Origin: Isoetes taiwanensis
Taxonomy: Eukaryota; Streptophyta; Lycopodiopsida; Isoetales; Isoetaceae
Assembly (NCBI GenBank): GCA_021234155.1
Contig: JAJEKV010000026.1
Span: forward strand, 17,446,304 to 17,510,303
DNA length: 64,000 nucleotides
Direction of reading: 5' to 3'
Part shown: positions 1 to 64,000 of the stretch, in pieces
How the letters are laid out: every line of letters starts with the position of its first letter
How positions within the stretch are numbered: the stretch's first letter is position 1
Made by a program: the position numbers and the translations under genes
Notes under the pieces: model-generated
What the model saw: only the letters and a program-made list of their open reading frames with translations
Databases searched by the model: none
What the model was told of the DNA's origin: nothing

Positions 1-402
1 GGTCACCTTTTGGACATCTGTCTGAAAGTGATTTACGTCATGTCATATTTGCAGACAAATGGCTATAACTAGGATTCTTTTAAAGGGCATGTGTACTTTC
101 AGACGAATGTCTGTAAGTGAAGCTCTAATGATAGTCTTTGAGACATGTATTGATTAACTACTAGTTTAATTTTCTCTAAGAATAAACCATTTGTAAACAT
201 TTCTAACTGAGATATTCAAAGACCACTTGTACTTTCAGACAAGTGTGTGTAAGTGAATCCATAATGACAGTCTTTCAGACATGTGTCTGAAAGCATGTAC
301 AGACTAATGTAATAGCCTTGAGATACATATCATACTTGCATACAAATCCTTTCACACGTTAGTACTATGATGTATTTACAAGATTTGCTTTTAATATTGC
401 AG
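1..402. other. Intron or upstream DNA of the first gene
   Basis: No coding sequence was found here. The stretch ends in a good splice acceptor (T-rich tract then TTGCAG at 397-402), so at least its right part is probably an intron of the gene that continues at 403. It holds a diverged 56-bp direct repeat, listed separately. Confidence 0.5.
93..284 (+). repeat. 56-bp direct repeat, two copies
   Basis: Copies lie at 93-148 and 229-284. Both begin GTACTTTCAGAC and end with a GTCTTTNAGACATGT block; they differ at about nine positions. Each holds short AGACAT/ATGTCT inverted motifs. The region 1-60 has a weaker partial match. The repeat sits in the intron or upstream DNA before the exon at 403. 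Role unknown. Confidence 0.7.
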
Positions 403-1880
403 TCCTTATACTGACCAAGTTTCCCATGCTCGAGCTCAATGGATAGCGTTAGGCAGACCACCAAGGCCTGTGACATGCAGCTCCAAGGATACAGTTTGGC
501 AGGTATGCTCACATTTACAATTAAAATCATAGGTTTGTAGTATGCCTTTGTTGTTTTTAGATTTGACTTAATTTGTTTCTATGTGTCTAGAGATTTGAAG
601 ACTTTTGCAAATATACGATTATAGAGAAGCCAAATAAGTCGGATGTATCTTCAAAGGCAGCTCCAAGAATGACCGAGCACTATGACCTTATAATGTGTTC
701 TGACGAAGAATGGAGTAATTGGAAACTAATATGGGAAGCTTGGAAGAACTCGAAACTTCCTGACAAAAATGGAAAACCTCCTACTAGTCCAGTTCCAGAT
801 ATTTTTGTGAGTACTTATATGCGTCCATATCAGGGGCTTATGCGAGAGGAGATGCTAGAAGTTCAGTCAAAAATTCTAAGTGGTGAGGTGCTGCTTCGAA
901 AGGGGACAAGTAAGTGTTCTAAAAAGGTAGTAAATAAAGCAATTCTAAATGTGAAGGATGTAAAGGAATATGCAAAGCAGCTAAAGCAAGCAAGGGCTAT
1001 GCAAGATGGCATTGTCAAATTCTGCACAGATGTATCAGTTCACAGAGGGGATTATGAATTTTTTAAAACCAGATGTGACATTACTGATGGGGATATGGAG
1101 AAGCTCAAAGTATGGAGCTCGCAGTACCTAGATACTGCAACAAAAAGAAATGTTAAGACCATAGACCTTCCAGATAGGGTAAAAGAGTTTTTGAAGGAAC
1201 GTCTAGGTTTTCCTGTTGTTAAGTTTGATCCAATAACAAGTGAGAGCAGCTATTTAATCAGTATTGGTAGTAAGGGCTATTGTGGAGAAACTTCAACAAA
1301 GGCTCCAATTAGCCTATTTGTTTTGAACTTAATGGAGGAAAACATGGATCATTTTGATAATCATGATCTCGAGCAGTTTTGGAGAACTTGCAGGCATATG
1401 ACAACACTAGAAAAATATACAGTTGTTATATTTGTTAGAATGGGTATGCAATCTGCAAATGTGATTCAAAGTGCTGAGAGCATTGTTGGTGAAAAGAAAG
1501 TGGTTTATGGCATCTATGAACATTCTGAACAATATGGAGAAAAAGTGTCTACCACTAATCCTTTCAGCATTGTAGTCACAGTAATGATTAGCAAAGGCCA
1601 GATACCTGCTAGTACTTGTTGGCCTCATGACTACAACTTCCAACAACTGCTGATGAAGGTTCATGATAACTCGTTAAATTTGAGAGATGTACCCTTTATG
1701 GAAGAGTATCCTACCTTGGATTATGTTTGCCTTGGCGAGGGTGTTGTGCTGAAGAGGCATATTAGACCTAGAGTTGTCAAGTATATAATTAGTTCATTTT
1801 GTATCGAGGAGAATTCTATGGTCTGTGAGTGGTACATGTGTAGAAGGAATAATTTGTTCAGAATTGTGCATTTTGGGTGA
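403..1880 (+). CDS. Two-exon plant gene of unknown function, 5' end not in window
   Basis: I do not recognise the family. Exon 403-502 is bounded by TTGCAG and GTATGC; the intron at 503-590 is 88 bases and ends TTTCTATGTGTCTAG; the last exon is 591-1880. The two exons join in one open frame without a stop (exon 403-502 carries one base of a split codon), so the first ATG at 669 is internal, not the start. The protein is over 460 residues, soluble, rich in Lys and Glu, without signal peptide or membrane segment. In a +1 frame the sequence stays open from about 1822 to a TGA at 1975-1977 and includes GENVIKRAMACD, so the annotated C-terminus may follow a single-base frameshift. That segment loosely recalls the glycine-rich loop of nucleotide or SAM binding folds; this is only a hint. 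Host gene and domesticated or decayed transposon gene are both possible. Confidence 0.6.
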
Positions 1881-2132
1881 AAATGTGATCAAACGAGCAA
1901 TGGCATGTGATCTTACCATGCTAAGTTTTACAAAACGGGTCATATTAGCAATATTAGCATGTGGGGATGTTATTTGAAGTTTTGTAGGGGTTATATTATT
2001 TGAATGGTTGAAGAAAGAGATGTTATTAAAATAAAACCAAGGGTGGAGATTTATTAGAATCTAAGGGCTAAAAACAAAAGCCCTAATTCGAATTGAAAAG
2101 GCATGAAGGCAGCAAAGCAGGTTACGGTTGCA

Positions 2133-2918
2133 GGAGGCGGTCGACCAGGTAGAGGAGCGGATATAGGAGAGCAGCCACCGGATTCGGAAGGGAAGGAATG
2201 GATCAGAGAGGCAAGGCGACCAGATTTAGAGCAGACAGTCGTTCCAGAGCATTCACCGCATCAGTTTAGGGCATCTGGCAGTAGGCCGTTAGATCTTGAA
2301 GAACCGTGAAGAAACCTTGCTAGTCTGCCAGAAGATCTCCTGGAGTTCTTGCATTTGTGCTATTAAGAGATAAGTCTATCCATTATTCTGTTATGCAAAC
2401 CTGAACTATGAATATGATTTATATTTATGAGATTATAACTTATTTCTGAGATAAATACTGTAGAACATTCTATATTCAAGTCTAATACGATGAACAGATC
2501 CTTATATTATGTGTTAACTGTTATTCACATCATATTTACGTATTAAATCATTACTGCTGCATTCCATTACCATGTTAATTGTTGTCACTGGTTTTAAAAA
2601 TGATTTATTGCCCTTTGCCTAAGAGGTTAGAGAAAAATTGATGTTATTCTGTTGTGAATGCTACTGCATATGTGTATTGATTGACATAGTGTATATCTTA
2701 TTACCTGGTTTAAAGCGGTTCAATCCCGCCACTAAATAACTGGTAACTTTGCTACTCTGAACATAATGAAGAATGCAGTGAAGCTAGTGCATGAATATCT
2801 TAAGAGGTTCCTGGGTATTACCAATTAGATATTTTATATTGCCTTAACCTGGGTAGGACTTCAATGTCTGTCATCTGCACACGAAAACCGTCTACATGTT
2901 TGGTGGCTTCGCCCGGAC
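2133..2918 (+). repeat. 5' LTR of gypsy element 1
   Basis: Aligns with 8784-9364: shared blocks include the GGAGGC..GACCAG start, the stretch around TAGTCTGCCAG.AGAT.TCCTGGAGTTCTTGCATTTGTGC (2319-2360 against 8970-9008), and the last block TACATGTTTGGTGGCTTCGC up to GCCCGGAC. It is about 200 bases longer than the 3' copy because of indels in its second half. The left end is approximate. Confidence 0.75.
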
Positions 2919-3173
2919 CAGGCTTAGAGTGAGCGAGATTATCTCATGCATAAACCTTGCATCTGGAAAGAACCGGGAATGATTAATAATTATTAGTTGC
3001 TTGCTGAATAATTGCTTGCACACTTAGCTTCTGAATAAATTATGTTAAGAGATTGAAAGAGGGGAAAACTTCACTGGGAATAGTAAATGGGGATAGAAGC
3101 GCCATGCTAAACAGAAGAGCGAGAGTGCCACTGTTATAGATGGGACATGCCACCCATAAAAAACCTGTGATGT

Positions 3174-5486
3174 ATGTATCCACAATTCACTAAAGAGCAA
3201 AGAGAGAAGCAAGCTCGATTAAGACAAGAGAGATATAATAGACGCCAGCAACAACAAGAGGAGGAAGATCTTCAGTTAAAAACACTATTCCATAGGACTA
3301 GCCATTCTGAAAATCACACTTCACAAAATACACAAAATATGAGTACATCATCTGTTAAATCAGCGCGCATGCGCTATGGTACTTTTAGTGGTCAGATAGG
3401 AGAAGACCCTGATGCACATGTTAGCCATTTTCTTACGGTGAGTGAGGCAAATCAAGAGAATACAAACACAGAGCGATTAAGATGGTTCCCAGCCACGTTG
3501 ATGGGTGGAGCTTCAGAGTGGTATCGCCATTCATTGAAGAATACCACTTATGCTAATTGGAAGGAATTGGAAGAAGCATTTCTAGAAACTTTTAGACCTG
3601 CAGGGTTTATAGATAGACTGGATGATGAATTACAAGACTTCACTATGTTGCCAAACGAGTCTATTCAAAGTTATGTTAATAGATTTCGTAGACTCTTGGG
3701 TAAGAAACCTAAACCACCAGATGTCGAATATCAGATTAGATGGTTTACTAAAGGACTTCCTAGCCACATGAGCTTTTATGTAAAAATGCAGTCCCCTGCG
3801 TCCTTAGAAGCAGCAATTAAAATTGCATCCCAACTAGAACTGGCAGGGATGAATTATATGAGAAACCCACAAATGAATGCTAATATGACAAGCATCCCTA
3901 GTTTCTATGCGCCAATGGGGCAAAGTGCTGCTGCTACACCTAATATTCCAGACATACATGTCCATTATGCATCCCCTCAATTAGTTGATTATAGTAGAAT
4001 GCCTTACGGAGCAACTTCTAGAGGGTTGGTGCAGCCGCAAATAGCTCCAAATCAGCCTCCTATATCTGATCTTCAGACAACTATTAGGCAAACTATTGAT
4101 GAGGTCTTGAAAAAGGAGTTGAGTAAGCAATTATCTGCAATTAGAACACCTCGTAATTTAGAGCCCAAGCCCCGTAGAAATGTATGGTGTGTTCAATGTC
4201 AAGGTTATGGTCATTTTCCCAATGAGTGTCCTTTGACCAAGCCTAGGACATGGTGCAATTATTGTTGTAGGAGTAACCATAATGATAATGACTGTTATTT
4301 CCAGCAAGATAGGAGAGTTGATCCAGCGAGAACAAATGTGAGATCTGCTGTCTCAAAACCGTCTAGCACCCCTAGCTATTATATCCAACCCACTATGGTA
4401 GATGGTGGACAAATGCCGCCATTAGTTCCTGTTTATGCTGCTAATCCATCTACACAAGGGAGAAATAATACACCCAATAGGTTCTCAAGGCCAACACCAA
4501 GACAATCAAGATCCCAACAACCTATTAGATGTTTCAGATGTCAGGAAGAGGGACACATAGCTCCTAATTGTCCCAATCCACGAAAAGAAGTAGGTTTTGA
4601 ACCTGTGTGTGGCATTTGCAATACCCAGGGGTTACACTCACAAGATAGGTGCCCACATGCATTGCCACAACGATCTATAGATAAAGGGTCTAGGGGGAAA
4701 GAAAAAATGGTTGACTCTAATTTATGTGAACCAATAGAGGAAAATTCATGCCCCATTTATCAGATGCAATTAAATCCTGATAATCAAAGGAGGAGTAGAC
4801 GTGTGAGATTTGAAAAGCCCGAATTTTTAGGATTAGGTGACACCCAAGACACACCCACATTTGAAGAACTTAAAGGTATTATGGAAGTAGAAAACCCATC
4901 TTCTCTAGATGAGAAAGAGTCTGGAGAGCAACCTAGGAAATCAGGAAGGAGTAAAAGGAAATACAAGAAAATTCTAAAACTCTCCAAGGACATGCCTACA
5001 TATGATATATTGGCCGATCTAGGTAATATTAGACCCACTATCACTTTTGCACAGCTGTTGTCTTTATCCCCTCCATGTAGAAAGGAAGTGGCTGCGGCTC
5101 TACGATTGCAAAAGGACGTATCTGTTAATTCCATATGGCCCTCTTTATTTGATATGAAATCTCCATCTGTGCATGTTGTTATAGGGGATTTAGGGCTAGA
5201 TTCTGCTGTGATTGACGGCGGATCTGGGGTTAACATTATGCCAGAAGAAACTCTTCGAAGATTAGACCTACCTGCACCTTCTCCTGTTTATTTTAGAGTA
5301 AGGATGGCTGATCAGAGACGAGTAAAACCTTTGGGCATGATTACCGGTGTAAAAACCATGATTGCAAATCTTGTGTTCTATGTGGATTATGTAGTTCTGA
5401 AAGCTACCACCACGGTATGTTCTTATCCATTATTATTAGGCCGACCATGGTTGTTAATAAGGCCGAGCAATACACGATTGGCATAG
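3174..5486 (+). pseudogene. gag and protease of gypsy element 1
   Basis: Intact 770-codon frame. Retrotransposon gag (capsid) domain lies near residues 95-200 with the usual Trp/Leu-rich pattern. Four zinc knuckles follow: three of the CX2CX4HX4C type (CVQCQGYGHFPNEC, CNYCCRSNHNDNDC, CFRCQEEGHIAPNC) and a fourth with one extra residue (CGICNTQGLHSQDRC); one is the norm in this family, two are known. A retropepsin-like aspartic protease follows near residues 670-765 with active site VIDGGSGVN and the conserved LLGRPW. The frame breaks just after LLGRPW, where the protein should run on into reverse transcriptase. Structural gag role and polyprotein cleavage are family knowledge. Confidence 0.9.
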
Positions 5487-5520
5487 AGGGATTTTAGTTA
5501 TTGGTGATGGAAATAATAGG

Positions 5521-7170
5521 GTGGAAATTACAGTGAGTGAAATGCCAAAAGCTGTTGCACAATTTGAAGTAGAATCTGATTCCAGTGACAATGATAGTGA
5601 TAGTAGTGATGACGATTATAATCCAGATAGTGCATATGCGAATGTAGCATCATCTAGTGAGCCACAAGAGGATATGACCTTGAAAGAAGAAGGTGTGTAC
5701 GGAGTTTATGATGACGCGGTTGTAGACTTGGAGGATACAATTCTAAATTTCATGGGTGTTATAGATGTTAACCAAGTTGAAGTGGAGAAAGAATGTGAGG
5801 AAGAAGAAGAAGAAGATGATATTAAACAAGATAAATATCCTGATTATTTCACGAAGTGCACAATTCAAGAGATCAAGGTGGAAAAGAAGCCTGCACATGA
5901 AATTAGTCAATATGAAACCTTCTCACAACCTCCCAAGGTGCAAGAAATTAACCTTGGGAAAGGAGGAGAAGTAAAGACAATAAAGTTAGGGGCTAATATC
6001 ACTGGGGATTTGTATGACAATTGTGTCGCCTTATTTTCAAAATATCACGATATTTTTGCATGGTCATATGATGATCTGAAGGGCATTAATCCGTTCTTAT
6101 GTATGCATAAGATTGAGCTTCATGCTAATGCTAAACCTGTAGTGCAAAAACCTTATAGACTTAACCCTAAATTTGCCAAAGCAGTTAAGGAGGAGATTGA
6201 TAAGTTGCTTAAGGTTGGCTTTATCTACCCTGTAGATTATAGTGAATGGGTATCACCTATCGTGGTGTGTATATAAGAAAAAATTTGAAAATACGTGTAT
6301 GTGTTGATTATCTGAAGTTGAACGATGCTACCGAAAAGACCATTTTCCTATTCCCTTCACGCACGGCGAAGTGTTAGATGTCAGAAGGGTCAAGAGGTTT
6401 ATTCATTTATGGATGGATTCTCGGGATATAACCAAGTATTGATTAGACCAGAAGATAGGGAGAAGACAACATTTGTAACTATTTGGGGAACTTACGCTTA
6501 TCGAGTGATGCCCTTTGGTTTATGTAACGCCCCAGCTACATTCCAGCGGGTTATCACTCAAGCCTTCAAGGAGTTTGTGCAAGATTTTATGAAGGTATTC
6601 TTAGATGACTTTGCTGTGTTTGGCTCTCTGAGTTATCATTTGAGTAAATTGGAGTTATGCTTTCAGCATTGTAGGGAATATGGAATCTCCTTGAACCCAG
6701 AAAAATGTACTTTTGTGGTTACACATGGTGTTTTGCTAGGTTTTGTTGTATCGATACATGGACTTACGATTGACCCACACAAAACTTCTAAAATCCTTGA
6801 TTTGCAGCCTCCAACGAGTGTTAAAGAGTTGCAAGCTTTTCTAGGGCATGTAGGATATCATAGACGCTTTATTGATCATTATGCACAACGAGCCTTGCCA
6901 CTTACTAAGTTGTTGCGAAAATCAAAGGAATATGATTGGAATGATGCATGTCAAAAAGCATTTGAAGAACTAAAATTAGCCTTAGTTAAATCACCTATTT
7001 TAAAGTCTCCAGATTGGTCTAAAGAATTCCATGTGTTGATTGATGCATCAAACTATGCTATAGGTAGCATTTTATGTCAAGCTGATGAAAAGAATATCGA
7101 TCATCCCATATTCTATGCAAGTAGGCAATTAACTAAAGGCGAAAGAGTAACTACTCTACCTCGAACGTGA
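5521..7170 (+). pseudogene. Reverse transcriptase and part of RNase H, gypsy element 1
   Basis: Two frames, 5521-6276 and 6325-7170, with a frameshift between them near 6270. The first part has an acidic Ser/Asp/Glu-rich linker and then the RT start (KLLKVGFIYPVDYSEWVSPI). The second has the palm: YSFMDGFSGYNQ, VMPFGLCNAPATFQR and the catalytic FLDD box near 6598-6612, then the RT connection and the RNase H start with HVLIDASNYAIG. The frame ends at 7170 where the His/Glu part of RNase H should follow. Part of one broken pol gene with its neighbours. Confidence 0.9.
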
Positions 7171-7172
7171 GG

Positions 7173-7534
7173 CACTTGGCATGATTTTTTCGATCCAAAA
7201 ATTTAGGCATTATCTTCTTGCTAATGAATTTGCATTTGTTGTTGACCACCAACCTTTGAAGTATTTGATCAACAAGCCTTGCCGCACGGGAAGGATTGCT
7301 CGTTGGTTGTTGTTATTGCAGGAATTCAAGTTCCGAATTGTTGTACGAGCTGGGAAGATACATTCAGCAGCTGATCATTTGTCAAGAATTTCAGGACCAA
7401 AAGAAGAAGGAGATATTCCAGATTGTTTGCCAGATGAAGTACTCTTTTCTGTAGAAGCTGTACCCGAATGGTATGAATCTATTGCATCTTATTTATCTCT
7501 GGGAATTTCCGTAAGGTATGAGTGTTGTTGGTAA
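7173..7534 (+). pseudogene. C-terminal RNase H piece, gypsy element 1
   Basis: Continues pol in another frame: FAFVVDHQPLKYL carries the last RNase H aspartate, and ADHLSR is the usual end of gypsy RNase H. Separated from the previous piece by a stop and frameshift near 7170. Confidence 0.85.
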
Positions 7535-8751
7535 AAAGGCGATTAATAATTCAATCAAAGCCATATACACTTGTTCTTGGTCAATTATATAAATTAGGTC
7601 ATGATGATGTATTGAGGCGATGCATAATGCCACATGAAATTAGAGTCGTGTTGCAATCATGTCATGATGGACCTAGTGGTGGGCATTTCTCTATAGATAC
7701 TACTATTAAGAAAATTCTTCAAAATTTGGATTATGGTGGCCTAAATTGCATGCGATGTTAGGGAATATGTTAGACATTGTGATGTATGTCAAAGGGTGGG
7801 GAAGCCTTCTAACAGACGTTATGCCTTTACATCCAATAATGCCTATTTTGCCTTTTGAAAAATGGGGAATCGATTTTGTAGGACCAATCAAGCCATCTGC
7901 TATGCATACTGGTAATAAATATATTTTGGTTTGTACTGACTATGTTACCAAGTGGGTGGAAGCACGCGCATTTAGAGAAGACACAGCCAATAATGTGGCT
8001 ATATTCTTGTACTAAAAATATCATAATGACGTTTTGGCTGCCCTTTGGAATTGGTCAGCGATAGAGGTAAGCATTTCCTTAATGATACTATTGAAGCTTT
8101 AACTAATAGATATGGGGTGAAACATAGAAAGACAACTCCATATCATCCACGCGCAAACGGCCAGGTGGAGCGTACAAATAAAACTCTATGTACCATAATT
8201 ACCAAAATTTGTAATGCCAACCGCACAGATTGGGATAAACGCCTTTTCGATGCATTGTGGGCCTATCGCATTGCACATAAAGTTACAACAAATGCTACAC
8301 CTTTTAAATTAGTATATGGGCAAGAAGCTATAGTTCCTATTGAGCTAGAACTCCCATCCTTGAGAATCGCTATTGAACATAAATTAATTTGGGATGGTAG
8401 TTTGCGAGAGCAAGATTAGCACAATTAGAAGCTCTTTAAAGGCATCAGTATGCTTATATGTCACGAGAAGCAATTCAACAACGTCGCAAAGCATGGTATG
8501 ATCGGCATCGAAACAATAAACACTTCGATAAAGGTAACTTAGTTCTACTTTATGATAGTAAGCATTGGAAGAAACCAGGTAAACTCAGGATGCGTTGGAA
8601 AGGTCCTTATATTGTCAAAGAAATATATGATAATGGATCTGTATTACTAAAAGATTTTGTAGGAAATGAGCTTCCCACACGAGTGAACGGTGCGCGACTC
8701 AAAGTGTATCATATGCGAACAAATAGCGACCATCCATCAAATAAGGTGTAG
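7522..8751 (+). pseudogene. Integrase of gypsy element 1, four broken frames
   Basis: Pieces lie at 7522-7761 (His part of the zinc-binding domain), 7746-8015 (catalytic core with WGIDFVGP), 8045-8419 (LVSDRGKHF and GQVERTNKT) and 8458-8751 (C-terminal DNA-binding part, KLRMRWKGPYIVK). All three acidic residues of the DDE core can be seen, in two different frames. The zinc-finger Cys part is scrambled by the frameshift near 7750. There is no chromodomain before the polypurine tract. Confidence 0.88.
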
Positions 8752-8775
8752 TATTCATCGGGACGATGAATAAAT

Positions 8776-8787
8776 AAAAGGGGGGAG
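8776..8787 (+). promoter_or_regulatory. Polypurine tract of gypsy element 1
   Basis: AAAAGGGGGGAGG-type purine run directly before the 3' LTR; in this family it primes plus-strand DNA synthesis. Confidence 0.7.
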
Positions 8788-9364
8788 GCAGTTGACCAGT
8801 GGGAGAAGCGGAGCAGGCATCGGGAGCAGATCCGACCAAGGGCAGCGCAGAGCATTCCAGGGGAAGATCCGATCACAGCAGAGGAGCGGCATTCAGAGCA
8901 CGGCAGCAGGCCGAATCATTCCAGCCCGAATCCTGTTGAGAATCTTGAAGAATCATGAAGAATCCTTGTTAGTCTGCCAGTAGATTTCCTGGAGTTCTTG
9001 CATTTGTGCGATTCAGAGATAAGTCTGTCCGTTATTCCGTTATGCAAATCTGAACTATGAATGTGATTCCTGTTTATTATCAAGCTTGTTGTGATGCATT
9101 TCCATTACTGCTGTGTTAATGGTTTGTTTATGAGATAAGTACTATGGATATTTGGTGTATTCAGATCTGAAACTATGGAATATAACTCTGGTTCATTATC
9201 ATATTACTTGTTATGAAATGTCTCCTGTGAATCTTTAAATCCTTATCGCTATATATCTGGATACCTGGGTTCAATTCCCTGTGTATTGATAATGAATTAT
9301 CTGCTGGCTATATTGTTCCTACACACACGAAAACCATTTACATGTTTGGTGGCTTCGCCCGGAC
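8784..9364 (+). repeat. 3' LTR of gypsy element 1
   Basis: Matches the 5' LTR as described there. Its end (GGTGGCTTCGCCCGGAC) is immediately followed by ATGCATGG, the first codons of the FCP1-like frame, so the element ends inside or directly upstream of that gene. Confidence 0.78.
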
Positions 9365-10619
9365 ATGCATGGAACATTTGGGCAAGGGGCATTATGTCTT
9401 GGAAAGAAGGTAATGTCTATTGTCAAATCCACTCACATGGAAGAATTTTGTCATAAATATTTTGATTCTGTAGTATACTTTGCCAAGACAACAAAGAGCA
9501 AAGTATTAGAGGTCTCAGCTGATGATGAGGACGAAGCAAATCCTTCTAACAATAGTTCTGAGCATATTGCAGCTGCACAGAATGAGGACATCCTTAGTGA
9601 TACAAATCAAAATGGAGTTACTATCGAAGTTTTAGGAGCAACGGGTCTTGAAGAACCTATGGAGCATGCAGTTGAGAGGTTGTCTTCTTCACCTGTTGCA
9701 CTTCCAGACGAGCGTCTGTAATCTCTAATATATGTCTAATTATTTATGGAAAGCCACTTAAGCTCTTTCGTTCTTTTAATGTGCCCTTCATGTTTTAAAT
9801 TTTATCAGATGTGATGATTCACATGTTAACGATACGGAGAGCCAGACGAGTCAGGTAATGCAAAGACGTGAAATACCAGGAGTTGACATTCATGTTGTGG
9901 TCTCAGATGCAGAAGGTGTCTTTTCCAGTCAACCTGAAGTGGATGAGCAATTAACATCCTCTTTGAGCAAAAAGTGGCCAAGAAAGTTACTTATTCTAGA
10001 TATTAATGGTGTTCTAGCATGTTTAGTATCTAAAAAAAGGGCTTCTTCTATCAGGACATTACAAAAGCCTATTGTATCTGAAATGAAGCACATTTATCCT
10101 AGGCCACGTATAGAAGACTTAATTGCTTTTTGTCTTGAAAGATTTGATGTGGCAGTTTGGTCTTCATTAACATATAAGAGGGTTGTAAGCACACTTAAAG
10201 ATATCGGGCTGAAGAAATATGTTCACAAATTTTCATTCACTTGGTCACAATCTGATTGTATGTGTCTCAAAGACGTACCAATTGATGTGTCTGAAGGGAA
10301 GCCAGTCTTTCTCAAAAAATTGGAAAGTGTATACCAACAATTCGGAGGGAAGTACCATGAAGGCAACACCATCTTATTAGATGGTTGTCCTTATAAATGC
10401 TATATGAATACAAGAAATAGCATATTTGTCAAGTTCTACCGCCCAGAAGAACATGAGACAGACGACTATCTTTTCACGGACATCGTTCCTTTGCTTATGG
10501 AGCTTGAGAAATGTGATAAAGTTGCTCCAATCATTGATATGTATCCTAAATTCAAACAAGTAGACCATATAAATGCAAATGTTATGAAGGCTTTAGACAC
10601 GTTATTTCTTGGTATTTAA
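9365..10619 (+). CDS. FCP1-homology (HAD superfamily) protein, 5' end cut by retroelement
   Basis: Two exons, 9365-9717 and 9809-10619, with a 91-base GTAATC..TTATCAG intron that splits a Leu codon and joins the frames exactly; about 387 residues. Residues 1-135 are acidic and disordered after a first segment with HGTFGQGALCLG. The FCP1 homology domain covers about 175-365: LLILDINGVL (nucleophile Asp at about 182), VWSS (about 234-237), and LLDGCPYK (about 307-314). Active FCP1/SCP phosphatases use DxDxT and a DD pair; here the second Asp is Asn and the DD is DG. A plant FCP1-like group with D-x-N-G is known to me, but the DG change looks extra, so the protein may be a weak or dead phosphatase. 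The start is uncertain: the frame opens right at the LTR end, so an upstream part is probably lost; ATG 9410 is another possible start. Confidence 0.75.
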
Positions 10620-13600
10620 CCAAGAAATACAAGCTAGTTTTGTAATGTCACCACTTATTGAAGGGAAAATAAATGTACTTTGGACAATACAGTTGTTCAG
10701 GTTTTCTAGTGTCAAAATTTGTGCTAACTATGAAATACAAGGAAATTTTCTAGTGGCAGCATTTGTTAGAAAAACAAGAAATATACTTTGAGCAACATCT
10801 TGGTTCGAATGTTGTATCAAAATGAAAGCTATTATGTGTTTACTTGTTCAAATTTTATATAACTGGAAGCTATATTGTGTTTTTTTCAGCAATATTTTGT
10901 TTCTTGTTATTTTTATAACATAATAAAAACTTTAATGTTTGTTTAAAATTTGTAGATATGTATAGAACGTATGTCTGTAACCTTAAAAGTGGGAATTGCA
11001 TGAGTTCCATTTTAATGAAATGGAGCTTCCATGAACTTTACCTTTAGATACCTATGTAAATAGGTTACATTCCCTAGTCGTCAACGTAAGTGGGTCCAGA
11101 TTCTTGCTTGATTCTTCCGATTTGAGTCGGTAGCTCACTGCTATTACAATGGGATCTATGTTATCCTTTAATACTATTATCAGCTTTGTTGCATATACCT
11201 ACAGGGCAATATCTATATTAGTCATGAATATATAACCACCTGAGCAGTAAGAACCCATTGTGACAAGTTGTTCTGCAATGCTTTCCTATGGCTACATCAC
11301 AATGCATCTGACAAGCGTTAAGCAGTAGCATCTAACTGCTTGCATCACTAGCAGTGTCCAATAGATATTGTGCTTTAGTGTGTCATCTTTGTCGTGAGGA
11401 GAATAACAAGTCTATCCACATGTAAGAATAGACTGTCATTATTTTCATTTCCATTGATAGCTACATCTTGGCTAGACCATTGTGATTTTCAAATGGAACA
11501 AGTAATTAGTTCATGGTTGGTAATTTATGTTGGGCAACTTACAATAAGAAGACAGTCATACGCTTATCTTTATGCGTTAGATTTCATTTTAAACACATGC
11601 TATAAATTAACTATGTATATATTGTATTTCGAGTAATATTCCATAACATATATTTCAGGACGATCTATTCCATTTGCATGGATTTGCTTCTACATTCATG
11701 CAAGATACATAGATAATTACTTTTTACAAATCTCCCATACACATTCTCAAACCAAAACAACACACTACAATTGCATGTTTTTCCACATTTGATCACTCAA
11801 TAAACATGTTGGTGATAGGGCCCCAGTTAGGGCACCGCGCCTTGGGGTAAGAGTTTTATGTTGTTGCAAAAAGATAGCTCCCTTTGTCATTCTCCTTCGA
11901 AATGGTAAGTGGGGCAACAAATTGACCTGTTGTTGCAATAGATTGCCCCTTTTATGACCTGTTGTCCACTGGTTCAACGAAATCCATGACCCAACTTCCA
12001 TTTTGTATTATTGGGTAGTGCCATGTGGCGGCATAAAAACAATCTTTCGCATTAACGGCAGCCCATTCCATTTTGTTTTATCCCACCATTCATCCAATAA
12101 ATACAAGAAATGATATATAGTATTCCCACAATTGCATTAGAACTACAATCCTATGAAATAAATATCATTTCACTATCTAATATTTTTTTTTTTTCACTAA
12201 CTATTTTTTTTTTTAATTTCACTATCTAATATTGCCATACAATAAAAACATGTAGGCTTAAAAATGCCCTCTCATACCCATCCCTCCTTGCGCTCGTGGT
12301 GCCAATTTCTTGTAACCGAATATAACTATTATAATGCACATTATAGAATTTTACAAGTCATGTTCTCAAAGCAACAATTTAGATATTTGGCACATAAAGG
12401 AACTAAATGAAATAATAACTTCCATTTATATTATTTCTTAACATATATAATTCTTAGGGGGAAGATGCATTTGGCATATTCGGTTGATTCCCGCCACGTA
12501 TTTCCGGGGGGAAAAAATAGGGAAACAAAAAAAAAAAGGCCGAGAAAATGAAATCGAAGAAAAAAAAAAAAACCTGGACTGGGATCGCCGCCATCGCCAT
12601 AGCCATCGCCTGCAACAGCAACAGGAATCGTCTGGGCGCATCTTCCTTCATCAAAATGGGATGGCCCTTTGTCAAAGTGGCATGGCGACTGTGGGGGAAA
12701 AGTTCTATTTGAAACTTGGTTGTGGGGGTTTGTTGGGCTGCGTGGAAATACTGATCTTCCATTTGGCAAGGGCATACTGATTTGGCAAGGGCCTGTGATT
12801 TTTACTGGGCTTGGAGAAATTTGGCAAGGGTGATTGGCTGAGTATTTCGTGAATTTTGTGGTTTCTAACACCAACACAAGTAGCCGCATGCACGTAAATA
12901 TTTTATTCGGCTAAACTCCATCAACAAGGATAAGAGACGGACTAGCATCCATGACATAACTAGTGTTAACAACATTGGGGAGGCCAGCAACAGAGTCACC
13001 CATCCACCTATGAGTTCTCCGGTGTGGGTATGTACATGAACCCATGATGCGACCCATTGCACCAACAAAGGACTTCTTCGGGGCCCATTCCTTTGGCTAC
13101 CGCAATTCCGGCTTGTACATTTTGCAAGAGCAGCATTAGGAACTGAAATTTTTAATCTTTATATGGTGTACATGAGCCATCGTGGTGAGAAATATGCTCT
13201 TTGAGATTTCTAAGATGAGACACTTTTCCGGGAGTCCGAGGGAAAATCCAAAGTTAGATTCAAATTACCTCTTCGTTCCTTTTGTAGAGGTAAGAGATAC
13301 CCTTTTTTTTGCTTGACGCCGCAGAAAAGAAGGCGCCGCGAACAAATGATTTTTTTCTCACGACGCTCGCCATTTCTCGCCAGACACTTTACAATGGGTT
13401 CGGGGACCCCATTGTCTCCCTTCAACACTTTCAGTCCTGAGTAACCGGCATTTTCGTGGATAAGGTAGTTCTTCATTATGTGAAGATATTTTCATTTGTT
13501 GGTTCTTAGTTGCAGATCGCAGTAAGGAAGAATCGATGTCCAGGATCGCTTGGCTATAAGACATGTATGCTTCCTCTTTGCTTTACATGCAATTCTTCTT

Positions 13601-15568
13601 TTGTGAATATGCTCTTCCCTTTTTGCTAATTTTGTGTGGTTACATTTTAAAAAAATGCGCATTCGGTGTTTACCATTGAACATTTGGCACCGGGCGTTGG
13701 ACGATCTTTACCAATCCGGTGAGGTTTTTCCCACTAAGCATGTTCCTATTATATGATCTATTATATGATGAGCATGCATATCACCCGGCCATTTTTCCCG
13801 AAATTTTTTACTCGGGATTTTTCTCAAACCAAGCAAAATTGTCGAAATATAAGGGTGTTAGGCCGAGAATAAATGATAGGTTAGATATGCAAGGAAGATG
13901 AATCACATAGAAAGTTCTTGCATTTCCTTCTACATTGCTGTTTTGACAGCCTATGGAGTGCAAGAAATGGCTTGAAACTCTCTCGCCCTCAAAGTGATGT
14001 ATGCCGATATTGTTTGCCCTTTACGCTTTGAATATGGTTTGCACGCTATGTTCATGCATTTTGCTTGGACCATGCATTAGTTTCTCTAGTTGCTAATTAT
14101 GATGCGGCTTGCTTCTTAGTTTGAATTCGATCTTGCTTCTTACAGTTTATTCTTGGGCTTCCGGTACCTTTTGTTTTGCTACCCTAGGTCGGGTATGGCG
14201 CAGATGAAGAAGGTGGCTTTCGCCTTTGTGAAAGGGGCTAAGATGTTCCTCTACCAATTGTAGAGAACTTGATAAGTCCGCATTGTTTTAAAATTTTATA
14301 TCTTTTTCCCTTCAAATGCAGGGTTTATGCTTATGTCTTGGTAATGCGGATCATCCGATATTATATAATCAGCTTTGTTAAATGGCAAAGGATCATTGCG
14401 GGTTTCGCATGATATTGCGTCTTTTCACGCACCAAGAACAACATTCTGCGGTTGCATCTCTTCAAAACATTCTCTCGCTACATCTAGGTCTTGGAATTTT
14501 CCATGTTTATCCTGTTTCAAAGAGACATTTCACTTCTAGTGAAGCAATTTGAGAAAAACAAATTGCTTTGGATTTTGAGGACTTCAAATTATATACCGGA
14601 AGGCGGTCTGTAGCTCTAGCCTAAAAAACAGTGGCATGCATGAAGACTTCTATTATCCTTTGGAATCGTGGATCTTAGTTATCCCTTGGTGAATTTTCCA
14701 TATACAGATGTTGTCTAATGGCAGGCCTCTGCCCTTCAATGACAGTTTCAGGTGTCCACACGAGCTATAGCTATTGCCTAGTTCTTTTGTTTAAAGTCTT
14801 GTTTGTGAAGTTTTTCGACATTTCTAATTTCTTTTAGGTCTTTTTTGGAATTAGTGCCTTTGCAAAGCGGGTAAGATAGATAGATAGATATTGTTTTAGA
14901 GAAGCATGGAATGAAGATGCAAGATGACACAAGAAGACATGCAGTAAATGTTCAAGAATGAAGGCAAAAAACGTGCGTGGATTCAACTTTTGATGCTTGC
15001 AGATTGGAGTTTATTATACCAAATTTTATATACCCAAGTCAGATGCTTCTTTCAATCAAAAACAATACAAATGTTAATCTCATCCCTTACTAGACATCAA
15101 CTTTTTTGGTGGCAATACACATTTATAAGGATCTAATGTAAATGATTGTTAGGTTCTATAGGAATTTACTCGAAGTTTTACATCGAACGAATTGTAGATT
15201 TCCATAATGGCATTGAAATATCTCGACGTTGAAATTGTCAATATGTATCTCAATGTCATATTAAAACTTGTGCAAGGCATTGTGATTGCACACAAGTCGT
15301 TCATAGGCATTGGCATAAGCATTCCTTGGGGTATGAAAAAACTTGACAAGCAATGCCAACAACAAGCCATCATCCGCATCTAGTTATCGGGCTTTTTACC
15401 TTGAAGAAACTTTTGGGTGGTGCAAAAAAGTCACTCCTATTCATGGGTTGAGCGGTGGACTTAGATGCTTCATTCTAAGGAATACCCCCTCGCTTTTACG
15501 GCAACTCTGTGGTAGGCGAAGTCATAGCGGTATGACTTTCCTTCAAAACAAGATGCTTTTCAAGGTCA
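10620..15568. other. Intergenic DNA, no gene recognised
   Basis: Only short, low-complexity or unsupported frames. Visible features: T- and A-runs near 12181-12215 and 12525-12572, a CGC/ATC trinucleotide stretch near 12585-12612, the motif ATTTGGCAAGGG three times at about 12762-12830, and a short GATA run at about 14874-14892. 10620-10800 is probably the 3' UTR of the FCP1-like gene. Confidence 0.6.
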
Positions 15569-15697
15569 CCCTATGATTATCAAACCATAGGGTTAAAGTC
15601 AACAATAGATTAATTGATATCCACAAAATTGTACCCCTATGATTGTCAGGACCATTGGGTGAAAGTAACAATAGAGTCAATTGATATCCACAAAATT
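15569..15697 (+). repeat. 63-bp tandem duplication
   Basis: Copies 15569-15630 and 15635-15697, both from CCCTATGATT to TTGATATCCACAAAATT, with about ten differences. No coding capacity. Confidence 0.8.
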
Positions 15698-15987
15698 CCG
15701 AATTAAATTGGTACCAAAATTTTAGCCATTGCACCATTAGATATGCTAAAATATGCCTCAAGATGCTCAAGGCACCCTCTACCTAACGCAATTTCACCTT
15801 TAACAGGGCAACCCAAAACATTCTTAAGAGGGGCAATCCAAAACCTCCCCCCCCTTAAAAGAAGTTCGATGTTTAGATGCCATATCTAGGACCACTTGGG
15901 TAGCACCTAGTAATTAAGGCTTTGCTAAATTCTAGGCCTGGAAATGAGAACCCAATAATAATGGGCGGGGATTGAGGCTAGGTGCAG

Positions 15988-16022
<35 letters not shown>

Positions 16023-17912
16023 GAGTAGTCATAAGTTAATTGCATTTTGGCGGGTAAGTTCTTCACTCAATAATGGGCTATGGCTCAGATTCTCTCTTCA
16101 AGTATTAACTCTATTGGGTAGTCTCCGAATGAATTGGTGCTTGGTAGAAGAAATTCTTTAGTGCTCTTTTGAGCAAGAAATTCTTTAGTGCTCTTTGAGC
16201 TAAAGGAGACATGGACAAAAAAAGGGTATAGTATAAACTCTCATAAGATAAAAACTACAATGATGGGTATGGAAGGGCACCAAGCTCATAAAACTAAAAC
16301 TTTTTAACATGAATAAGCAACCAAATTTTTATCAAGGAATGCCACAAGAGGATGAGCGATGAGATTCTCAAAACTAATATAGTTTGAGGAACATGCGATT
16401 CAACTCGTGATGTGTTCTTTCACATCTCAAGGATGTCCGCAATTGAAATCTATTCAACTTAGCACAAAACTTCTTTTAAGGGTTGGAGAAGAGAAATGTT
16501 AGCATGCGGGCAAGGCTGATAAATTCTTTTTGTATTATTAAATTTGGATGACCATTAGTTTACAAACTCATTTGATGGACAGACATAAATAACATGTTGC
16601 TCCAAAGACACCAAGATTCTATAAACTTTGTTGTTGCAAATGCTATTGCCCATGGCATTGGAGCAATCTGTACTGCCTTAGTGCCTTGTTAACATTGTCC
16701 CAGTTTTGTTATCATTATCTAAACTTTACCTGACAAAATGCCCAGCAACGCTCGACACTTTTCAAGTAAACACAATAATAAACATTTGGTTTGCAAAACT
16801 AATATCTTATTGCTTGGATGCATTGTTTGTGCATGTGGTCTCTTATTGGGGAGAAGTAGGTTCGAGTTTTGTGGGAATCAACTCATGGATGAGAAAATTG
16901 TGAATCATTGACAATGCTTTTGGACCTTGGAATCAAGAGGAAGTTTGTTAATCTTTTTGGACCTTGGATGGCTTGGAAACTTTTTGTTTCGGATGCAACT
17001 TTGCCTAGATGCCTTGAAGATTTTTGTTGCACTTGTAGTCTGCCAAATTGTTGCATAGATTGTTCTGTTTGGGCCTTGTTTATTTTGTCAAGTTGTTTTT
17101 ATGGGGTGCATTTTTCCGCTTGTACGTCTTACTTTGAACCAGATTTGGTTGTTAGAGACGTCTTTCTTAGGTCTTTAGATGCTTTGTTGGTCTAGGGTTG
17201 TTTTTGTACCGTCTTAGTTTTGTCCATCCAGGTATAGTTGTATTTACCCATGCTTGCACAACTCTAGTACCCACTTTTTATGTTGTAAATATTTGAGCAC
17301 CTCAACTTTTCTATCTTGAAGTGGTCGGCCGGGGGTTTTTGCCCATCAACCCCTTGTTTTTTGGAGATCATATATTGGTCGTTCTGGAATATGTGCTCCC
17401 TTTTACTAAATTCATTTCGATGACAATTTTCTTGTTTGATGGTTCTCGTTTGTTTAGTTGTCATTGATGTGCATGAGATTGGAGTCGAGGCAGTCATGGG
17501 TCTTACACCATCAATTCCTTGGATGTCTAGTGCATGGATTATGTTAAGATATGTTTCTTAGGCTTGTTTGCAGTTGGTAGCTAAGAGACAGGTCCTTTAT
17601 AGCATAGTGCTTTTTGGTTGCTCTTCTTGTTTTATGCTCGTAGAGTTGGCATGTTGGCATGTTGGCCTGGGGTCTTGCTCCATCAATCGCTTGTTTTTGC
17701 TGGATCTTCATAGGTTGGGGTGCGTGTCCCTTAATTTCGTGTTTTAAACATGCCATCTTGTTTTGTTGGAAAGGAGTTCTTGCTTTCAGTTTGTCCTTTA
17801 AGTTAGGTAAGGTTGGATTCTAAGGTCTTGGGTCTCATGTTCCTAGATTAAAAGCATAGGCTAGATGCTTTAGGTGTCCCTTAGATTGTGTTATTTGGTT
17901 TGGTTTTATAAG
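15698..17912. other. Intergenic DNA with diverged repeats
   Basis: A poly-A run lies at about 15990-16019. A loosely conserved unit is seen at 17323-17405 and 17661-17735 (GGCC..GGGG, CATCAA, CTTGTTTTT, then TGTCCC/TGCTCCC), and a weaker third copy near 17490-17530. A segment at about 17819-17880 resembles 21190-21246 on the same strand, just outside the two ends of the TIR element described next. No gene recognised. Confidence 0.5.
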
Positions 17913-18061
17913 AAGTCGTATTTAATTAAAGTGGGACAAATCTCGAATTTTGGGACTCGGACTGAAAATGGGACTCATACTCAATTTTTTTTTTGAGTAG
18001 ACTACTTGAATAGAATTGTGTCTTAATAAAACAACAATAATATTTACAAACAACAAACCGA

Positions 18062-18316
18062 GAAAAGAAGGGGAGATGGTGAGAAGGTTTGAAGGGGGTC
18101 AGAGGGTGGCAAGAGGCAAGTAGAGAGGGGGAGGAGGACGGGCAAGAGGCAATTGGGGGGTGGGAAAGAGGCAACCTGGAGAGGGAGGATGGGAGAGAGG
18201 CAACTGGAGAAGGGAAGGAAGATGGGCAAGAGGCAACTGGGGAGGGGCAAAGAAAGGGGGAGGAGGATGGGCAAAGGGGCGAATGGGAAGGAGAGAGAAA
18301 AAAGGGGGCAAAGATG
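18062..18316 (+). repeat. Purine-only minisatellite
   Basis: About 250 bases of nearly pure A/G on the plus strand with a recurring GAGGCAA core (18113, 18146, 18168, 18197, 18229; spacing 22-33). The Pro/Ser-rich frames on the other strand are a by-product. Such mirror-like purine tracts can form triplex DNA. Confidence 0.75.
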
Positions 18317-18656
18317 GGAAATGTGATTATAATTATAATAATCAATATAATTAATAAATATAATTAACATTATTATAATTAATTAAAAAAACAATATATA
18401 TAAAAGAACAATTATATTCGACTAGTGGGGTAAAGGAAGTCACCACAAAATCAGACTAAAAAACCGCCGTAGCACCCAAAAGTCGTGGGCGATGAATCCA
18501 AATGCTAAGGCCGAAGGCTTAGATTTGGCACCCAAATGCTAAGGCGGATGAATATGGCTAAGCATGACTACGATTCTAGGGCAAGAATTTTCTCAGAAGT
18601 TCACTTACATTATAGCAAGCTCCCCATCCTTCCCGGCATCTGGACATCCGCCATAT

Positions 18657-19260
18657 TCAGCAAATATCCACAACTCCGATGCATCCAACAAAAGCTCCCA
18701 AAGCCCGCCAATCCATGGCAGATGCGCAAACAAAGGAGCTGAATCTCAACAGATATGGCTCCCCTCGCAGGTTGTTCCCTCCGGACACATTTGCTAAATC
18801 CCCGTCGAGTAGATTTTCCATTGATTTTTGCGCCTTGCGCTCGGGCATCTTGTTAACCTTATCGCCTTGATCTGCGCCAGATTTCTCGATACTCGCTTAT
18901 CTTTAGGTTAGTGCGTAACTCTTCTTTTTAGCAATCAGCAGATAGCATTACCGGATCAAGAAGTGTTCGTGGTTGCATACAAAAAGAACTCCTCGCTTTC
19001 GGGCCGGGCGTTTCCCTTTCAGGCGTATTGTTATGCCAAGCAGAGCTTCTAAAGCTATGGCTAATCCGACGCTTGGGACCAAAGCTGCCATGACTCTGAG
19101 AAGCGCTAACATGAACCCTATTGGTAACCAGAGAAAAATCATCAACGCTTTCGCCGGAGTTGGCCTGAAGAATCGGCCAGAAGAGCTTCAAGAATCGGCC
19201 TGAAGAATCCGCCAGAAGAGCTTCAAGCCAGGAGAGCTTCAAGAATAGGAAGGTCCTCAT
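18657..19260 (-). pseudogene. Glycerol-3-phosphate acyltransferase (plant GPAT) fragment
   Basis: Minus-strand pieces match the acyltransferase domain of land-plant sn-2 GPATs (cutin/suberin pathway, ER membrane). 19145-18948 encodes a hydrophobic segment (LWLPIGFMLALLRVMAALV) and then KRGVLFVCNH, the front of the catalytic HX4D box; the next residues RTLLDP are in a different frame, so one base is missing inside the box. Further on, 18848-18657 has LLDGDLANVSGGNNLRGEP followed by YLLRFSSF, clearly the later conserved block (normally Pro-Glu-Gly-Thr-Thr-Cys-Arg-Glu-Pro), with several key residues replaced. The N-terminal HAD-like domain and the C-terminus are not found. It lies within the TIR element, consistent with gene capture. 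Confidence 0.75.
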
Positions 19261-19434
19261 GAATCCAATAGGAAGAGAGATGAAGTAGCAGATGTTTTTG
19301 TTATGCCTTCATGCAAGGTTTCATAGTCGGAATAAAAAAAAGCCATCCTCATCCTATCGCCATAGCCGGTTCTGCCATAGCCTGAAGAACAAGAACGCCA
19401 TAGCCGCCTGAAGAACAAGAACGCCATAGCCGTT
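19169..19434 (+). repeat. Short tandem repeats beside the GPAT fragment
   Basis: Two arrays: GAAGAATC.GCCAGAAGAGCTTCAAG-type units at 19169-19250, and two copies of a 27-bp unit CCTGAAGAACAAGAACGCCA.. at about 19381-19434. Confidence 0.7.
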
Positions 19435-19590
19435 GATGGGTATCCACGATGGCAGGACTCCGAAACCGTCCCAAAGGTATGTACCAAATTGGTATGTACT
19501 AAATTTCAAATTTTAAGTATGGGCGGGAAAAAAGAGCGGGGTAAAAAGAGCGGGGAGGGTCCATTTTTTTTCCATAGGAAATACATGTTG

Positions 19591-20010
19591 AGGGCATTTT
19601 TCATAAAAATGCATAGAATATTGTGGTTATTGGAAAATACATAATATTAGGATATTGTGCTTATTAAAAAATATATAGTAATACATGGAGAGGGCATTTT
19701 TCATAAAAAAATGCATAGAATATTGTGCTTGTTGGAAAATACATAATATAGGATATTGTGCTTATTGAAAAATATATAGTAATATATGGAGAGGGCATTT
19801 TTCATAAAAAAAAATGCATAGAATATTGTGGTTGTTGGAAAATACATAATATAGGATATTGTGCTTATTGAAAAATATATAGTAATATATATGGAGAGGG
19901 CATTTTTCATAAAAAAAATGCATAGAATATTGTGGTTATTGGAAAATACATAATATAGGATATTGTGCTTATTGAAAAATATATAGTACATAGTGTCCCA
20001 TTTGGAAAAT
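19591..20010 (+). repeat. Tandem repeat of about 100 bp, four copies
   Basis: AGGGCATTTTTCATAAAAA starts at 19591, 19691, 19792 and 19897 (period 100, 101, 105). Each copy holds GAATATTGTG.TT.TTGGAAAATACATAATA and GATATTGTGCTTATT. A weaker fifth copy may follow to 20110. AT-rich and non-coding. Confidence 0.85.
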
Positions 20011-20154
20011 CTATATTTGAAATAAGCTATGGGCAGGGTCTATTTTTTCATAAGATATGTATACATAATAAATGCATAAGATATGGTGTGCATTAGAAAA
20101 TACATAGAAAATACCATTTTCGGTCCAGCTTAGTCATGAACCTCGAATCAGTGT

Positions 20155-20625
20155 TTTCCACCACGAGTCGCTTTCTCGACTCGGGCGAGACGATAAAGGT
20201 CCTTTGGGATGCATTTCTCGACCTCAGAACTCTGTTTTTCACTTTGAGCTTCCTTTCTCAACCCCTAAAACCGGCGTTTTTACTCAGATGCTTTTTCTCG
20301 ACCCATGAGTCGAGAAAGGCCCTTAAAAAATCTTCTTGAAAAAAACTTTTTTTTTTTCCTAGTTAAAAAAAAAAAATTTTTTTTTTTTTTTTACTCAGAA
20401 GTTACGCTTCTCGATTTCATGAGTCGAGAAAGGCCATTAGAGGGGTTTTGAGGGTCTTTTCGACGAAAGTCGAGAAAGGCCCTCAGTAGCAAAAAAAAAA
20501 AAAAAAAAATTTGCCTACTTAGAAAAAGAAGGAATTTTTTTTTTCTTTTTTTTTTTTTTTTTTGGCTCTGTTAGAGGGGCCTTTTCGACTTTATTGACAT
20601 AGTCGAGAAAGGCCTCATACCTACA
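20155..20625. repeat. Cluster of hairpins built on GTCGAGAAAGGCC
   Basis: At least four inverted repeats pair TTTCTCGAC with GTCGAGAAA across short loops: 20291-20319, 20407-20433, 20455-20480 and 20578-20613, with a decayed one near 20165-20190. Poly-A/poly-T runs (20340-20395, 20490-20510, 20535-20563) lie between them. Confidence 0.75.
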
Positions 20626-21318
20626 TTCTTCGGTAAATGGCCCTTAGAACTGGTTGTTTTCTTTATTTGTATTGTCCAGTAGCATCACTTGCACTAACTT
20701 GATTTTGCCTTTCCCCAAGACAAATTTTTAAAAACGAAAAGGACATGATCGGAGCCATGTCGCTAGCGTGTTCAGATTTCTATTCTCTTCAAGTTGCTCT
20801 TGTGGCTTGGAACGCCTCAGACCTTGCTCTGCATGTTGTTCCCAGTAGGTGGTCTGTGTGCGAAGATGATGTAATATTTGTGTCAGCCCGACCATCATGG
20901 TATCTTCAACCATTGTAAACTTTGGTTTCAATCTAGAACTTTGGTTTCAATCTTTAATGAATTTCCTTTGTTTCAGTTGCATTGTTCTTGTTCTCGACTC
21001 GCTAACCAGGGAAAACTGGAGGAAAGCTTCGATGCAGAGTTCTAGACAAAAAATCGAATTAAGGATAGTTTTCGGGTCGGGGTGCTCCTTTTCATGTAAA
21101 TTAACAGGGTTCCGAAAAAAAATGGGAATGGAATGAGTCCCACTTTAATTAAATACGACTTTAAGGCTTTGTTGGTTTTTGAGGCTTTTGAGTCTAGGGT
21201 CTGTTGTCATGCTTCCTGGGTCTAGTACAGCATAGCTTAAATGCTTTTTTTTTTATATATGTACAGTCGATCCTTGTTCTTATACCATGTTTTCCTGTTT
21301 TTTCAGTTTGTTGTATAG

Positions 21319-22735
21319 TGTGACGTCCCCTACTCATATACGGTGCACTCACCGTATACAAATAGGAGTACATCCCCCATACCAGCTCCATGCTGATACA
21401 AGGCCCTCCACGACAACGCAACCTTGACGAAGTTCCAAAGTGGGGAAGAATGAAGGGGTCATTTTACCCTGTCTCCCTCAGGGCCTACCTAGCTGCGGAA
21501 GCATAACATACATGTAAGTATACATACATCAACATCACATGACCATCACGAAGGATGGCTCACCACATATCTGCATAGACAGAGATTAATACATCACATA
21601 TGGAAGGTCTACCCAAGTTCAGACACAGGGATGGACTGACAAGCTTAGGTCTCCAGAGGTCAAACAGACAGAGTGCAATAACAGTGGAGTTGGCTGGCAT
21701 AGGAACATGGCAATTGGGTAGTCTGCTCCATCCGCCCCTCCTGTGCACACTTTACAGAGTAGGTTGAAAGGTCTTAAGACTTGACTGTAGCCCGTCGGAT
21801 GCATAGCCAGAGGGGCTACTCCTGGGTTGCATCTCCCCAGTTCCAATGGGGCAGGTAGGGATTGCTCCCACCAGAGGTCGGGCATCTTGACCGGAAGGTG
21901 ACTAGAGGGCCTTTGCCTGGGCATCTGATTGAACTCCATGGAAGGTGTACACCGCTTCAAGAGTGTCGAACCCATGCAAAGCCCACACGCAGTGGCAGAG
22001 CATTACGTCTAGTGCACTGTAGTCCCCGATAGGCTTTACTACCAGAGGGACGTGATCATGAGCCAGGACATAAACCTCCTTGTGAGCCAGTCTAGTCCCT
22101 CCACCCACAACCATGTGTGGTTCTTGTACACAGCCTAATTTAATAGTGCATTAAAGAGGACTAGCTAGCAAAGATCAAACTACTAGGCTTTTAGGGCCTC
22201 TACCCCTTCCCAATACAATGATTCCACGAGATCATCATTACATACATATCATAGAAGAACTAAAGAACAAGATTTAATCTAAATCACGCGAAGTTAGGTT
22301 CTTTAGTTATGGCTTGATATCTAGAGGTCTAGATGGTCACTATGGGCAATTCAATAGGCTAAACCTACTTACTCTATGCCCGGGAGGTGGATTAGACTAT
22401 TGAATTGGCAAAATACCCGATCCCCCGGCTTGCTCCTCCTGGGGGCCGAACGCCGTCCATGTTATGGAACTGCTTGAAGATGAAGCCAGAAAGGAAAGCT
22501 GATGAGCTGGGCTGCTCAGATAGACTTTGGGAGCCAAGATTGGCTCTTGGAGCAAGCGAAATGGATCCCTAGAAGGCTGTGGACGAAAATGGAAAGTTAG
22601 GGTTTGGATACCTTATACAGGCTATAAGTTAGGGCTAGGATTTCCATCAACCCTTGAGATCATGCCACTTTGCCCTTTGTGGGGGTAAGTGGATGTAGTT
22701 CCCACTTGGCCCACTTGCCTTTTTTGCCCACTTTA
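21319..22735 (-). repeat. Minus-strand LTR-like segment related to the chromovirus LTR
   Basis: Read on the minus strand it follows the order of the LTR at 24898-26553: GGGAGATGCAACCC then GTAGCCCC (about 21850-21795), then GCACAGGAGGGGCGGATGGA (about 21755-21735), ending in GACGTCACA at 21319, like the GCATCACA end of the chromovirus LTR. The first part of the LTR is missing or too diverged, so the right border is approximate. No primer site or gag lies next to it. Confidence 0.6.
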
Positions 22736-24036
22736 TTATTTAAGTGAGCGTCGATGCCGTGGATGCCTAGGATAGAAGATCTCAAATCTCTGGTGGAGTT
22801 TTCCTTCGAGCCAGATGGATGGGGAGTAGCTCATGTCTGGTTGTTTCCTTTGCCAGTTCCTAGCTTGAAGTTCTGCCCTACAGGGCGGCGTCTTGCTGAG
22901 AGGATTTTTGGGATGGAACACCGCCCGCCGGAATGGGGTTTGGGCAAAGCGTAACAATATTTTTCTGCAGACTCTTTGACCTTTGCCGCTATCCGGGATG
23001 GTCAAGAAGACGACAGTTTCAGATGCGAATTATCACCCCATGCCTATTTCTGTATGCCGCATTGCCAAAGTCGTGAGGTGAGGATCTGATCAAAATGTGT
23101 TAAGGTCTGGATTGTCGCTTCATGTAGAAAGTTCTTCAAACCCTAAAGCTCATGTATGGTACCTTTAACATTGGGATACCGCAAATATTTTGTTCCATTT
23201 TACTGCAAGATTTTCTTAACCTTGATTAAGATTCAAACTGTTCCAAGAAGGATTTTACTATGGATGCATTTGGATTCGAAACTGTAAGTATTGTTTATAA
23301 TTATCTTCTTAAGTGAAAAAGAATTTATTTATGAATTTTTCAAGTGACTTCTTAATTTCTGTGAAGCCTTACTTTTTTTGTTGAATCCTCATGCAACTTT
23401 GTAACTATGTTCTCTGCTGAAGACAATTTTGCTATTGCAGATCACATACGACATTTGAAGCGGGCTTTGTTGAAACTCATTGGGTTGGAAGTTTTGCTCA
23501 AATATGAAACTTGAGGTATGATTTCTTTGGAGTCTTGCATTTTCTTTTATAACAGGGACCTCACAAAAACCAAGATTTTTTTCAATCATTCAATCTTTCA
23601 ATCTTTATGGTTAGTTGAATTGTGCAGGGTCAAACATATTGGAGAAATTGGAGTTGGACAAGTGAAAGCTCAATGTAAGTTTGTTCGCTTTCTTAAATTT
23701 TCACCACTTCTCAAAAATCTTCTCTTTGATTGGACTAGACTATTGTAGGTTTTATGCTTCTTAGAGCTTTATGGTTTTTTCATGCGCAGATTTGGAATCT
23801 TGAAGGTCGTTGTCTTTGCATGCAGGTTTTAGAGATAAGGCTTTTATGAGATAAGGCTCTCGCATTAGATTTTGCTGCAAGGGGTTTCATCCAAATTTAG
23901 GTTTGCATGAGGTAATAAAGCATTGACAAAGCTTTACAATTCCATATTTTCTAAGAGTCAAGGATAGCCAGCATATTGCATTTTTGTTTTGAAGGTATTT
24001 CTACTTTCAATGCCACAGATTGTTGATACAGGAACA
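22736..24036. other. No gene recognised
   Basis: A 66-codon open frame at 22754-22954 (plus) lacks recognisable motifs and splice context; the rest is AT-rich with stops in all frames. Confidence 0.5.
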
Positions 24037-24635
24037 GGGATAGGTTCTATACGTACAAAATTAAAATTCCTGACGTATAAAGTCAAAAAATACGTATTTT
24101 TTAATAAAATACGTATTTAACGTATTAAAACCTCACCCACGAAAAAATTTCACAGACGCTGAAATTTTTTGCGACGCCGAAACTTGAAAAAAGACGCGAA
24201 CGAAAAAAAATTTTTTTTTTTTTTCACAGACGAACCTTCAGATCGCAGACTGTGAAAAAATTTTCACAGACACTTTCACGTTATTTTCGCGTTTAAAATT
24301 CAAAAATTTTTTTAAATCCGAAAAAAATTTTTTTTTTTTTTTTTTTGAATTTCGCGTACGCGAATTTTTCAGACGCTCAGACGCATGAAAATACTTTCGC
24401 GTCTAAAGATCTGAAGGTTCGGCGACGCGAAAAAAAAAAAAAAAAAAGCTTGCCATCGTTTCGCACGCGAAAAATTTTCGCCAGACGCTTTCGCGTTGTT
24501 TTCACACAGAGAAAAATCTTCCGACGCCGATTTTTTTTGCCGATTTTTTACGCTTTATACGACAAATATGTGTCAGATCATACAATTCATAACGTGATTC
24601 GGTGATAAACGCGCACAACGTATTGAACCTATCCC
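24037..24635. mobile_element. Fold-back (MITE-like) element of about 600 bp
   Basis: Ends are an inverted pair: GGGATAGGTTCTATACGT at 24037-24054 and the complement of GGGATAGGTTCAATACGT at 24618-24635. Inside, ACGAACCTTCAGATC (24229-24243) pairs with GATCTGAAGGTTCG (24408-24421), and CAGACG/TTCGCG motifs recur between A and T runs, so the strand can fold on itself. No coding capacity. A target duplication was not found. Confidence 0.65.
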
Positions 24636-24897
24636 CGCATTGTGAAGTAGTTTTGAATCATTTAATTCAAGCATTTTCATTATTTTAAGCGTAAGAATGC
24701 CCATGTTTCTTCTCTCCATCCCCTGCATTGGATAGATAATATAGTTCATCCGACTTTGTTCCAGTCACATAGAACTGATAGCTTAGGTTGCATTATGCAA
24801 ATTGCTTAAAAGTTTAAAGATGTCAGTCTAGCAGGCCTTATCCAGTGTTATTCAAATTCGGCGCGATCTAGATTTATTATTCATCACAAAGATTAAA

Positions 24898-26553
24898 TGT
24901 GACGTTCTGGGGAATATACGCTATAAACACGTGATATTCCCTCGGTCCTCGTCACCATACAAGTCTACCTAGGTAGCCTTGTATGCCTTAGAAAGTGGCA
25001 AGGGGTGCACATCTAAGTTAATTACTTAACTTAGATAACCTTAGGATAAGGCCCATTTCCACATGGCCTCATCCTATTGGGCAACCGCCACACGGCCTCA
25101 GCCTAGTGGTGCCACGTGGCATCCCACGTGGACCCACACCTATATTAGCTCTAACCCTAACCCTAGACCCTTTTTTTCCTGACCTAGCACCTGAACTCTC
25201 ATCTACGTGCCCGAAACCCCGTTTCGAGCGTCGTTCGTCATAGCCTAGCCTGGAGCAGCAGCCCCTGGAAGGTGTGTATGATCGTTGAGGGAGCAAGTCT
25301 TCGAACCACGTCAAGGAGCATGGAGACGCCAGGGATGGGAGGAAGCGCTTCTGGAGGAGGTAGGTTGAGTAGAGTTCATGTTAGTTCATCTGGAAGTTAG
25401 CACTCCAGATGGGTTAGTATTTCGTATCTAGTATAGAGCCACCCTAGAACCTTTGTTGAACATCTTGAACCCTAATCAAGGAACCCTAACTATTAGTTAG
25501 ATATGTATGATTAGGTTAAGATGTTCATATGATATTGATCATGATGGGATGTATGTGATGTTTGGTTGATCATGTTGCTCCTCTTGTATTGGGAAGGGGG
25601 GTAGAGACCTAGGGCCATATGTAGTATGCTCCTAGCGTAGATCCCTTAGTTCCTATTAGTTGCGGCCCAGTGCATAGGAACCCACCGGGCTATGGAGGCT
25701 ATGGAGTGACTCAAAGACTACACAACGGGCTAGAGGCAAGATGGAGGGAGGATCCCGGGCCGAGCCGGGGCTACTTGGGATCCCACGGTGGGCTAGGCTT
25801 ATGGTCTGGCCACTGCGGGTGGGTAGAGCATGGGTCCGACACCTCCCCGGGCGAAGGTGTGCCTCGCTTCTCAAGAGTTGCAAGTGTCGGCTTGGCTCTT
25901 GTTTTGGGGGTTCGGTCGGTTACTTAATCATGTGTCGCCACGATTCTCTAGCCGCCGTGGAGCCTCTAGACCCCGGGGAAGGGGAGATGCAACCCCTCCT
26001 ACCTCAACGGACCGTGGAGATGCAACCCCGAGTAGTCCCCGATGGGTGATACCATGGGATTGCGTGATCCCAGGAAGGTTAGAGTCATGCCGAGCCCCGA
26101 TTGAGCCCATCCGCAAAGTATGCAATGGAGGGGCGGATGGAGTGGTCAACCCTAGCCATTGTCTTATGCCCCGCCATTGTTATGACTCTGGTCCGCTTCT
26201 ATCTTGAGGCTCATCCCCGTCACGACTTCCTTATGTGTCCGAGCCACTGCAGGAAGCTCACGCTTTTTTATGGCATGCCATCATGTTCTTTGCATCTATG
26301 GATATGTTGATGGACTATTCCCTTCGGGGTAGTATGAGGTATTGCTATTTGCTAGTTCTGACGATGTTGTGCTTCCGCTGTGATAGGAGCCCATAGGGGA
26401 AGGGCGCGCAAGACACCTTTTAGGTCCCCTTCCCAGACCGCGATCATCTCTGCAAGCGGGATAGATTTAAGGGCCTGTGGTGGTTGTTGAGCCGACGGGG
26501 AATTTCTCGCCGAAAGTGTACTCACGGGCGTCGATATTTAGTGGAGCATCACA
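24898..26553 (+). repeat. 5' LTR of the chromovirus
   Basis: 1,656 bases, TG..CA ends, collinear with 44217-45537 plus 56449-56768. Contains CTCTAACCCTAACCCTAGACCC (two telomere-like units) near 25148 and a GC-rich second half. Confidence 0.93.
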
Positions 26554-26554
26554 A

Positions 26555-26566
26555 TGGTATCAGAGC
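26555..26566 (+). promoter_or_regulatory. Primer binding site, initiator tRNA-Met
   Basis: TGGTATCAGAGC, complementary to the 3' end of plant initiator tRNA-Met, one base after the 5' LTR. It is the standard start of minus-strand DNA synthesis in plant LTR elements. Confidence 0.93.
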
Positions 26567-27134
26567 GATGTTCTTGGTTGACCAGGAACTAGCACTAACC
26601 ATAACCATGAAAGTAGTCTAACAAACCTATAGGGGTGTGAAATAAAAATTTCCACCATTGAACCTTGAAAATGGGAGGAAAATTTTTCTCCTAAGTAGTG
26701 GGTCCGAATTAGGTTAAGTATTAGACGAAGAAATGAATGAGTCAAATTCATCTTCTAGTAAAATTGAGTAAAAATTATGCACCTGCATCAAATTTCACCT
26801 AAAATGGGTCAAAGAACTATGCCAACTGAGACCCGAAAGAAAAAATGGCTTAAATCCATAATTAATACTTCAAACTATTAGGAAATTTGAAATTCTAAAG
26901 GTATAATACGAATTTAATAAGTATGTATATTAGAAATTAAATATATGCTAATAATAAGGGTACTTTGGTGTAATTAATAAGGGGGGCTAATAAGTAGGCC
27001 TATTAATGGTAGGAGAATATTCCCAGGGACCCTCCTCTTTAAATAGTCTTGCCACCTCATTTTCCCTCCAAACGTTTCCTCCACCTTATCTCTCTTGATC
27101 AGCCTTACGTCACCCGTTTTCTAGACCGTTAAGT

Positions 27135-28265
27135 ATGGCACGACGGGCGCACAACCCAGAAGGGCGGGCGGCGACCCACGCCTCGATGGCGACTTAGCGC
27201 CAGGTCGCCATGTCAAGAAGATCCCTGAGCACCTTCGACCTAAGCCGGGGGAAGGGGCCTTTTCTCCCAAAGAAGAGCGATGAAACCTTCCATGACGCTG
27301 AGGAGGAGGCGCCTAGCAGCAGCGGTAGCTCTTCGTCGGCGGGCACCCAGAGAACCGGCGAGTCCCGTCACTTTGGGCCTCCGTCGGACACCGAGGTGGA
27401 AGGTGGAAGAACAGTGGAGAAGCAGCCCCAAAGACTAAACTCAAGAGGCGGTTCTTCGCACCAAAAGAAAAAGGGCAAGGAGAAGGTTGGTGAGTGGGCC
27501 GTAAGAAACGGCAAAGAAGAAAGAAGAGGTTGAGGGAGCTGCTCGAGAAGGAGCGGGCGAACGAAGAGAAGAAACGACAGCCTCGCGGATCTGCCGCTGA
27601 TTGAAGAACCTCAGGCCCGGGGAGCAAATGAGGAGGAAGAGGAAGGAGGAGGCGGGGCAACGAGGAGCAGTGAGGAGGAAGCCGAAGGAGGAAGAGGAAG
27701 ACGCTGGGGAGCCATCGACTTCAACGCGACGACTCACCCTACCCGGCGGCCCAAGCCACCGAAGGCGGTAGTCAAGAAGCGTGGTGGGCGAAAGCAGCAT
27801 TCAAGGCCCGAGGATCGCGGAATTCGCCGCTTGAAGGCATACTAGAGTACCTTCGCCGCTGACGCAGGTACAACGATTGGTATTGCGCGTAACGGAGCCG
27901 CTATCGCCAAGGGCGCCGTCAAGAAGGACCAGCCGAAGCCACCACCTCCACGTCCGTGAAGCCAAGAAGGTCCACCATGGGCCTCCACTCGCCGCGACGT
28001 CTTCCGGGAGATTAGGCACTTCCAGCAGTGCACTAATCTCCTGATCAGGAAGGCTCCCTTCGAGCGCCTGATGCGAAGTTATGCAGTGAGTTCGCCACCG
28101 ACTATAGAGTGACATCTCTCGACGACACGGGTCCCGGGCAGTGGCAGCCGGCTTAAGAGCTGACCCAGCCTTTTGAGGAGGGCAACTTATGCCAATTCAC
28201 GCCAAGAGGGTGACCGTAATGCCCAAGGACCTCTACTTGGCGGAGAATCCGCAAGGAGTACCCCT
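27135..28265 (+). pseudogene. Histone H3-fold (CENH3-like) pseudogene in the chromovirus
   Basis: From ATG 27135 a frame runs to 27533 with one TAG at 27195; it encodes a Ser/Glu/Lys-rich tail. After frameshifts the H3 core appears in pieces: REIRHFQQCTNLLIRKAP then FERLMRS (28004-28080; alpha-N and alpha-1), EFATDYRVTS (about 28088-28117; alpha-1/loop), FEEGN (28171-28185) and MPIHAKRVTVMPKDLYLA (about 28189-28242; loop 2 and alpha-3). All are in H3 order. Canonical H3 has REIRKYQ and TELLI; HF and TNLLI at these places, with a long tail, are closer to plant centromeric H3. A TATA-like CTTTAAATAG lies 85-95 bases upstream. Not functional as it stands. It is a host gene piece, not a normal part of chromoviruses. 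Confidence 0.72.
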
Positions 28266-28437
28266 AGAACCTCCTAATTTTGTACCAGAACTAAAATTTT
28301 GGTATAATATAATTCTTGTCTTGAAAAATTGATGTTAAAAGGTAGTTAGAGAAGTCAAATTGTACTAAAATTTTTTGTATCTAACTTGTAATAGTTTAGT
28401 TATCTTACCCCTAATTAGAAAAATTTTTCTTCTGAGC

Positions 28438-28711
28438 AAAAAATTGCGAAACCGGATCGGTCTGCGCCAAACTCCTTTCCGACAGTTTTAGGAGGCCCGC
28501 TCATACGGACCGCCCCTATTTTACTCAGAGGTGTCCGTTTTGCTCAAGAAAAGTTGCATGCTAGGCTAGAATTGATCAATTAGTCATGTTAGGATCTTTC
28601 CAACCTCAAAAATTCGTCAAATTTGCTTCAAAAATCGCGAAACCGGGTGGGTCCGCGCCAAACCCCTTTCCAACAGTTTCGGAAGGCCCGTTCGCGTGGA
28701 CCGTCCTGATT
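28438..28711 (+). repeat. 83-bp direct repeat before the extra ORF
   Basis: Copies at about 28438-28520 and 28628-28711 share GCGAAACCGG.T.GGTC.GCGCCAAAC and CCTTTCC.ACAGTTT, spaced 190 bases. They lie between the H3 pseudogene and a TATA box and may belong to a promoter region. Confidence 0.75.
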
Positions 28712-28888
28712 TGGCCCTTTTTGGCCCAATTTGACCAATTTTGACCCAGCAACCTGCCATGTAGTGTTTCTTGCTTTGTTTTGCTTAGAATTGCACTTCA
28801 TGGTAGCTCATTTGGACATCCATAGCCTTTGAACAAAGTCCGTCCACATCAAGAAACCTTGTGCACGGAACCCGAGGCACCCCTAGCC

Positions 28889-28896
28889 TATAAAAA
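28889..28896 (+). promoter_or_regulatory. TATA box
   Basis: TATAAAAA in a fitting setting (CCTATAAAAAGGGCCC), about 130 bases before the extra open frame. A promoter inside the internal region of an LTR element is unusual. Confidence 0.45.
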
Positions 28897-29019
28897 GGGC
28901 CCTCATTTGTCATTTTCCCACCATCAAAATTGCTCTCAGCCCTTTTGGCGATTTTCTAGCTTCTTGCTTGTCCTCATCAGCCATTTTTCATACTCTTTTC
29001 TGCTCAATGGTGCCCTCAC

Positions 29020-30987
29020 ACTTTATCAGATGGCGCCAATCACATCCGTGATTTTCCTGCCGACCAAGCTTTCCATGTCTTCGACCACCTCTTTGATCTC
29101 CACGCCACATTGACTAGGACTCCCTATTACACCGACATCATTTGCCAATATGACCAGCAGATACTACCCTGGGAAGTTAGCTTGCCACCTAGGGGAGGGA
29201 AATGGGTTTCTTTAGACTCTCTGACCCAAGCCATAGGTGGGGGAGCTAAGGCCAAGAATAAGGTGTGGGATAGAACCAGAAGCATGCCAGACTACATGAC
29301 CTGTAAGCATCATAGGCACAGATACCTCTCAAACCAAGCCGCCTTAGCTTTGTTCATGCAAAGTACAAGGCGGTCCAACCAAACTGTGGGAGCCGCCAAT
29401 TCAGCCCTTAGATCTAGCACCTCTCGACACCCAAAGGGAGCAGATCAGCATCCACGAAATCGAGTCCACGGAGTACGAGTACTACGGTTCCACCTCGGCA
29501 ACACCCATGCTGCAGATTGAGCAAGACTACGAGCAACAAGGGGAGGAGAACCCAAGTTGGGAAATGAGCGAAGCAAGCAAGGATGGAGAGGCAAATAGCC
29601 AGGCAGGAAGGCACACTAAGGCGAGATTTCGAACCACCACTTGGCATCACAGCCCTGTCACTAGTGATCATCGACGACGAGGAGTACATCTTGGCTAACG
29701 ACATCCTCAACCTCCCCCATTGCCAAGAAGAAGGCCTCAGAATCGACGAGCTCCTAGGCTTAATTGCACAAGAGCAGGGCAGTGACTTCATCGACTACTC
29801 CTACCAGGAATTTCCAAGGGAGTTATCGGAGTGACACTCATACGCCGGGCAGACAATGTCAGATATAGAAGCCTATCAGCAGATAAGGGAGATCTATCGA
29901 CAACAAGAACCTGTCATCCCAGAGGAAGAGTTCCAGCAGATACAAAGCAGATTGTATAAGCCAGGAAGGGGTCCAAGCTCTAGCCGACCAGTCCGTTCCA
30001 GGAGTTCGCGTGAGGCACATGCCAACATCAACTTGGAGAACGCTACCACAATGTGGAGGGACCATGAAGACCTTGTAGCAATAGACATCTATGGGGAAGC
30101 GGTGGGAGTAAGAGGCACGGTGGTCCAACATCACGGGTAAAGGCAAGCGCTTCGACACTATCTTCCGGCTCTTAGCCAAGGGGCGGATGATAGTATTCCA
30201 CAGGGAGTTTAGCCCAAGAGGAGAAGAGTCATTTGCCCCTCATAGCCCTCTCTGGCTTTGGGCAGCACGCCAGACTAGACCACGCATCGGACCATGTCAT
30301 CCTTTTCAAGAGGTCAGTAGCTCTTCACTGCCTCGACTTCGCCAGGGGCCACCTCAGGGATGCACATTTGTCAATTAGTGGCAAAGAACGGCACCGAACT
30401 CCCAAAGACACCCGGATGGCTAGAGCACTTGAAGGAGGATCAGCCGCAAGGATCTTGCGAGAATAATCGGCAAGAAAGGGTTACATCTCAAGAAGCTTCT
30501 TCAAGTCCATGAAGCGGCATCGATGACGGAAGAATTTGCCTTGTCCTCAAGTAAATTGTATTGAATAATCTCTTTTTGATATTATCATGTATTTCATAAA
30601 ATGTACTTCTATATATTAATGACTTATTATGATCTTGACTTGTAAGTGGAATTTTCACGTGACCTTACAAGTCTCAGATTAATTGTAAACGGATATAATT
30701 GATGTGTAAACCAAATAACAAGTATTGATGATCAATCCTTGCAGCAAGGAACACCGGCTCAGGTTCCCAAGGCCAGGGCCGACAGCATCAGTGGGTATCC
30801 AGGAACCTATTCGGACGTGATCAGGATGACAACAATGAGGAAATGACGCCGGAAGCAATCAACGCAAGGCTCGTCCAGATGAGGAATCAGATGCATCAGC
30901 TGATCCATTGGGCCACCCCATTGATGAATGCCCAAGAATATGCACCTGCACCACCTACACCTCCACCACTACCTCAACCAAGGCATT
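29020..30987 (+). pseudogene. Extra ORF upstream of gag, with an intron
   Basis: Coding sequence of unknown function with some frameshifts: about 29020-29520 (QYDQQILPWEVSLPP, then basic HHRHRY), 29583-29834 (acidic), 29856-30140, and 30360-30550. The last joins 30745 across a 194-base intron, 30551-30744 (GTAAAT..CCTTGCAG), without frame loss: ASMTEEFALSS continues into RNTGSGSQGQGRQHQWV and on to a Pro-rich end (stop at 30987). I do not recognise the domain. Some plant Ty3/gypsy groups (Tat/Ogre) do carry an ORF before gag; chromoviruses usually do not. It could also be a captured host gene. Confidence 0.5.
30551..30744 (+). other. Intron in the extra ORF
   Basis: Donor CTCAA/GTAAAT, AT-rich body, acceptor AATCCTTGCAG. 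The frames on both sides are open and join in phase, while the intron itself has stops. An intron in the genomic copy of an element that moves through RNA needs explaining. Confidence 0.6.
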
Positions 30988-31199
30988 GAGGAAGGTCCAC
31001 GCAGAGAGGGCAAGAGAACCGTGGAAATGTCAAGGACGGGGAAGAGGAAAAGGAGAAACAGTATGACTCCAACACCACCTAGCTCCAGGTTCATCGACAC
31101 TTCGCACACCCAAGACAGTTCTAGCTCAGAAAGTGAGTCTGACACTTCACAGGTAAGAGCCAGGACAAGGAAGGCGATGACTATCGAAGAAGGTTGACA

Positions 31200-31977
31200 A
31201 GTGCTATGAGCAATGTGTGGAAGACTAGGAAGTTGGGTCGGTTCTCGTGAAAGGACAAGTCGCATGGAGGCGTAAGCCCGGCTTTGATTTAAATGGAGGA
31301 ATTTGGCAACTCTTATAGCATGAAGGACAAGGATATAAAGAAAGTTGCTACAGCAAACTTGATAGGAGCAGCTAGAATCTGGTGGAAAGGCTAACAAGCT
31401 CAAAAGGAACAGTTGCAGATTTAAGACCTTCAGCAAAGCTTTCCGCAAGCACTATGTGCCAAGATCGCACACTAGCAGGCAGATCCAGCAGTTCTATAGG
31501 TTGAACCAGGGTACATTGTCAGTAGCAAAGTATACAGAGGAATTTATGCGGCTCAGGCTCCATGTTCCCGGAGTATCAGAAAGACAAGCGGTTGATACCT
31601 ACATTGAAGGGTTGAACAGCAATATCAAAAGGCTAGTCCGAGCAATCAACCCAAAGTCAGTGGCAGAAGCCGAGGATAAAGCCATAAGTTTGGAAGAAGC
31701 ACCATCAACCCCAGCAGAGAAGCAGTCGGCCTTCAAGGGTAAAGCTTCGTGGCGCATTACGAGTAAGCAATCAGCCAGCCTACGCCATCGAGGAGGCCAG
31801 CCGCGAGGAAGAGCTCGTGGTAAGACCTTTGGGGACCGTAGTTTGAGAATGCATCGTGGGGATGTGCTAAAGCGTATTCTAGATACCGACGAAAGAGAAG
31901 AGACAAGAGTGTATCGAGAAGAAGCTATGTTTCAGGTGCTTCCGGCCGGGGCAATCAACACATGATTGCCCATTCGT
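31200..31977 (+). pseudogene. gag (capsid and zinc knuckle) of the chromovirus
   Basis: The capsid domain begins in a broken frame near 31300 (NLIGAARIWW) and continues in the frame 31456-31965 (QFYRLNQGTLSVAKYTEEF, LRLHVPGVSER). Near 31937-31978 a single zinc knuckle reads CFRCFRPGQSTHDC; the expected His is Gln, which should weaken zinc binding. Several frameshifts make it non-functional. Confidence 0.82.
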
Positions 31978-31978
31978 C

Positions 31979-32473
31979 ATGCAGGCAGGTTTGGCAGAGC
32001 TTATGGATTGGGATTCACCAACAGAAGCGGATGAGGACGACGACCAGCATGAGGCCCAGGACTTCATAGATGGTGAGTGCCACATATGTGCAAACATTGA
32101 GTCAGGTGATATTGAAAATCAGTCATCAGTCATTCCGGCTGATGGGATCATAGATAGCAACCCATATGTAGTCCTCATAGACACAGGTAGTTCTCATAAC
32201 TTCGCCTCTCCCAGGCTAGCTGCCCTAATGAAGAATAAGGTATTGAAGTCTAAGCCAAGGCCAGTTGCTATGGCAAACGGCGCCATTCGGCACACTAAGG
32301 GGAGGAGGATCACGTTCGACATAGACCTTAGTGGAAGTAAGTGGCCGATGGGAGCAGAGGTCATGGAAATTGGAAGGTATGACCTTATAGTGGGCATGGA
32401 ATTCTTGAAGCCAGCCAAAGCCATGATTGATTGTGACCGCAACGAAGTCGCCATGACGGCACCAAATTCATAG
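31979..32473 (+). pseudogene. Aspartic protease of the chromovirus
   Basis: Retropepsin-like domain with the intact active site VLIDTGSSHNF near 32172-32204 and RYDLIVGMEFL at 32377-32409. The frame ends early at 32473; pol continues at 32623 in another frame. Processes the polyprotein in active relatives. Confidence 0.88.
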
Positions 32474-32622
32474 TGAAAGGTAAGAAGGCAGCTCCTTCTA
32501 TGCAGTGTATTTCCTCGAAGCACCTAAGGAAAAGTATAGAAAGAAATAAGGTGGATTGCATTTTGAGGTTAGAGGCAATTGAGCCCAATAAGTAGGATGG
32601 AAGCGACCAAAAGGGGAACCAG

Positions 32623-32753
32623 TTGCCCAAGCCAGTAGCAAGGCTCATCTCAGAATTTAAGGATGTATTCCCGGATGAAATCCGGCAGCTACCACCTTAT
32701 AGGGGTGTAGAATGTGAGATCACATTAGCTCCAGATGCTAAGCCTACCAGCAA
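32623..32753 (+). pseudogene. Start of pol, cut off by a transposon
   Basis: Linker before reverse transcriptase (FKDVFPDEIRQLPPYRGVECE), ending at 32753 where the CACAAGG element begins. The next pol codons are at 40594. Taking out the insert and one CAA copy rejoins the frame exactly. Confidence 0.88.
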
Positions 32754-35485
32754 CACAAGGCACCCAAAATTAAAACACTACATGGTTTTTCCCATGGTTG
32801 TGACTAGAAAACCATTCTACAAAACTAATACATGTTTGTGGGTTGATATCATTAAAAACCATTTGAGGCTAAACTAATGGGTTCTTTTGTAAGGTTTGTT
32901 AGGGTGGTGTTATGGTATGGTAATTGCTAATGGCTTCCTTTGTAGAGTTTGTGAAAGTGGTATAGCATGTTGGTAAATTTGTGTGGTATATTATAGTGTT
33001 TTAAGGGTATGGTTAGTCCCTATGGTATAACACGATGGTGTGGATGTGGTTTAATATGCTGCTCTATTCATGTGATTCTATAGTGTGGTTGGTTATTGTG
33101 GTGAACTAGCATGGCTAATTGTCATGGTAAATGCATATGGTTCGCAATGTGTTAGATTCAAATTACTATTACTAATAGTAATAGTTACTTCAAATGCGCA
33201 TGGTTTGGTTATGCCTTATCTTCATGGTTATCATTTATAAACCAATGATGATAACCGGTAACACTTTGTTGTTTAAACCATTTCAACTTTATTTAACTAA
33301 AATCTATTAAGGAGTAATGTTTTGTTGTTTAAAGCATTTCAAGAGTATTTAACGAACTATTAGAGAATGTGGATGGTTTCTTTTACGTATTCTTGTACTT
33401 ATTATGTCCATGTCAATATGTATGCTTTCAGGAAGCAAGGGGATTTGAACCCCAACCATTTCCAGAACTCATAAACAATGATAAATCTATTTTAAACAAT
33501 GATAAATCTATTTTCAGAAATACTTACAAAACAAATTCAGATAAAAACATCTTACAGAAAGACCAACCTTGCACTTGTAAGTACATAAATATCAAAACAA
33601 ATTCAGATAGAAACATCTTACAGAAAGAAAGTATTGACTTTGCACTTGTATTTCAGTACATAAATAACAGAAACATAATGCAGCTTAAACCAATCACCTC
33701 TAACAAGGTTGCATATTAAACGAGAGCAAATCATCTAAACGGGAGCAGAAGGAATATTCCCCAAAGATTCCCTTTTTTCCCCCAAAAAGGGGCTAAATTG
33801 AGGTAAAATACAAAAAAATGACATAAAACTGTATTTTGCCCCCCCAAAAATAGCCCATTTCTTTGTGCGAAGAGGGAATTGACTGTGTCAAAGTGACACT
33901 TTTTCAATCAACTAGAATTTTTTCCAAGTATGTTTTTAGAGAGAACTCATGTTTTAAGAGCCATAACTTTTATTCAAAAATAGAAGTGAAGTAGTAACTG
34001 AAATTGTAGTATATTCAAAAATTGATGATAGAATCTTGATATTCACATGCAAAATTTACAGTATTTTTTAAGTACTCAGTTTTGTGCAAAGGTGTGAGAA
34101 GCGATGAGAGAAGGATCGAGCACAAAAAACAACCATTAGAGTTCTTTGATTTAAAAGGCCAATAAATATCGATTTCGCATGTGCCTTAGAAATTATCAAA
34201 TTTCTCTTGTTTAAATAGTGGAGATAGTAGCGAAAAAGAATATTGTGTTCGAACACGTGAAACCTTTAATGTATTCTGGAATACACTTGCTATTCCGGAA
34301 TAGCGAAACAGAAAAAAAATATTAAAACTTTTTTGTATTCTGGAATACACTTCTTATTCTAGAATAGAGTAAGGAAAAAACGAAGCAAGATCAACTAGGT
34401 TTTTCCGCATTTTTAGTTTATTTTAATGACCTTGCGATTTATTTATTTTTTTTTTTGGGGATCTGAGATTGTGGTTCAAAAAAAGAAAAGGGTTTGTTTG
34501 GGTTGTTTTGTATGAAGCAGGGATACGGGATTTAGGCTCCAAATAATAGTGGGAAATGTATTCTGGAATACACTTTGTATTCCAGAATACATTTTAGTCT
34601 TCAACGGGAGAGGGGGCGAATTTTTTTTTCTGCGTCCTTTGGCGCCATCGAGCGATCTACTTCGGCTCTACCTCGGCTCGGCATCTTTGGGCTACTTGGT
34701 CCGGCATGGTGATCCAAACGGTTTTGGTATGGCACAAGTTATTAGATTTAGGGATTCATGTTATTCGGGTTATTTAGGGTCTTCCAGCACCATCAGGTTT
34801 GTTATTTAGGGTCTTCTTGACTATCCGGTCTTGGCAGACTATCCAGGTCATCAAGTTTGTCATTTAGGGTCTTCAACTATCTCGATCTTTAGCAACTCGG
34901 CAGACTATCAGACATGGTTCAAAGCAACTATTTAGGGTCTTGAAAGAACTATCAGGACATGGTTCAAGAACTATTTAGGGCATGTTTGCATCTCTCAAGG
35001 CAGGTGGCTTTTTGCCTTTGCCCAATTTAGAACTGGCTTTTTTTGCTTCATGCAATCTGAGGAATGCTTCTATGGGAATCTTTCTATACTGGGGTTTTGG
35101 ATGCAAGGTTTTATCCCGACTTTGTGCAGGTGGTTTTGGATGCACGAAAACATGTGCAGTGCAATTCTTGTTTGACATTTGCTCCTAATACTTATCGTCC
35201 TTGGAGTTATATCTCAGATTGTGAAGGTAAATTAATCCATAACAATTGGTTACTAAATGATAAGAGTTACTAACTTGATTCTGATTGGAAACTGCAGATC
35301 CCTACTGGCTGACATAAATTTAAAAATGAGACCCGAGCTTGCAGAAATGGTCACTGTCTGTCACTGAGATTGTAAGTTTTTTGAATTATTTTATTAAGTT
35401 ATCTATGTCGATCAGCTCTTGGCCTAACTATCTTCAATAATACAGGAAATTTAGTTACTTCTTCATTTGTAAATACCGAGAAGGT

Positions 35486-35650
35486 GCTAGTCTGAAGGTG
35501 GATAAATGCAAATAAATGCACGTGGATTTGCTAGTCTGAAGATGGATAAATGCACTGACTTGCTAGTCTCAAGGCGGATAATGTTGTGGATTTGCTAGTC
35601 TGAAGGTGGATAAATGCACGAATCTGCTAGTCTTAGGTGGATAAATGCAC
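35486..35650 (+). repeat. 32-bp minisatellite, five units
   Basis: GCTAGTCT begins at 35486, 35530, 35562, 35594 and 35626 (spacing 44, 32, 32, 32), most followed by a GGATAAATGCAC block. Confidence 0.85.
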
Positions 35651-36020
35651 AGGCAGAAGGAAGGCAGAAGGAATGTTAGAAGATGCATTTGTTGGTCTTT
35701 GTAACCATGTTGAAGTTAACATGCCGATACCAACATCATTTTAAAGTTTTGTGAAAGTGCAAAACTTCCACTCATTTTGCTTAATATCATCTGACTTGAA
35801 AATGAAAATATTATATTGGAGTTGCTTACACCCGTGTCGTTGGCAAGGATGGCCTGTATATCACCAGAGATAAAATTCTAAACAATAACATACAAGACAA
35901 CAATACAAGTCCATCAAATTGAAGTACAATATTAGCCATACGCATTGTTGTTGCTAGTTGTTGCTAGTTGAAGAACAGAAAAAGAGGACATGAAGCAAGC
36001 TTTAGCACACATAGATAAAC

Positions 36021-36128
36021 GTGTCTTTAATTGTTTCTACAAGAAAAAACATAGATACACCAAAGGTTATGTAGGTGTCTTTAATTGTTTCTACAAGAAA
36101 AAACATAGATACGCCAAAGGTTATGATC
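36021..36128 (+). repeat. 54-bp tandem duplication, in frame
   Basis: Copies 36021-36074 and 36075-36128 differ at a few bases; 54 is a multiple of three, so the small frame 35990-36178 repeats VFNCFYKKKHRY. Whether it is translated is unknown. Confidence 0.8.
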
Positions 36129-36423
36129 TACAGAATGTGACTAAGCTTGAAACAGGTTATTATTGTACTTCAATTTGATGGATTGAAGGCAAGGATGGCC
36201 TAGTGCCCTGGCAAGTAGCATTAGACCAGGCCATTTATATAGGACACATTATGAGCATTCTGGTGATCCTGCTAGACCAGAGAGGCTATATGGAGTATGT
36301 TTCCCTAGGATTTGAGGTGGTTTATTGCCTACACAAGGGTTTGCTCATAAGGAAATCAATCCAAAGTGGCCAGTGAGGCTTTCAGAACCGAAATATGGCA
36401 TTGGTGATCCGAAATATGGCTTC

Positions 36424-36606
36424 TTGTTTGTATTCTGGAATAGCATAAAGAGTGCACGTTTGTATTCCGGAATACAATAAGAGTGCACGTCTGTATTCTG
36501 GAATAGCATAGGAGTGCATGCTTGTATTCCGGAATACAATAAGAGTGCAAGGTTCTATTTCCGAATAACATAGGAGTGCGCAATATTCTATTCTGGAATA
36601 ATATAA
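36424..36606 (+). repeat. 31-bp minisatellite with a palindrome in each unit
   Basis: Palindromes of the form TATTCYGGAATA start at 36431, 36463, 36494, 36525, 36556 (one imperfect) and 36589, joined by GCATA.GAGTGCA spacers. Confidence 0.9.
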
Positions 36607-38324
36607 GTATTCACGGGCAACCTCTCTAGACAGATTTGGCATGTTCTAGTGATTTAATTCTTCATTACACCACAAAACTTCATGATTACTTCTTTTTCAC
36701 ACTTTACACTTTCAGGTTAATGTTCGCAATTTAACCTGTGATCACACCTTGCACTTTCTGTTTAATATTCGTAATTTCACCTATGGTCTATTATAAATTA
36801 AACCTTTTTTTGTGTATGTTCACAATAACTCGGTGGAAAAAAATAAAAATGTAGTTGAAATAGCATATACTAAATCATAATCACCATAATGTTTTGAACT
36901 TAAGCCCTAAAATTGACTTTTTAAATGGTTGATATCTTGACGCTATCGTAAAGAAAAAAAAATTGGGGCCAAAATAGCACACATTAAATTGTAATCGCCA
37001 TGTGTTTTTGGACTTAACCCACAAAATGGCCATTTCAAATAATTAATCTGTTTTTTAGAAGGGAATCTTCAAACGGGAGTGCTGCAACACTCCCGTTTAG
37101 TATGCAATCTTGTTCTCTACTGTAAGGTTACATAATTCTAACCAACTACATATCTTCCCCTGATTATGTCCTTGCTAGACGAAGCCAATAAACTGATGCA
37201 AGATACAAACGGCTGAAACAGGGCATCTGCATGTTATTTCCCTTGTTCACAAAAGGTAGATCCCAGTATATGCAGTAGATCTCAGTGTATCCATATTACT
37301 TTTATGGCATATTCACATTTAGCATCGACACATGGCAGAATTCAGAGAGCAGAGCAGCTGCATCACAGTAGGCTCTAACAACATCCTTAGACAGTAACTG
37401 GCATGCACAGTCTGTTGATGCCATCTGTGCGCTCACCAGCTTATGCAACTTCGTTGATCTGAATTCCTAAAGAATTCTAACTTTCACAACAATAACGTTG
37501 ATGTTGCTTACCAACAAAGTGTCGATGCCATCTACTAGAATGATTTTCCTTAGACACTCAAACACATGCTACAAAAGACTGTCCTACATAACAGTGATGA
37601 GTTTATAGAATCTCAGCTGCAACAACACACCTTACATTCTAGACAACGAGCTCCATCATGCTTCAAGTTTGTGCAAGCCTCTCGCTACAACACTCAAGTA
37701 CAAACTGTGTTGAGATAACCGTGATGCAATAAACTATGAAAAGATAACTTCTTACTTTAAGGTCTATAAAGGCTCCTGTAAATTGTACCAAGATCTGATA
37801 TATATAAAAGCATATAAACTCACATACCTTGTAGCAGAAATATTGCAAAACTATTTTTCTCAAGCTATGTTGGAGGTATACTTCTCAAGCTATGTTGGAT
37901 CTCCTTTAGTTTTTACAGCTTTAAAATACAGAAAAAAACCCTTAACAATACCTGATTGTTTTCGATGGTTGAGTTTTAGGAAATGAGTGTTTTAATGGCA
38001 CTTTTTTACCGCAAGCTGCCAAGCATCATTCGTAGTCTGGACCAAGATCTCCTGCAAAGGGAGTCTGCTGCTTAAAAACATTAGCTACATGAATGGCATA
38101 GCAAACACATCTAGAGTTGGAAGGTACTTGCCATAACCAGCCTGAGCTTCCATTTCCCAGAGGTGTAGTTTCACAGGAAAGTGTTAAATTTCCTTCGTAT
38201 GCCTCTAAATTTTCTTCTTATGCCTCTGTAGTATAAAACAGTCAGGTCAAGCTGCAGCTCTAAACAACAAGAAAACTTAAAACGAGAACAGATTATGAAA
38301 CAGCTAGGCTAAGAAACGGATAGC

Positions 38325-38716
38325 CTAGGATTTAGTTTTGTATTTGGACTCATCAATGGGTATACCCTCTTCTTCAACACGCTCCTGGCCTGATTTTTCC
38401 ATGGTAGAAAGCCCACCCTTATGGCCCATTTCCTGGTAACCTTCAGTGCCCATCTGCTCACGACGGGTCTGGCCGCCCTTGCTACGGCCTACAAAAGAAT
38501 AAGAAACACAACGCACATTATAAATCTGGCATGAGGAAGACATTAAACGAAACAAGAGAAAACGAAAAAAACCTTCAGCAAGGCGTTCCTGAGCGTCGAG
38601 GGTTTTTCCGCCGGTTCCATCAGGGACAACGGTCTGGCCTTCCCTGGCGGTCTGGTCTGGTCTCTGGCTAATGAATTACTGCCGCTCCCGCTCTCTATAA
38701 TGATTCCTCTCTCCAT
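38325..38716 (-). pseudogene. Em-type LEA group 1 (LEA_5) gene, broken, inside transposon
   Basis: Exon 2 (38488-38325) encodes [20 protein letters not shown] followed by MGHKGGLST and ends [10 protein letters not shown]: the Em hydrophilic repeat and C-terminus. Exon 1 (3' end at 38573) encodes [20 protein letters not shown], the other Em hallmark. The intron (38489-38572, 84 bases, GTTTTT..TTTTGTAG) splits a Gly codon in phase, as in a real gene. Upstream, the exon 1 frame meets a stop at 38676-38678 without an ATG; the nearest fitting ATG (38716) is in another frame, so the N-terminus is broken. Em proteins protect seeds and spores from drying. The intron shows capture from genomic DNA, not mRNA. 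Confidence 0.85.
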
Positions 38717-40070
38717 AATGAAGCAAGGAAAACAAAGGATGGATAAATTGTTTTAAGCTTCAGCCTAGGTACATACCTAGGTACATGGTAACTTTTTTCA
38801 TTACCTCAGATATGAGTCCCGTTAACATATTACTCTTAAGGGAATTCTCATGCTTATTACCCCTAAGGATTCCCTTTCCAAGTTATATTTTGCCCCCAAC
38901 CCTATTTGGGCAGTAATCAACCATCAATATGTGTAGCAACTTCTCCTGTTGTTGCACAGGTGTGGAAAAGAGTTGCATGGATCATTGCAGCTCTTGTAGA
39001 GATAAGATCAAAGGTGCATATTGATGGAGAGCAGTAGAGATGGATGGGTCAATTTTGGAGATCAAGCTTCGTTGAACATATCATAATTCATATTTGGTGA
39101 ACAAGAATTTAAGCAGTGCTAGAAAAGCATCTATGGCTGAAGAAACAGACATGATATTTGTAGGCATGGCAAAACGGTGGATCAGACATGCAATGGCCCC
39201 ACCATGGGTAGATTAGCACAGACGATGCAGATTCGTCATACAATAACCATATTGTTATTGAACAATACAACTTGAACCATATTCTTGTTGAATTTGATTG
39301 GTCCTTTGAAGCATTAAGACTTGTGGAACTTTTAAGTTTGAATCTAAAGTGGGAAAATTTGATTATTGATTAAGGGAGGAATTCAAAAGTCGAAACCCCA
39401 CAGTCATCGATTGTAGCACCTAGCTATCCTTTGGGCAGAGAACAGGGGGCAATAATGCAGCAGGTTTAAATCCCACGTGTTCTCAAATCAAAAGGTTTTT
39501 TAAGTTGTAGTTTTATTGTTTTTTTTTCATTATTATCTAGGGACCAAGCCCGCATGATTGTTCATACGCTATGATTGTTTACAGTACATGGTGGGAGGTA
39601 TGAGTTCCCAATGTACAGGATGGACTAATATGCATGCATGGGAAAGCGATTTGAGTATATTTAGTGCCCATTTGTAATTTTTCCATGGTGGAGGTGTAAG
39701 TTTGGTGTAAGTCTCTCCATATGTGTGATTCTTAGCTGTGTTTTATACTATTTTTGTTATATCATGGTAACCAACCTTCTTGATTACATTTCCCCAAGGT
39801 TACATGGTCTGGGGTTCAAACCCTAATCTTAATTGCACACTTGGTGGTTGTACGAGAACCCTCAGTATGTGGTCAAGCATTTGACACAAATAATGAAAAA
39901 CCACTAAGAATGGAGGATCGTTATAGCATGATATTTTACTTCTCAATATATACTTGGCTATGGGATAAACCTTAGTCAATATAGAAATGTGAATGCAAAA
40001 CCGCACCACTATCCGATTGGTCTCCGTGGACGATAAAAAACATTCAATTCAATTCTATGCTGGTTTTGCA
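38717..40070. other. Right interior of the CACAAGG element
   Basis: May include upstream DNA of the captured Em gene (CCTAGGTACATACCTAGGTACATGG near 38764-38788 is a short repeat). tRNA B-box-like words occur at 39463-39475 and 39813-39826. No gene recognised. Confidence 0.45.
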
Positions 40071-40593
40071 CTATGGATAGCCACATCTTTTTAAATGATA
40101 TTTATGAACGATCACCATGACAATTAGCTCAGTATTGAAACTATGCTATAAACCACAACTATTTTATAACATAAACTGTAATAATAGAAAACTAGCATGA
40201 ATATCCACCATGGCATTTAAATTGGTTAAAAAACCACACCATAAAGTACTTTAACTTTATGCCAATAGAAAACCAACATAAACAACCCTTACCATATTTA
40301 AAGTGGTGTTGAAAAACAATGCTACAAACCAATATCGAATTAATAACCATGGTACATTAGAAAACCAACATGAATGACCATTGTTGATGTTAGAAACCAT
40401 AAAATAAACTAATTTTGGTTTTGAAAAGCCACGCCATAACAAAAAATCAACATGGTTAACCATGTACTAGTTATAAAAACCACTATGTTATGTGGTTTTT
40501 ATTAAGAGTGAAATTTTTATTATAAAAAACCATATCTATAGTGGTTTGTCAGTGGTTTATTATAGTGGTTAAACTTTTGGGTGCCTTGTGCAA

Positions 40594-42928
40594 GGCGCCT
40601 TACAGAATGAGCACCCCAGAATTGATAGAGCTCAAGAAGCAGCTCCAGGAATTGCTTGAGCTTGGGTTTATTAGAGCAAGTGTGTCTCCTTTTGGAGCAC
40701 CTATACTCTTTGTGAAGAAGAAAGATGGGAGCTTAAGAATGTGCATAGACTATCGCCAGCTCAACAAGCAGACGATAAAGAATAAGTATGCATTGCCAAG
40801 GGCAGATGATTTAATGGACCAGCTCCAAGGAGCAAGGGTATTCTCAAAAATTGACTTAAGGTCAGGGTACCATCAGATAAGAATAAAGGAAGAGGATATC
40901 CATAAGACCGCCTTTAGGACGCGGTATGGTCACTTTGAGTTCACAGTAATACCCTTTGGGTTGTCGAACACTCCAGCAACTTTTATGCGCCTCATGAACG
41001 ACGTCTTCAGAGATTTTCTAGATGAGTTTGTCATTGTCTTCTTCGACGACATTCTAGTCTACAACAAGTCCATTGAAGATCATGATCAGCATTTGAGAAG
41101 GGTGTTGGAAAAGTTAAGACGGCATCGCTTGTATGGCAAGCTCTCCAAATGCCACTTTGCTACCGAAAGAGTGGAGTACTTGAGCCATGTAATATCGGCG
41201 GAAGGGATTTCCACCGACCCCGCAAAGATTGAAGCAGTAGTTGATTGGCCAGCTCCAAGGAATGTAGCAGAGGTAAGAAGCTTTCTCGGATTGGCGGGAT
41301 ATTACAGAAAGTTCGTGAAGGACTTTGCTAAGTGGGCGTCCCCTTTGTCGGACCTCACTAAGAGTGTTAAGGTGAAAGATTGGAGAACGCATTGGTTAGA
41401 GAAAGTCCAAGCTTCCTTTGAGAAGCTCAAGGAGGCCTTAACAACAGCTCCAGTGCTCGTCCTTCCAGATCCGAGTAAAGATAAGCTTGTGGCTACGGAT
41501 GCAAGCAAGATAGCAATAGGGGCAGTCTTGATGCAAGAAGAAAGGGTAGTCGCCTACGACTCGAAGAAGATGAACGACGCCGAGCAACGCTACCCAACCC
41601 ATGATCAGGAGCTCCTAGCCATTGTCAGGGCATTAAGGATTTGGAGGCATTATTTGCTGGGAAGGAAGTTTCAGTTAGATATTGATCACCAAAGCCTCCA
41701 GTATCTTTTCACCCAACCACTCCTCAACCTAAGGCAAAGGAGGTGGATGGAATTCCTTGAGGAATACGATTTTGATATAGTATATAAGCCCGGTAAGCTT
41801 AATGTCGTGGCAGATGCTCTCTCCAGGAGACCATTTGAGACAAGAACGCATTGTAATGCGATTTCCACTCTTTCGAGTGAATTTGGTAAGAAGATTGAGG
41901 AGACCCTGCCATTAGATGAAGATTTCAAGGAAGCATGGGAAAGCCTTTCTAGGGAGGCTAGAACAGATAAGGAACGGGAGGCCTTCAAGCATTATAAGAA
42001 GGAAGGGAACCTGTTGTATCATAAACATAAGTTGTGTGTGCCCGAATCATCAGGAGTAAGGAAGCTAATTCTTCATGACACACACAACAGCCCAATAGCA
42101 GGGCATGCAGGGTTTATGAAGACCTACTTCAAGATTCGAAGTAGTTACTTCTGGCCGGGAATGAAGAAGCAGATAGCAAGATATATTCGGGAATGCCAGT
42201 TGTGTCAGCAGACGAAAGCGGAACAACTTCGAATTCCAGGTGCCTTAGAGCCATTGGGAGTGCAAAATGCTAAGTGGGAGGTCATAAGTATGGATTTTAT
42301 TACCGGACTCCCTAGAACTCTTCGAGGCAAGGATGCATTGATGGTTGTCGTAGACAAGTTATCTAAGATGGCACATTTTGTGCCTTGCAGAACTACGGAC
42401 ACCGCATTAGATATTGCCAAGCTATTTGTAAAGGAGATTTTTAGACTCCATGGCATGCCTCGGGAGATAATTTCAGATAGGGATTCCAAATTTATGAGTG
42501 CCTTTTGGCAGGACCTCTTTAGCACCATTCAGACGAAGCTCTCCATGAGCACGGCATATCATCCCCAAACAGATGGTCAGATGGAGAGGACGAATCGAAT
42601 CATCGAAGATATGCTTAGAAGCTTTGTGTGGAATAAGCAGTCCAAGTGGGATGAGTACATCCACTTGGTGGAGTTCGCCTACAATAGTGCCAAGCAGGAG
42701 TCTTCTCAGATGTCTCCTTTCATGGTAAATTACGGGTACCAGTGCCTAACCCCGGATACTTGGCACAATCCTGTGTCAAAGGTGGAAGTATCCCAGCAGA
42801 TGCTAGGAGATATGCAGCAACTGGTGGAAGAAGTAAGGGGTTACCTCCTAGCAGCAAGAAGTCGGCAGAAGAGTGTAGCCGACAGGCACAGGACCGTAAG
42901 AGAGTTCAAGGTAGGCGATAGCGTGTAG
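40594..42928 (+). pseudogene. RT, RNase H and integrase of the chromovirus
   Basis: One open frame of nearly 780 codons; pol proper starts at 40594 behind the insert (the frame upstream of it is transposon sequence). Reverse transcriptase: [23 protein letters not shown] and the catalytic FFDD at about 41039-41050. RNase [22 protein letters not shown] and IDHQSLQYL. Integrase: zinc-binding His residues (LHDTH, AGHAGF) and CQLC, then MDFITGL, SDRDSKF (Asp codon 42476-42478) and MERTNR (Glu codon 42584-42586), a DX35E spacing. All catalytic residues are present. The frame stops at a TAG (42926-42928) in place of a Trp codon, so the copy is nearly but not fully intact. Confidence 0.95.
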
Positions 42929-43380
42929 TTGAAGATCAAGGTTAAGCAAGCCAAGCTTCGGATTGGGAGTTGCAAGAAGCTTGCCCCCAGGTGGGCTGGT
43001 CCGTTCAAGATTTTGGAGAGAGTGGGCTCCCAAGCCTACAAGTTGGATCTTCCGGCCCATCGCAAGGTTCACAAGGTTTTCCACGTAAGTTTATTAAAAA
43101 GGCACAATCCTAACCCTGATGAGGTCTTGGATACTCCAACTTTGTTGGAAATGACGGAAGAGCAAGTTGAAATCGTGCCTGAATTACTTCTTGATAAGTC
43201 ATTCAAGAAGACTAGGAGGTCTCAGTTCCTCCAATATTTGGTTAAGTGGAAGCACTTGCCCGTGGAAGACGCAACTTGGGTATTGAAGTAGGATTTGGAG
43301 AAGCAATACCCAGATTTTATGAAGGAATTCGATGGGCGAGTCATCTCCGATTTGGTCGACCCCGACTCGCCAGGAGGTTA
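42929..43380 (+). pseudogene. Integrase C-terminus and chromodomain of the chromovirus
   Basis: Continues the pol frame after the TAG: RWAGPFKILERVGSQAY and HKVFHVSLLKRH are the usual integrase tail, and QYLVKWKHLPVEDATW (about 43226-43280) is a chromodomain core. A second TAG at 43289-43291 replaces the following Glu codon; the frame then runs to 43380. In chromoviruses this domain steers integration to chosen chromatin. Confidence 0.88.
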
Positions 43381-44204
43381 GCTTAGTATGTTCTTAGTTA
43401 GCCTCTAGCTCTGGCACATGTATTCTAGCTAGTGGAATACATATGCCAGAATCTTGGAACATGTAAGCGATGATGAGATAAGCCTTTAAGGCGTTCTCTA
43501 GGCCAACATGCACCAAGAGGTGCGCATGACCAATAGGGTCATGCGAGAGAGAGAAGGAAAGGCATGGTGAGCGATGATGGGACATCGGTCGGATGCTCCC
43601 TATGCCACGATGTGGGGTTCGCACACCTGGCCATAGGGGGGTCATGGTGAAGGTCAAAGTGATCATGTGCGATGATGGGATCGTGAGACGTTCCCTAGCT
43701 TAAAACCCTTGGGGCATGATGCACTAGGGGTACTCGGCACCGGGTAACCGAGTACAAGGTAGCACTTGATCATGGGCGATGATGGGATCATCTTAAATGG
43801 TCCTTAAGCTCAAATCCGAAAGGGCCATGATCGAGTGCAAGGTATTGGTAAGGGGGGTGGTCCCCTAAAAACCACAAACTTATTAATTAGACTAACGTAA
43901 TGTGCTCCATGTGCAGGCAAGTGAGAAGGAGCATCGAGGTGGGGCGCATTACGAGAAGATGGGGGAACCATAATTTAGATTATGAACCCTAATAACTCTT
44001 ATAATAATGTTTTAAATTATTGTAAGAAGTAACCTTGTTAAGGCTATATAATTTTGTATAAGTACAAATATAGCCTAAATTTTGACACTTAACTCCTTAA
44101 TAGGAAGTTGATCGTTTAAATTTAAGTGTATGCTCTTGTGTTGTTTTGCGGGATCGAAAGTAGGTTCGTCACCTTAGCGCAATGCCGAGGACAAAGATTG
44201 TCCT
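43381..44204 (+). other. 3' untranslated region of the chromovirus
   Basis: No coding capacity. GATCATG.GCGATGATGGGATCA-like units recur at 43661-43682 and 43767-43792. Related sequence is found, reversed, at about 56940-57250 in the decayed second chromovirus. Confidence 0.7.
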
Positions 44205-44216
44205 AAGGGGGGAGAA
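44205..44216 (+). promoter_or_regulatory. Polypurine tract of the chromovirus
   Basis: AAGGGGGGAGAA immediately before the TGTGACG start of the 3' LTR. Confidence 0.9.
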
Positions 44217-47060
44217 TGTGACGTTCCGTGGGAATATACGCTATAAATAACGTGATATTCCCGAACCGTCACCATACAAGTCTACCTAGGTAGCCTTGTA
44301 TGCCTTAGAAAGTGGCAGGGGTGCACATCTAAGTTAATTACTTAACTTAGATAACCTTAGGATAAGGCCCATTTCCACATGGCCTCATCCTATTGGGCAA
44401 CCGCCACACGGCCTCAGCCTAGTGGTGCCACGTGGCATCCCACGTGGACCCACACCTATATTAGCTCTAACCCTAACCCTAGACCCTTTTTTTTCCCGAC
44501 CCCTTTTGAACTCTCATCTACGTGTCTCAAAACCCCGTTCGAGGCGTGGCCGTTCGTCATAGCCTAGCCTGGAGCAGCAGCCCCTGGAAGGTGTGTATGA
44601 TCGTTGAGGGAGCAAGTCTTCGAACCACGTCAAGGAGCATGGAGACGCCAAGGATGGGAGGAAGCGCTTCTGGAGGAGGTAGGTTGAGTAGAGTTCATGT
44701 TAGTTCATCTGGGAGTTAGCACTCCAGATGGGTTAGTATTTCGTGTCTAGTATAGAGCCACCCTAGAACCTTTGTTGAACATCTTGAACCCTAATCAAAG
44801 AACCCTAACTATTAGTTAGATATGTATGATTAGGTTAAGATGTTCATATGATTGATCATGATGGGATGTATGTGATGTTTGGTTGATCATGTTGCTCCTC
44901 TTGTATTGGGAAGGGGGGTAGAGACCTAGGGCCATATGTAGTATGCTCCTAGCGTAGATCCCTTAGTTCCTATTAGTTGCGGCCTGTGCATAGGAACCCA
45001 CCGGGCTATGGAGGCTATGGAGTGACTCAGCACTACACAACGGGGCTAGAGGCAAGATGGAGGGAGGATCCTTGCCGAGCGGGGGCTACAGGGGATCCCA
45101 CAGTGGGCTAGGCTTATGGTCGGTCACTTCGTGTGGGCCGAGCATGGGTCCGACACCTCCTGGGGCGAAGGTGTCGCCCTGCCTCTCAAGAGTTGCAAGT
45201 GTCAGCTTGGCTCTTGTTTTGGGCGGTTCAGTCGGTTACGAATCGTGTGTCGCCACGATTCTCTAGCCCCCCGTGGAGCCTCTAGACCCCGGGAAGGGGA
45301 GATGCAACCCCTCCTACCTCAACGGACCAGGGAGATGCAACCTGGAGTAGTCCCGATGGGTGATACCATGGGATTGCGTATCCGGAAGGTTAGAGTCATG
45401 CCAGAGCCTGATTGAGCCCATCTGCAAAGTATGCACAGGAGGGGCGGATGGAGTGGTCAACCCTAGCCATTGTCTTATGCCAGCCCCGCCATTGTTATGA
45501 CTCCGTCTGCTCTATCTTGAGGCCTATCCTGTCAGTCCACTACAAGAGAATGACAGCTAAACGTCAGAAAAATCGTCAGAGGGTCTAAAATAGTTTGTCA
45601 AATGCGTATTTGACTATTAATATGACGCTTAATCTGACTAACAAACTGACGTTTAGAGTTGACGAAAATCCTGACTAATAAACTGACTAATAAGCATCTG
45701 ACGAATTACCTGACATTTAGACTAACGTTTAGCTTGACTAATTAGTTGTCTAATAATCTGACTAATGAGGTGACGAGTTCTGACTTGTAGCCTGACTATC
45801 CGTCTGTCCAAATGTTTGACTAAATATCTGACTAATTAGATGACTTACAAGTTGACTATTACACTGATTAATTTTGTGACTATTATGCTGACTATCTTCC
45901 TATATTCGTCAGAATAATGGTCATGCATAATATCTATTGTAGTTGCTGCTATTCCTTAGTTCCTTTATTAATATAACTAGAAAAAGTGCCCAGCGTTGCT
46001 GGGCTTTTCGTCGGGATTAAATTCAAAAGTTAGGATACATTTGAGAATATCTAGTTGGGTATATATGATCGTTCACTCTAAATTGAAGCTTCAAATTGTC
46101 CTTTTAAAATGCTAATTTATTGAGCTTAAAGTTTGAAACAACTAATGAAATTTTGGAATGTTCATGTAGCAATCATCATGCATTTATCATATGGTTGAAT
46201 CTACATCTCGACTTCGCGTGTTGTCTTGTACATCTATCTTACCCATTTAGCTCATCTTACCCATTTAGCTCTCCTTGGCACTCTTTCAAGGTAACTTCCA
46301 CATTTGGAGTCTAGAGGGTATCATTCATTGCATAATGTATATTTTTAATCGCGACCAATGAAAGTCAATAATTGTCTTATAGATTGGCATCCTTGTATTT
46401 ATGGGTGCATCATCTATTAGATGTTCACACAAATGGAATTTGTAAAAGTTAATTCTTTGAAAAGATGCTTATCGGTGGTGAGTCATTGTTGTAAGTGTTG
46501 TTTTGGATGATGTGGTTGTTGACGCCTTGTATATGCTCTTTAATAACCACATCTTCCTATAGGGAGGTTAATGCTTTCGGTTGAATTGTTACAAATAAAA
46601 AAAAAAATTTGTTGCAAAACCAGGGAATGTTTTTCAAAACCACATGTCCCTCGAAGGGGATTTTTGAAGGTTAATGGTTTTCTATTAGTTGTTACTATCA
46701 TCAGGGTGTTTACTGGTTGTGTCTCATTTCGTTCATTATCGTCAATGTTGTAACTATCAACGCCATGTACAAGTTCCTCAAGAATTACATCATTTTGCAA
46801 ATGGGATTCGTAGAGACTAATGCACGTAAAGATGAGTTCTTATTGAGGTATAATTTGGATGGCGAGTAATTGGGTGATTTAGAAGTCATTGTTGGCTAGG
46901 GGTTCATGCACTATTGCCATGTACATTTTCAGCATGCTGGTTGTAAAACACATTTAGTAGTAAGTTTATGTACACATTTTTTAATGATCGAGTAATTGTT
47001 CTTTTATTTTGTGATAAAACAAATAAATAAATATGATAAGGAATTTCATAATTCGCACAG

Positions 47061-47107
47061 CTTCGATTTGTTAATGATATAAGGCTTCGATTTGTTAATG
47101 CTATAAG
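47061..47107 (+). repeat. 24-bp tandem duplication
   Basis: CTTCGATTTGTTAATG.TATAAGG occurs twice in a row. Confidence 0.8.
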
Positions 47108-47717
47108 GCAGTTGTTGGTCATTGCTATGTTGTTTTGGTTATATGTTAAGGATGGCCTAGCCAGTTTAAGCAAAAAATAAAAAGGTATGGTTTGTGACAA
47201 AGAACAAACAGATGGGCATTGATGCGCATAAAAGAGTTTAAGTCTCCGATGAATGTTACTTACAATAATTTACACTTGAAGTTTCTTAATCGCAGAGTTT
47301 GAGATAGAGTGCCGTGACAATCCTCTCAATTAGCCCATAACTCTTTGGATGGGATAACTATCAATACAAACGAGCCACTACACCCGAAAGCACAAAGGAG
47401 ATAATGAAAGTTCTTTGACCTACACTATAAGAAGACAATGAATGAGTTTACCTACTACAAAGAAAATGGCCAGGATTTTAGATTAGCTCCTTTCCATGGC
47501 CCCGATGTTGAAAACAAGCTTCTTTATCGACGCCATCCAAACCGGTATAACAAATGCCCCCCACCGAATTGGCAAAGTGGTCGCTTTTTCGTGTTCAGCT
47601 CTTGTATATGCCGTTAATGAAACTGCGGTATTCACAAATCAAAAAGGCAAGTCGAAATGGAACCGTGAAGGAAATATCAATCTTTGCTAGACAAAAATAG
47701 CAAAAACATGAAATCAG

Positions 47718-47775
47718 CATGAAGTTGTAATAGGAAGCATAAGAAGCATGAAGTTGTAACAGGAAGCATAAGAAG
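47718..47775 (+). repeat. 29-bp tandem duplication
   Basis: Two copies starting CATGAAGTTGTAA and ending GGAAGCATAAGAAG, 47718-47746 and 47747-47775, one mismatch. Confidence 0.85.
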
Positions 47776-49438
47776 CCTAGAACTCGAAAGCTTCTGGGGG
47801 TATTGCAAATTTCATGGGAATACCATGATAGCATAGAATGCCAAATTGATCTTAAGATCTTCAAAGCTCGCCTTATATGTATATTCAATAATGAAATTTG
47901 AATCCCAAGACAAATTTCCAAAAATGAAATGTTCTCCTAAGCATAATTTGTAGCCCGAAAAGTGGCTTACAATGTAGGTACATCCGATTATTGTCGTCAT
48001 TCATAAATAGGGGCAATTTTACAATAATGTTGTGCATATAAGATTGCTAAGAAATGCTTTAGGAATATCCAACTACAAAATGAAAAGCTTCTTGCTGGAA
48101 ACATTAAAAAGCTACTTATAGCTATCATTTAGAAATAAGAGGGACCTTAGACTCAATAAAGCTAGACAGTTGTTCTACATATCATGTAGATTCATTGATG
48201 CACTTGTATGAGGATCCCAAAGATGTGTCTAAATGTTGGAAATTGAAAAGAACAAGAACACTAAATAATCCAAAACTTACATGTGATTGCTTTAACCGAA
48301 TTGTGCAAAAGAATAAAAACCCTAGAAGACCTGCATTAGTATCAACCCATAAGATGTCCTTCAAGCAAGAATATAGAAATCAATAAGCCTTACAACACAA
48401 AAAGCTTACTTTAGAAACAGTGGAGCAAGATCTCCACGACCTGCAAATATAAAATATCAGTTCCCTTACAAAATCCTTGCCTTCAGCCTAATAAGCATCC
48501 CAGAGCAATACTCTTCTTGGCAAGCTAGTAATTCCAAAGAAGTTGGAAGTAAATTCATTTCGAAAAATGGTCACCAATAGATACTACACAAACCAAACCC
48601 AAAATTCCAATCTCTACTTCTATTTTAACACAAACTCGCCCTCCATCATAACAAACATATGGCCTCTGTTATCAAACATGTTCCAACTCAAAGGCTTGTT
48701 TTGCGCTTTAACTAAACCGAACATAACAAAATCTATAGTATCTTTCATATAGAATATTTTTACGCCAAGTTACAAATCTTACTGCAGACAAATCAGAAGT
48801 TAAGAGGCAATTTCCGCCAAAGAAACACAATAACTTAATATGGCAGGACATAAAGCCGATAAGACCGTGGATGCTTTTTCAATCATCCGCCTGGATGGTA
48901 AATACAATTATAGTGAGTCAAAAACACTTCATGTACATTTGAGCCCCTACCTTTAAAACCGTGGAGGGCCACTTCGAAAGCACTTTTTCCAAATATCCGC
49001 TTTGGTTTTATTAAGTTTAATTTGGAATTGCTACAGCCTTCCAATCATGTCATTACTTGTACAACTACGTAACATCGAAATGTATTACTATAGAACAAAG
49101 ATCCTCACCATATAACTTATCCGCTTCCAAAGAAAAGGCCCCACCCAAAAATAGCCCGCCATAGAAATAGTAGACATAGGCCACCAAGAGATACTTTTAC
49201 AGATCTTTCCAATGCACATGCCGAACCGAAAGTATAAAAACAATGGAGTAGACAACCACCTACTTCAAAAAGGGCTTCTCTATGTATGGTCATCAAAATG
49301 GTGAGCAACAAAGACAATAGTCACGCAAAAAAAAAAGCACTTCACTTTTTCAAATTTGTGCGGACAAAATTCTTTTTCCATAGGGACTGACACTGGATGT
49401 GAGAAAGCATTCAGAGTGTCCACCACTAAATTTTATTT

Positions 49439-49608
49439 AAAAACTGATAGGCATAGAACTGCTGCTATGTCTCTAGATTGTAGATTGACCAATGAAAGGA
49501 CATAGATATTATTGCCTGGTTTTTATTAAAAAATTGATATGCATACAACTACTGCTAGACTCTAGATTGTCGATTGACCCATGAAAAGATATAGATATTA
49601 TTGCCTGA
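49439..49608 (+). repeat. Direct repeat of about 82 bp
   Basis: Copies at about 49439-49520 and 49528-49608: AAAA.TGATA.GCATA.AACT, GATTGACC.ATGAAA.GA and ATAGATATTATTGCCTG blocks. Confidence 0.8.
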
Positions 49609-50160
49609 TACCAGTTAATCCTTAGAATTGGTTGAAGAAATTGGGAGGACAATGTCCATAGTCAAAAAACTATATAAAACCCAACCACAATCAGCTCTAT
49701 AGACATTCAATTCTAGAATCAATGTAAAAAGGTGATGAGTATGCTTTCTTCTCTCTCTAGAAGATCTTGAACATAATATGCTATGCCAATCAAAGTACAC
49801 CTTTGGTCTCTGGAATTGCCTCATTTAAATTGCATGCATACCCCTAAGAATAGGGTACATGAAATTGCCTCATAAAATTCTCACACATAAAAAGAGGTTA
49901 CATCAATTATAGTGATATATGATATTTCTCTTAACTGTTCACATCGCACTACTGATCAGCTGATTCTCTTACACTTCATTGACCATGGAATACAAGATGA
50001 TAAATATGTAGCATAATAACAGGGGGTTTTCTTTGTGTTTTTGTACGCTTTTGACTAAGGTTTTCCTATGATTTCGTGATGTATTCAAATGGATGTACTA
50101 ATGCGCATACATCTAGAGTGCACCATTTCGAGCCATTGATTTTAGCCTTTTTTTTTCAAT

Positions 50161-50274
50161 GGTCAACAACCAATGGCTCACAACAAAAGCCCTTTTTTTG
50201 TGCGTGTGGTGCATAATGGTCAACAACCAATGGCTCACAACAAAAGCCCTCTTTTTGTGTGTGTGGTGCATAAT
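50161..50274 (+). repeat. 57-bp tandem duplication
   Basis: Copies 50161-50217 and 50218-50274 begin GGTCAACAACCAATGGCTCA and end GTGTGGTGCATAAT; about two mismatches, so it is recent. Confidence 0.88.
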
Positions 50275-50276
50275 GG

Positions 50277-50677
50277 GCACATGAAGGGCTTGAAGGGCGC
50301 ACGAGTGCGTTTCCCCGCTCACCGCAACACATTTCTTATCATAACTTTTGATCCAGAGCTCGCTTTGAGATGATTTGTATTATGTTGGAAAGCTCTCTCC
50401 GAGATCTTTTAATAGTGTATGATATGAATATGTTTGGTGGTTATCTATGCTAAAACAGCAATTTTTCGCCGGGTTGTGCACATGAAGGGCTTGAAGGGTG
50501 CATGTAGTGCAGTTTCCCCGCCGGCAACACATTTCTTATCATAACTTTTGATATAGAGCTCTGTTTCAAATGATTTTTATTGTGTTGGAAAGCTCTCCGA
50601 GATCTTTTTGATAGTGTATGATATGGATATGTTTGGTTAAGTTATCTATGCTAAAACAGTAATTTTTCGGCCGGGTT
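50277..50677 (+). repeat. 200-bp tandem duplication
   Basis: Copies 50277-50477 and 50478-50677, from GCACATGAAGGGCTTGAAGG to CCGGGTT, with scattered differences and small indels. It follows directly on the 57-bp duplication. Confidence 0.88.
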
Positions 50678-53600
50678 TTGGTAGGCTTTCACATCCTACC
50701 AGCTGATTAATACAGGATTGCGCTATTGGATATTGTTTTATGGCTCATTCCGAATGAAGCTTGCAAAAAATTACCATGCATTTTTAGATTTTGAGGCAGT
50801 TATTAAGCAAATTCCAAGGCTTCTAGATCCTTGTGCTAACAAGCAAAAAAGTTTCCCACTTTGGTTTCTCACTACAAGAATCCATGGAGGCCAAAGGCTG
50901 CTGTTAAATTCCAGTTGAAAAATGTTTGTGTATGGGTGTTGCAAACTTTATGACTTTCAGAATAATGGGATCAATTTGCTCTATCTTTATGGTAACTTTT
51001 ACTTATGTTCTATTTGTTTTATTGTGATGAAATTCAAAAGCTACAGGTGATGAAAGCCTCAAATGAATTCTAGTTTTTTTCTGGTTTGAATTCTAAAATT
51101 TTTGTCACACCGGGAGGGGGTTGACGTCCCTAAGGTCCCCTCAAGGCCAAAAAAAAAAAAATTTTTTGCAACACAAACCATTAACATCCAACATATAAAA
51201 ATTAAATCCTCCAACACATAACAACCATTGACATTAACAACCAACACATACCTACCATTGACATTAATTAACACAACCATTGGGTCCAACACATTTAAAT
51301 TAAAATCCCCCTTAAACCCCCTTTGGTTTGGGTGCAACATTGTCAGGTACATCAATTGATTTGTGAAAAAGAACAATTGAAAGTTTATATCCCGACATTG
51401 ATAGAAGCAGCCATATAGATAAAATGGGTCGCACCTGTACGATATGAATGAGGCACACTAAGACATACTTCTTATAAGCTTCTATGGTAATAGCACTTAG
51501 TAATCGCGGGCAGTACGTTGATGGCATACTTAAAATCAACCGCGGTGAGTCTCCAAACAAACAAACATGAATAACATATCGTAAAACAATAAATCACTCA
51601 CATTTTGTAGGAATTCTAAAGTCCTCACAAATTGCTTCGCACTAATCAACACGATTCCCCGACAACATGAAATTATGCACTTGAGCAGCCATAGAATGAA
51701 CTACACACATAAGCAAAACCAGTTATTTTATGAACTAAGAAGCATATTTATGAAAAAGAAAATGCATACCCATAATAACAGTAAAGACCAATCCAACCGG
51801 GCTCAATTCTGGCAAGAATTCTTTATCTTATGGCAAGCAGCCTTTATCTTGCTAATCAACAAGGTCTCTGGACTTTGTCAATGTCTGCTCATACATTCAT
51901 CATACACGAAAGCCATGCTCTCCAAATATCTGCTACCTTCATTTCAATTCCATGGATTTGAAGGACTGTCAATCATAGAAACCTTTCTCTGAATTCTCCA
52001 GTAAATCCAGAATCAACAACTAATAGCCACACTTAGAATCATAATGACAGATCAAGGTAAAGTAAATGTTGCCACTCTTGCCATGACAAATGGTATAAGC
52101 AAAACCCGCTATTGTAATACAAATCGCTGAATATCTATACCAAAGAAGTAGGATCAATTGTATAAAACTCAAAGAAATATGGTGTAAATTGCCGCTCCCA
52201 ACCCTGAGATGCGAAAAACACAGGCAAAAAGAAGTGCCTGTCGTGAACCAACCTGGGCCTTGCAGGAGGAATAGGATCACCTGATAGAGAAGAAACATTG
52301 AAGCCGAGGCTGGTCTATGCTCCTTGGTAGAAATCAAGCAGGATAAAACCCTATAATGAAATGAGGTTGCCCAAACGAAATAGGCTCTTCAAATGCTCAA
52401 AACCATCTCTGATACTTGCTGCCAGCCCACACCTCTCTCGTGGAAATCTTTAACATAAACTCTAATAAAAATAGGTTGCACGGAAAAGGCCAAGTCCAAC
52501 GCCGACCGTAAAACCACAAAAAGAAAAATATGCACCGGGAACCCGGATGATCAAGAGCCAAAACCAAGCAAGAGCCAAAAAAAAATAAATAAATGCAGGA
52601 ACCGCCTCTCGTGGCCGGAATAGCAGGGCACAAAAATAAACTCTAGGATTGACACTTTGCGTACCAATTTGTGGTAGCCCAAACTATAGAGCCAGAGTGG
52701 CAAGTGGGCCGATTCTTGTGGCAGCCACAAGCAAACCAAGAGATCCTATTACACTGCAAGGCGTGAAGAAACCGCCTCGATCCAAAAAAAAAAAAAAAAA
52801 TTTAAAAAAATATCAACGGGCTAAGATTTTGCTACACGCATTATCCCAAAACTCCTTTATTACTATATATAGATATAGATATAGATGATGTAAATGACAT
52901 ATTAAGCATCTAGACTTTCTCATTTATCGAATAACATCTCTATCTCCAAATGTTTTGTATTTGAGGAGATCATGTTTCACCAACTCCATTGTAATGGGAA
53001 AATAGGAGTTGGTAGTAAATTCTGTGTTTGTTTAGGTGTTGTTTACTACAATTTCTTTCTCCTCTCACGTACCTTCCAACTTAAAAGCAATCAAGAATAC
53101 ATATCACACGAGATCCACTTTTAGACATTTAACAAAGAACCAAATACTTTAGCCCGGCCAACTTGCCCGCTTGAGGAACTTCTTTTTAGAAAAAATTTCA
53201 CACCTATAATTTATAATGATGCACTTCTTGCTTAACAACATATCAACTTCAAATGCTTAGCAAAGTAAGTACCAATGTCTATGATGTTTCAAAGATCATC
53301 AAGCACTTGCAATGTGTTTTTATTATAAGCTATTTTGATAAGATCCCAATGAAAGTGTAGTAATGCTAAATATATAATACTCATATAACTATAGTACCAT
53401 GTAATCCTCCCTAAGACCCTTTTTTAAACCCATTGATGTTGCTAAGGATATGGTTGGAGCATTTGGAGCATTATATTATGGCGTATTTGATGTAAAATGG
53501 CATGTTTGATGTTAACCCGACATATAAGATGACCGCCATTAAAACGAATGGAGAATTAAAAAGCATAGCCTAATGTTGGTAGTCCCATCTTTGAGGATTC

Positions 53601-54039
53601 AATTTACAAGATTTATATATACAAGAAACTTATCGCTGACGCTAAGGCCGCCGTGAACGCTTCTTCCCCAACTCGCTTATACATGCTAGAACATGATTTA
53701 GGTTTCATTTCCATTAGGTTTTCGCTCGTGAGGGACGGCAGAAGTCCGGGCGGAGCGGCAAACCGATATGGCGCATGATCAGAGAAGATAACATGTTTTA
53801 CATAGTAATCTAATGAAATGCACTATCAAATTTTTGAATGCAGCAAAAGACAGGATTAGGATATGGCATTTTTAATCATATGTAGAGGCAAAGCCGCAGA
53901 GGCCGCTCAATACTGCAGACAAGGCTACCATTGCAAAAGTGGGTTTAAAAAAAAAGTTATTATTGTGCTTGTTGCGAACGTAAATGCTAGAAAGTGGTAC
54001 ATGTATAATGTTGCTGAATATTCTAGCCAAGTGTGTTAT

Positions 54040-54190
54040 TTTGTTATCCCAAAATGTATTGCATTTGGACTATAAAAATTGCTTTCGAACTTGTGCAGGC
54101 AACTTGCGTTGGCTTGTTGTCTCAAAATGCATTTGTTTGGGACTATAAAATTACTTGTAGGGATTTGAACCCCAGTCTCAAGGCCCATAA
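54040..54190 (-). repeat. Possible tRNA-derived SINE trace
   Basis: On the minus strand a B-box-like GGTTCAAATCC (54160-54170) lies about 40 bases after an A-box-like TATGGTAAGGA, as in plant SINEs. The plus strand also has a diverged duplication of about 45 bases (54040-54086 and 54113-54155; CAAAATG, GGACTATAAAA). Could also be chance. Confidence 0.3.
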
Positions 54191-54499
54191 ACTGTTTCCT
54201 TACCATACACACTAGTATTTATTTAACATATAAAATCTTAGCCTTTACTTAAAATCAGAATCAAGAAAGTTGGCTGATAACAGGTGCCTGTAACAACCCA
54301 ATATCTTGTGCTTATGATCGCAATTAGGGACGGGCTCCTTAGCGGCTGACCTAAAGGACTTAAGATTCTGGGCATTTCTCTCAAATAAGTGGTCCGGTGG
54401 CTTAGAACTTGTAAAGGCATAGATGATTCAGCATCAAGAGGTCCATTCCGGTCCTAGCCTCATGTAGCAGTGCCTCCAAAAGCTTGGATTCTCCTGCCA

Positions 54500-54576
54500 A
54501 TAACATTGATAGAGGAAGATACTGACAATGCTATTCAATAACATTGATAGAAGAAGATACTGACGATGATATTCAG
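54500..54576 (+). repeat. 39-bp tandem duplication
   Basis: AATAACATTGATAGA.GAAGA then TACTGAC.ATG.TATTC twice in a row. Confidence 0.8.
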
Positions 54577-56773
54577 CACAGCACAATCAGGTTGTATTTA
54601 GCCTAATGCTTACTTTGCATATATATTGTCTAAATTTCATTTCCATCTGTGGAAGTAGTATCATTCTTGTACCTGGAGGATTATCACTTATAAATATTCT
54701 TGTTCTTGGTCTAGCATACGAAATTGTTAGTGTGATCCCTTTGTTTTTACTGCTTAGTCTTTTGTAGCAGAATGAAATGGACATTATTCTCTTGTTGGGT
54801 CGCCAAATTCATTATTGTAGCATGTTAAGACCCTGCAGATTCTTGATATCATATCACTCTGGTTGCCATTCAGTTCTGTGGCAGGGGTTATATGCTGCAT
54901 ACTATGTTACTGAAGATAATTACTCAATTCTATTATGACATGCACTGACAATTTTTAGACAGGAGCCTCATAATTCTACTATGCAGCTTGATCTCTTGGG
55001 CATTATGGTCTTTAAAATGCAGCTTCATTTTATCTTGCATCTTTATTCTATCCTACCGTGATTTCTGATAGCTTTTGGCCAGCATATTCATGAGTTCTAT
55101 CCAGTTGGTTTACATGAGTTCCAATTGGCTTATGCTGATTGCATGGGTTAATCCCTTTATGATGTTTTTCTTATTATTCAAGCATAGCCATATTATTTAA
55201 TTATTTGTCAGTTTTCTTTTTTGCTTTGGCTTAGACCTTGGAGCCTAGTACTGTTACTCTTATTCTAAAATTTGTTCCTTCCTTATTCTAAAATTTTTCT
55301 TAGATCAATCAGTTATAGCAAAGAATGGAAGGTAATGATCGAATGGAGAATTTTTGCTTGTTCTAGGAAAGCTGGAAGATCTATTCTTCATTCCCTTGCA
55401 ATTTTAGACCTCAAAGGAGTGGTGGGCATCAGAGAAAATATGCATAAGCTTTTTAAAATGTATTTTGTTTAGTTTATGCATAACAATTGGGGTCAAAGCA
55501 AGCTGCACAGTGTAGGGATGAAGAAAACATGGTATGAATTCTAAAAGAAGTTGCACCCAGTGTTTCTTGCCGCTTTTTTTTTCTTATTTTCCTTTCTCAT
55601 TTCAGAAAGCATTGTTGCCTTTCTATGCAGATCCCTAAATTCTGACTGGCAGTTGATTGGAATGCGTAAAAAGAGTGAGCCACAAAGTGACAACAGGTTT
55701 GTTGGGTGCTTTAATTATTTTATGTTATTCTTACGATTTGTGCAACTTGATTTGGTGAAAATGTGTATTTGGTACATTCTTGCATCGAAAATCTCTCGCG
55801 GTCATATACGTAATTACAACAAGATCCTCTTACATGTAAAATGAGTATACGATATTGAGATCAACAAGGTAACCATAATTAGTTAAAGATTGGTCTTGTT
55901 AATTCTCTTTTCTAGCAAAGTTATGTTTATTGAAAATTGATTCTTCTTCAGACCTAAAAAATGATTCTTTTTATACACATCGCTTGTTGGTGGCTTACTT
56001 GATTGCTATTTATATATCTATTTGAATAACTGGAGATGATGGTTTAACCAAGGTTCGATTCCTTGGAGCTCCTTTCATTTATTTGCAGTACGGAAAATAC
56101 CAATTTTTATGTACTGGCAATATTTTCAATAAAATGACCAATATTCTAACTATTGCATTGACTAATAAACTGACTAATACAATGACTAATATAATGATTA
56201 ACTGACGAACTATCTGACTAATGAAATGACGAATGGTGTGACTATTTAAATGACTAATTCTCTGACTATTCAACTGACTATTCCTCTGACTATGTCTGAC
56301 TAATCATCTGACGATTATTCTGACGTTAATTCGTCAGATAAAACTCGTCAGTATATTCGTCAGGAATAAGGACCCGGGCAGTTGTCTATTTTATAAAGGC
56401 TCTCTGACGATTATTCTGACGTTTAACCATCATTCTCTTGTAGTGGTCGACTTCCTTATGTGTCGGAGCCACGGGTAGGAGCTCTCACATTTTATGGCAT
56501 GTGATCATGTTCTTTGCATCTATGGATATGTTGATGGACTACCCTTTGGGGTAGTATGAGGTATTGCTATTTGCTAGTTCTGACGATGTTGTGCTTCCGC
56601 TGTGATAGGAGCCCATAGGGGAAGGGCGCGCAAGACACCTTCAGAAACCCTTCCCGCGACCGCGATCATCTCAAAGCGGATAGATTTTAAGGGCCCGTGG
56701 CGTTGTTGAGCGGACGGGAATTTCGCACGAGTGTACGTGCGCCAGATATTTAGTGGTGGAGCGTCACATTAAA

Positions 56774-57480
56774 GCTATGAGATCATGACATTATCAGAAT
56801 CATGGCAACTTTAGATATAACAAGTTCAATGGGGAACGTATGGCATTATTTGCTTGCATAATAATTTGTGCTCTGAATCATTCTCTTGAACATCATTTAC
56901 AAGGTCCTAACATATGCTTCAAAGAACGCCGGGCAACTAGTACTAGTTATTAATAAAATTATGGTTATAAGGGAACCACCCATCTAATTAACTAAATGAA
57001 TGCATGACTAATCTCCCTACAGAGGGAAGAGGATGCTTCTTCCATCGGGCCGTGGAGACAGCGCCTCTACAATGCCTATATACATCGCGACTCGATCATG
57101 GCCCATGAGGGTTTAAGCCGCAAGGGTCGCTTAAGGCATCCTATCATAGCCCATGATTGGGTGCTACCTTATGCATGACCTCCCCGGATCATGCATACCC
57201 CAAAGGCAAAGATGGCCAAAGGGTTTAAGCTAGAGAACATCCCCGATGATCTCATCCCGCCCATGTTCACTTTCTACCTTTAATTGCACGCCCTTCCCGT
57301 ATGGACATGCTTACATTACGGTGCAAAATTGCTCATGTTCACCATTTGCCTAACTAATTAAGCAAAACCGCTGGTCATGCCTAATGATGACATTATACCA
57401 CGCCCCATCATCGGTAATTACGCATGCAACCCATACTTAGTATAGGCTCGCATGTAGATTAATCTTAACTACACATGAAA
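56774..57480. other. Flank and 3' UTR of the minus-strand chromovirus
   Basis: From about 56940 to 57250 the minus strand follows the 3' UTR of the plus-strand chromovirus (GGGTGGT.CCC, TATTAAT.A, CATGATCGAGT, TAGCTTAAA.CCC). 56774-56940 is unassigned. Confidence 0.55.
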
Positions 57481-58690
57481 TTAATCTATCGTAATTCGAC
57501 ATGCCCGAGCCGACATTTCGAGATGACCTTGTCGCCCCATTGCTCCATGAACTGCGGGTACCGCTTTATCGTCCCGCTTTGGTACCCACGCCGCTTGCCT
57601 TCCACCGCAAGTCTTTCCACTTGACCAAATATTGGAGAAACTCCGATCTCCTTGTCTTCTTGATCTCCTTATCAAGGATCAAGTCCGACTATCTCTAGTC
57701 GCTTTTCTATCATTTCCAACAACGCTATGTCCAAGACTTCTTCTGGTTTGGAGTATGCTTCTTCAAAGAAACTCACGCGGAAGACTTTATGAATTTTCGT
57801 GTGCTGGCAGCTCTAACTTGTAGGACCGGTTATCTACTCTCTTGGCTATTCCGGGCTTACCAGCCCACCTTTGAAGCAAGCTTTACAATTTCGATGCGAG
57901 CTTTGCCTCGCTTCACTTTGATCTTGAGCCGACATTGTCGCCAACCTCGAACTCTCTCGACCGCCCCGGTTTGTCAACGACGCTTTTTGTCGATTCTTTG
58001 CCGCAAGAAGATATCCTGACCTCTTCTACTAGCCGCCGCATGTCGGCCAACATTTGTTGTGAAACCTCTACCTTTGACACGTGATTGTACCCGTGTCCGG
58101 AGTCGACATTGGTAGCCGTGAGTTGATCATGAACGGTGACATCCGGGATGATTCCCGCTGGTGCTATTATGTTTAACTCAATCAAGTGAATGTAATCTTC
58201 CCACTTAGTCCGCTTGTTCCGCATATAGTTTCTAGCATATCTTCCAAGATTCTCGTTGGTCCGCTTCGCTTTGCCCATCCGTCTCGAGGATGATAGGCCA
58301 TGTTCATGGACAGCTTTCGCCCGATCGTCGCAAAAAGATCCCGCCAAAAGGCACTCGTGAACTTTGAGTCTCCGCCTGAGATGATCTCTACGATACCATG
58401 GAGCTCAAGATTTTGTGAAGAGAGCCAGATCCAAGGCCGTGGTTTGGTCCCGCAAGGCACAAAGTGCCATCTTCGACGTACTTTGTCCACCACAACTATC
58501 GGCATCTTTTTCCTCTTGCTATCCCTGAGCCCCGTTATGAAGTCCATATCGATGACTTCCCCACTTAGCTCGCAAGACCGCTTAATGGTTCCAATGTTCC
58601 GAATTCGGTTGTTTCGCTTCGTCAGCCGACACAACCGACACTCTTTGATGTAACGAGCTATTTGCTTCTTCATCCCTCGCACAATAATCC
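57480..58690 (-). pseudogene. Integrase of the minus-strand chromovirus
   Basis: Pieces 58682-58182 and 58347-57913. Visible: [15 protein letters not shown] (zinc finger CX2C), VIDMDFITGL (first Asp), IISGGDSKFTSAFW, AYHPRDGW. The second catalytic Asp is replaced (SGGD in place of the usual Ser-Asp-Arg-Asp), and the Glu region is frameshifted, so the enzyme is dead. Confidence 0.85.
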
Positions 58691-58989
58691 GGCCAAGACT
58701 TTGAAATATGTCTTCATAAATCTCCGCTGCGGCCAGCCTATTGGATCGCTTGGGTGTCGTGGAGAATCAACTTCTCACCCCGATGAACTTATTCTTATGG
58801 TACAAAAGGTTGCCTTCCTTCCTAAAAATTCTTTGAAGGTCTCCTCTCCTTATCTGCCTCTTGCCTTTTGCACATGTCGTTCACACTTCCTTGAAGTCTC
58901 AGACCGGCCGGCAAGGTTTCTTCGATCTTCCTTCCCCAAGGTGCCGGTGAGCGCCGAGATTGCGCTGTGCTTGAGATCTTGTTGTCGAG

Positions 58990-60180
58990 GATGCCTTGAA
59001 AGCGCATCCGCTACCACATTGAGCTTCCCGGGCTTATAAACTATAACAAAATCGTGATTCTTCGAGGAACTCCATCCACCTTCGCCGCCTCAAGTTGAGA
59101 TGTGGTTGCGTGAACACGCATTGAAGGCTCGGATGATTCGCATCCAGCCGAACTTCCTTCCCAATAGGTAGTGCCTCCAAATTTTAGTGCTCGACAACCG
59201 CAAGCAACTCTTGGTCATGAGTTCGTAGCGCTGCTTTGGCGCCGCTCATCTTCGAGAGTCATAAGCCACTACCGCTTTTCCCCGTGACAAGATCGCACTC
59301 GCGGGTAATTTTATTTGCATCCCATACAAGTTTGTCCTTCGGCGCAGGTGGTCGACGGGGGGCGTTGTCAAAGCTTCCTTCAACATCTCGAATCCCCGCC
59401 TGGCTTTCTTTCCGCCAGTTGATCTGCCCAATCCTTTTTTACTTTTCCGCCCTCGTCAAATCGTTAAGTACGGGCCGCTATTTTTTGCAAAGTTCTTCAC
59501 TTAACTTCCTATAATACCCCGCTATAGGCCGGAGAAAGCTTCTGACCTCGTGGATGTTCTTCAGCCGCCAATGTATGATCGCTTTGATCTTGGCAGATCC
59601 GCCACGAAATTCCTCCGGCCGAGATCACGCGTCCCCGTGATACTCTACCCCTTCCTCCGCTGCACTTCGGACAACTTTACGCATTAACCGGTGCCTTCTT
59701 TAGCTTCTCGAAGCACTTTCCCCGAGGTGTTGTATGTGTTCTTCGTGGATTTGCTGTACACTAGAATATCATCAAAGAATACTATGACAAAAGTATCCAA
59801 AAACTCCCTGAAGATGTCGTTCATAAGCCTCATGAATGTTGCTGAGGCGTTTGACAAACCAAACGATATTAGGGTGAACTCTAATGCCCATACCTGGTCC
59901 TGAATGCTGTTTTGTGGACGTCTTCTTAATCCTGATCTGATGGTACCCTGACCTCAGGTCTATCTTGGAGAAAACCTTCGCGCCTTGGAGCTAATCCATC
60001 AGGTCGTCCGATCTCGGGTCGGGAGTGCATACTTATTCCTGATGGTGTGCTTGTTTAGTCAGCTCGTAATCTATGCACATCCCTCGTCGCCACCCTTCTT
60101 CTCACAAAAGGATAGGTGCCCCCAACAGAGATGCTGGGTTTGACTGAACTCCTAGGTCAAGCAACTCCCCAGCTTGCTTC
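58990..60180 (-). pseudogene. RT and RNase H of the minus-strand chromovirus
   Basis: RNase H traces: FEMLKEALTTPPV and AVVAYDSRR (59431-59246) and the region complementary to 58990-59200. RT traces: minus-strand frames around 59970-59740 give the [13 protein letters not shown] block and the palm region in different frames. Too broken to give exon limits. Confidence 0.75.
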
Positions 60181-60199
60181 TTCAACCTCGCCATTTTGA

Positions 60200-63100
60200 G
60201 TCAGTTATCTCAGACGGCAGGCTTATACCGTCGGCTGCACTGTTCGAGTGCTATCTCACACTTGACTCCTCTATAAGGAGGGGAAGCTGCTTGATCTCGC
60301 CTGAAGAGATCATCATGAACTCCTTTACCAACTTAGCTATCCGCTGGTGTAATTTGTCAGCACCTTTATCTTCCTTGCTTCCTTCTCACTCTGCCTCGAC
60401 TGCTTGAAGACATAGGCTACTCCGCCGCTTCTTTATGCACTTGAGCAGAAGCCACATTAGACATACATTGCATGATAGGAATAACCTCCTTTACCTCGCA
60501 CTTCTATGATCTTGTTAAGCATACTGGCTACAAGGTCACTTACTGCTTCACAAGCCGATGATGGCCTTTGGTCGGAGCTGTAGGTACTCCATGCCGATGT
60601 CAAATCATACTTCCCGATGTTCATCACTCTCTGACCCTATTTGATGTTGATCCTCGCAAATCGAGCGTCGAATTTATCCTTCTTGCCCGCCGGTGTCCCA
60701 CCGCCATAACATCACGTCTCTTTGAGTTCAACTATTGAGCTTCAACATCTCTCGACCATTCTGAGACGCGAAAATTGTGGGTGCCCCCTCGTATCTACCG
60801 ACTATAAAAGACTGGCCTTGGCCTTCCTTTCTACCGCGGGAGATTACCCGATAATCGCATTTTTGTTGGTCCACCTATGGTCGCAAAGATGTGACACTCT
60901 CACCTTAAATGAAGTCGTGATGCTTCATTGCCGCTGCCGCCGAGGGAGAGTTCTATCCACCCATCTCTCGCACGCCGCATTCATGACAAAAAGGGCGCTC
61001 TGGTCGTTTCGCGGGCTCCGGCCGAAGCACCTCGGGCGCAGAGCCGCTTTCTCAATGCACTCCCCGCCTCTTTCTCCTTAGGTATCGCACCGCCTTCATT
61101 AATTTGACCCCGCTGCCGCTGCTTATCCTGAAAGATACCGCTTTTTCCCGCCGCTTTGCCACAGAATCGCCAATCGTATGGGGCCTTTGTTGGTCCCGAC
61201 TAGCTGCCCTAGGGCTATAACTTCCCCGCTGTTTCGTTCTTTTATCCCCGGTAGTACCGCTATTTCTACCCACCGCTTCAGGCCGCATCCCAGGCCAACT
61301 ACTGACCTCGCTTCCCTCAGAGCACTGCTCGGGAGGATTTCAATTGCCTTACCGCCTTCCTTATCTCGGGCTGCTTAATCCCTCGATGTACCTCTTCCAC
61401 GTGATGTATGCTCTTCACCAGCTTCTCGCGACATAAAGCCTCGGGCCCCATGAACTCTTCCGTATTTCTCGCGACCGGATTTGTTGCCCCGCCTAGCCGA
61501 GAATTGTTGCATCATGTGGCATTTGTGCTCCCTTTGGCACATAGTGGCTGGAATGCCTTTTGAGAATTCCCTCAAACCCTCGCACGGCTTCGCTTAGCTT
61601 TATGCGTGTTTTGCATACCCTTTCCACCATATAATGAAAGGTGCACCCTTGAGGTTGGTTGTTGCCACCCCGTTGTCTTTGTCCTTCATTCCGTATGCAT
61701 TCCCATATTCCTCATCTCACCAACAGCCCTCTCGCCTTCCATGCCCCACTAACCGCCACCTAAGAATCACCGTTTCAAGCTTTTGCCTTCCATACATTGC
61801 TCGCTAAGTGTGGATCTACTTCCGTAGTCCGAGGTCCTTGTGTCCCCTCGAAGTTCCGCCCATCTCACGGGTCCGCGACCTTCTTCCACCTCTTCCCCTG
61901 AGTTCTGGAGTCCAATGTGAGCTTGTGCTCCAGGAGTCCGTACAGGGACCTCCCTTTGCTCTTCTTCTTATCCTTCCCCGCCTTCGAGGTGGTGCTTTGG
62001 CGTAACCGGACGCTGTGGATCCGGGGTCAATCACGCTATACCGCCAATAATAAGGCCTTTATTTCTCTTGGAGGTCCTGACCATCTACTACATCTCTTCT
62101 TCTGGGAGTCATGGGGCCGCATTCATACAGTGTTCCTTTGCTAAAAATGCCCGCCTGAGTCTCTTCATCTCTAATGACCACGGCCTTGCTCACCAAATTT
62201 TGGACCTCTAGCCGTGATACACAAGTAGATCACAGCTCATTAGCTAGCTTTGTTTGTTTTATTGCATTATATGCGGTTTCTGTCGATATAGCTGTGGAAA
62301 CAAAATACATCAACAAACATTTAAAATGCCAAACAAAATGTATTTATATATACAAGTAAAACTTCATTACAATGCTCCGGATCAAGAGTCTAACTATTCT
62401 TTGAATCAAATACCTGGATGAGTTATCCCTCAAGGAACTTCTTAACCGGGCCGCTCCTACCGAAAGCCCCAAGTTTCGAGGATGTTCGTTGGTGTTCCGC
62501 AAGGCCGCCACCAAGTCTTCCACTGCTGGGTCGAAAGTGTAGGCCGCCACACGCTTAATCTTTCCCCGCCACTCCTGCGAGGGTACCGCCGGTCAAAGAT
62601 ATCAAGTGCCACCGCTCTTTGACTCAGATGACATGGTCAACCGCTGGAATCACCAAGCATGCCTACTCAAATCCCTCGAAAAGCGATGAGCATGAATATC
62701 TCTTCTTCGCCTCATTGAATTTAAGGTGGGTGACCGCTATTCTCCCTCCAAATGCCAGGAAGATAATACCTTATCGCCTTGTCCCTCGCCTGCTGTCGTT
62801 GATTCTTCGCCGGGTCGGCACTAGCTCTATGTCTTCCCCGCATATTCATCCACGCGGAACCTCCACGTCTCAGGTGGTCCCTTTATTGTTGATGCAGGCT
62901 TGTCGTTGATCTCACTGACACTTGTGCGGGAGCCGGTATCAAGAACCTCGGCATCAAAATACTTGTGGACTTGAAGCCGCGATCCCCATCCGCCTTTGGA
63001 TGGCGAGAATTCTTCTTCTAAGGCGATCCCGAAATTGCCATCAAATGCCTGGAGCGTCGCTTATATGCCTCTATATCCTCAAGTCGACTGCAGGCGTCGG

Positions 63101-63500
63101 GTTTACGCTGATTGGGAAGTCGGCCTCCCCGACCGCATGGGTAAACTCATCCGTGATCCGGGTTGTTGCCGTTGGCGTACAAAGAACTCATCGCTGGTCA
63201 GACTCTCGGCTCGTGATTGGGGAGGTTCTCGATGTCACTCGTAGCGTGTACCCCTGGTCACGATGATGATGGGGGCTAGGCTTGTGGATACCTTAGCCCG
63301 AGCCAGCAATCCCGTTGGTCCGTTGTGTCCTCGTCAAAGACCGATCTCCTCGCTCTCGCTTGTTGCCCCCGGTCCAGTTGAACTCCTGGGCTTAGTCTTC
63401 GCTGCTCGAGGGGTCGAAGCTCTTTCATCTTCTGGGCCTTCTGCCCGCTTTGATAATCGTAGTAGCAGGAGTTGACCATCTCAATAAGAGGCTATGGGGT
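60200..63500 (-). pseudogene. gag-protease remnants of the minus-strand chromovirus
   Basis: Position and orientation fit gag and protease. The clearest trace is near 61650-61400, where minus-strand frames recall the capsid region at 31370-31480 of the other copy (FSKGIPATMCQR against the matching place). Elsewhere only short Arg/Gly- and Ser-rich frames remain. 63500-64000 is unassigned. Confidence 0.5.
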
Positions 63501-64000
63501 CTACATCCATGGCCCGATGAGGCCCCCGATTGGGTTTTAAGTATGGAGAGAGAAAGATGGCTATGGCAAAGGGTATAGGAGAAATATTTCACTCTATTAA
63601 CCGGCCATGACCATGGTGAATGGCATCCTAGCAACCTTATTGTTCTCGTACTTAGCAATGTGTTCGGACATCACCCAAGGCTGCTCGAGGGAATACTGCT
63701 TAGGAACAAAAATATCATGTACAATGGGGAAGCTGTACTAAGGATGGTCCTACTCCCTAGCTTGGAACTCACCATGACTTTCCGATAGGGATGGGTTGCC
63801 TGCAAGGTGGCTTGATGTTCATCTCCCTTCTCGAAACTGCGAAATGGAATTGATGCTAGCCTCACCTACATGAGCATCGGCGCTTGTACCAAAGACCCGG
63901 AATGTCGGAGTTGCCATTGATCTTGACTGAATGGGACTAGCAACAACAAGCTCTTGAAGCTCGTGGAGCTAGCAATACGTAACTGAACGAAGCATAACAA

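Follow-up and report, generated by a model that had tools for sequence, protein, structure and literature searches.

Results

A histone H3 gene within a chromovirus

The window, by which we mean the whole stretch of 64,000 nucleotides of the Isoetes taiwanensis genome that was analyzed, contains a copy of a Ty3/gypsy chromovirus (copy A) that spans positions 24898–56768 and is bordered on each side by the target-site duplication (TSD) TTAAA. The features of this class found in copy A were long terminal repeats (LTRs) with a TSD, the order reverse transcriptase (RT), RNase H, and integrase, and a chromodomain at the integrase C-terminus. Between the primer binding site (PBS) and gag there are two GC-rich blocks, the first of which ends in a histone H3 core. 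The features of copy A are the following:

24893–24897, no strand: 5' TSD TTAAA; the same five bases stand at 56769–56773, past the far LTR
24898–26553, plus strand: 5' LTR (TGTGACG...ATCACA), from blastn against the parts of the 3' LTR
26555–26566, plus strand: PBS TGGTATCAGAGC, an exact match, one base past the end of the 5' LTR
27135–28270, plus strand: decayed H3 gene (block 1) with ATG, long charged tail, and H3 core, GC-rich between AT-rich flanks
27990–28103, plus strand: H3 core piece 1 (alpha-N, alpha-1); phmmer against PDB, E 1e-6, H3
28079–28156, plus strand: H3 core piece 2 (loop 1, start of alpha-2) in another frame; read by eye, in H3 order, and in frame in the sister copy L039
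28189–28262, plus strand: H3 core piece 3 (loop 2, alpha-3) in a third frame; phmmer against PDB, E 0.0012, H3
28887–28899, plus strand: TATA-like box upstream of block 2, a possible internal promoter, from the sequence
28960–30470, plus strand: block 2, a second accessory ORF region, GC-rich, decayed, and without known domain
30770–31965, plus strand: gag, frame-broken; PF03732, E 2.7e-13 on 31366–31962, start judged by eye
31883–32470, plus strand: aspartic protease; PF08284, E 7.9e-10
40526–42925, plus strand: RT, RNase H, and integrase in one open frame; PF00078 (5.7e-37), PF17917 (5.5e-34), PF17921 (5.6e-20), PF00665 (1.3e-9)
42929–43288, plus strand: integrase C-terminus with chromodomain; PF24626 (3.3e-20), PF00385 Chromo (3.4e-7 at 42929–43285)
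44217–45537, plus strand: 3' LTR, first part, interrupted by a CACTA-like element; blastn against the 5' LTR
56446–56768, plus strand: 3' LTR, last part, followed by the TSD TTAAA; blastn against the 5' LTR

In the blastn alignments of the two LTRs, positions 24896–26216 matched 44215–45529 at 93%, and 26223–26553 matched 56448–56768 at 86%. Similar LTR pieces occur in related loci. A CACTA-like DNA transposon of 10.9 kb (45538–56445; terminal CACTACAAGAGAATGA, 3-bp TSD GTC) interrupts the 3' LTR. In copy A the RT region begins at 32596–32874 and is separated there from the main RT frame by about 7.6 kb of other DNA. This DNA occupies positions 32880–40520 and includes 31-bp tandem repeats at 36450–36573.

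Other elements and open frames were detected in the window. An older chromovirus, copy B, lies on the minus strand (57080–63657; gag at 61713), and its pol is 68% identical to that of copy A at the DNA level; a region of it is perhaps collinear with block 2, weakly so, by one low-accuracy nhmmer alignment that tblastx did not back, and its upstream end falls outside the window. A separate Ty3-type element (3171–8748) has gag, a zinc knuckle, and open pol frames, with direct repeats of 136 bases at 2293 and 8942 (88%). The window also has four tandem copies of a 103-base unit (19604–20014), a NIF-type phosphatase ORF (9780–10616; PF03031, E 1.5e-12), and an open frame without Pfam match (591–1877).

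The preliminary description of this DNA, made from the sequence alone, had reported a broken H3 core between the primer site and gag. Both the core and its position hold, with the PBS at 26555 and gag beginning at about 30770; what that description had left unreported is the second ORF block, at 28960–30470, ahead of gag. The three H3-core peptides are present in the DNA in H3 order, within 27990–28265 and in three different frames of the plus strand. Taken singly against PDB sequences, the 38-aa first piece gave an E value of 1e-6 and the 47-aa last piece one of 0.0012, and the matches listed for both were H3 or H3-like chains. The profile search that had been proposed as a check matched the Pfam Histone family (PF00125) with pieces 1 and 3 at E 0.0017 and 0.013, below Pfam's cut-off, and the middle piece of 25 aa was without a Pfam match on its own. 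Joined with X, the pieces matched H3 at E 3e-18, and the joined core retrieved 29 matches from 5.8 billion proteins, all with a Pfam Histone domain (best E 6e-13). In the sister copy L039, a 316-base stretch encodes the whole H3 core in a single open frame (phmmer against PDB, E 2.7e-29). By the E values of the pieces, the joined core, and this open core, the H3 match is far beyond chance. The window gene is broken by two frame changes inside the core and by in-frame stops in the tail, and this copy is dead for H3 protein.

The H3 gene is common to the element family

The genome (1,658,258,908 bases in 1110 contigs) was searched with window positions 27100–28300 (1201 bases), and 40 rows besides the window were scored out of 1607 first-look candidates. 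Two of the 40 are halves of a single place, and the window's own match brings the total to 41 rows. Identity was 72–87%, and 36 of the 40 covered at least 1155 of the 1201 bases of the H3 block. The preliminary description had named family members lacking the segment, with a clean insertion border in this copy only, as evidence against a histone-carrying element; we found the segment to be shared across the family, and related element types have the same arrangement. Since 40 other genomic rows share the block, there is no clean border in the window copy alone, and an insertion into this copy alone is excluded. A host pseudogene lying beside an element is likewise excluded, as in related loci, too, the block is located between the PBS and gag.

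When the genome was searched for the Pfam Histone domain, 150 rows were scored out of 8704 loose candidates. The first 15 scored 164–165 bits, and the eight that were fetched (L001–L008) were canonical H3. By our count, 55 of the remaining 135 rows had open frames of at least 300 aa. We fetched 28 of these 135, eight for their long frames (L009–L016) and the first 20 others by rank (L017–L036). All 28 loci had the H3 core; 27 had a new N-terminal domain upstream of it (not L025), 26 had block 2 (not L010 and L025), and 25 had gag (not L011, L016, and L029). The exact PBS TGGTATCAGAGC was present upstream of the H3 gene in 18 of the 28, behind an LTR end ..GTCACA. The gene is found within the termini of a mobile element and multiplied with it.

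One relative, L010, is cleanly inserted, with the TSD CAATC, both LTRs, and an open fusion ORF. Its LTRs align over 1403 columns with 36 mismatches and 53 gaps, a divergence of about 2.7% in substitutions, and its gag-pol is open in two long frames, one of 883 aa and one of at least 468 aa, with one stop between them. The whole fusion ORF is open in nine loci, six of type I (L009, L010, L011, L015, L016, and L034) and three of type II (L012–L014); L034 is the only one of the nine that comes from the 20 loci taken by rank and not for frame length. In L014 the ORF is open, yet part of the N-terminal domain reads out of frame. L038 represents a third element type. Many copies of the family are decayed.

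Block 2 was followed in the same loci. When six block 2 queries were compared with the window, one matched the region 28960–30470 (L015, 24% identity, E 7e-4). Of six type I loci, five have TATAAAA or TATAAAG at a common aligned position upstream of block 2, the sixth being L010, which is without block 2; this position suggests that the accessory genes may have their own transcripts. In L016 the LTR and leader occur twice (1390–3624 and 7173–9424 in the orientation of the H3 gene; 95.6%), on either side of the H3 gene and block 2, and no gag was found between the repeated units, an arrangement that would fit a tandem insertion or a shortened element.

The fusion protein

The nine open ORFs encode the new N-terminal domain, a linker, and a complete H3 fold. 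The order in the fusion is N-terminal domain, Q/E-rich linker, basic stretch, remnant of the H3 tail, and H3 fold. The N-terminal domain is about 215 aa long, with a boundary that we set ourselves, and is 28%–38% identical between types I and II; a common stretch resembles FVKHFxEGxRIPY and is absent from L014. Neither this domain nor block 2 gave a Pfam match above the cut-off, and no similarity was detected between the two. The domain was not found in the lineage of the window copy, which has diverged much further, to 60% identity with host H3.

The basic stretch reads ..YKTRLQ..AKK..RRE.. or ..YKDQL..AKAAGDNRRD.., and the tail remnant AKHPSTGGK or ARHPxTAGK, in which residues like H3 S10–K14 are visible. 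Tail positions (S10, K9, K14, H39) are given in H3 numbering. A proline replaces K9 in 27 of the 28 loci, the other, L026, being out of frame there. In the preferred alignment, types I and II have no lysine at the place of K9 and keep K14; in two type II loci, L012 and L019, the proline is followed by a lysine, and the K9 register is less sure there. From K14 to H39 the open ORFs have 12–14 residues where H3 has 24, and types I and II thus lack the K27 segment.

Inside the fold, ten residues with roles in the nucleosome (R63, R69, R72, R83, C110, H113, R116, K122, D123, and L126) are unchanged in all 28 loci. Compared with host H3, type I carries L60P, K64R, S87F, G102E, E105S, T107A, and R134F in 23 or 24 of 24 copies. 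The changes of type I inside the fold also include, besides L60P, F104L in most copies.

Selection on the fusion gene

Among the 18 within-type pairs from the nine open ORFs, dN/dS of the core was 0.00–0.16, a range in which constraint on terminal branches is inflated because all 28 loci were found through PF00125 rank and copies with a good core are over-represented. Core dS in these pairs was 0.06–1.44 and exceeded 0.3 in 16 of the 18. For the N-terminal domain dN/dS within types was 0.07–0.23 (15 pairs; three saturated), and for the linker, which is less constrained, 0.06–0.47 (14 pairs; four saturated). Across type I, the core had a median dN/dS of 0.04 and a maximum of 0.15 (230 of 253 pairs, those with dS of 0.1–2; the rest were dropped). 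One comparison of gag-protease, between L010 and L015, gave 0.06 at a dS of 1.1, three other loci having been dropped for stops.

Synonymous sites were saturated between types I and II in all but one comparison, at a dN of 0.12–0.15 for the core and 0.67–0.78 for the N-terminal domain. They were also saturated against the host H3 copies L001 and L004, with nonsynonymous differences of 0.09–0.14 (27 loci; L021 was left out for its length). In most pairs dS was far above the LTR divergence of the single dated element (2.7%), so most of the change arose while the lineages were active. The low dN/dS of the core within types, together with synonymous saturation against host H3, points to an old capture kept by selection. 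In the tree, types I and II were joined with 94/81 support, and the fork opened once L038 and L039 were added; a single capture of H3 is likely. As far as sequence comparison goes, the H3 gene demonstrably moves with the element, is old, and has evolved under constraint at the protein level. That the element bears a constrained H3 gene of its own we regard as nearly certain.

The H3 gene is very unlikely to be a CENH3

The preliminary description had likened the core to centromeric H3, a reading in which the gene would be a CENH3 borne by a centromere-aimed chromovirus. The motifs REIRHF and TNLLI do resemble plant CENH3, a chromodomain is present in the element, and in a first tree, built from the broken window pieces with two CENH3 rows, the window was drawn next to Arabidopsis CENH3. 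This grouping carried a flag for long-branch artefact, and it disappeared when the complete core of L039 took the place of the pieces: with the same two rows, L039 stood in an unresolved fork with host H3 and the element types, not with CENH3. The centromeric histones compared were Arabidopsis CENH3 and human CENP-A; L039 was 43% and 45% identical to these, respectively, and 60% identical to host canonical H3. Loop 1 of the element cores compared has the length of canonical H3, without the insertion of the CENP-A and CENH3 sequences, and the 60 PDB matches listed by phmmer for L039 were H3 chains. The replacement HF, which had been taken as a centromeric sign, also occurs in long-tailed H3 proteins of ENA origin with a canonical loop 1 (H at position 53 in 10 of 10, F at 54 in 7 of 10), so HF alone is no mark of CENH3. 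On loop length and identity we rejected the CENH3 identity, which now appears extremely improbable.

Long-tailed H3 proteins in other sequence collections

A protein search with a three-row alignment returned 5955 proteins past E 1e-6, of 7982 scored. Among the best 120 of the 5955, 119 came from ENA contigs and were 233–409 aa long. We read 11 of these long-tailed H3 proteins; nine begin with MARTKQTARK, and they have a middle part of their own and the H3 core at the end. The set as a whole (P0030–P0031 and P0033–P0149) is very large, and most of those read share this start and a private middle part. The ten nucleosomal residues were kept in 10 ENA proteins except for R63 (8 of 10) and R83 (9 of 10). 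One further protein, P0032, is a Nymphaea thermarum 'histone H3-2' of 444 aa that consists of canonical H3 copies repeated in a row and is possibly a gene-model fusion.

The ENA protein P0044 had 106 matches in the host genome, including the host H3 genes, mostly to the core alone. Three extended upstream of the core at 52%–57%, and in the one fetched, L038, the upstream part was weak and gapped. Homology of the ENA N-terminal part with the N-terminal domain of the host genome was unsupported (hhalign P 0.17), and the predicted structure of P0044, with a mean pLDDT of 37, was set aside. Scans of IMG/VR with pol and with P0030 found no relatives. We make no claim that the ENA genes lie in retroelements.

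Possible function of the element H3

Transposon silencing works through histone H3 marks. The explanation that we favor, and hold to be somewhat probable, is that the window contains a decayed copy of a standing H3 gene of a Ty3-type chromovirus family, whose product acts in the chromatin of the element. The fusion probably works as a nucleosomal H3 for the element, judging from the residues that it retains. The protein would be made while the element is active, would pair with host H4, and would enter nucleosomes, off which the outer N-terminal domain would stand. Nucleosomes containing type I or II proteins could not take the silencing methyl marks at K9 and K27, given a proline without lysine at the K9 place and a missing K27 segment. 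The most likely use would be to keep the chromatin of the element open, and a further possible one would be the aiming of the chromodomain integrase.

Anti-silencing as the reason for carrying an H3 is a tentative proposal, which we consider possible with rather less than even confidence. It does not fit all of the proteins, because the ENA proteins read keep K9 at the N-terminus, and in the lineages without K9 the loss may reflect simple tolerance of tail loss. A wider reading is more speculative: plant chromoviruses would possess a nucleosomal H3 that evolved with them, is joined to a domain specific to the element, and has lost the silencing sites K9 and K27, and they would place it on element copies to escape heterochromatin; the several diverged lineages, and perhaps a second organism held in ENA, would make this an old and widespread strategy. 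We think it doubtful that all of this holds.

Other roles for the fusion can be set against nucleosomal service to the element. It could serve in the particle or at integration, where it would compact or ferry the DNA copy or mark landing sites for the chromodomain integrase. The gene lies near gag yet separate from it (gag in 25 of 28 loci), a basic linker and an H3 fold can bind DNA, and the integrase of copy A has a chromodomain. No fusion with gag was seen, however, and residues contacting H3 and H4 are kept as in a nucleosomal H3, beyond what DNA compaction by itself needs; we consider this role unlikely. The replaced K9, the lost K27 segment (types I and II), and the bulky N-terminal fusion would also suit a poison subunit that takes the place of host H3 and blocks marking or assembly, which would ease element expression generally. 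The host would suffer, however, from a toxic histone encoded in many copies, and nothing here separates this idea from the nucleosomal model; we rate it as quite improbable.

The H3 gene could instead have been picked up once and merely carried along, and many copies are indeed broken, the window copy included. Unless sampling bias accounts for all of the constraint, such a passenger is very hard to reconcile with a core dN/dS of at most 0.16 in pairs that, for 16 of 18, have a core dS above 0.3, and with two types whose synonymous sites are saturated at a core dN of just 0.12–0.15, and we give it very little credence.

Under the nucleosomal reading that we prefer, an element bringing its own selected H3 would carry the silencing arms race onto the nucleosome, and through its copy number it could alter chromatin across the whole genome. 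If the protein is useful to the element, it would give jumping genes a new means of influencing host chromosomes. The element H3 would also provide a naturally occurring histone that lacks K9 and K27 and could be studied as such.

Comparison with known systems

The element H3 resembles canonical plant H3 in its complete fold, its loop lengths, and its residues for contact with DNA and between H3 molecules; it differs in being fused to a new domain, in its cut-down tail, and in its location on a mobile element. With CENH3 and CENP-A it shares some surface residues (HF, T-N-L-L), whereas the loop-1 insertion is absent and identity is low.

Copy A agrees with plant Ty3/gypsy chromoviruses in LTRs, PBS, gag, protease, RT, RNase H, integrase, and chromodomain, and differs from them by two extra ORFs between the PBS and gag, the first of which is the H3 fusion. 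A search of the open-access literature found no LTR retrotransposon carrying H3, and the word 'histone' does not occur in the main text of the paper on the I. taiwanensis assembly (PMC8566536). LTR retrotransposons of bdelloid rotifers have likewise captured additional ORFs, among which the accessible part of the source names no histone (PMC5408684).

The nearest precedent that we found is in a fungus. A hAT transposon of Pyrenophora tritici-repentis carries an H3-like gene, H3L, of which there are 26 very similar genes that the authors of the study think may have drifted (PMC3538342). Both systems consist of a mobile element with an H3 gene whose altered N-terminal tail fits neither canonical H3 nor CenH3, and the hAT element, like the elements with block 2, has a further ORF of unknown function (PMC3538342). 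H3L resides in a fungal DNA transposon with terminal inverted repeats and a hAT domain (PMC3538342), whereas the gene described here belongs to a plant LTR retroelement, occurs in several lineages that have diverged, is fused at its N-terminus, and is clearly constrained.
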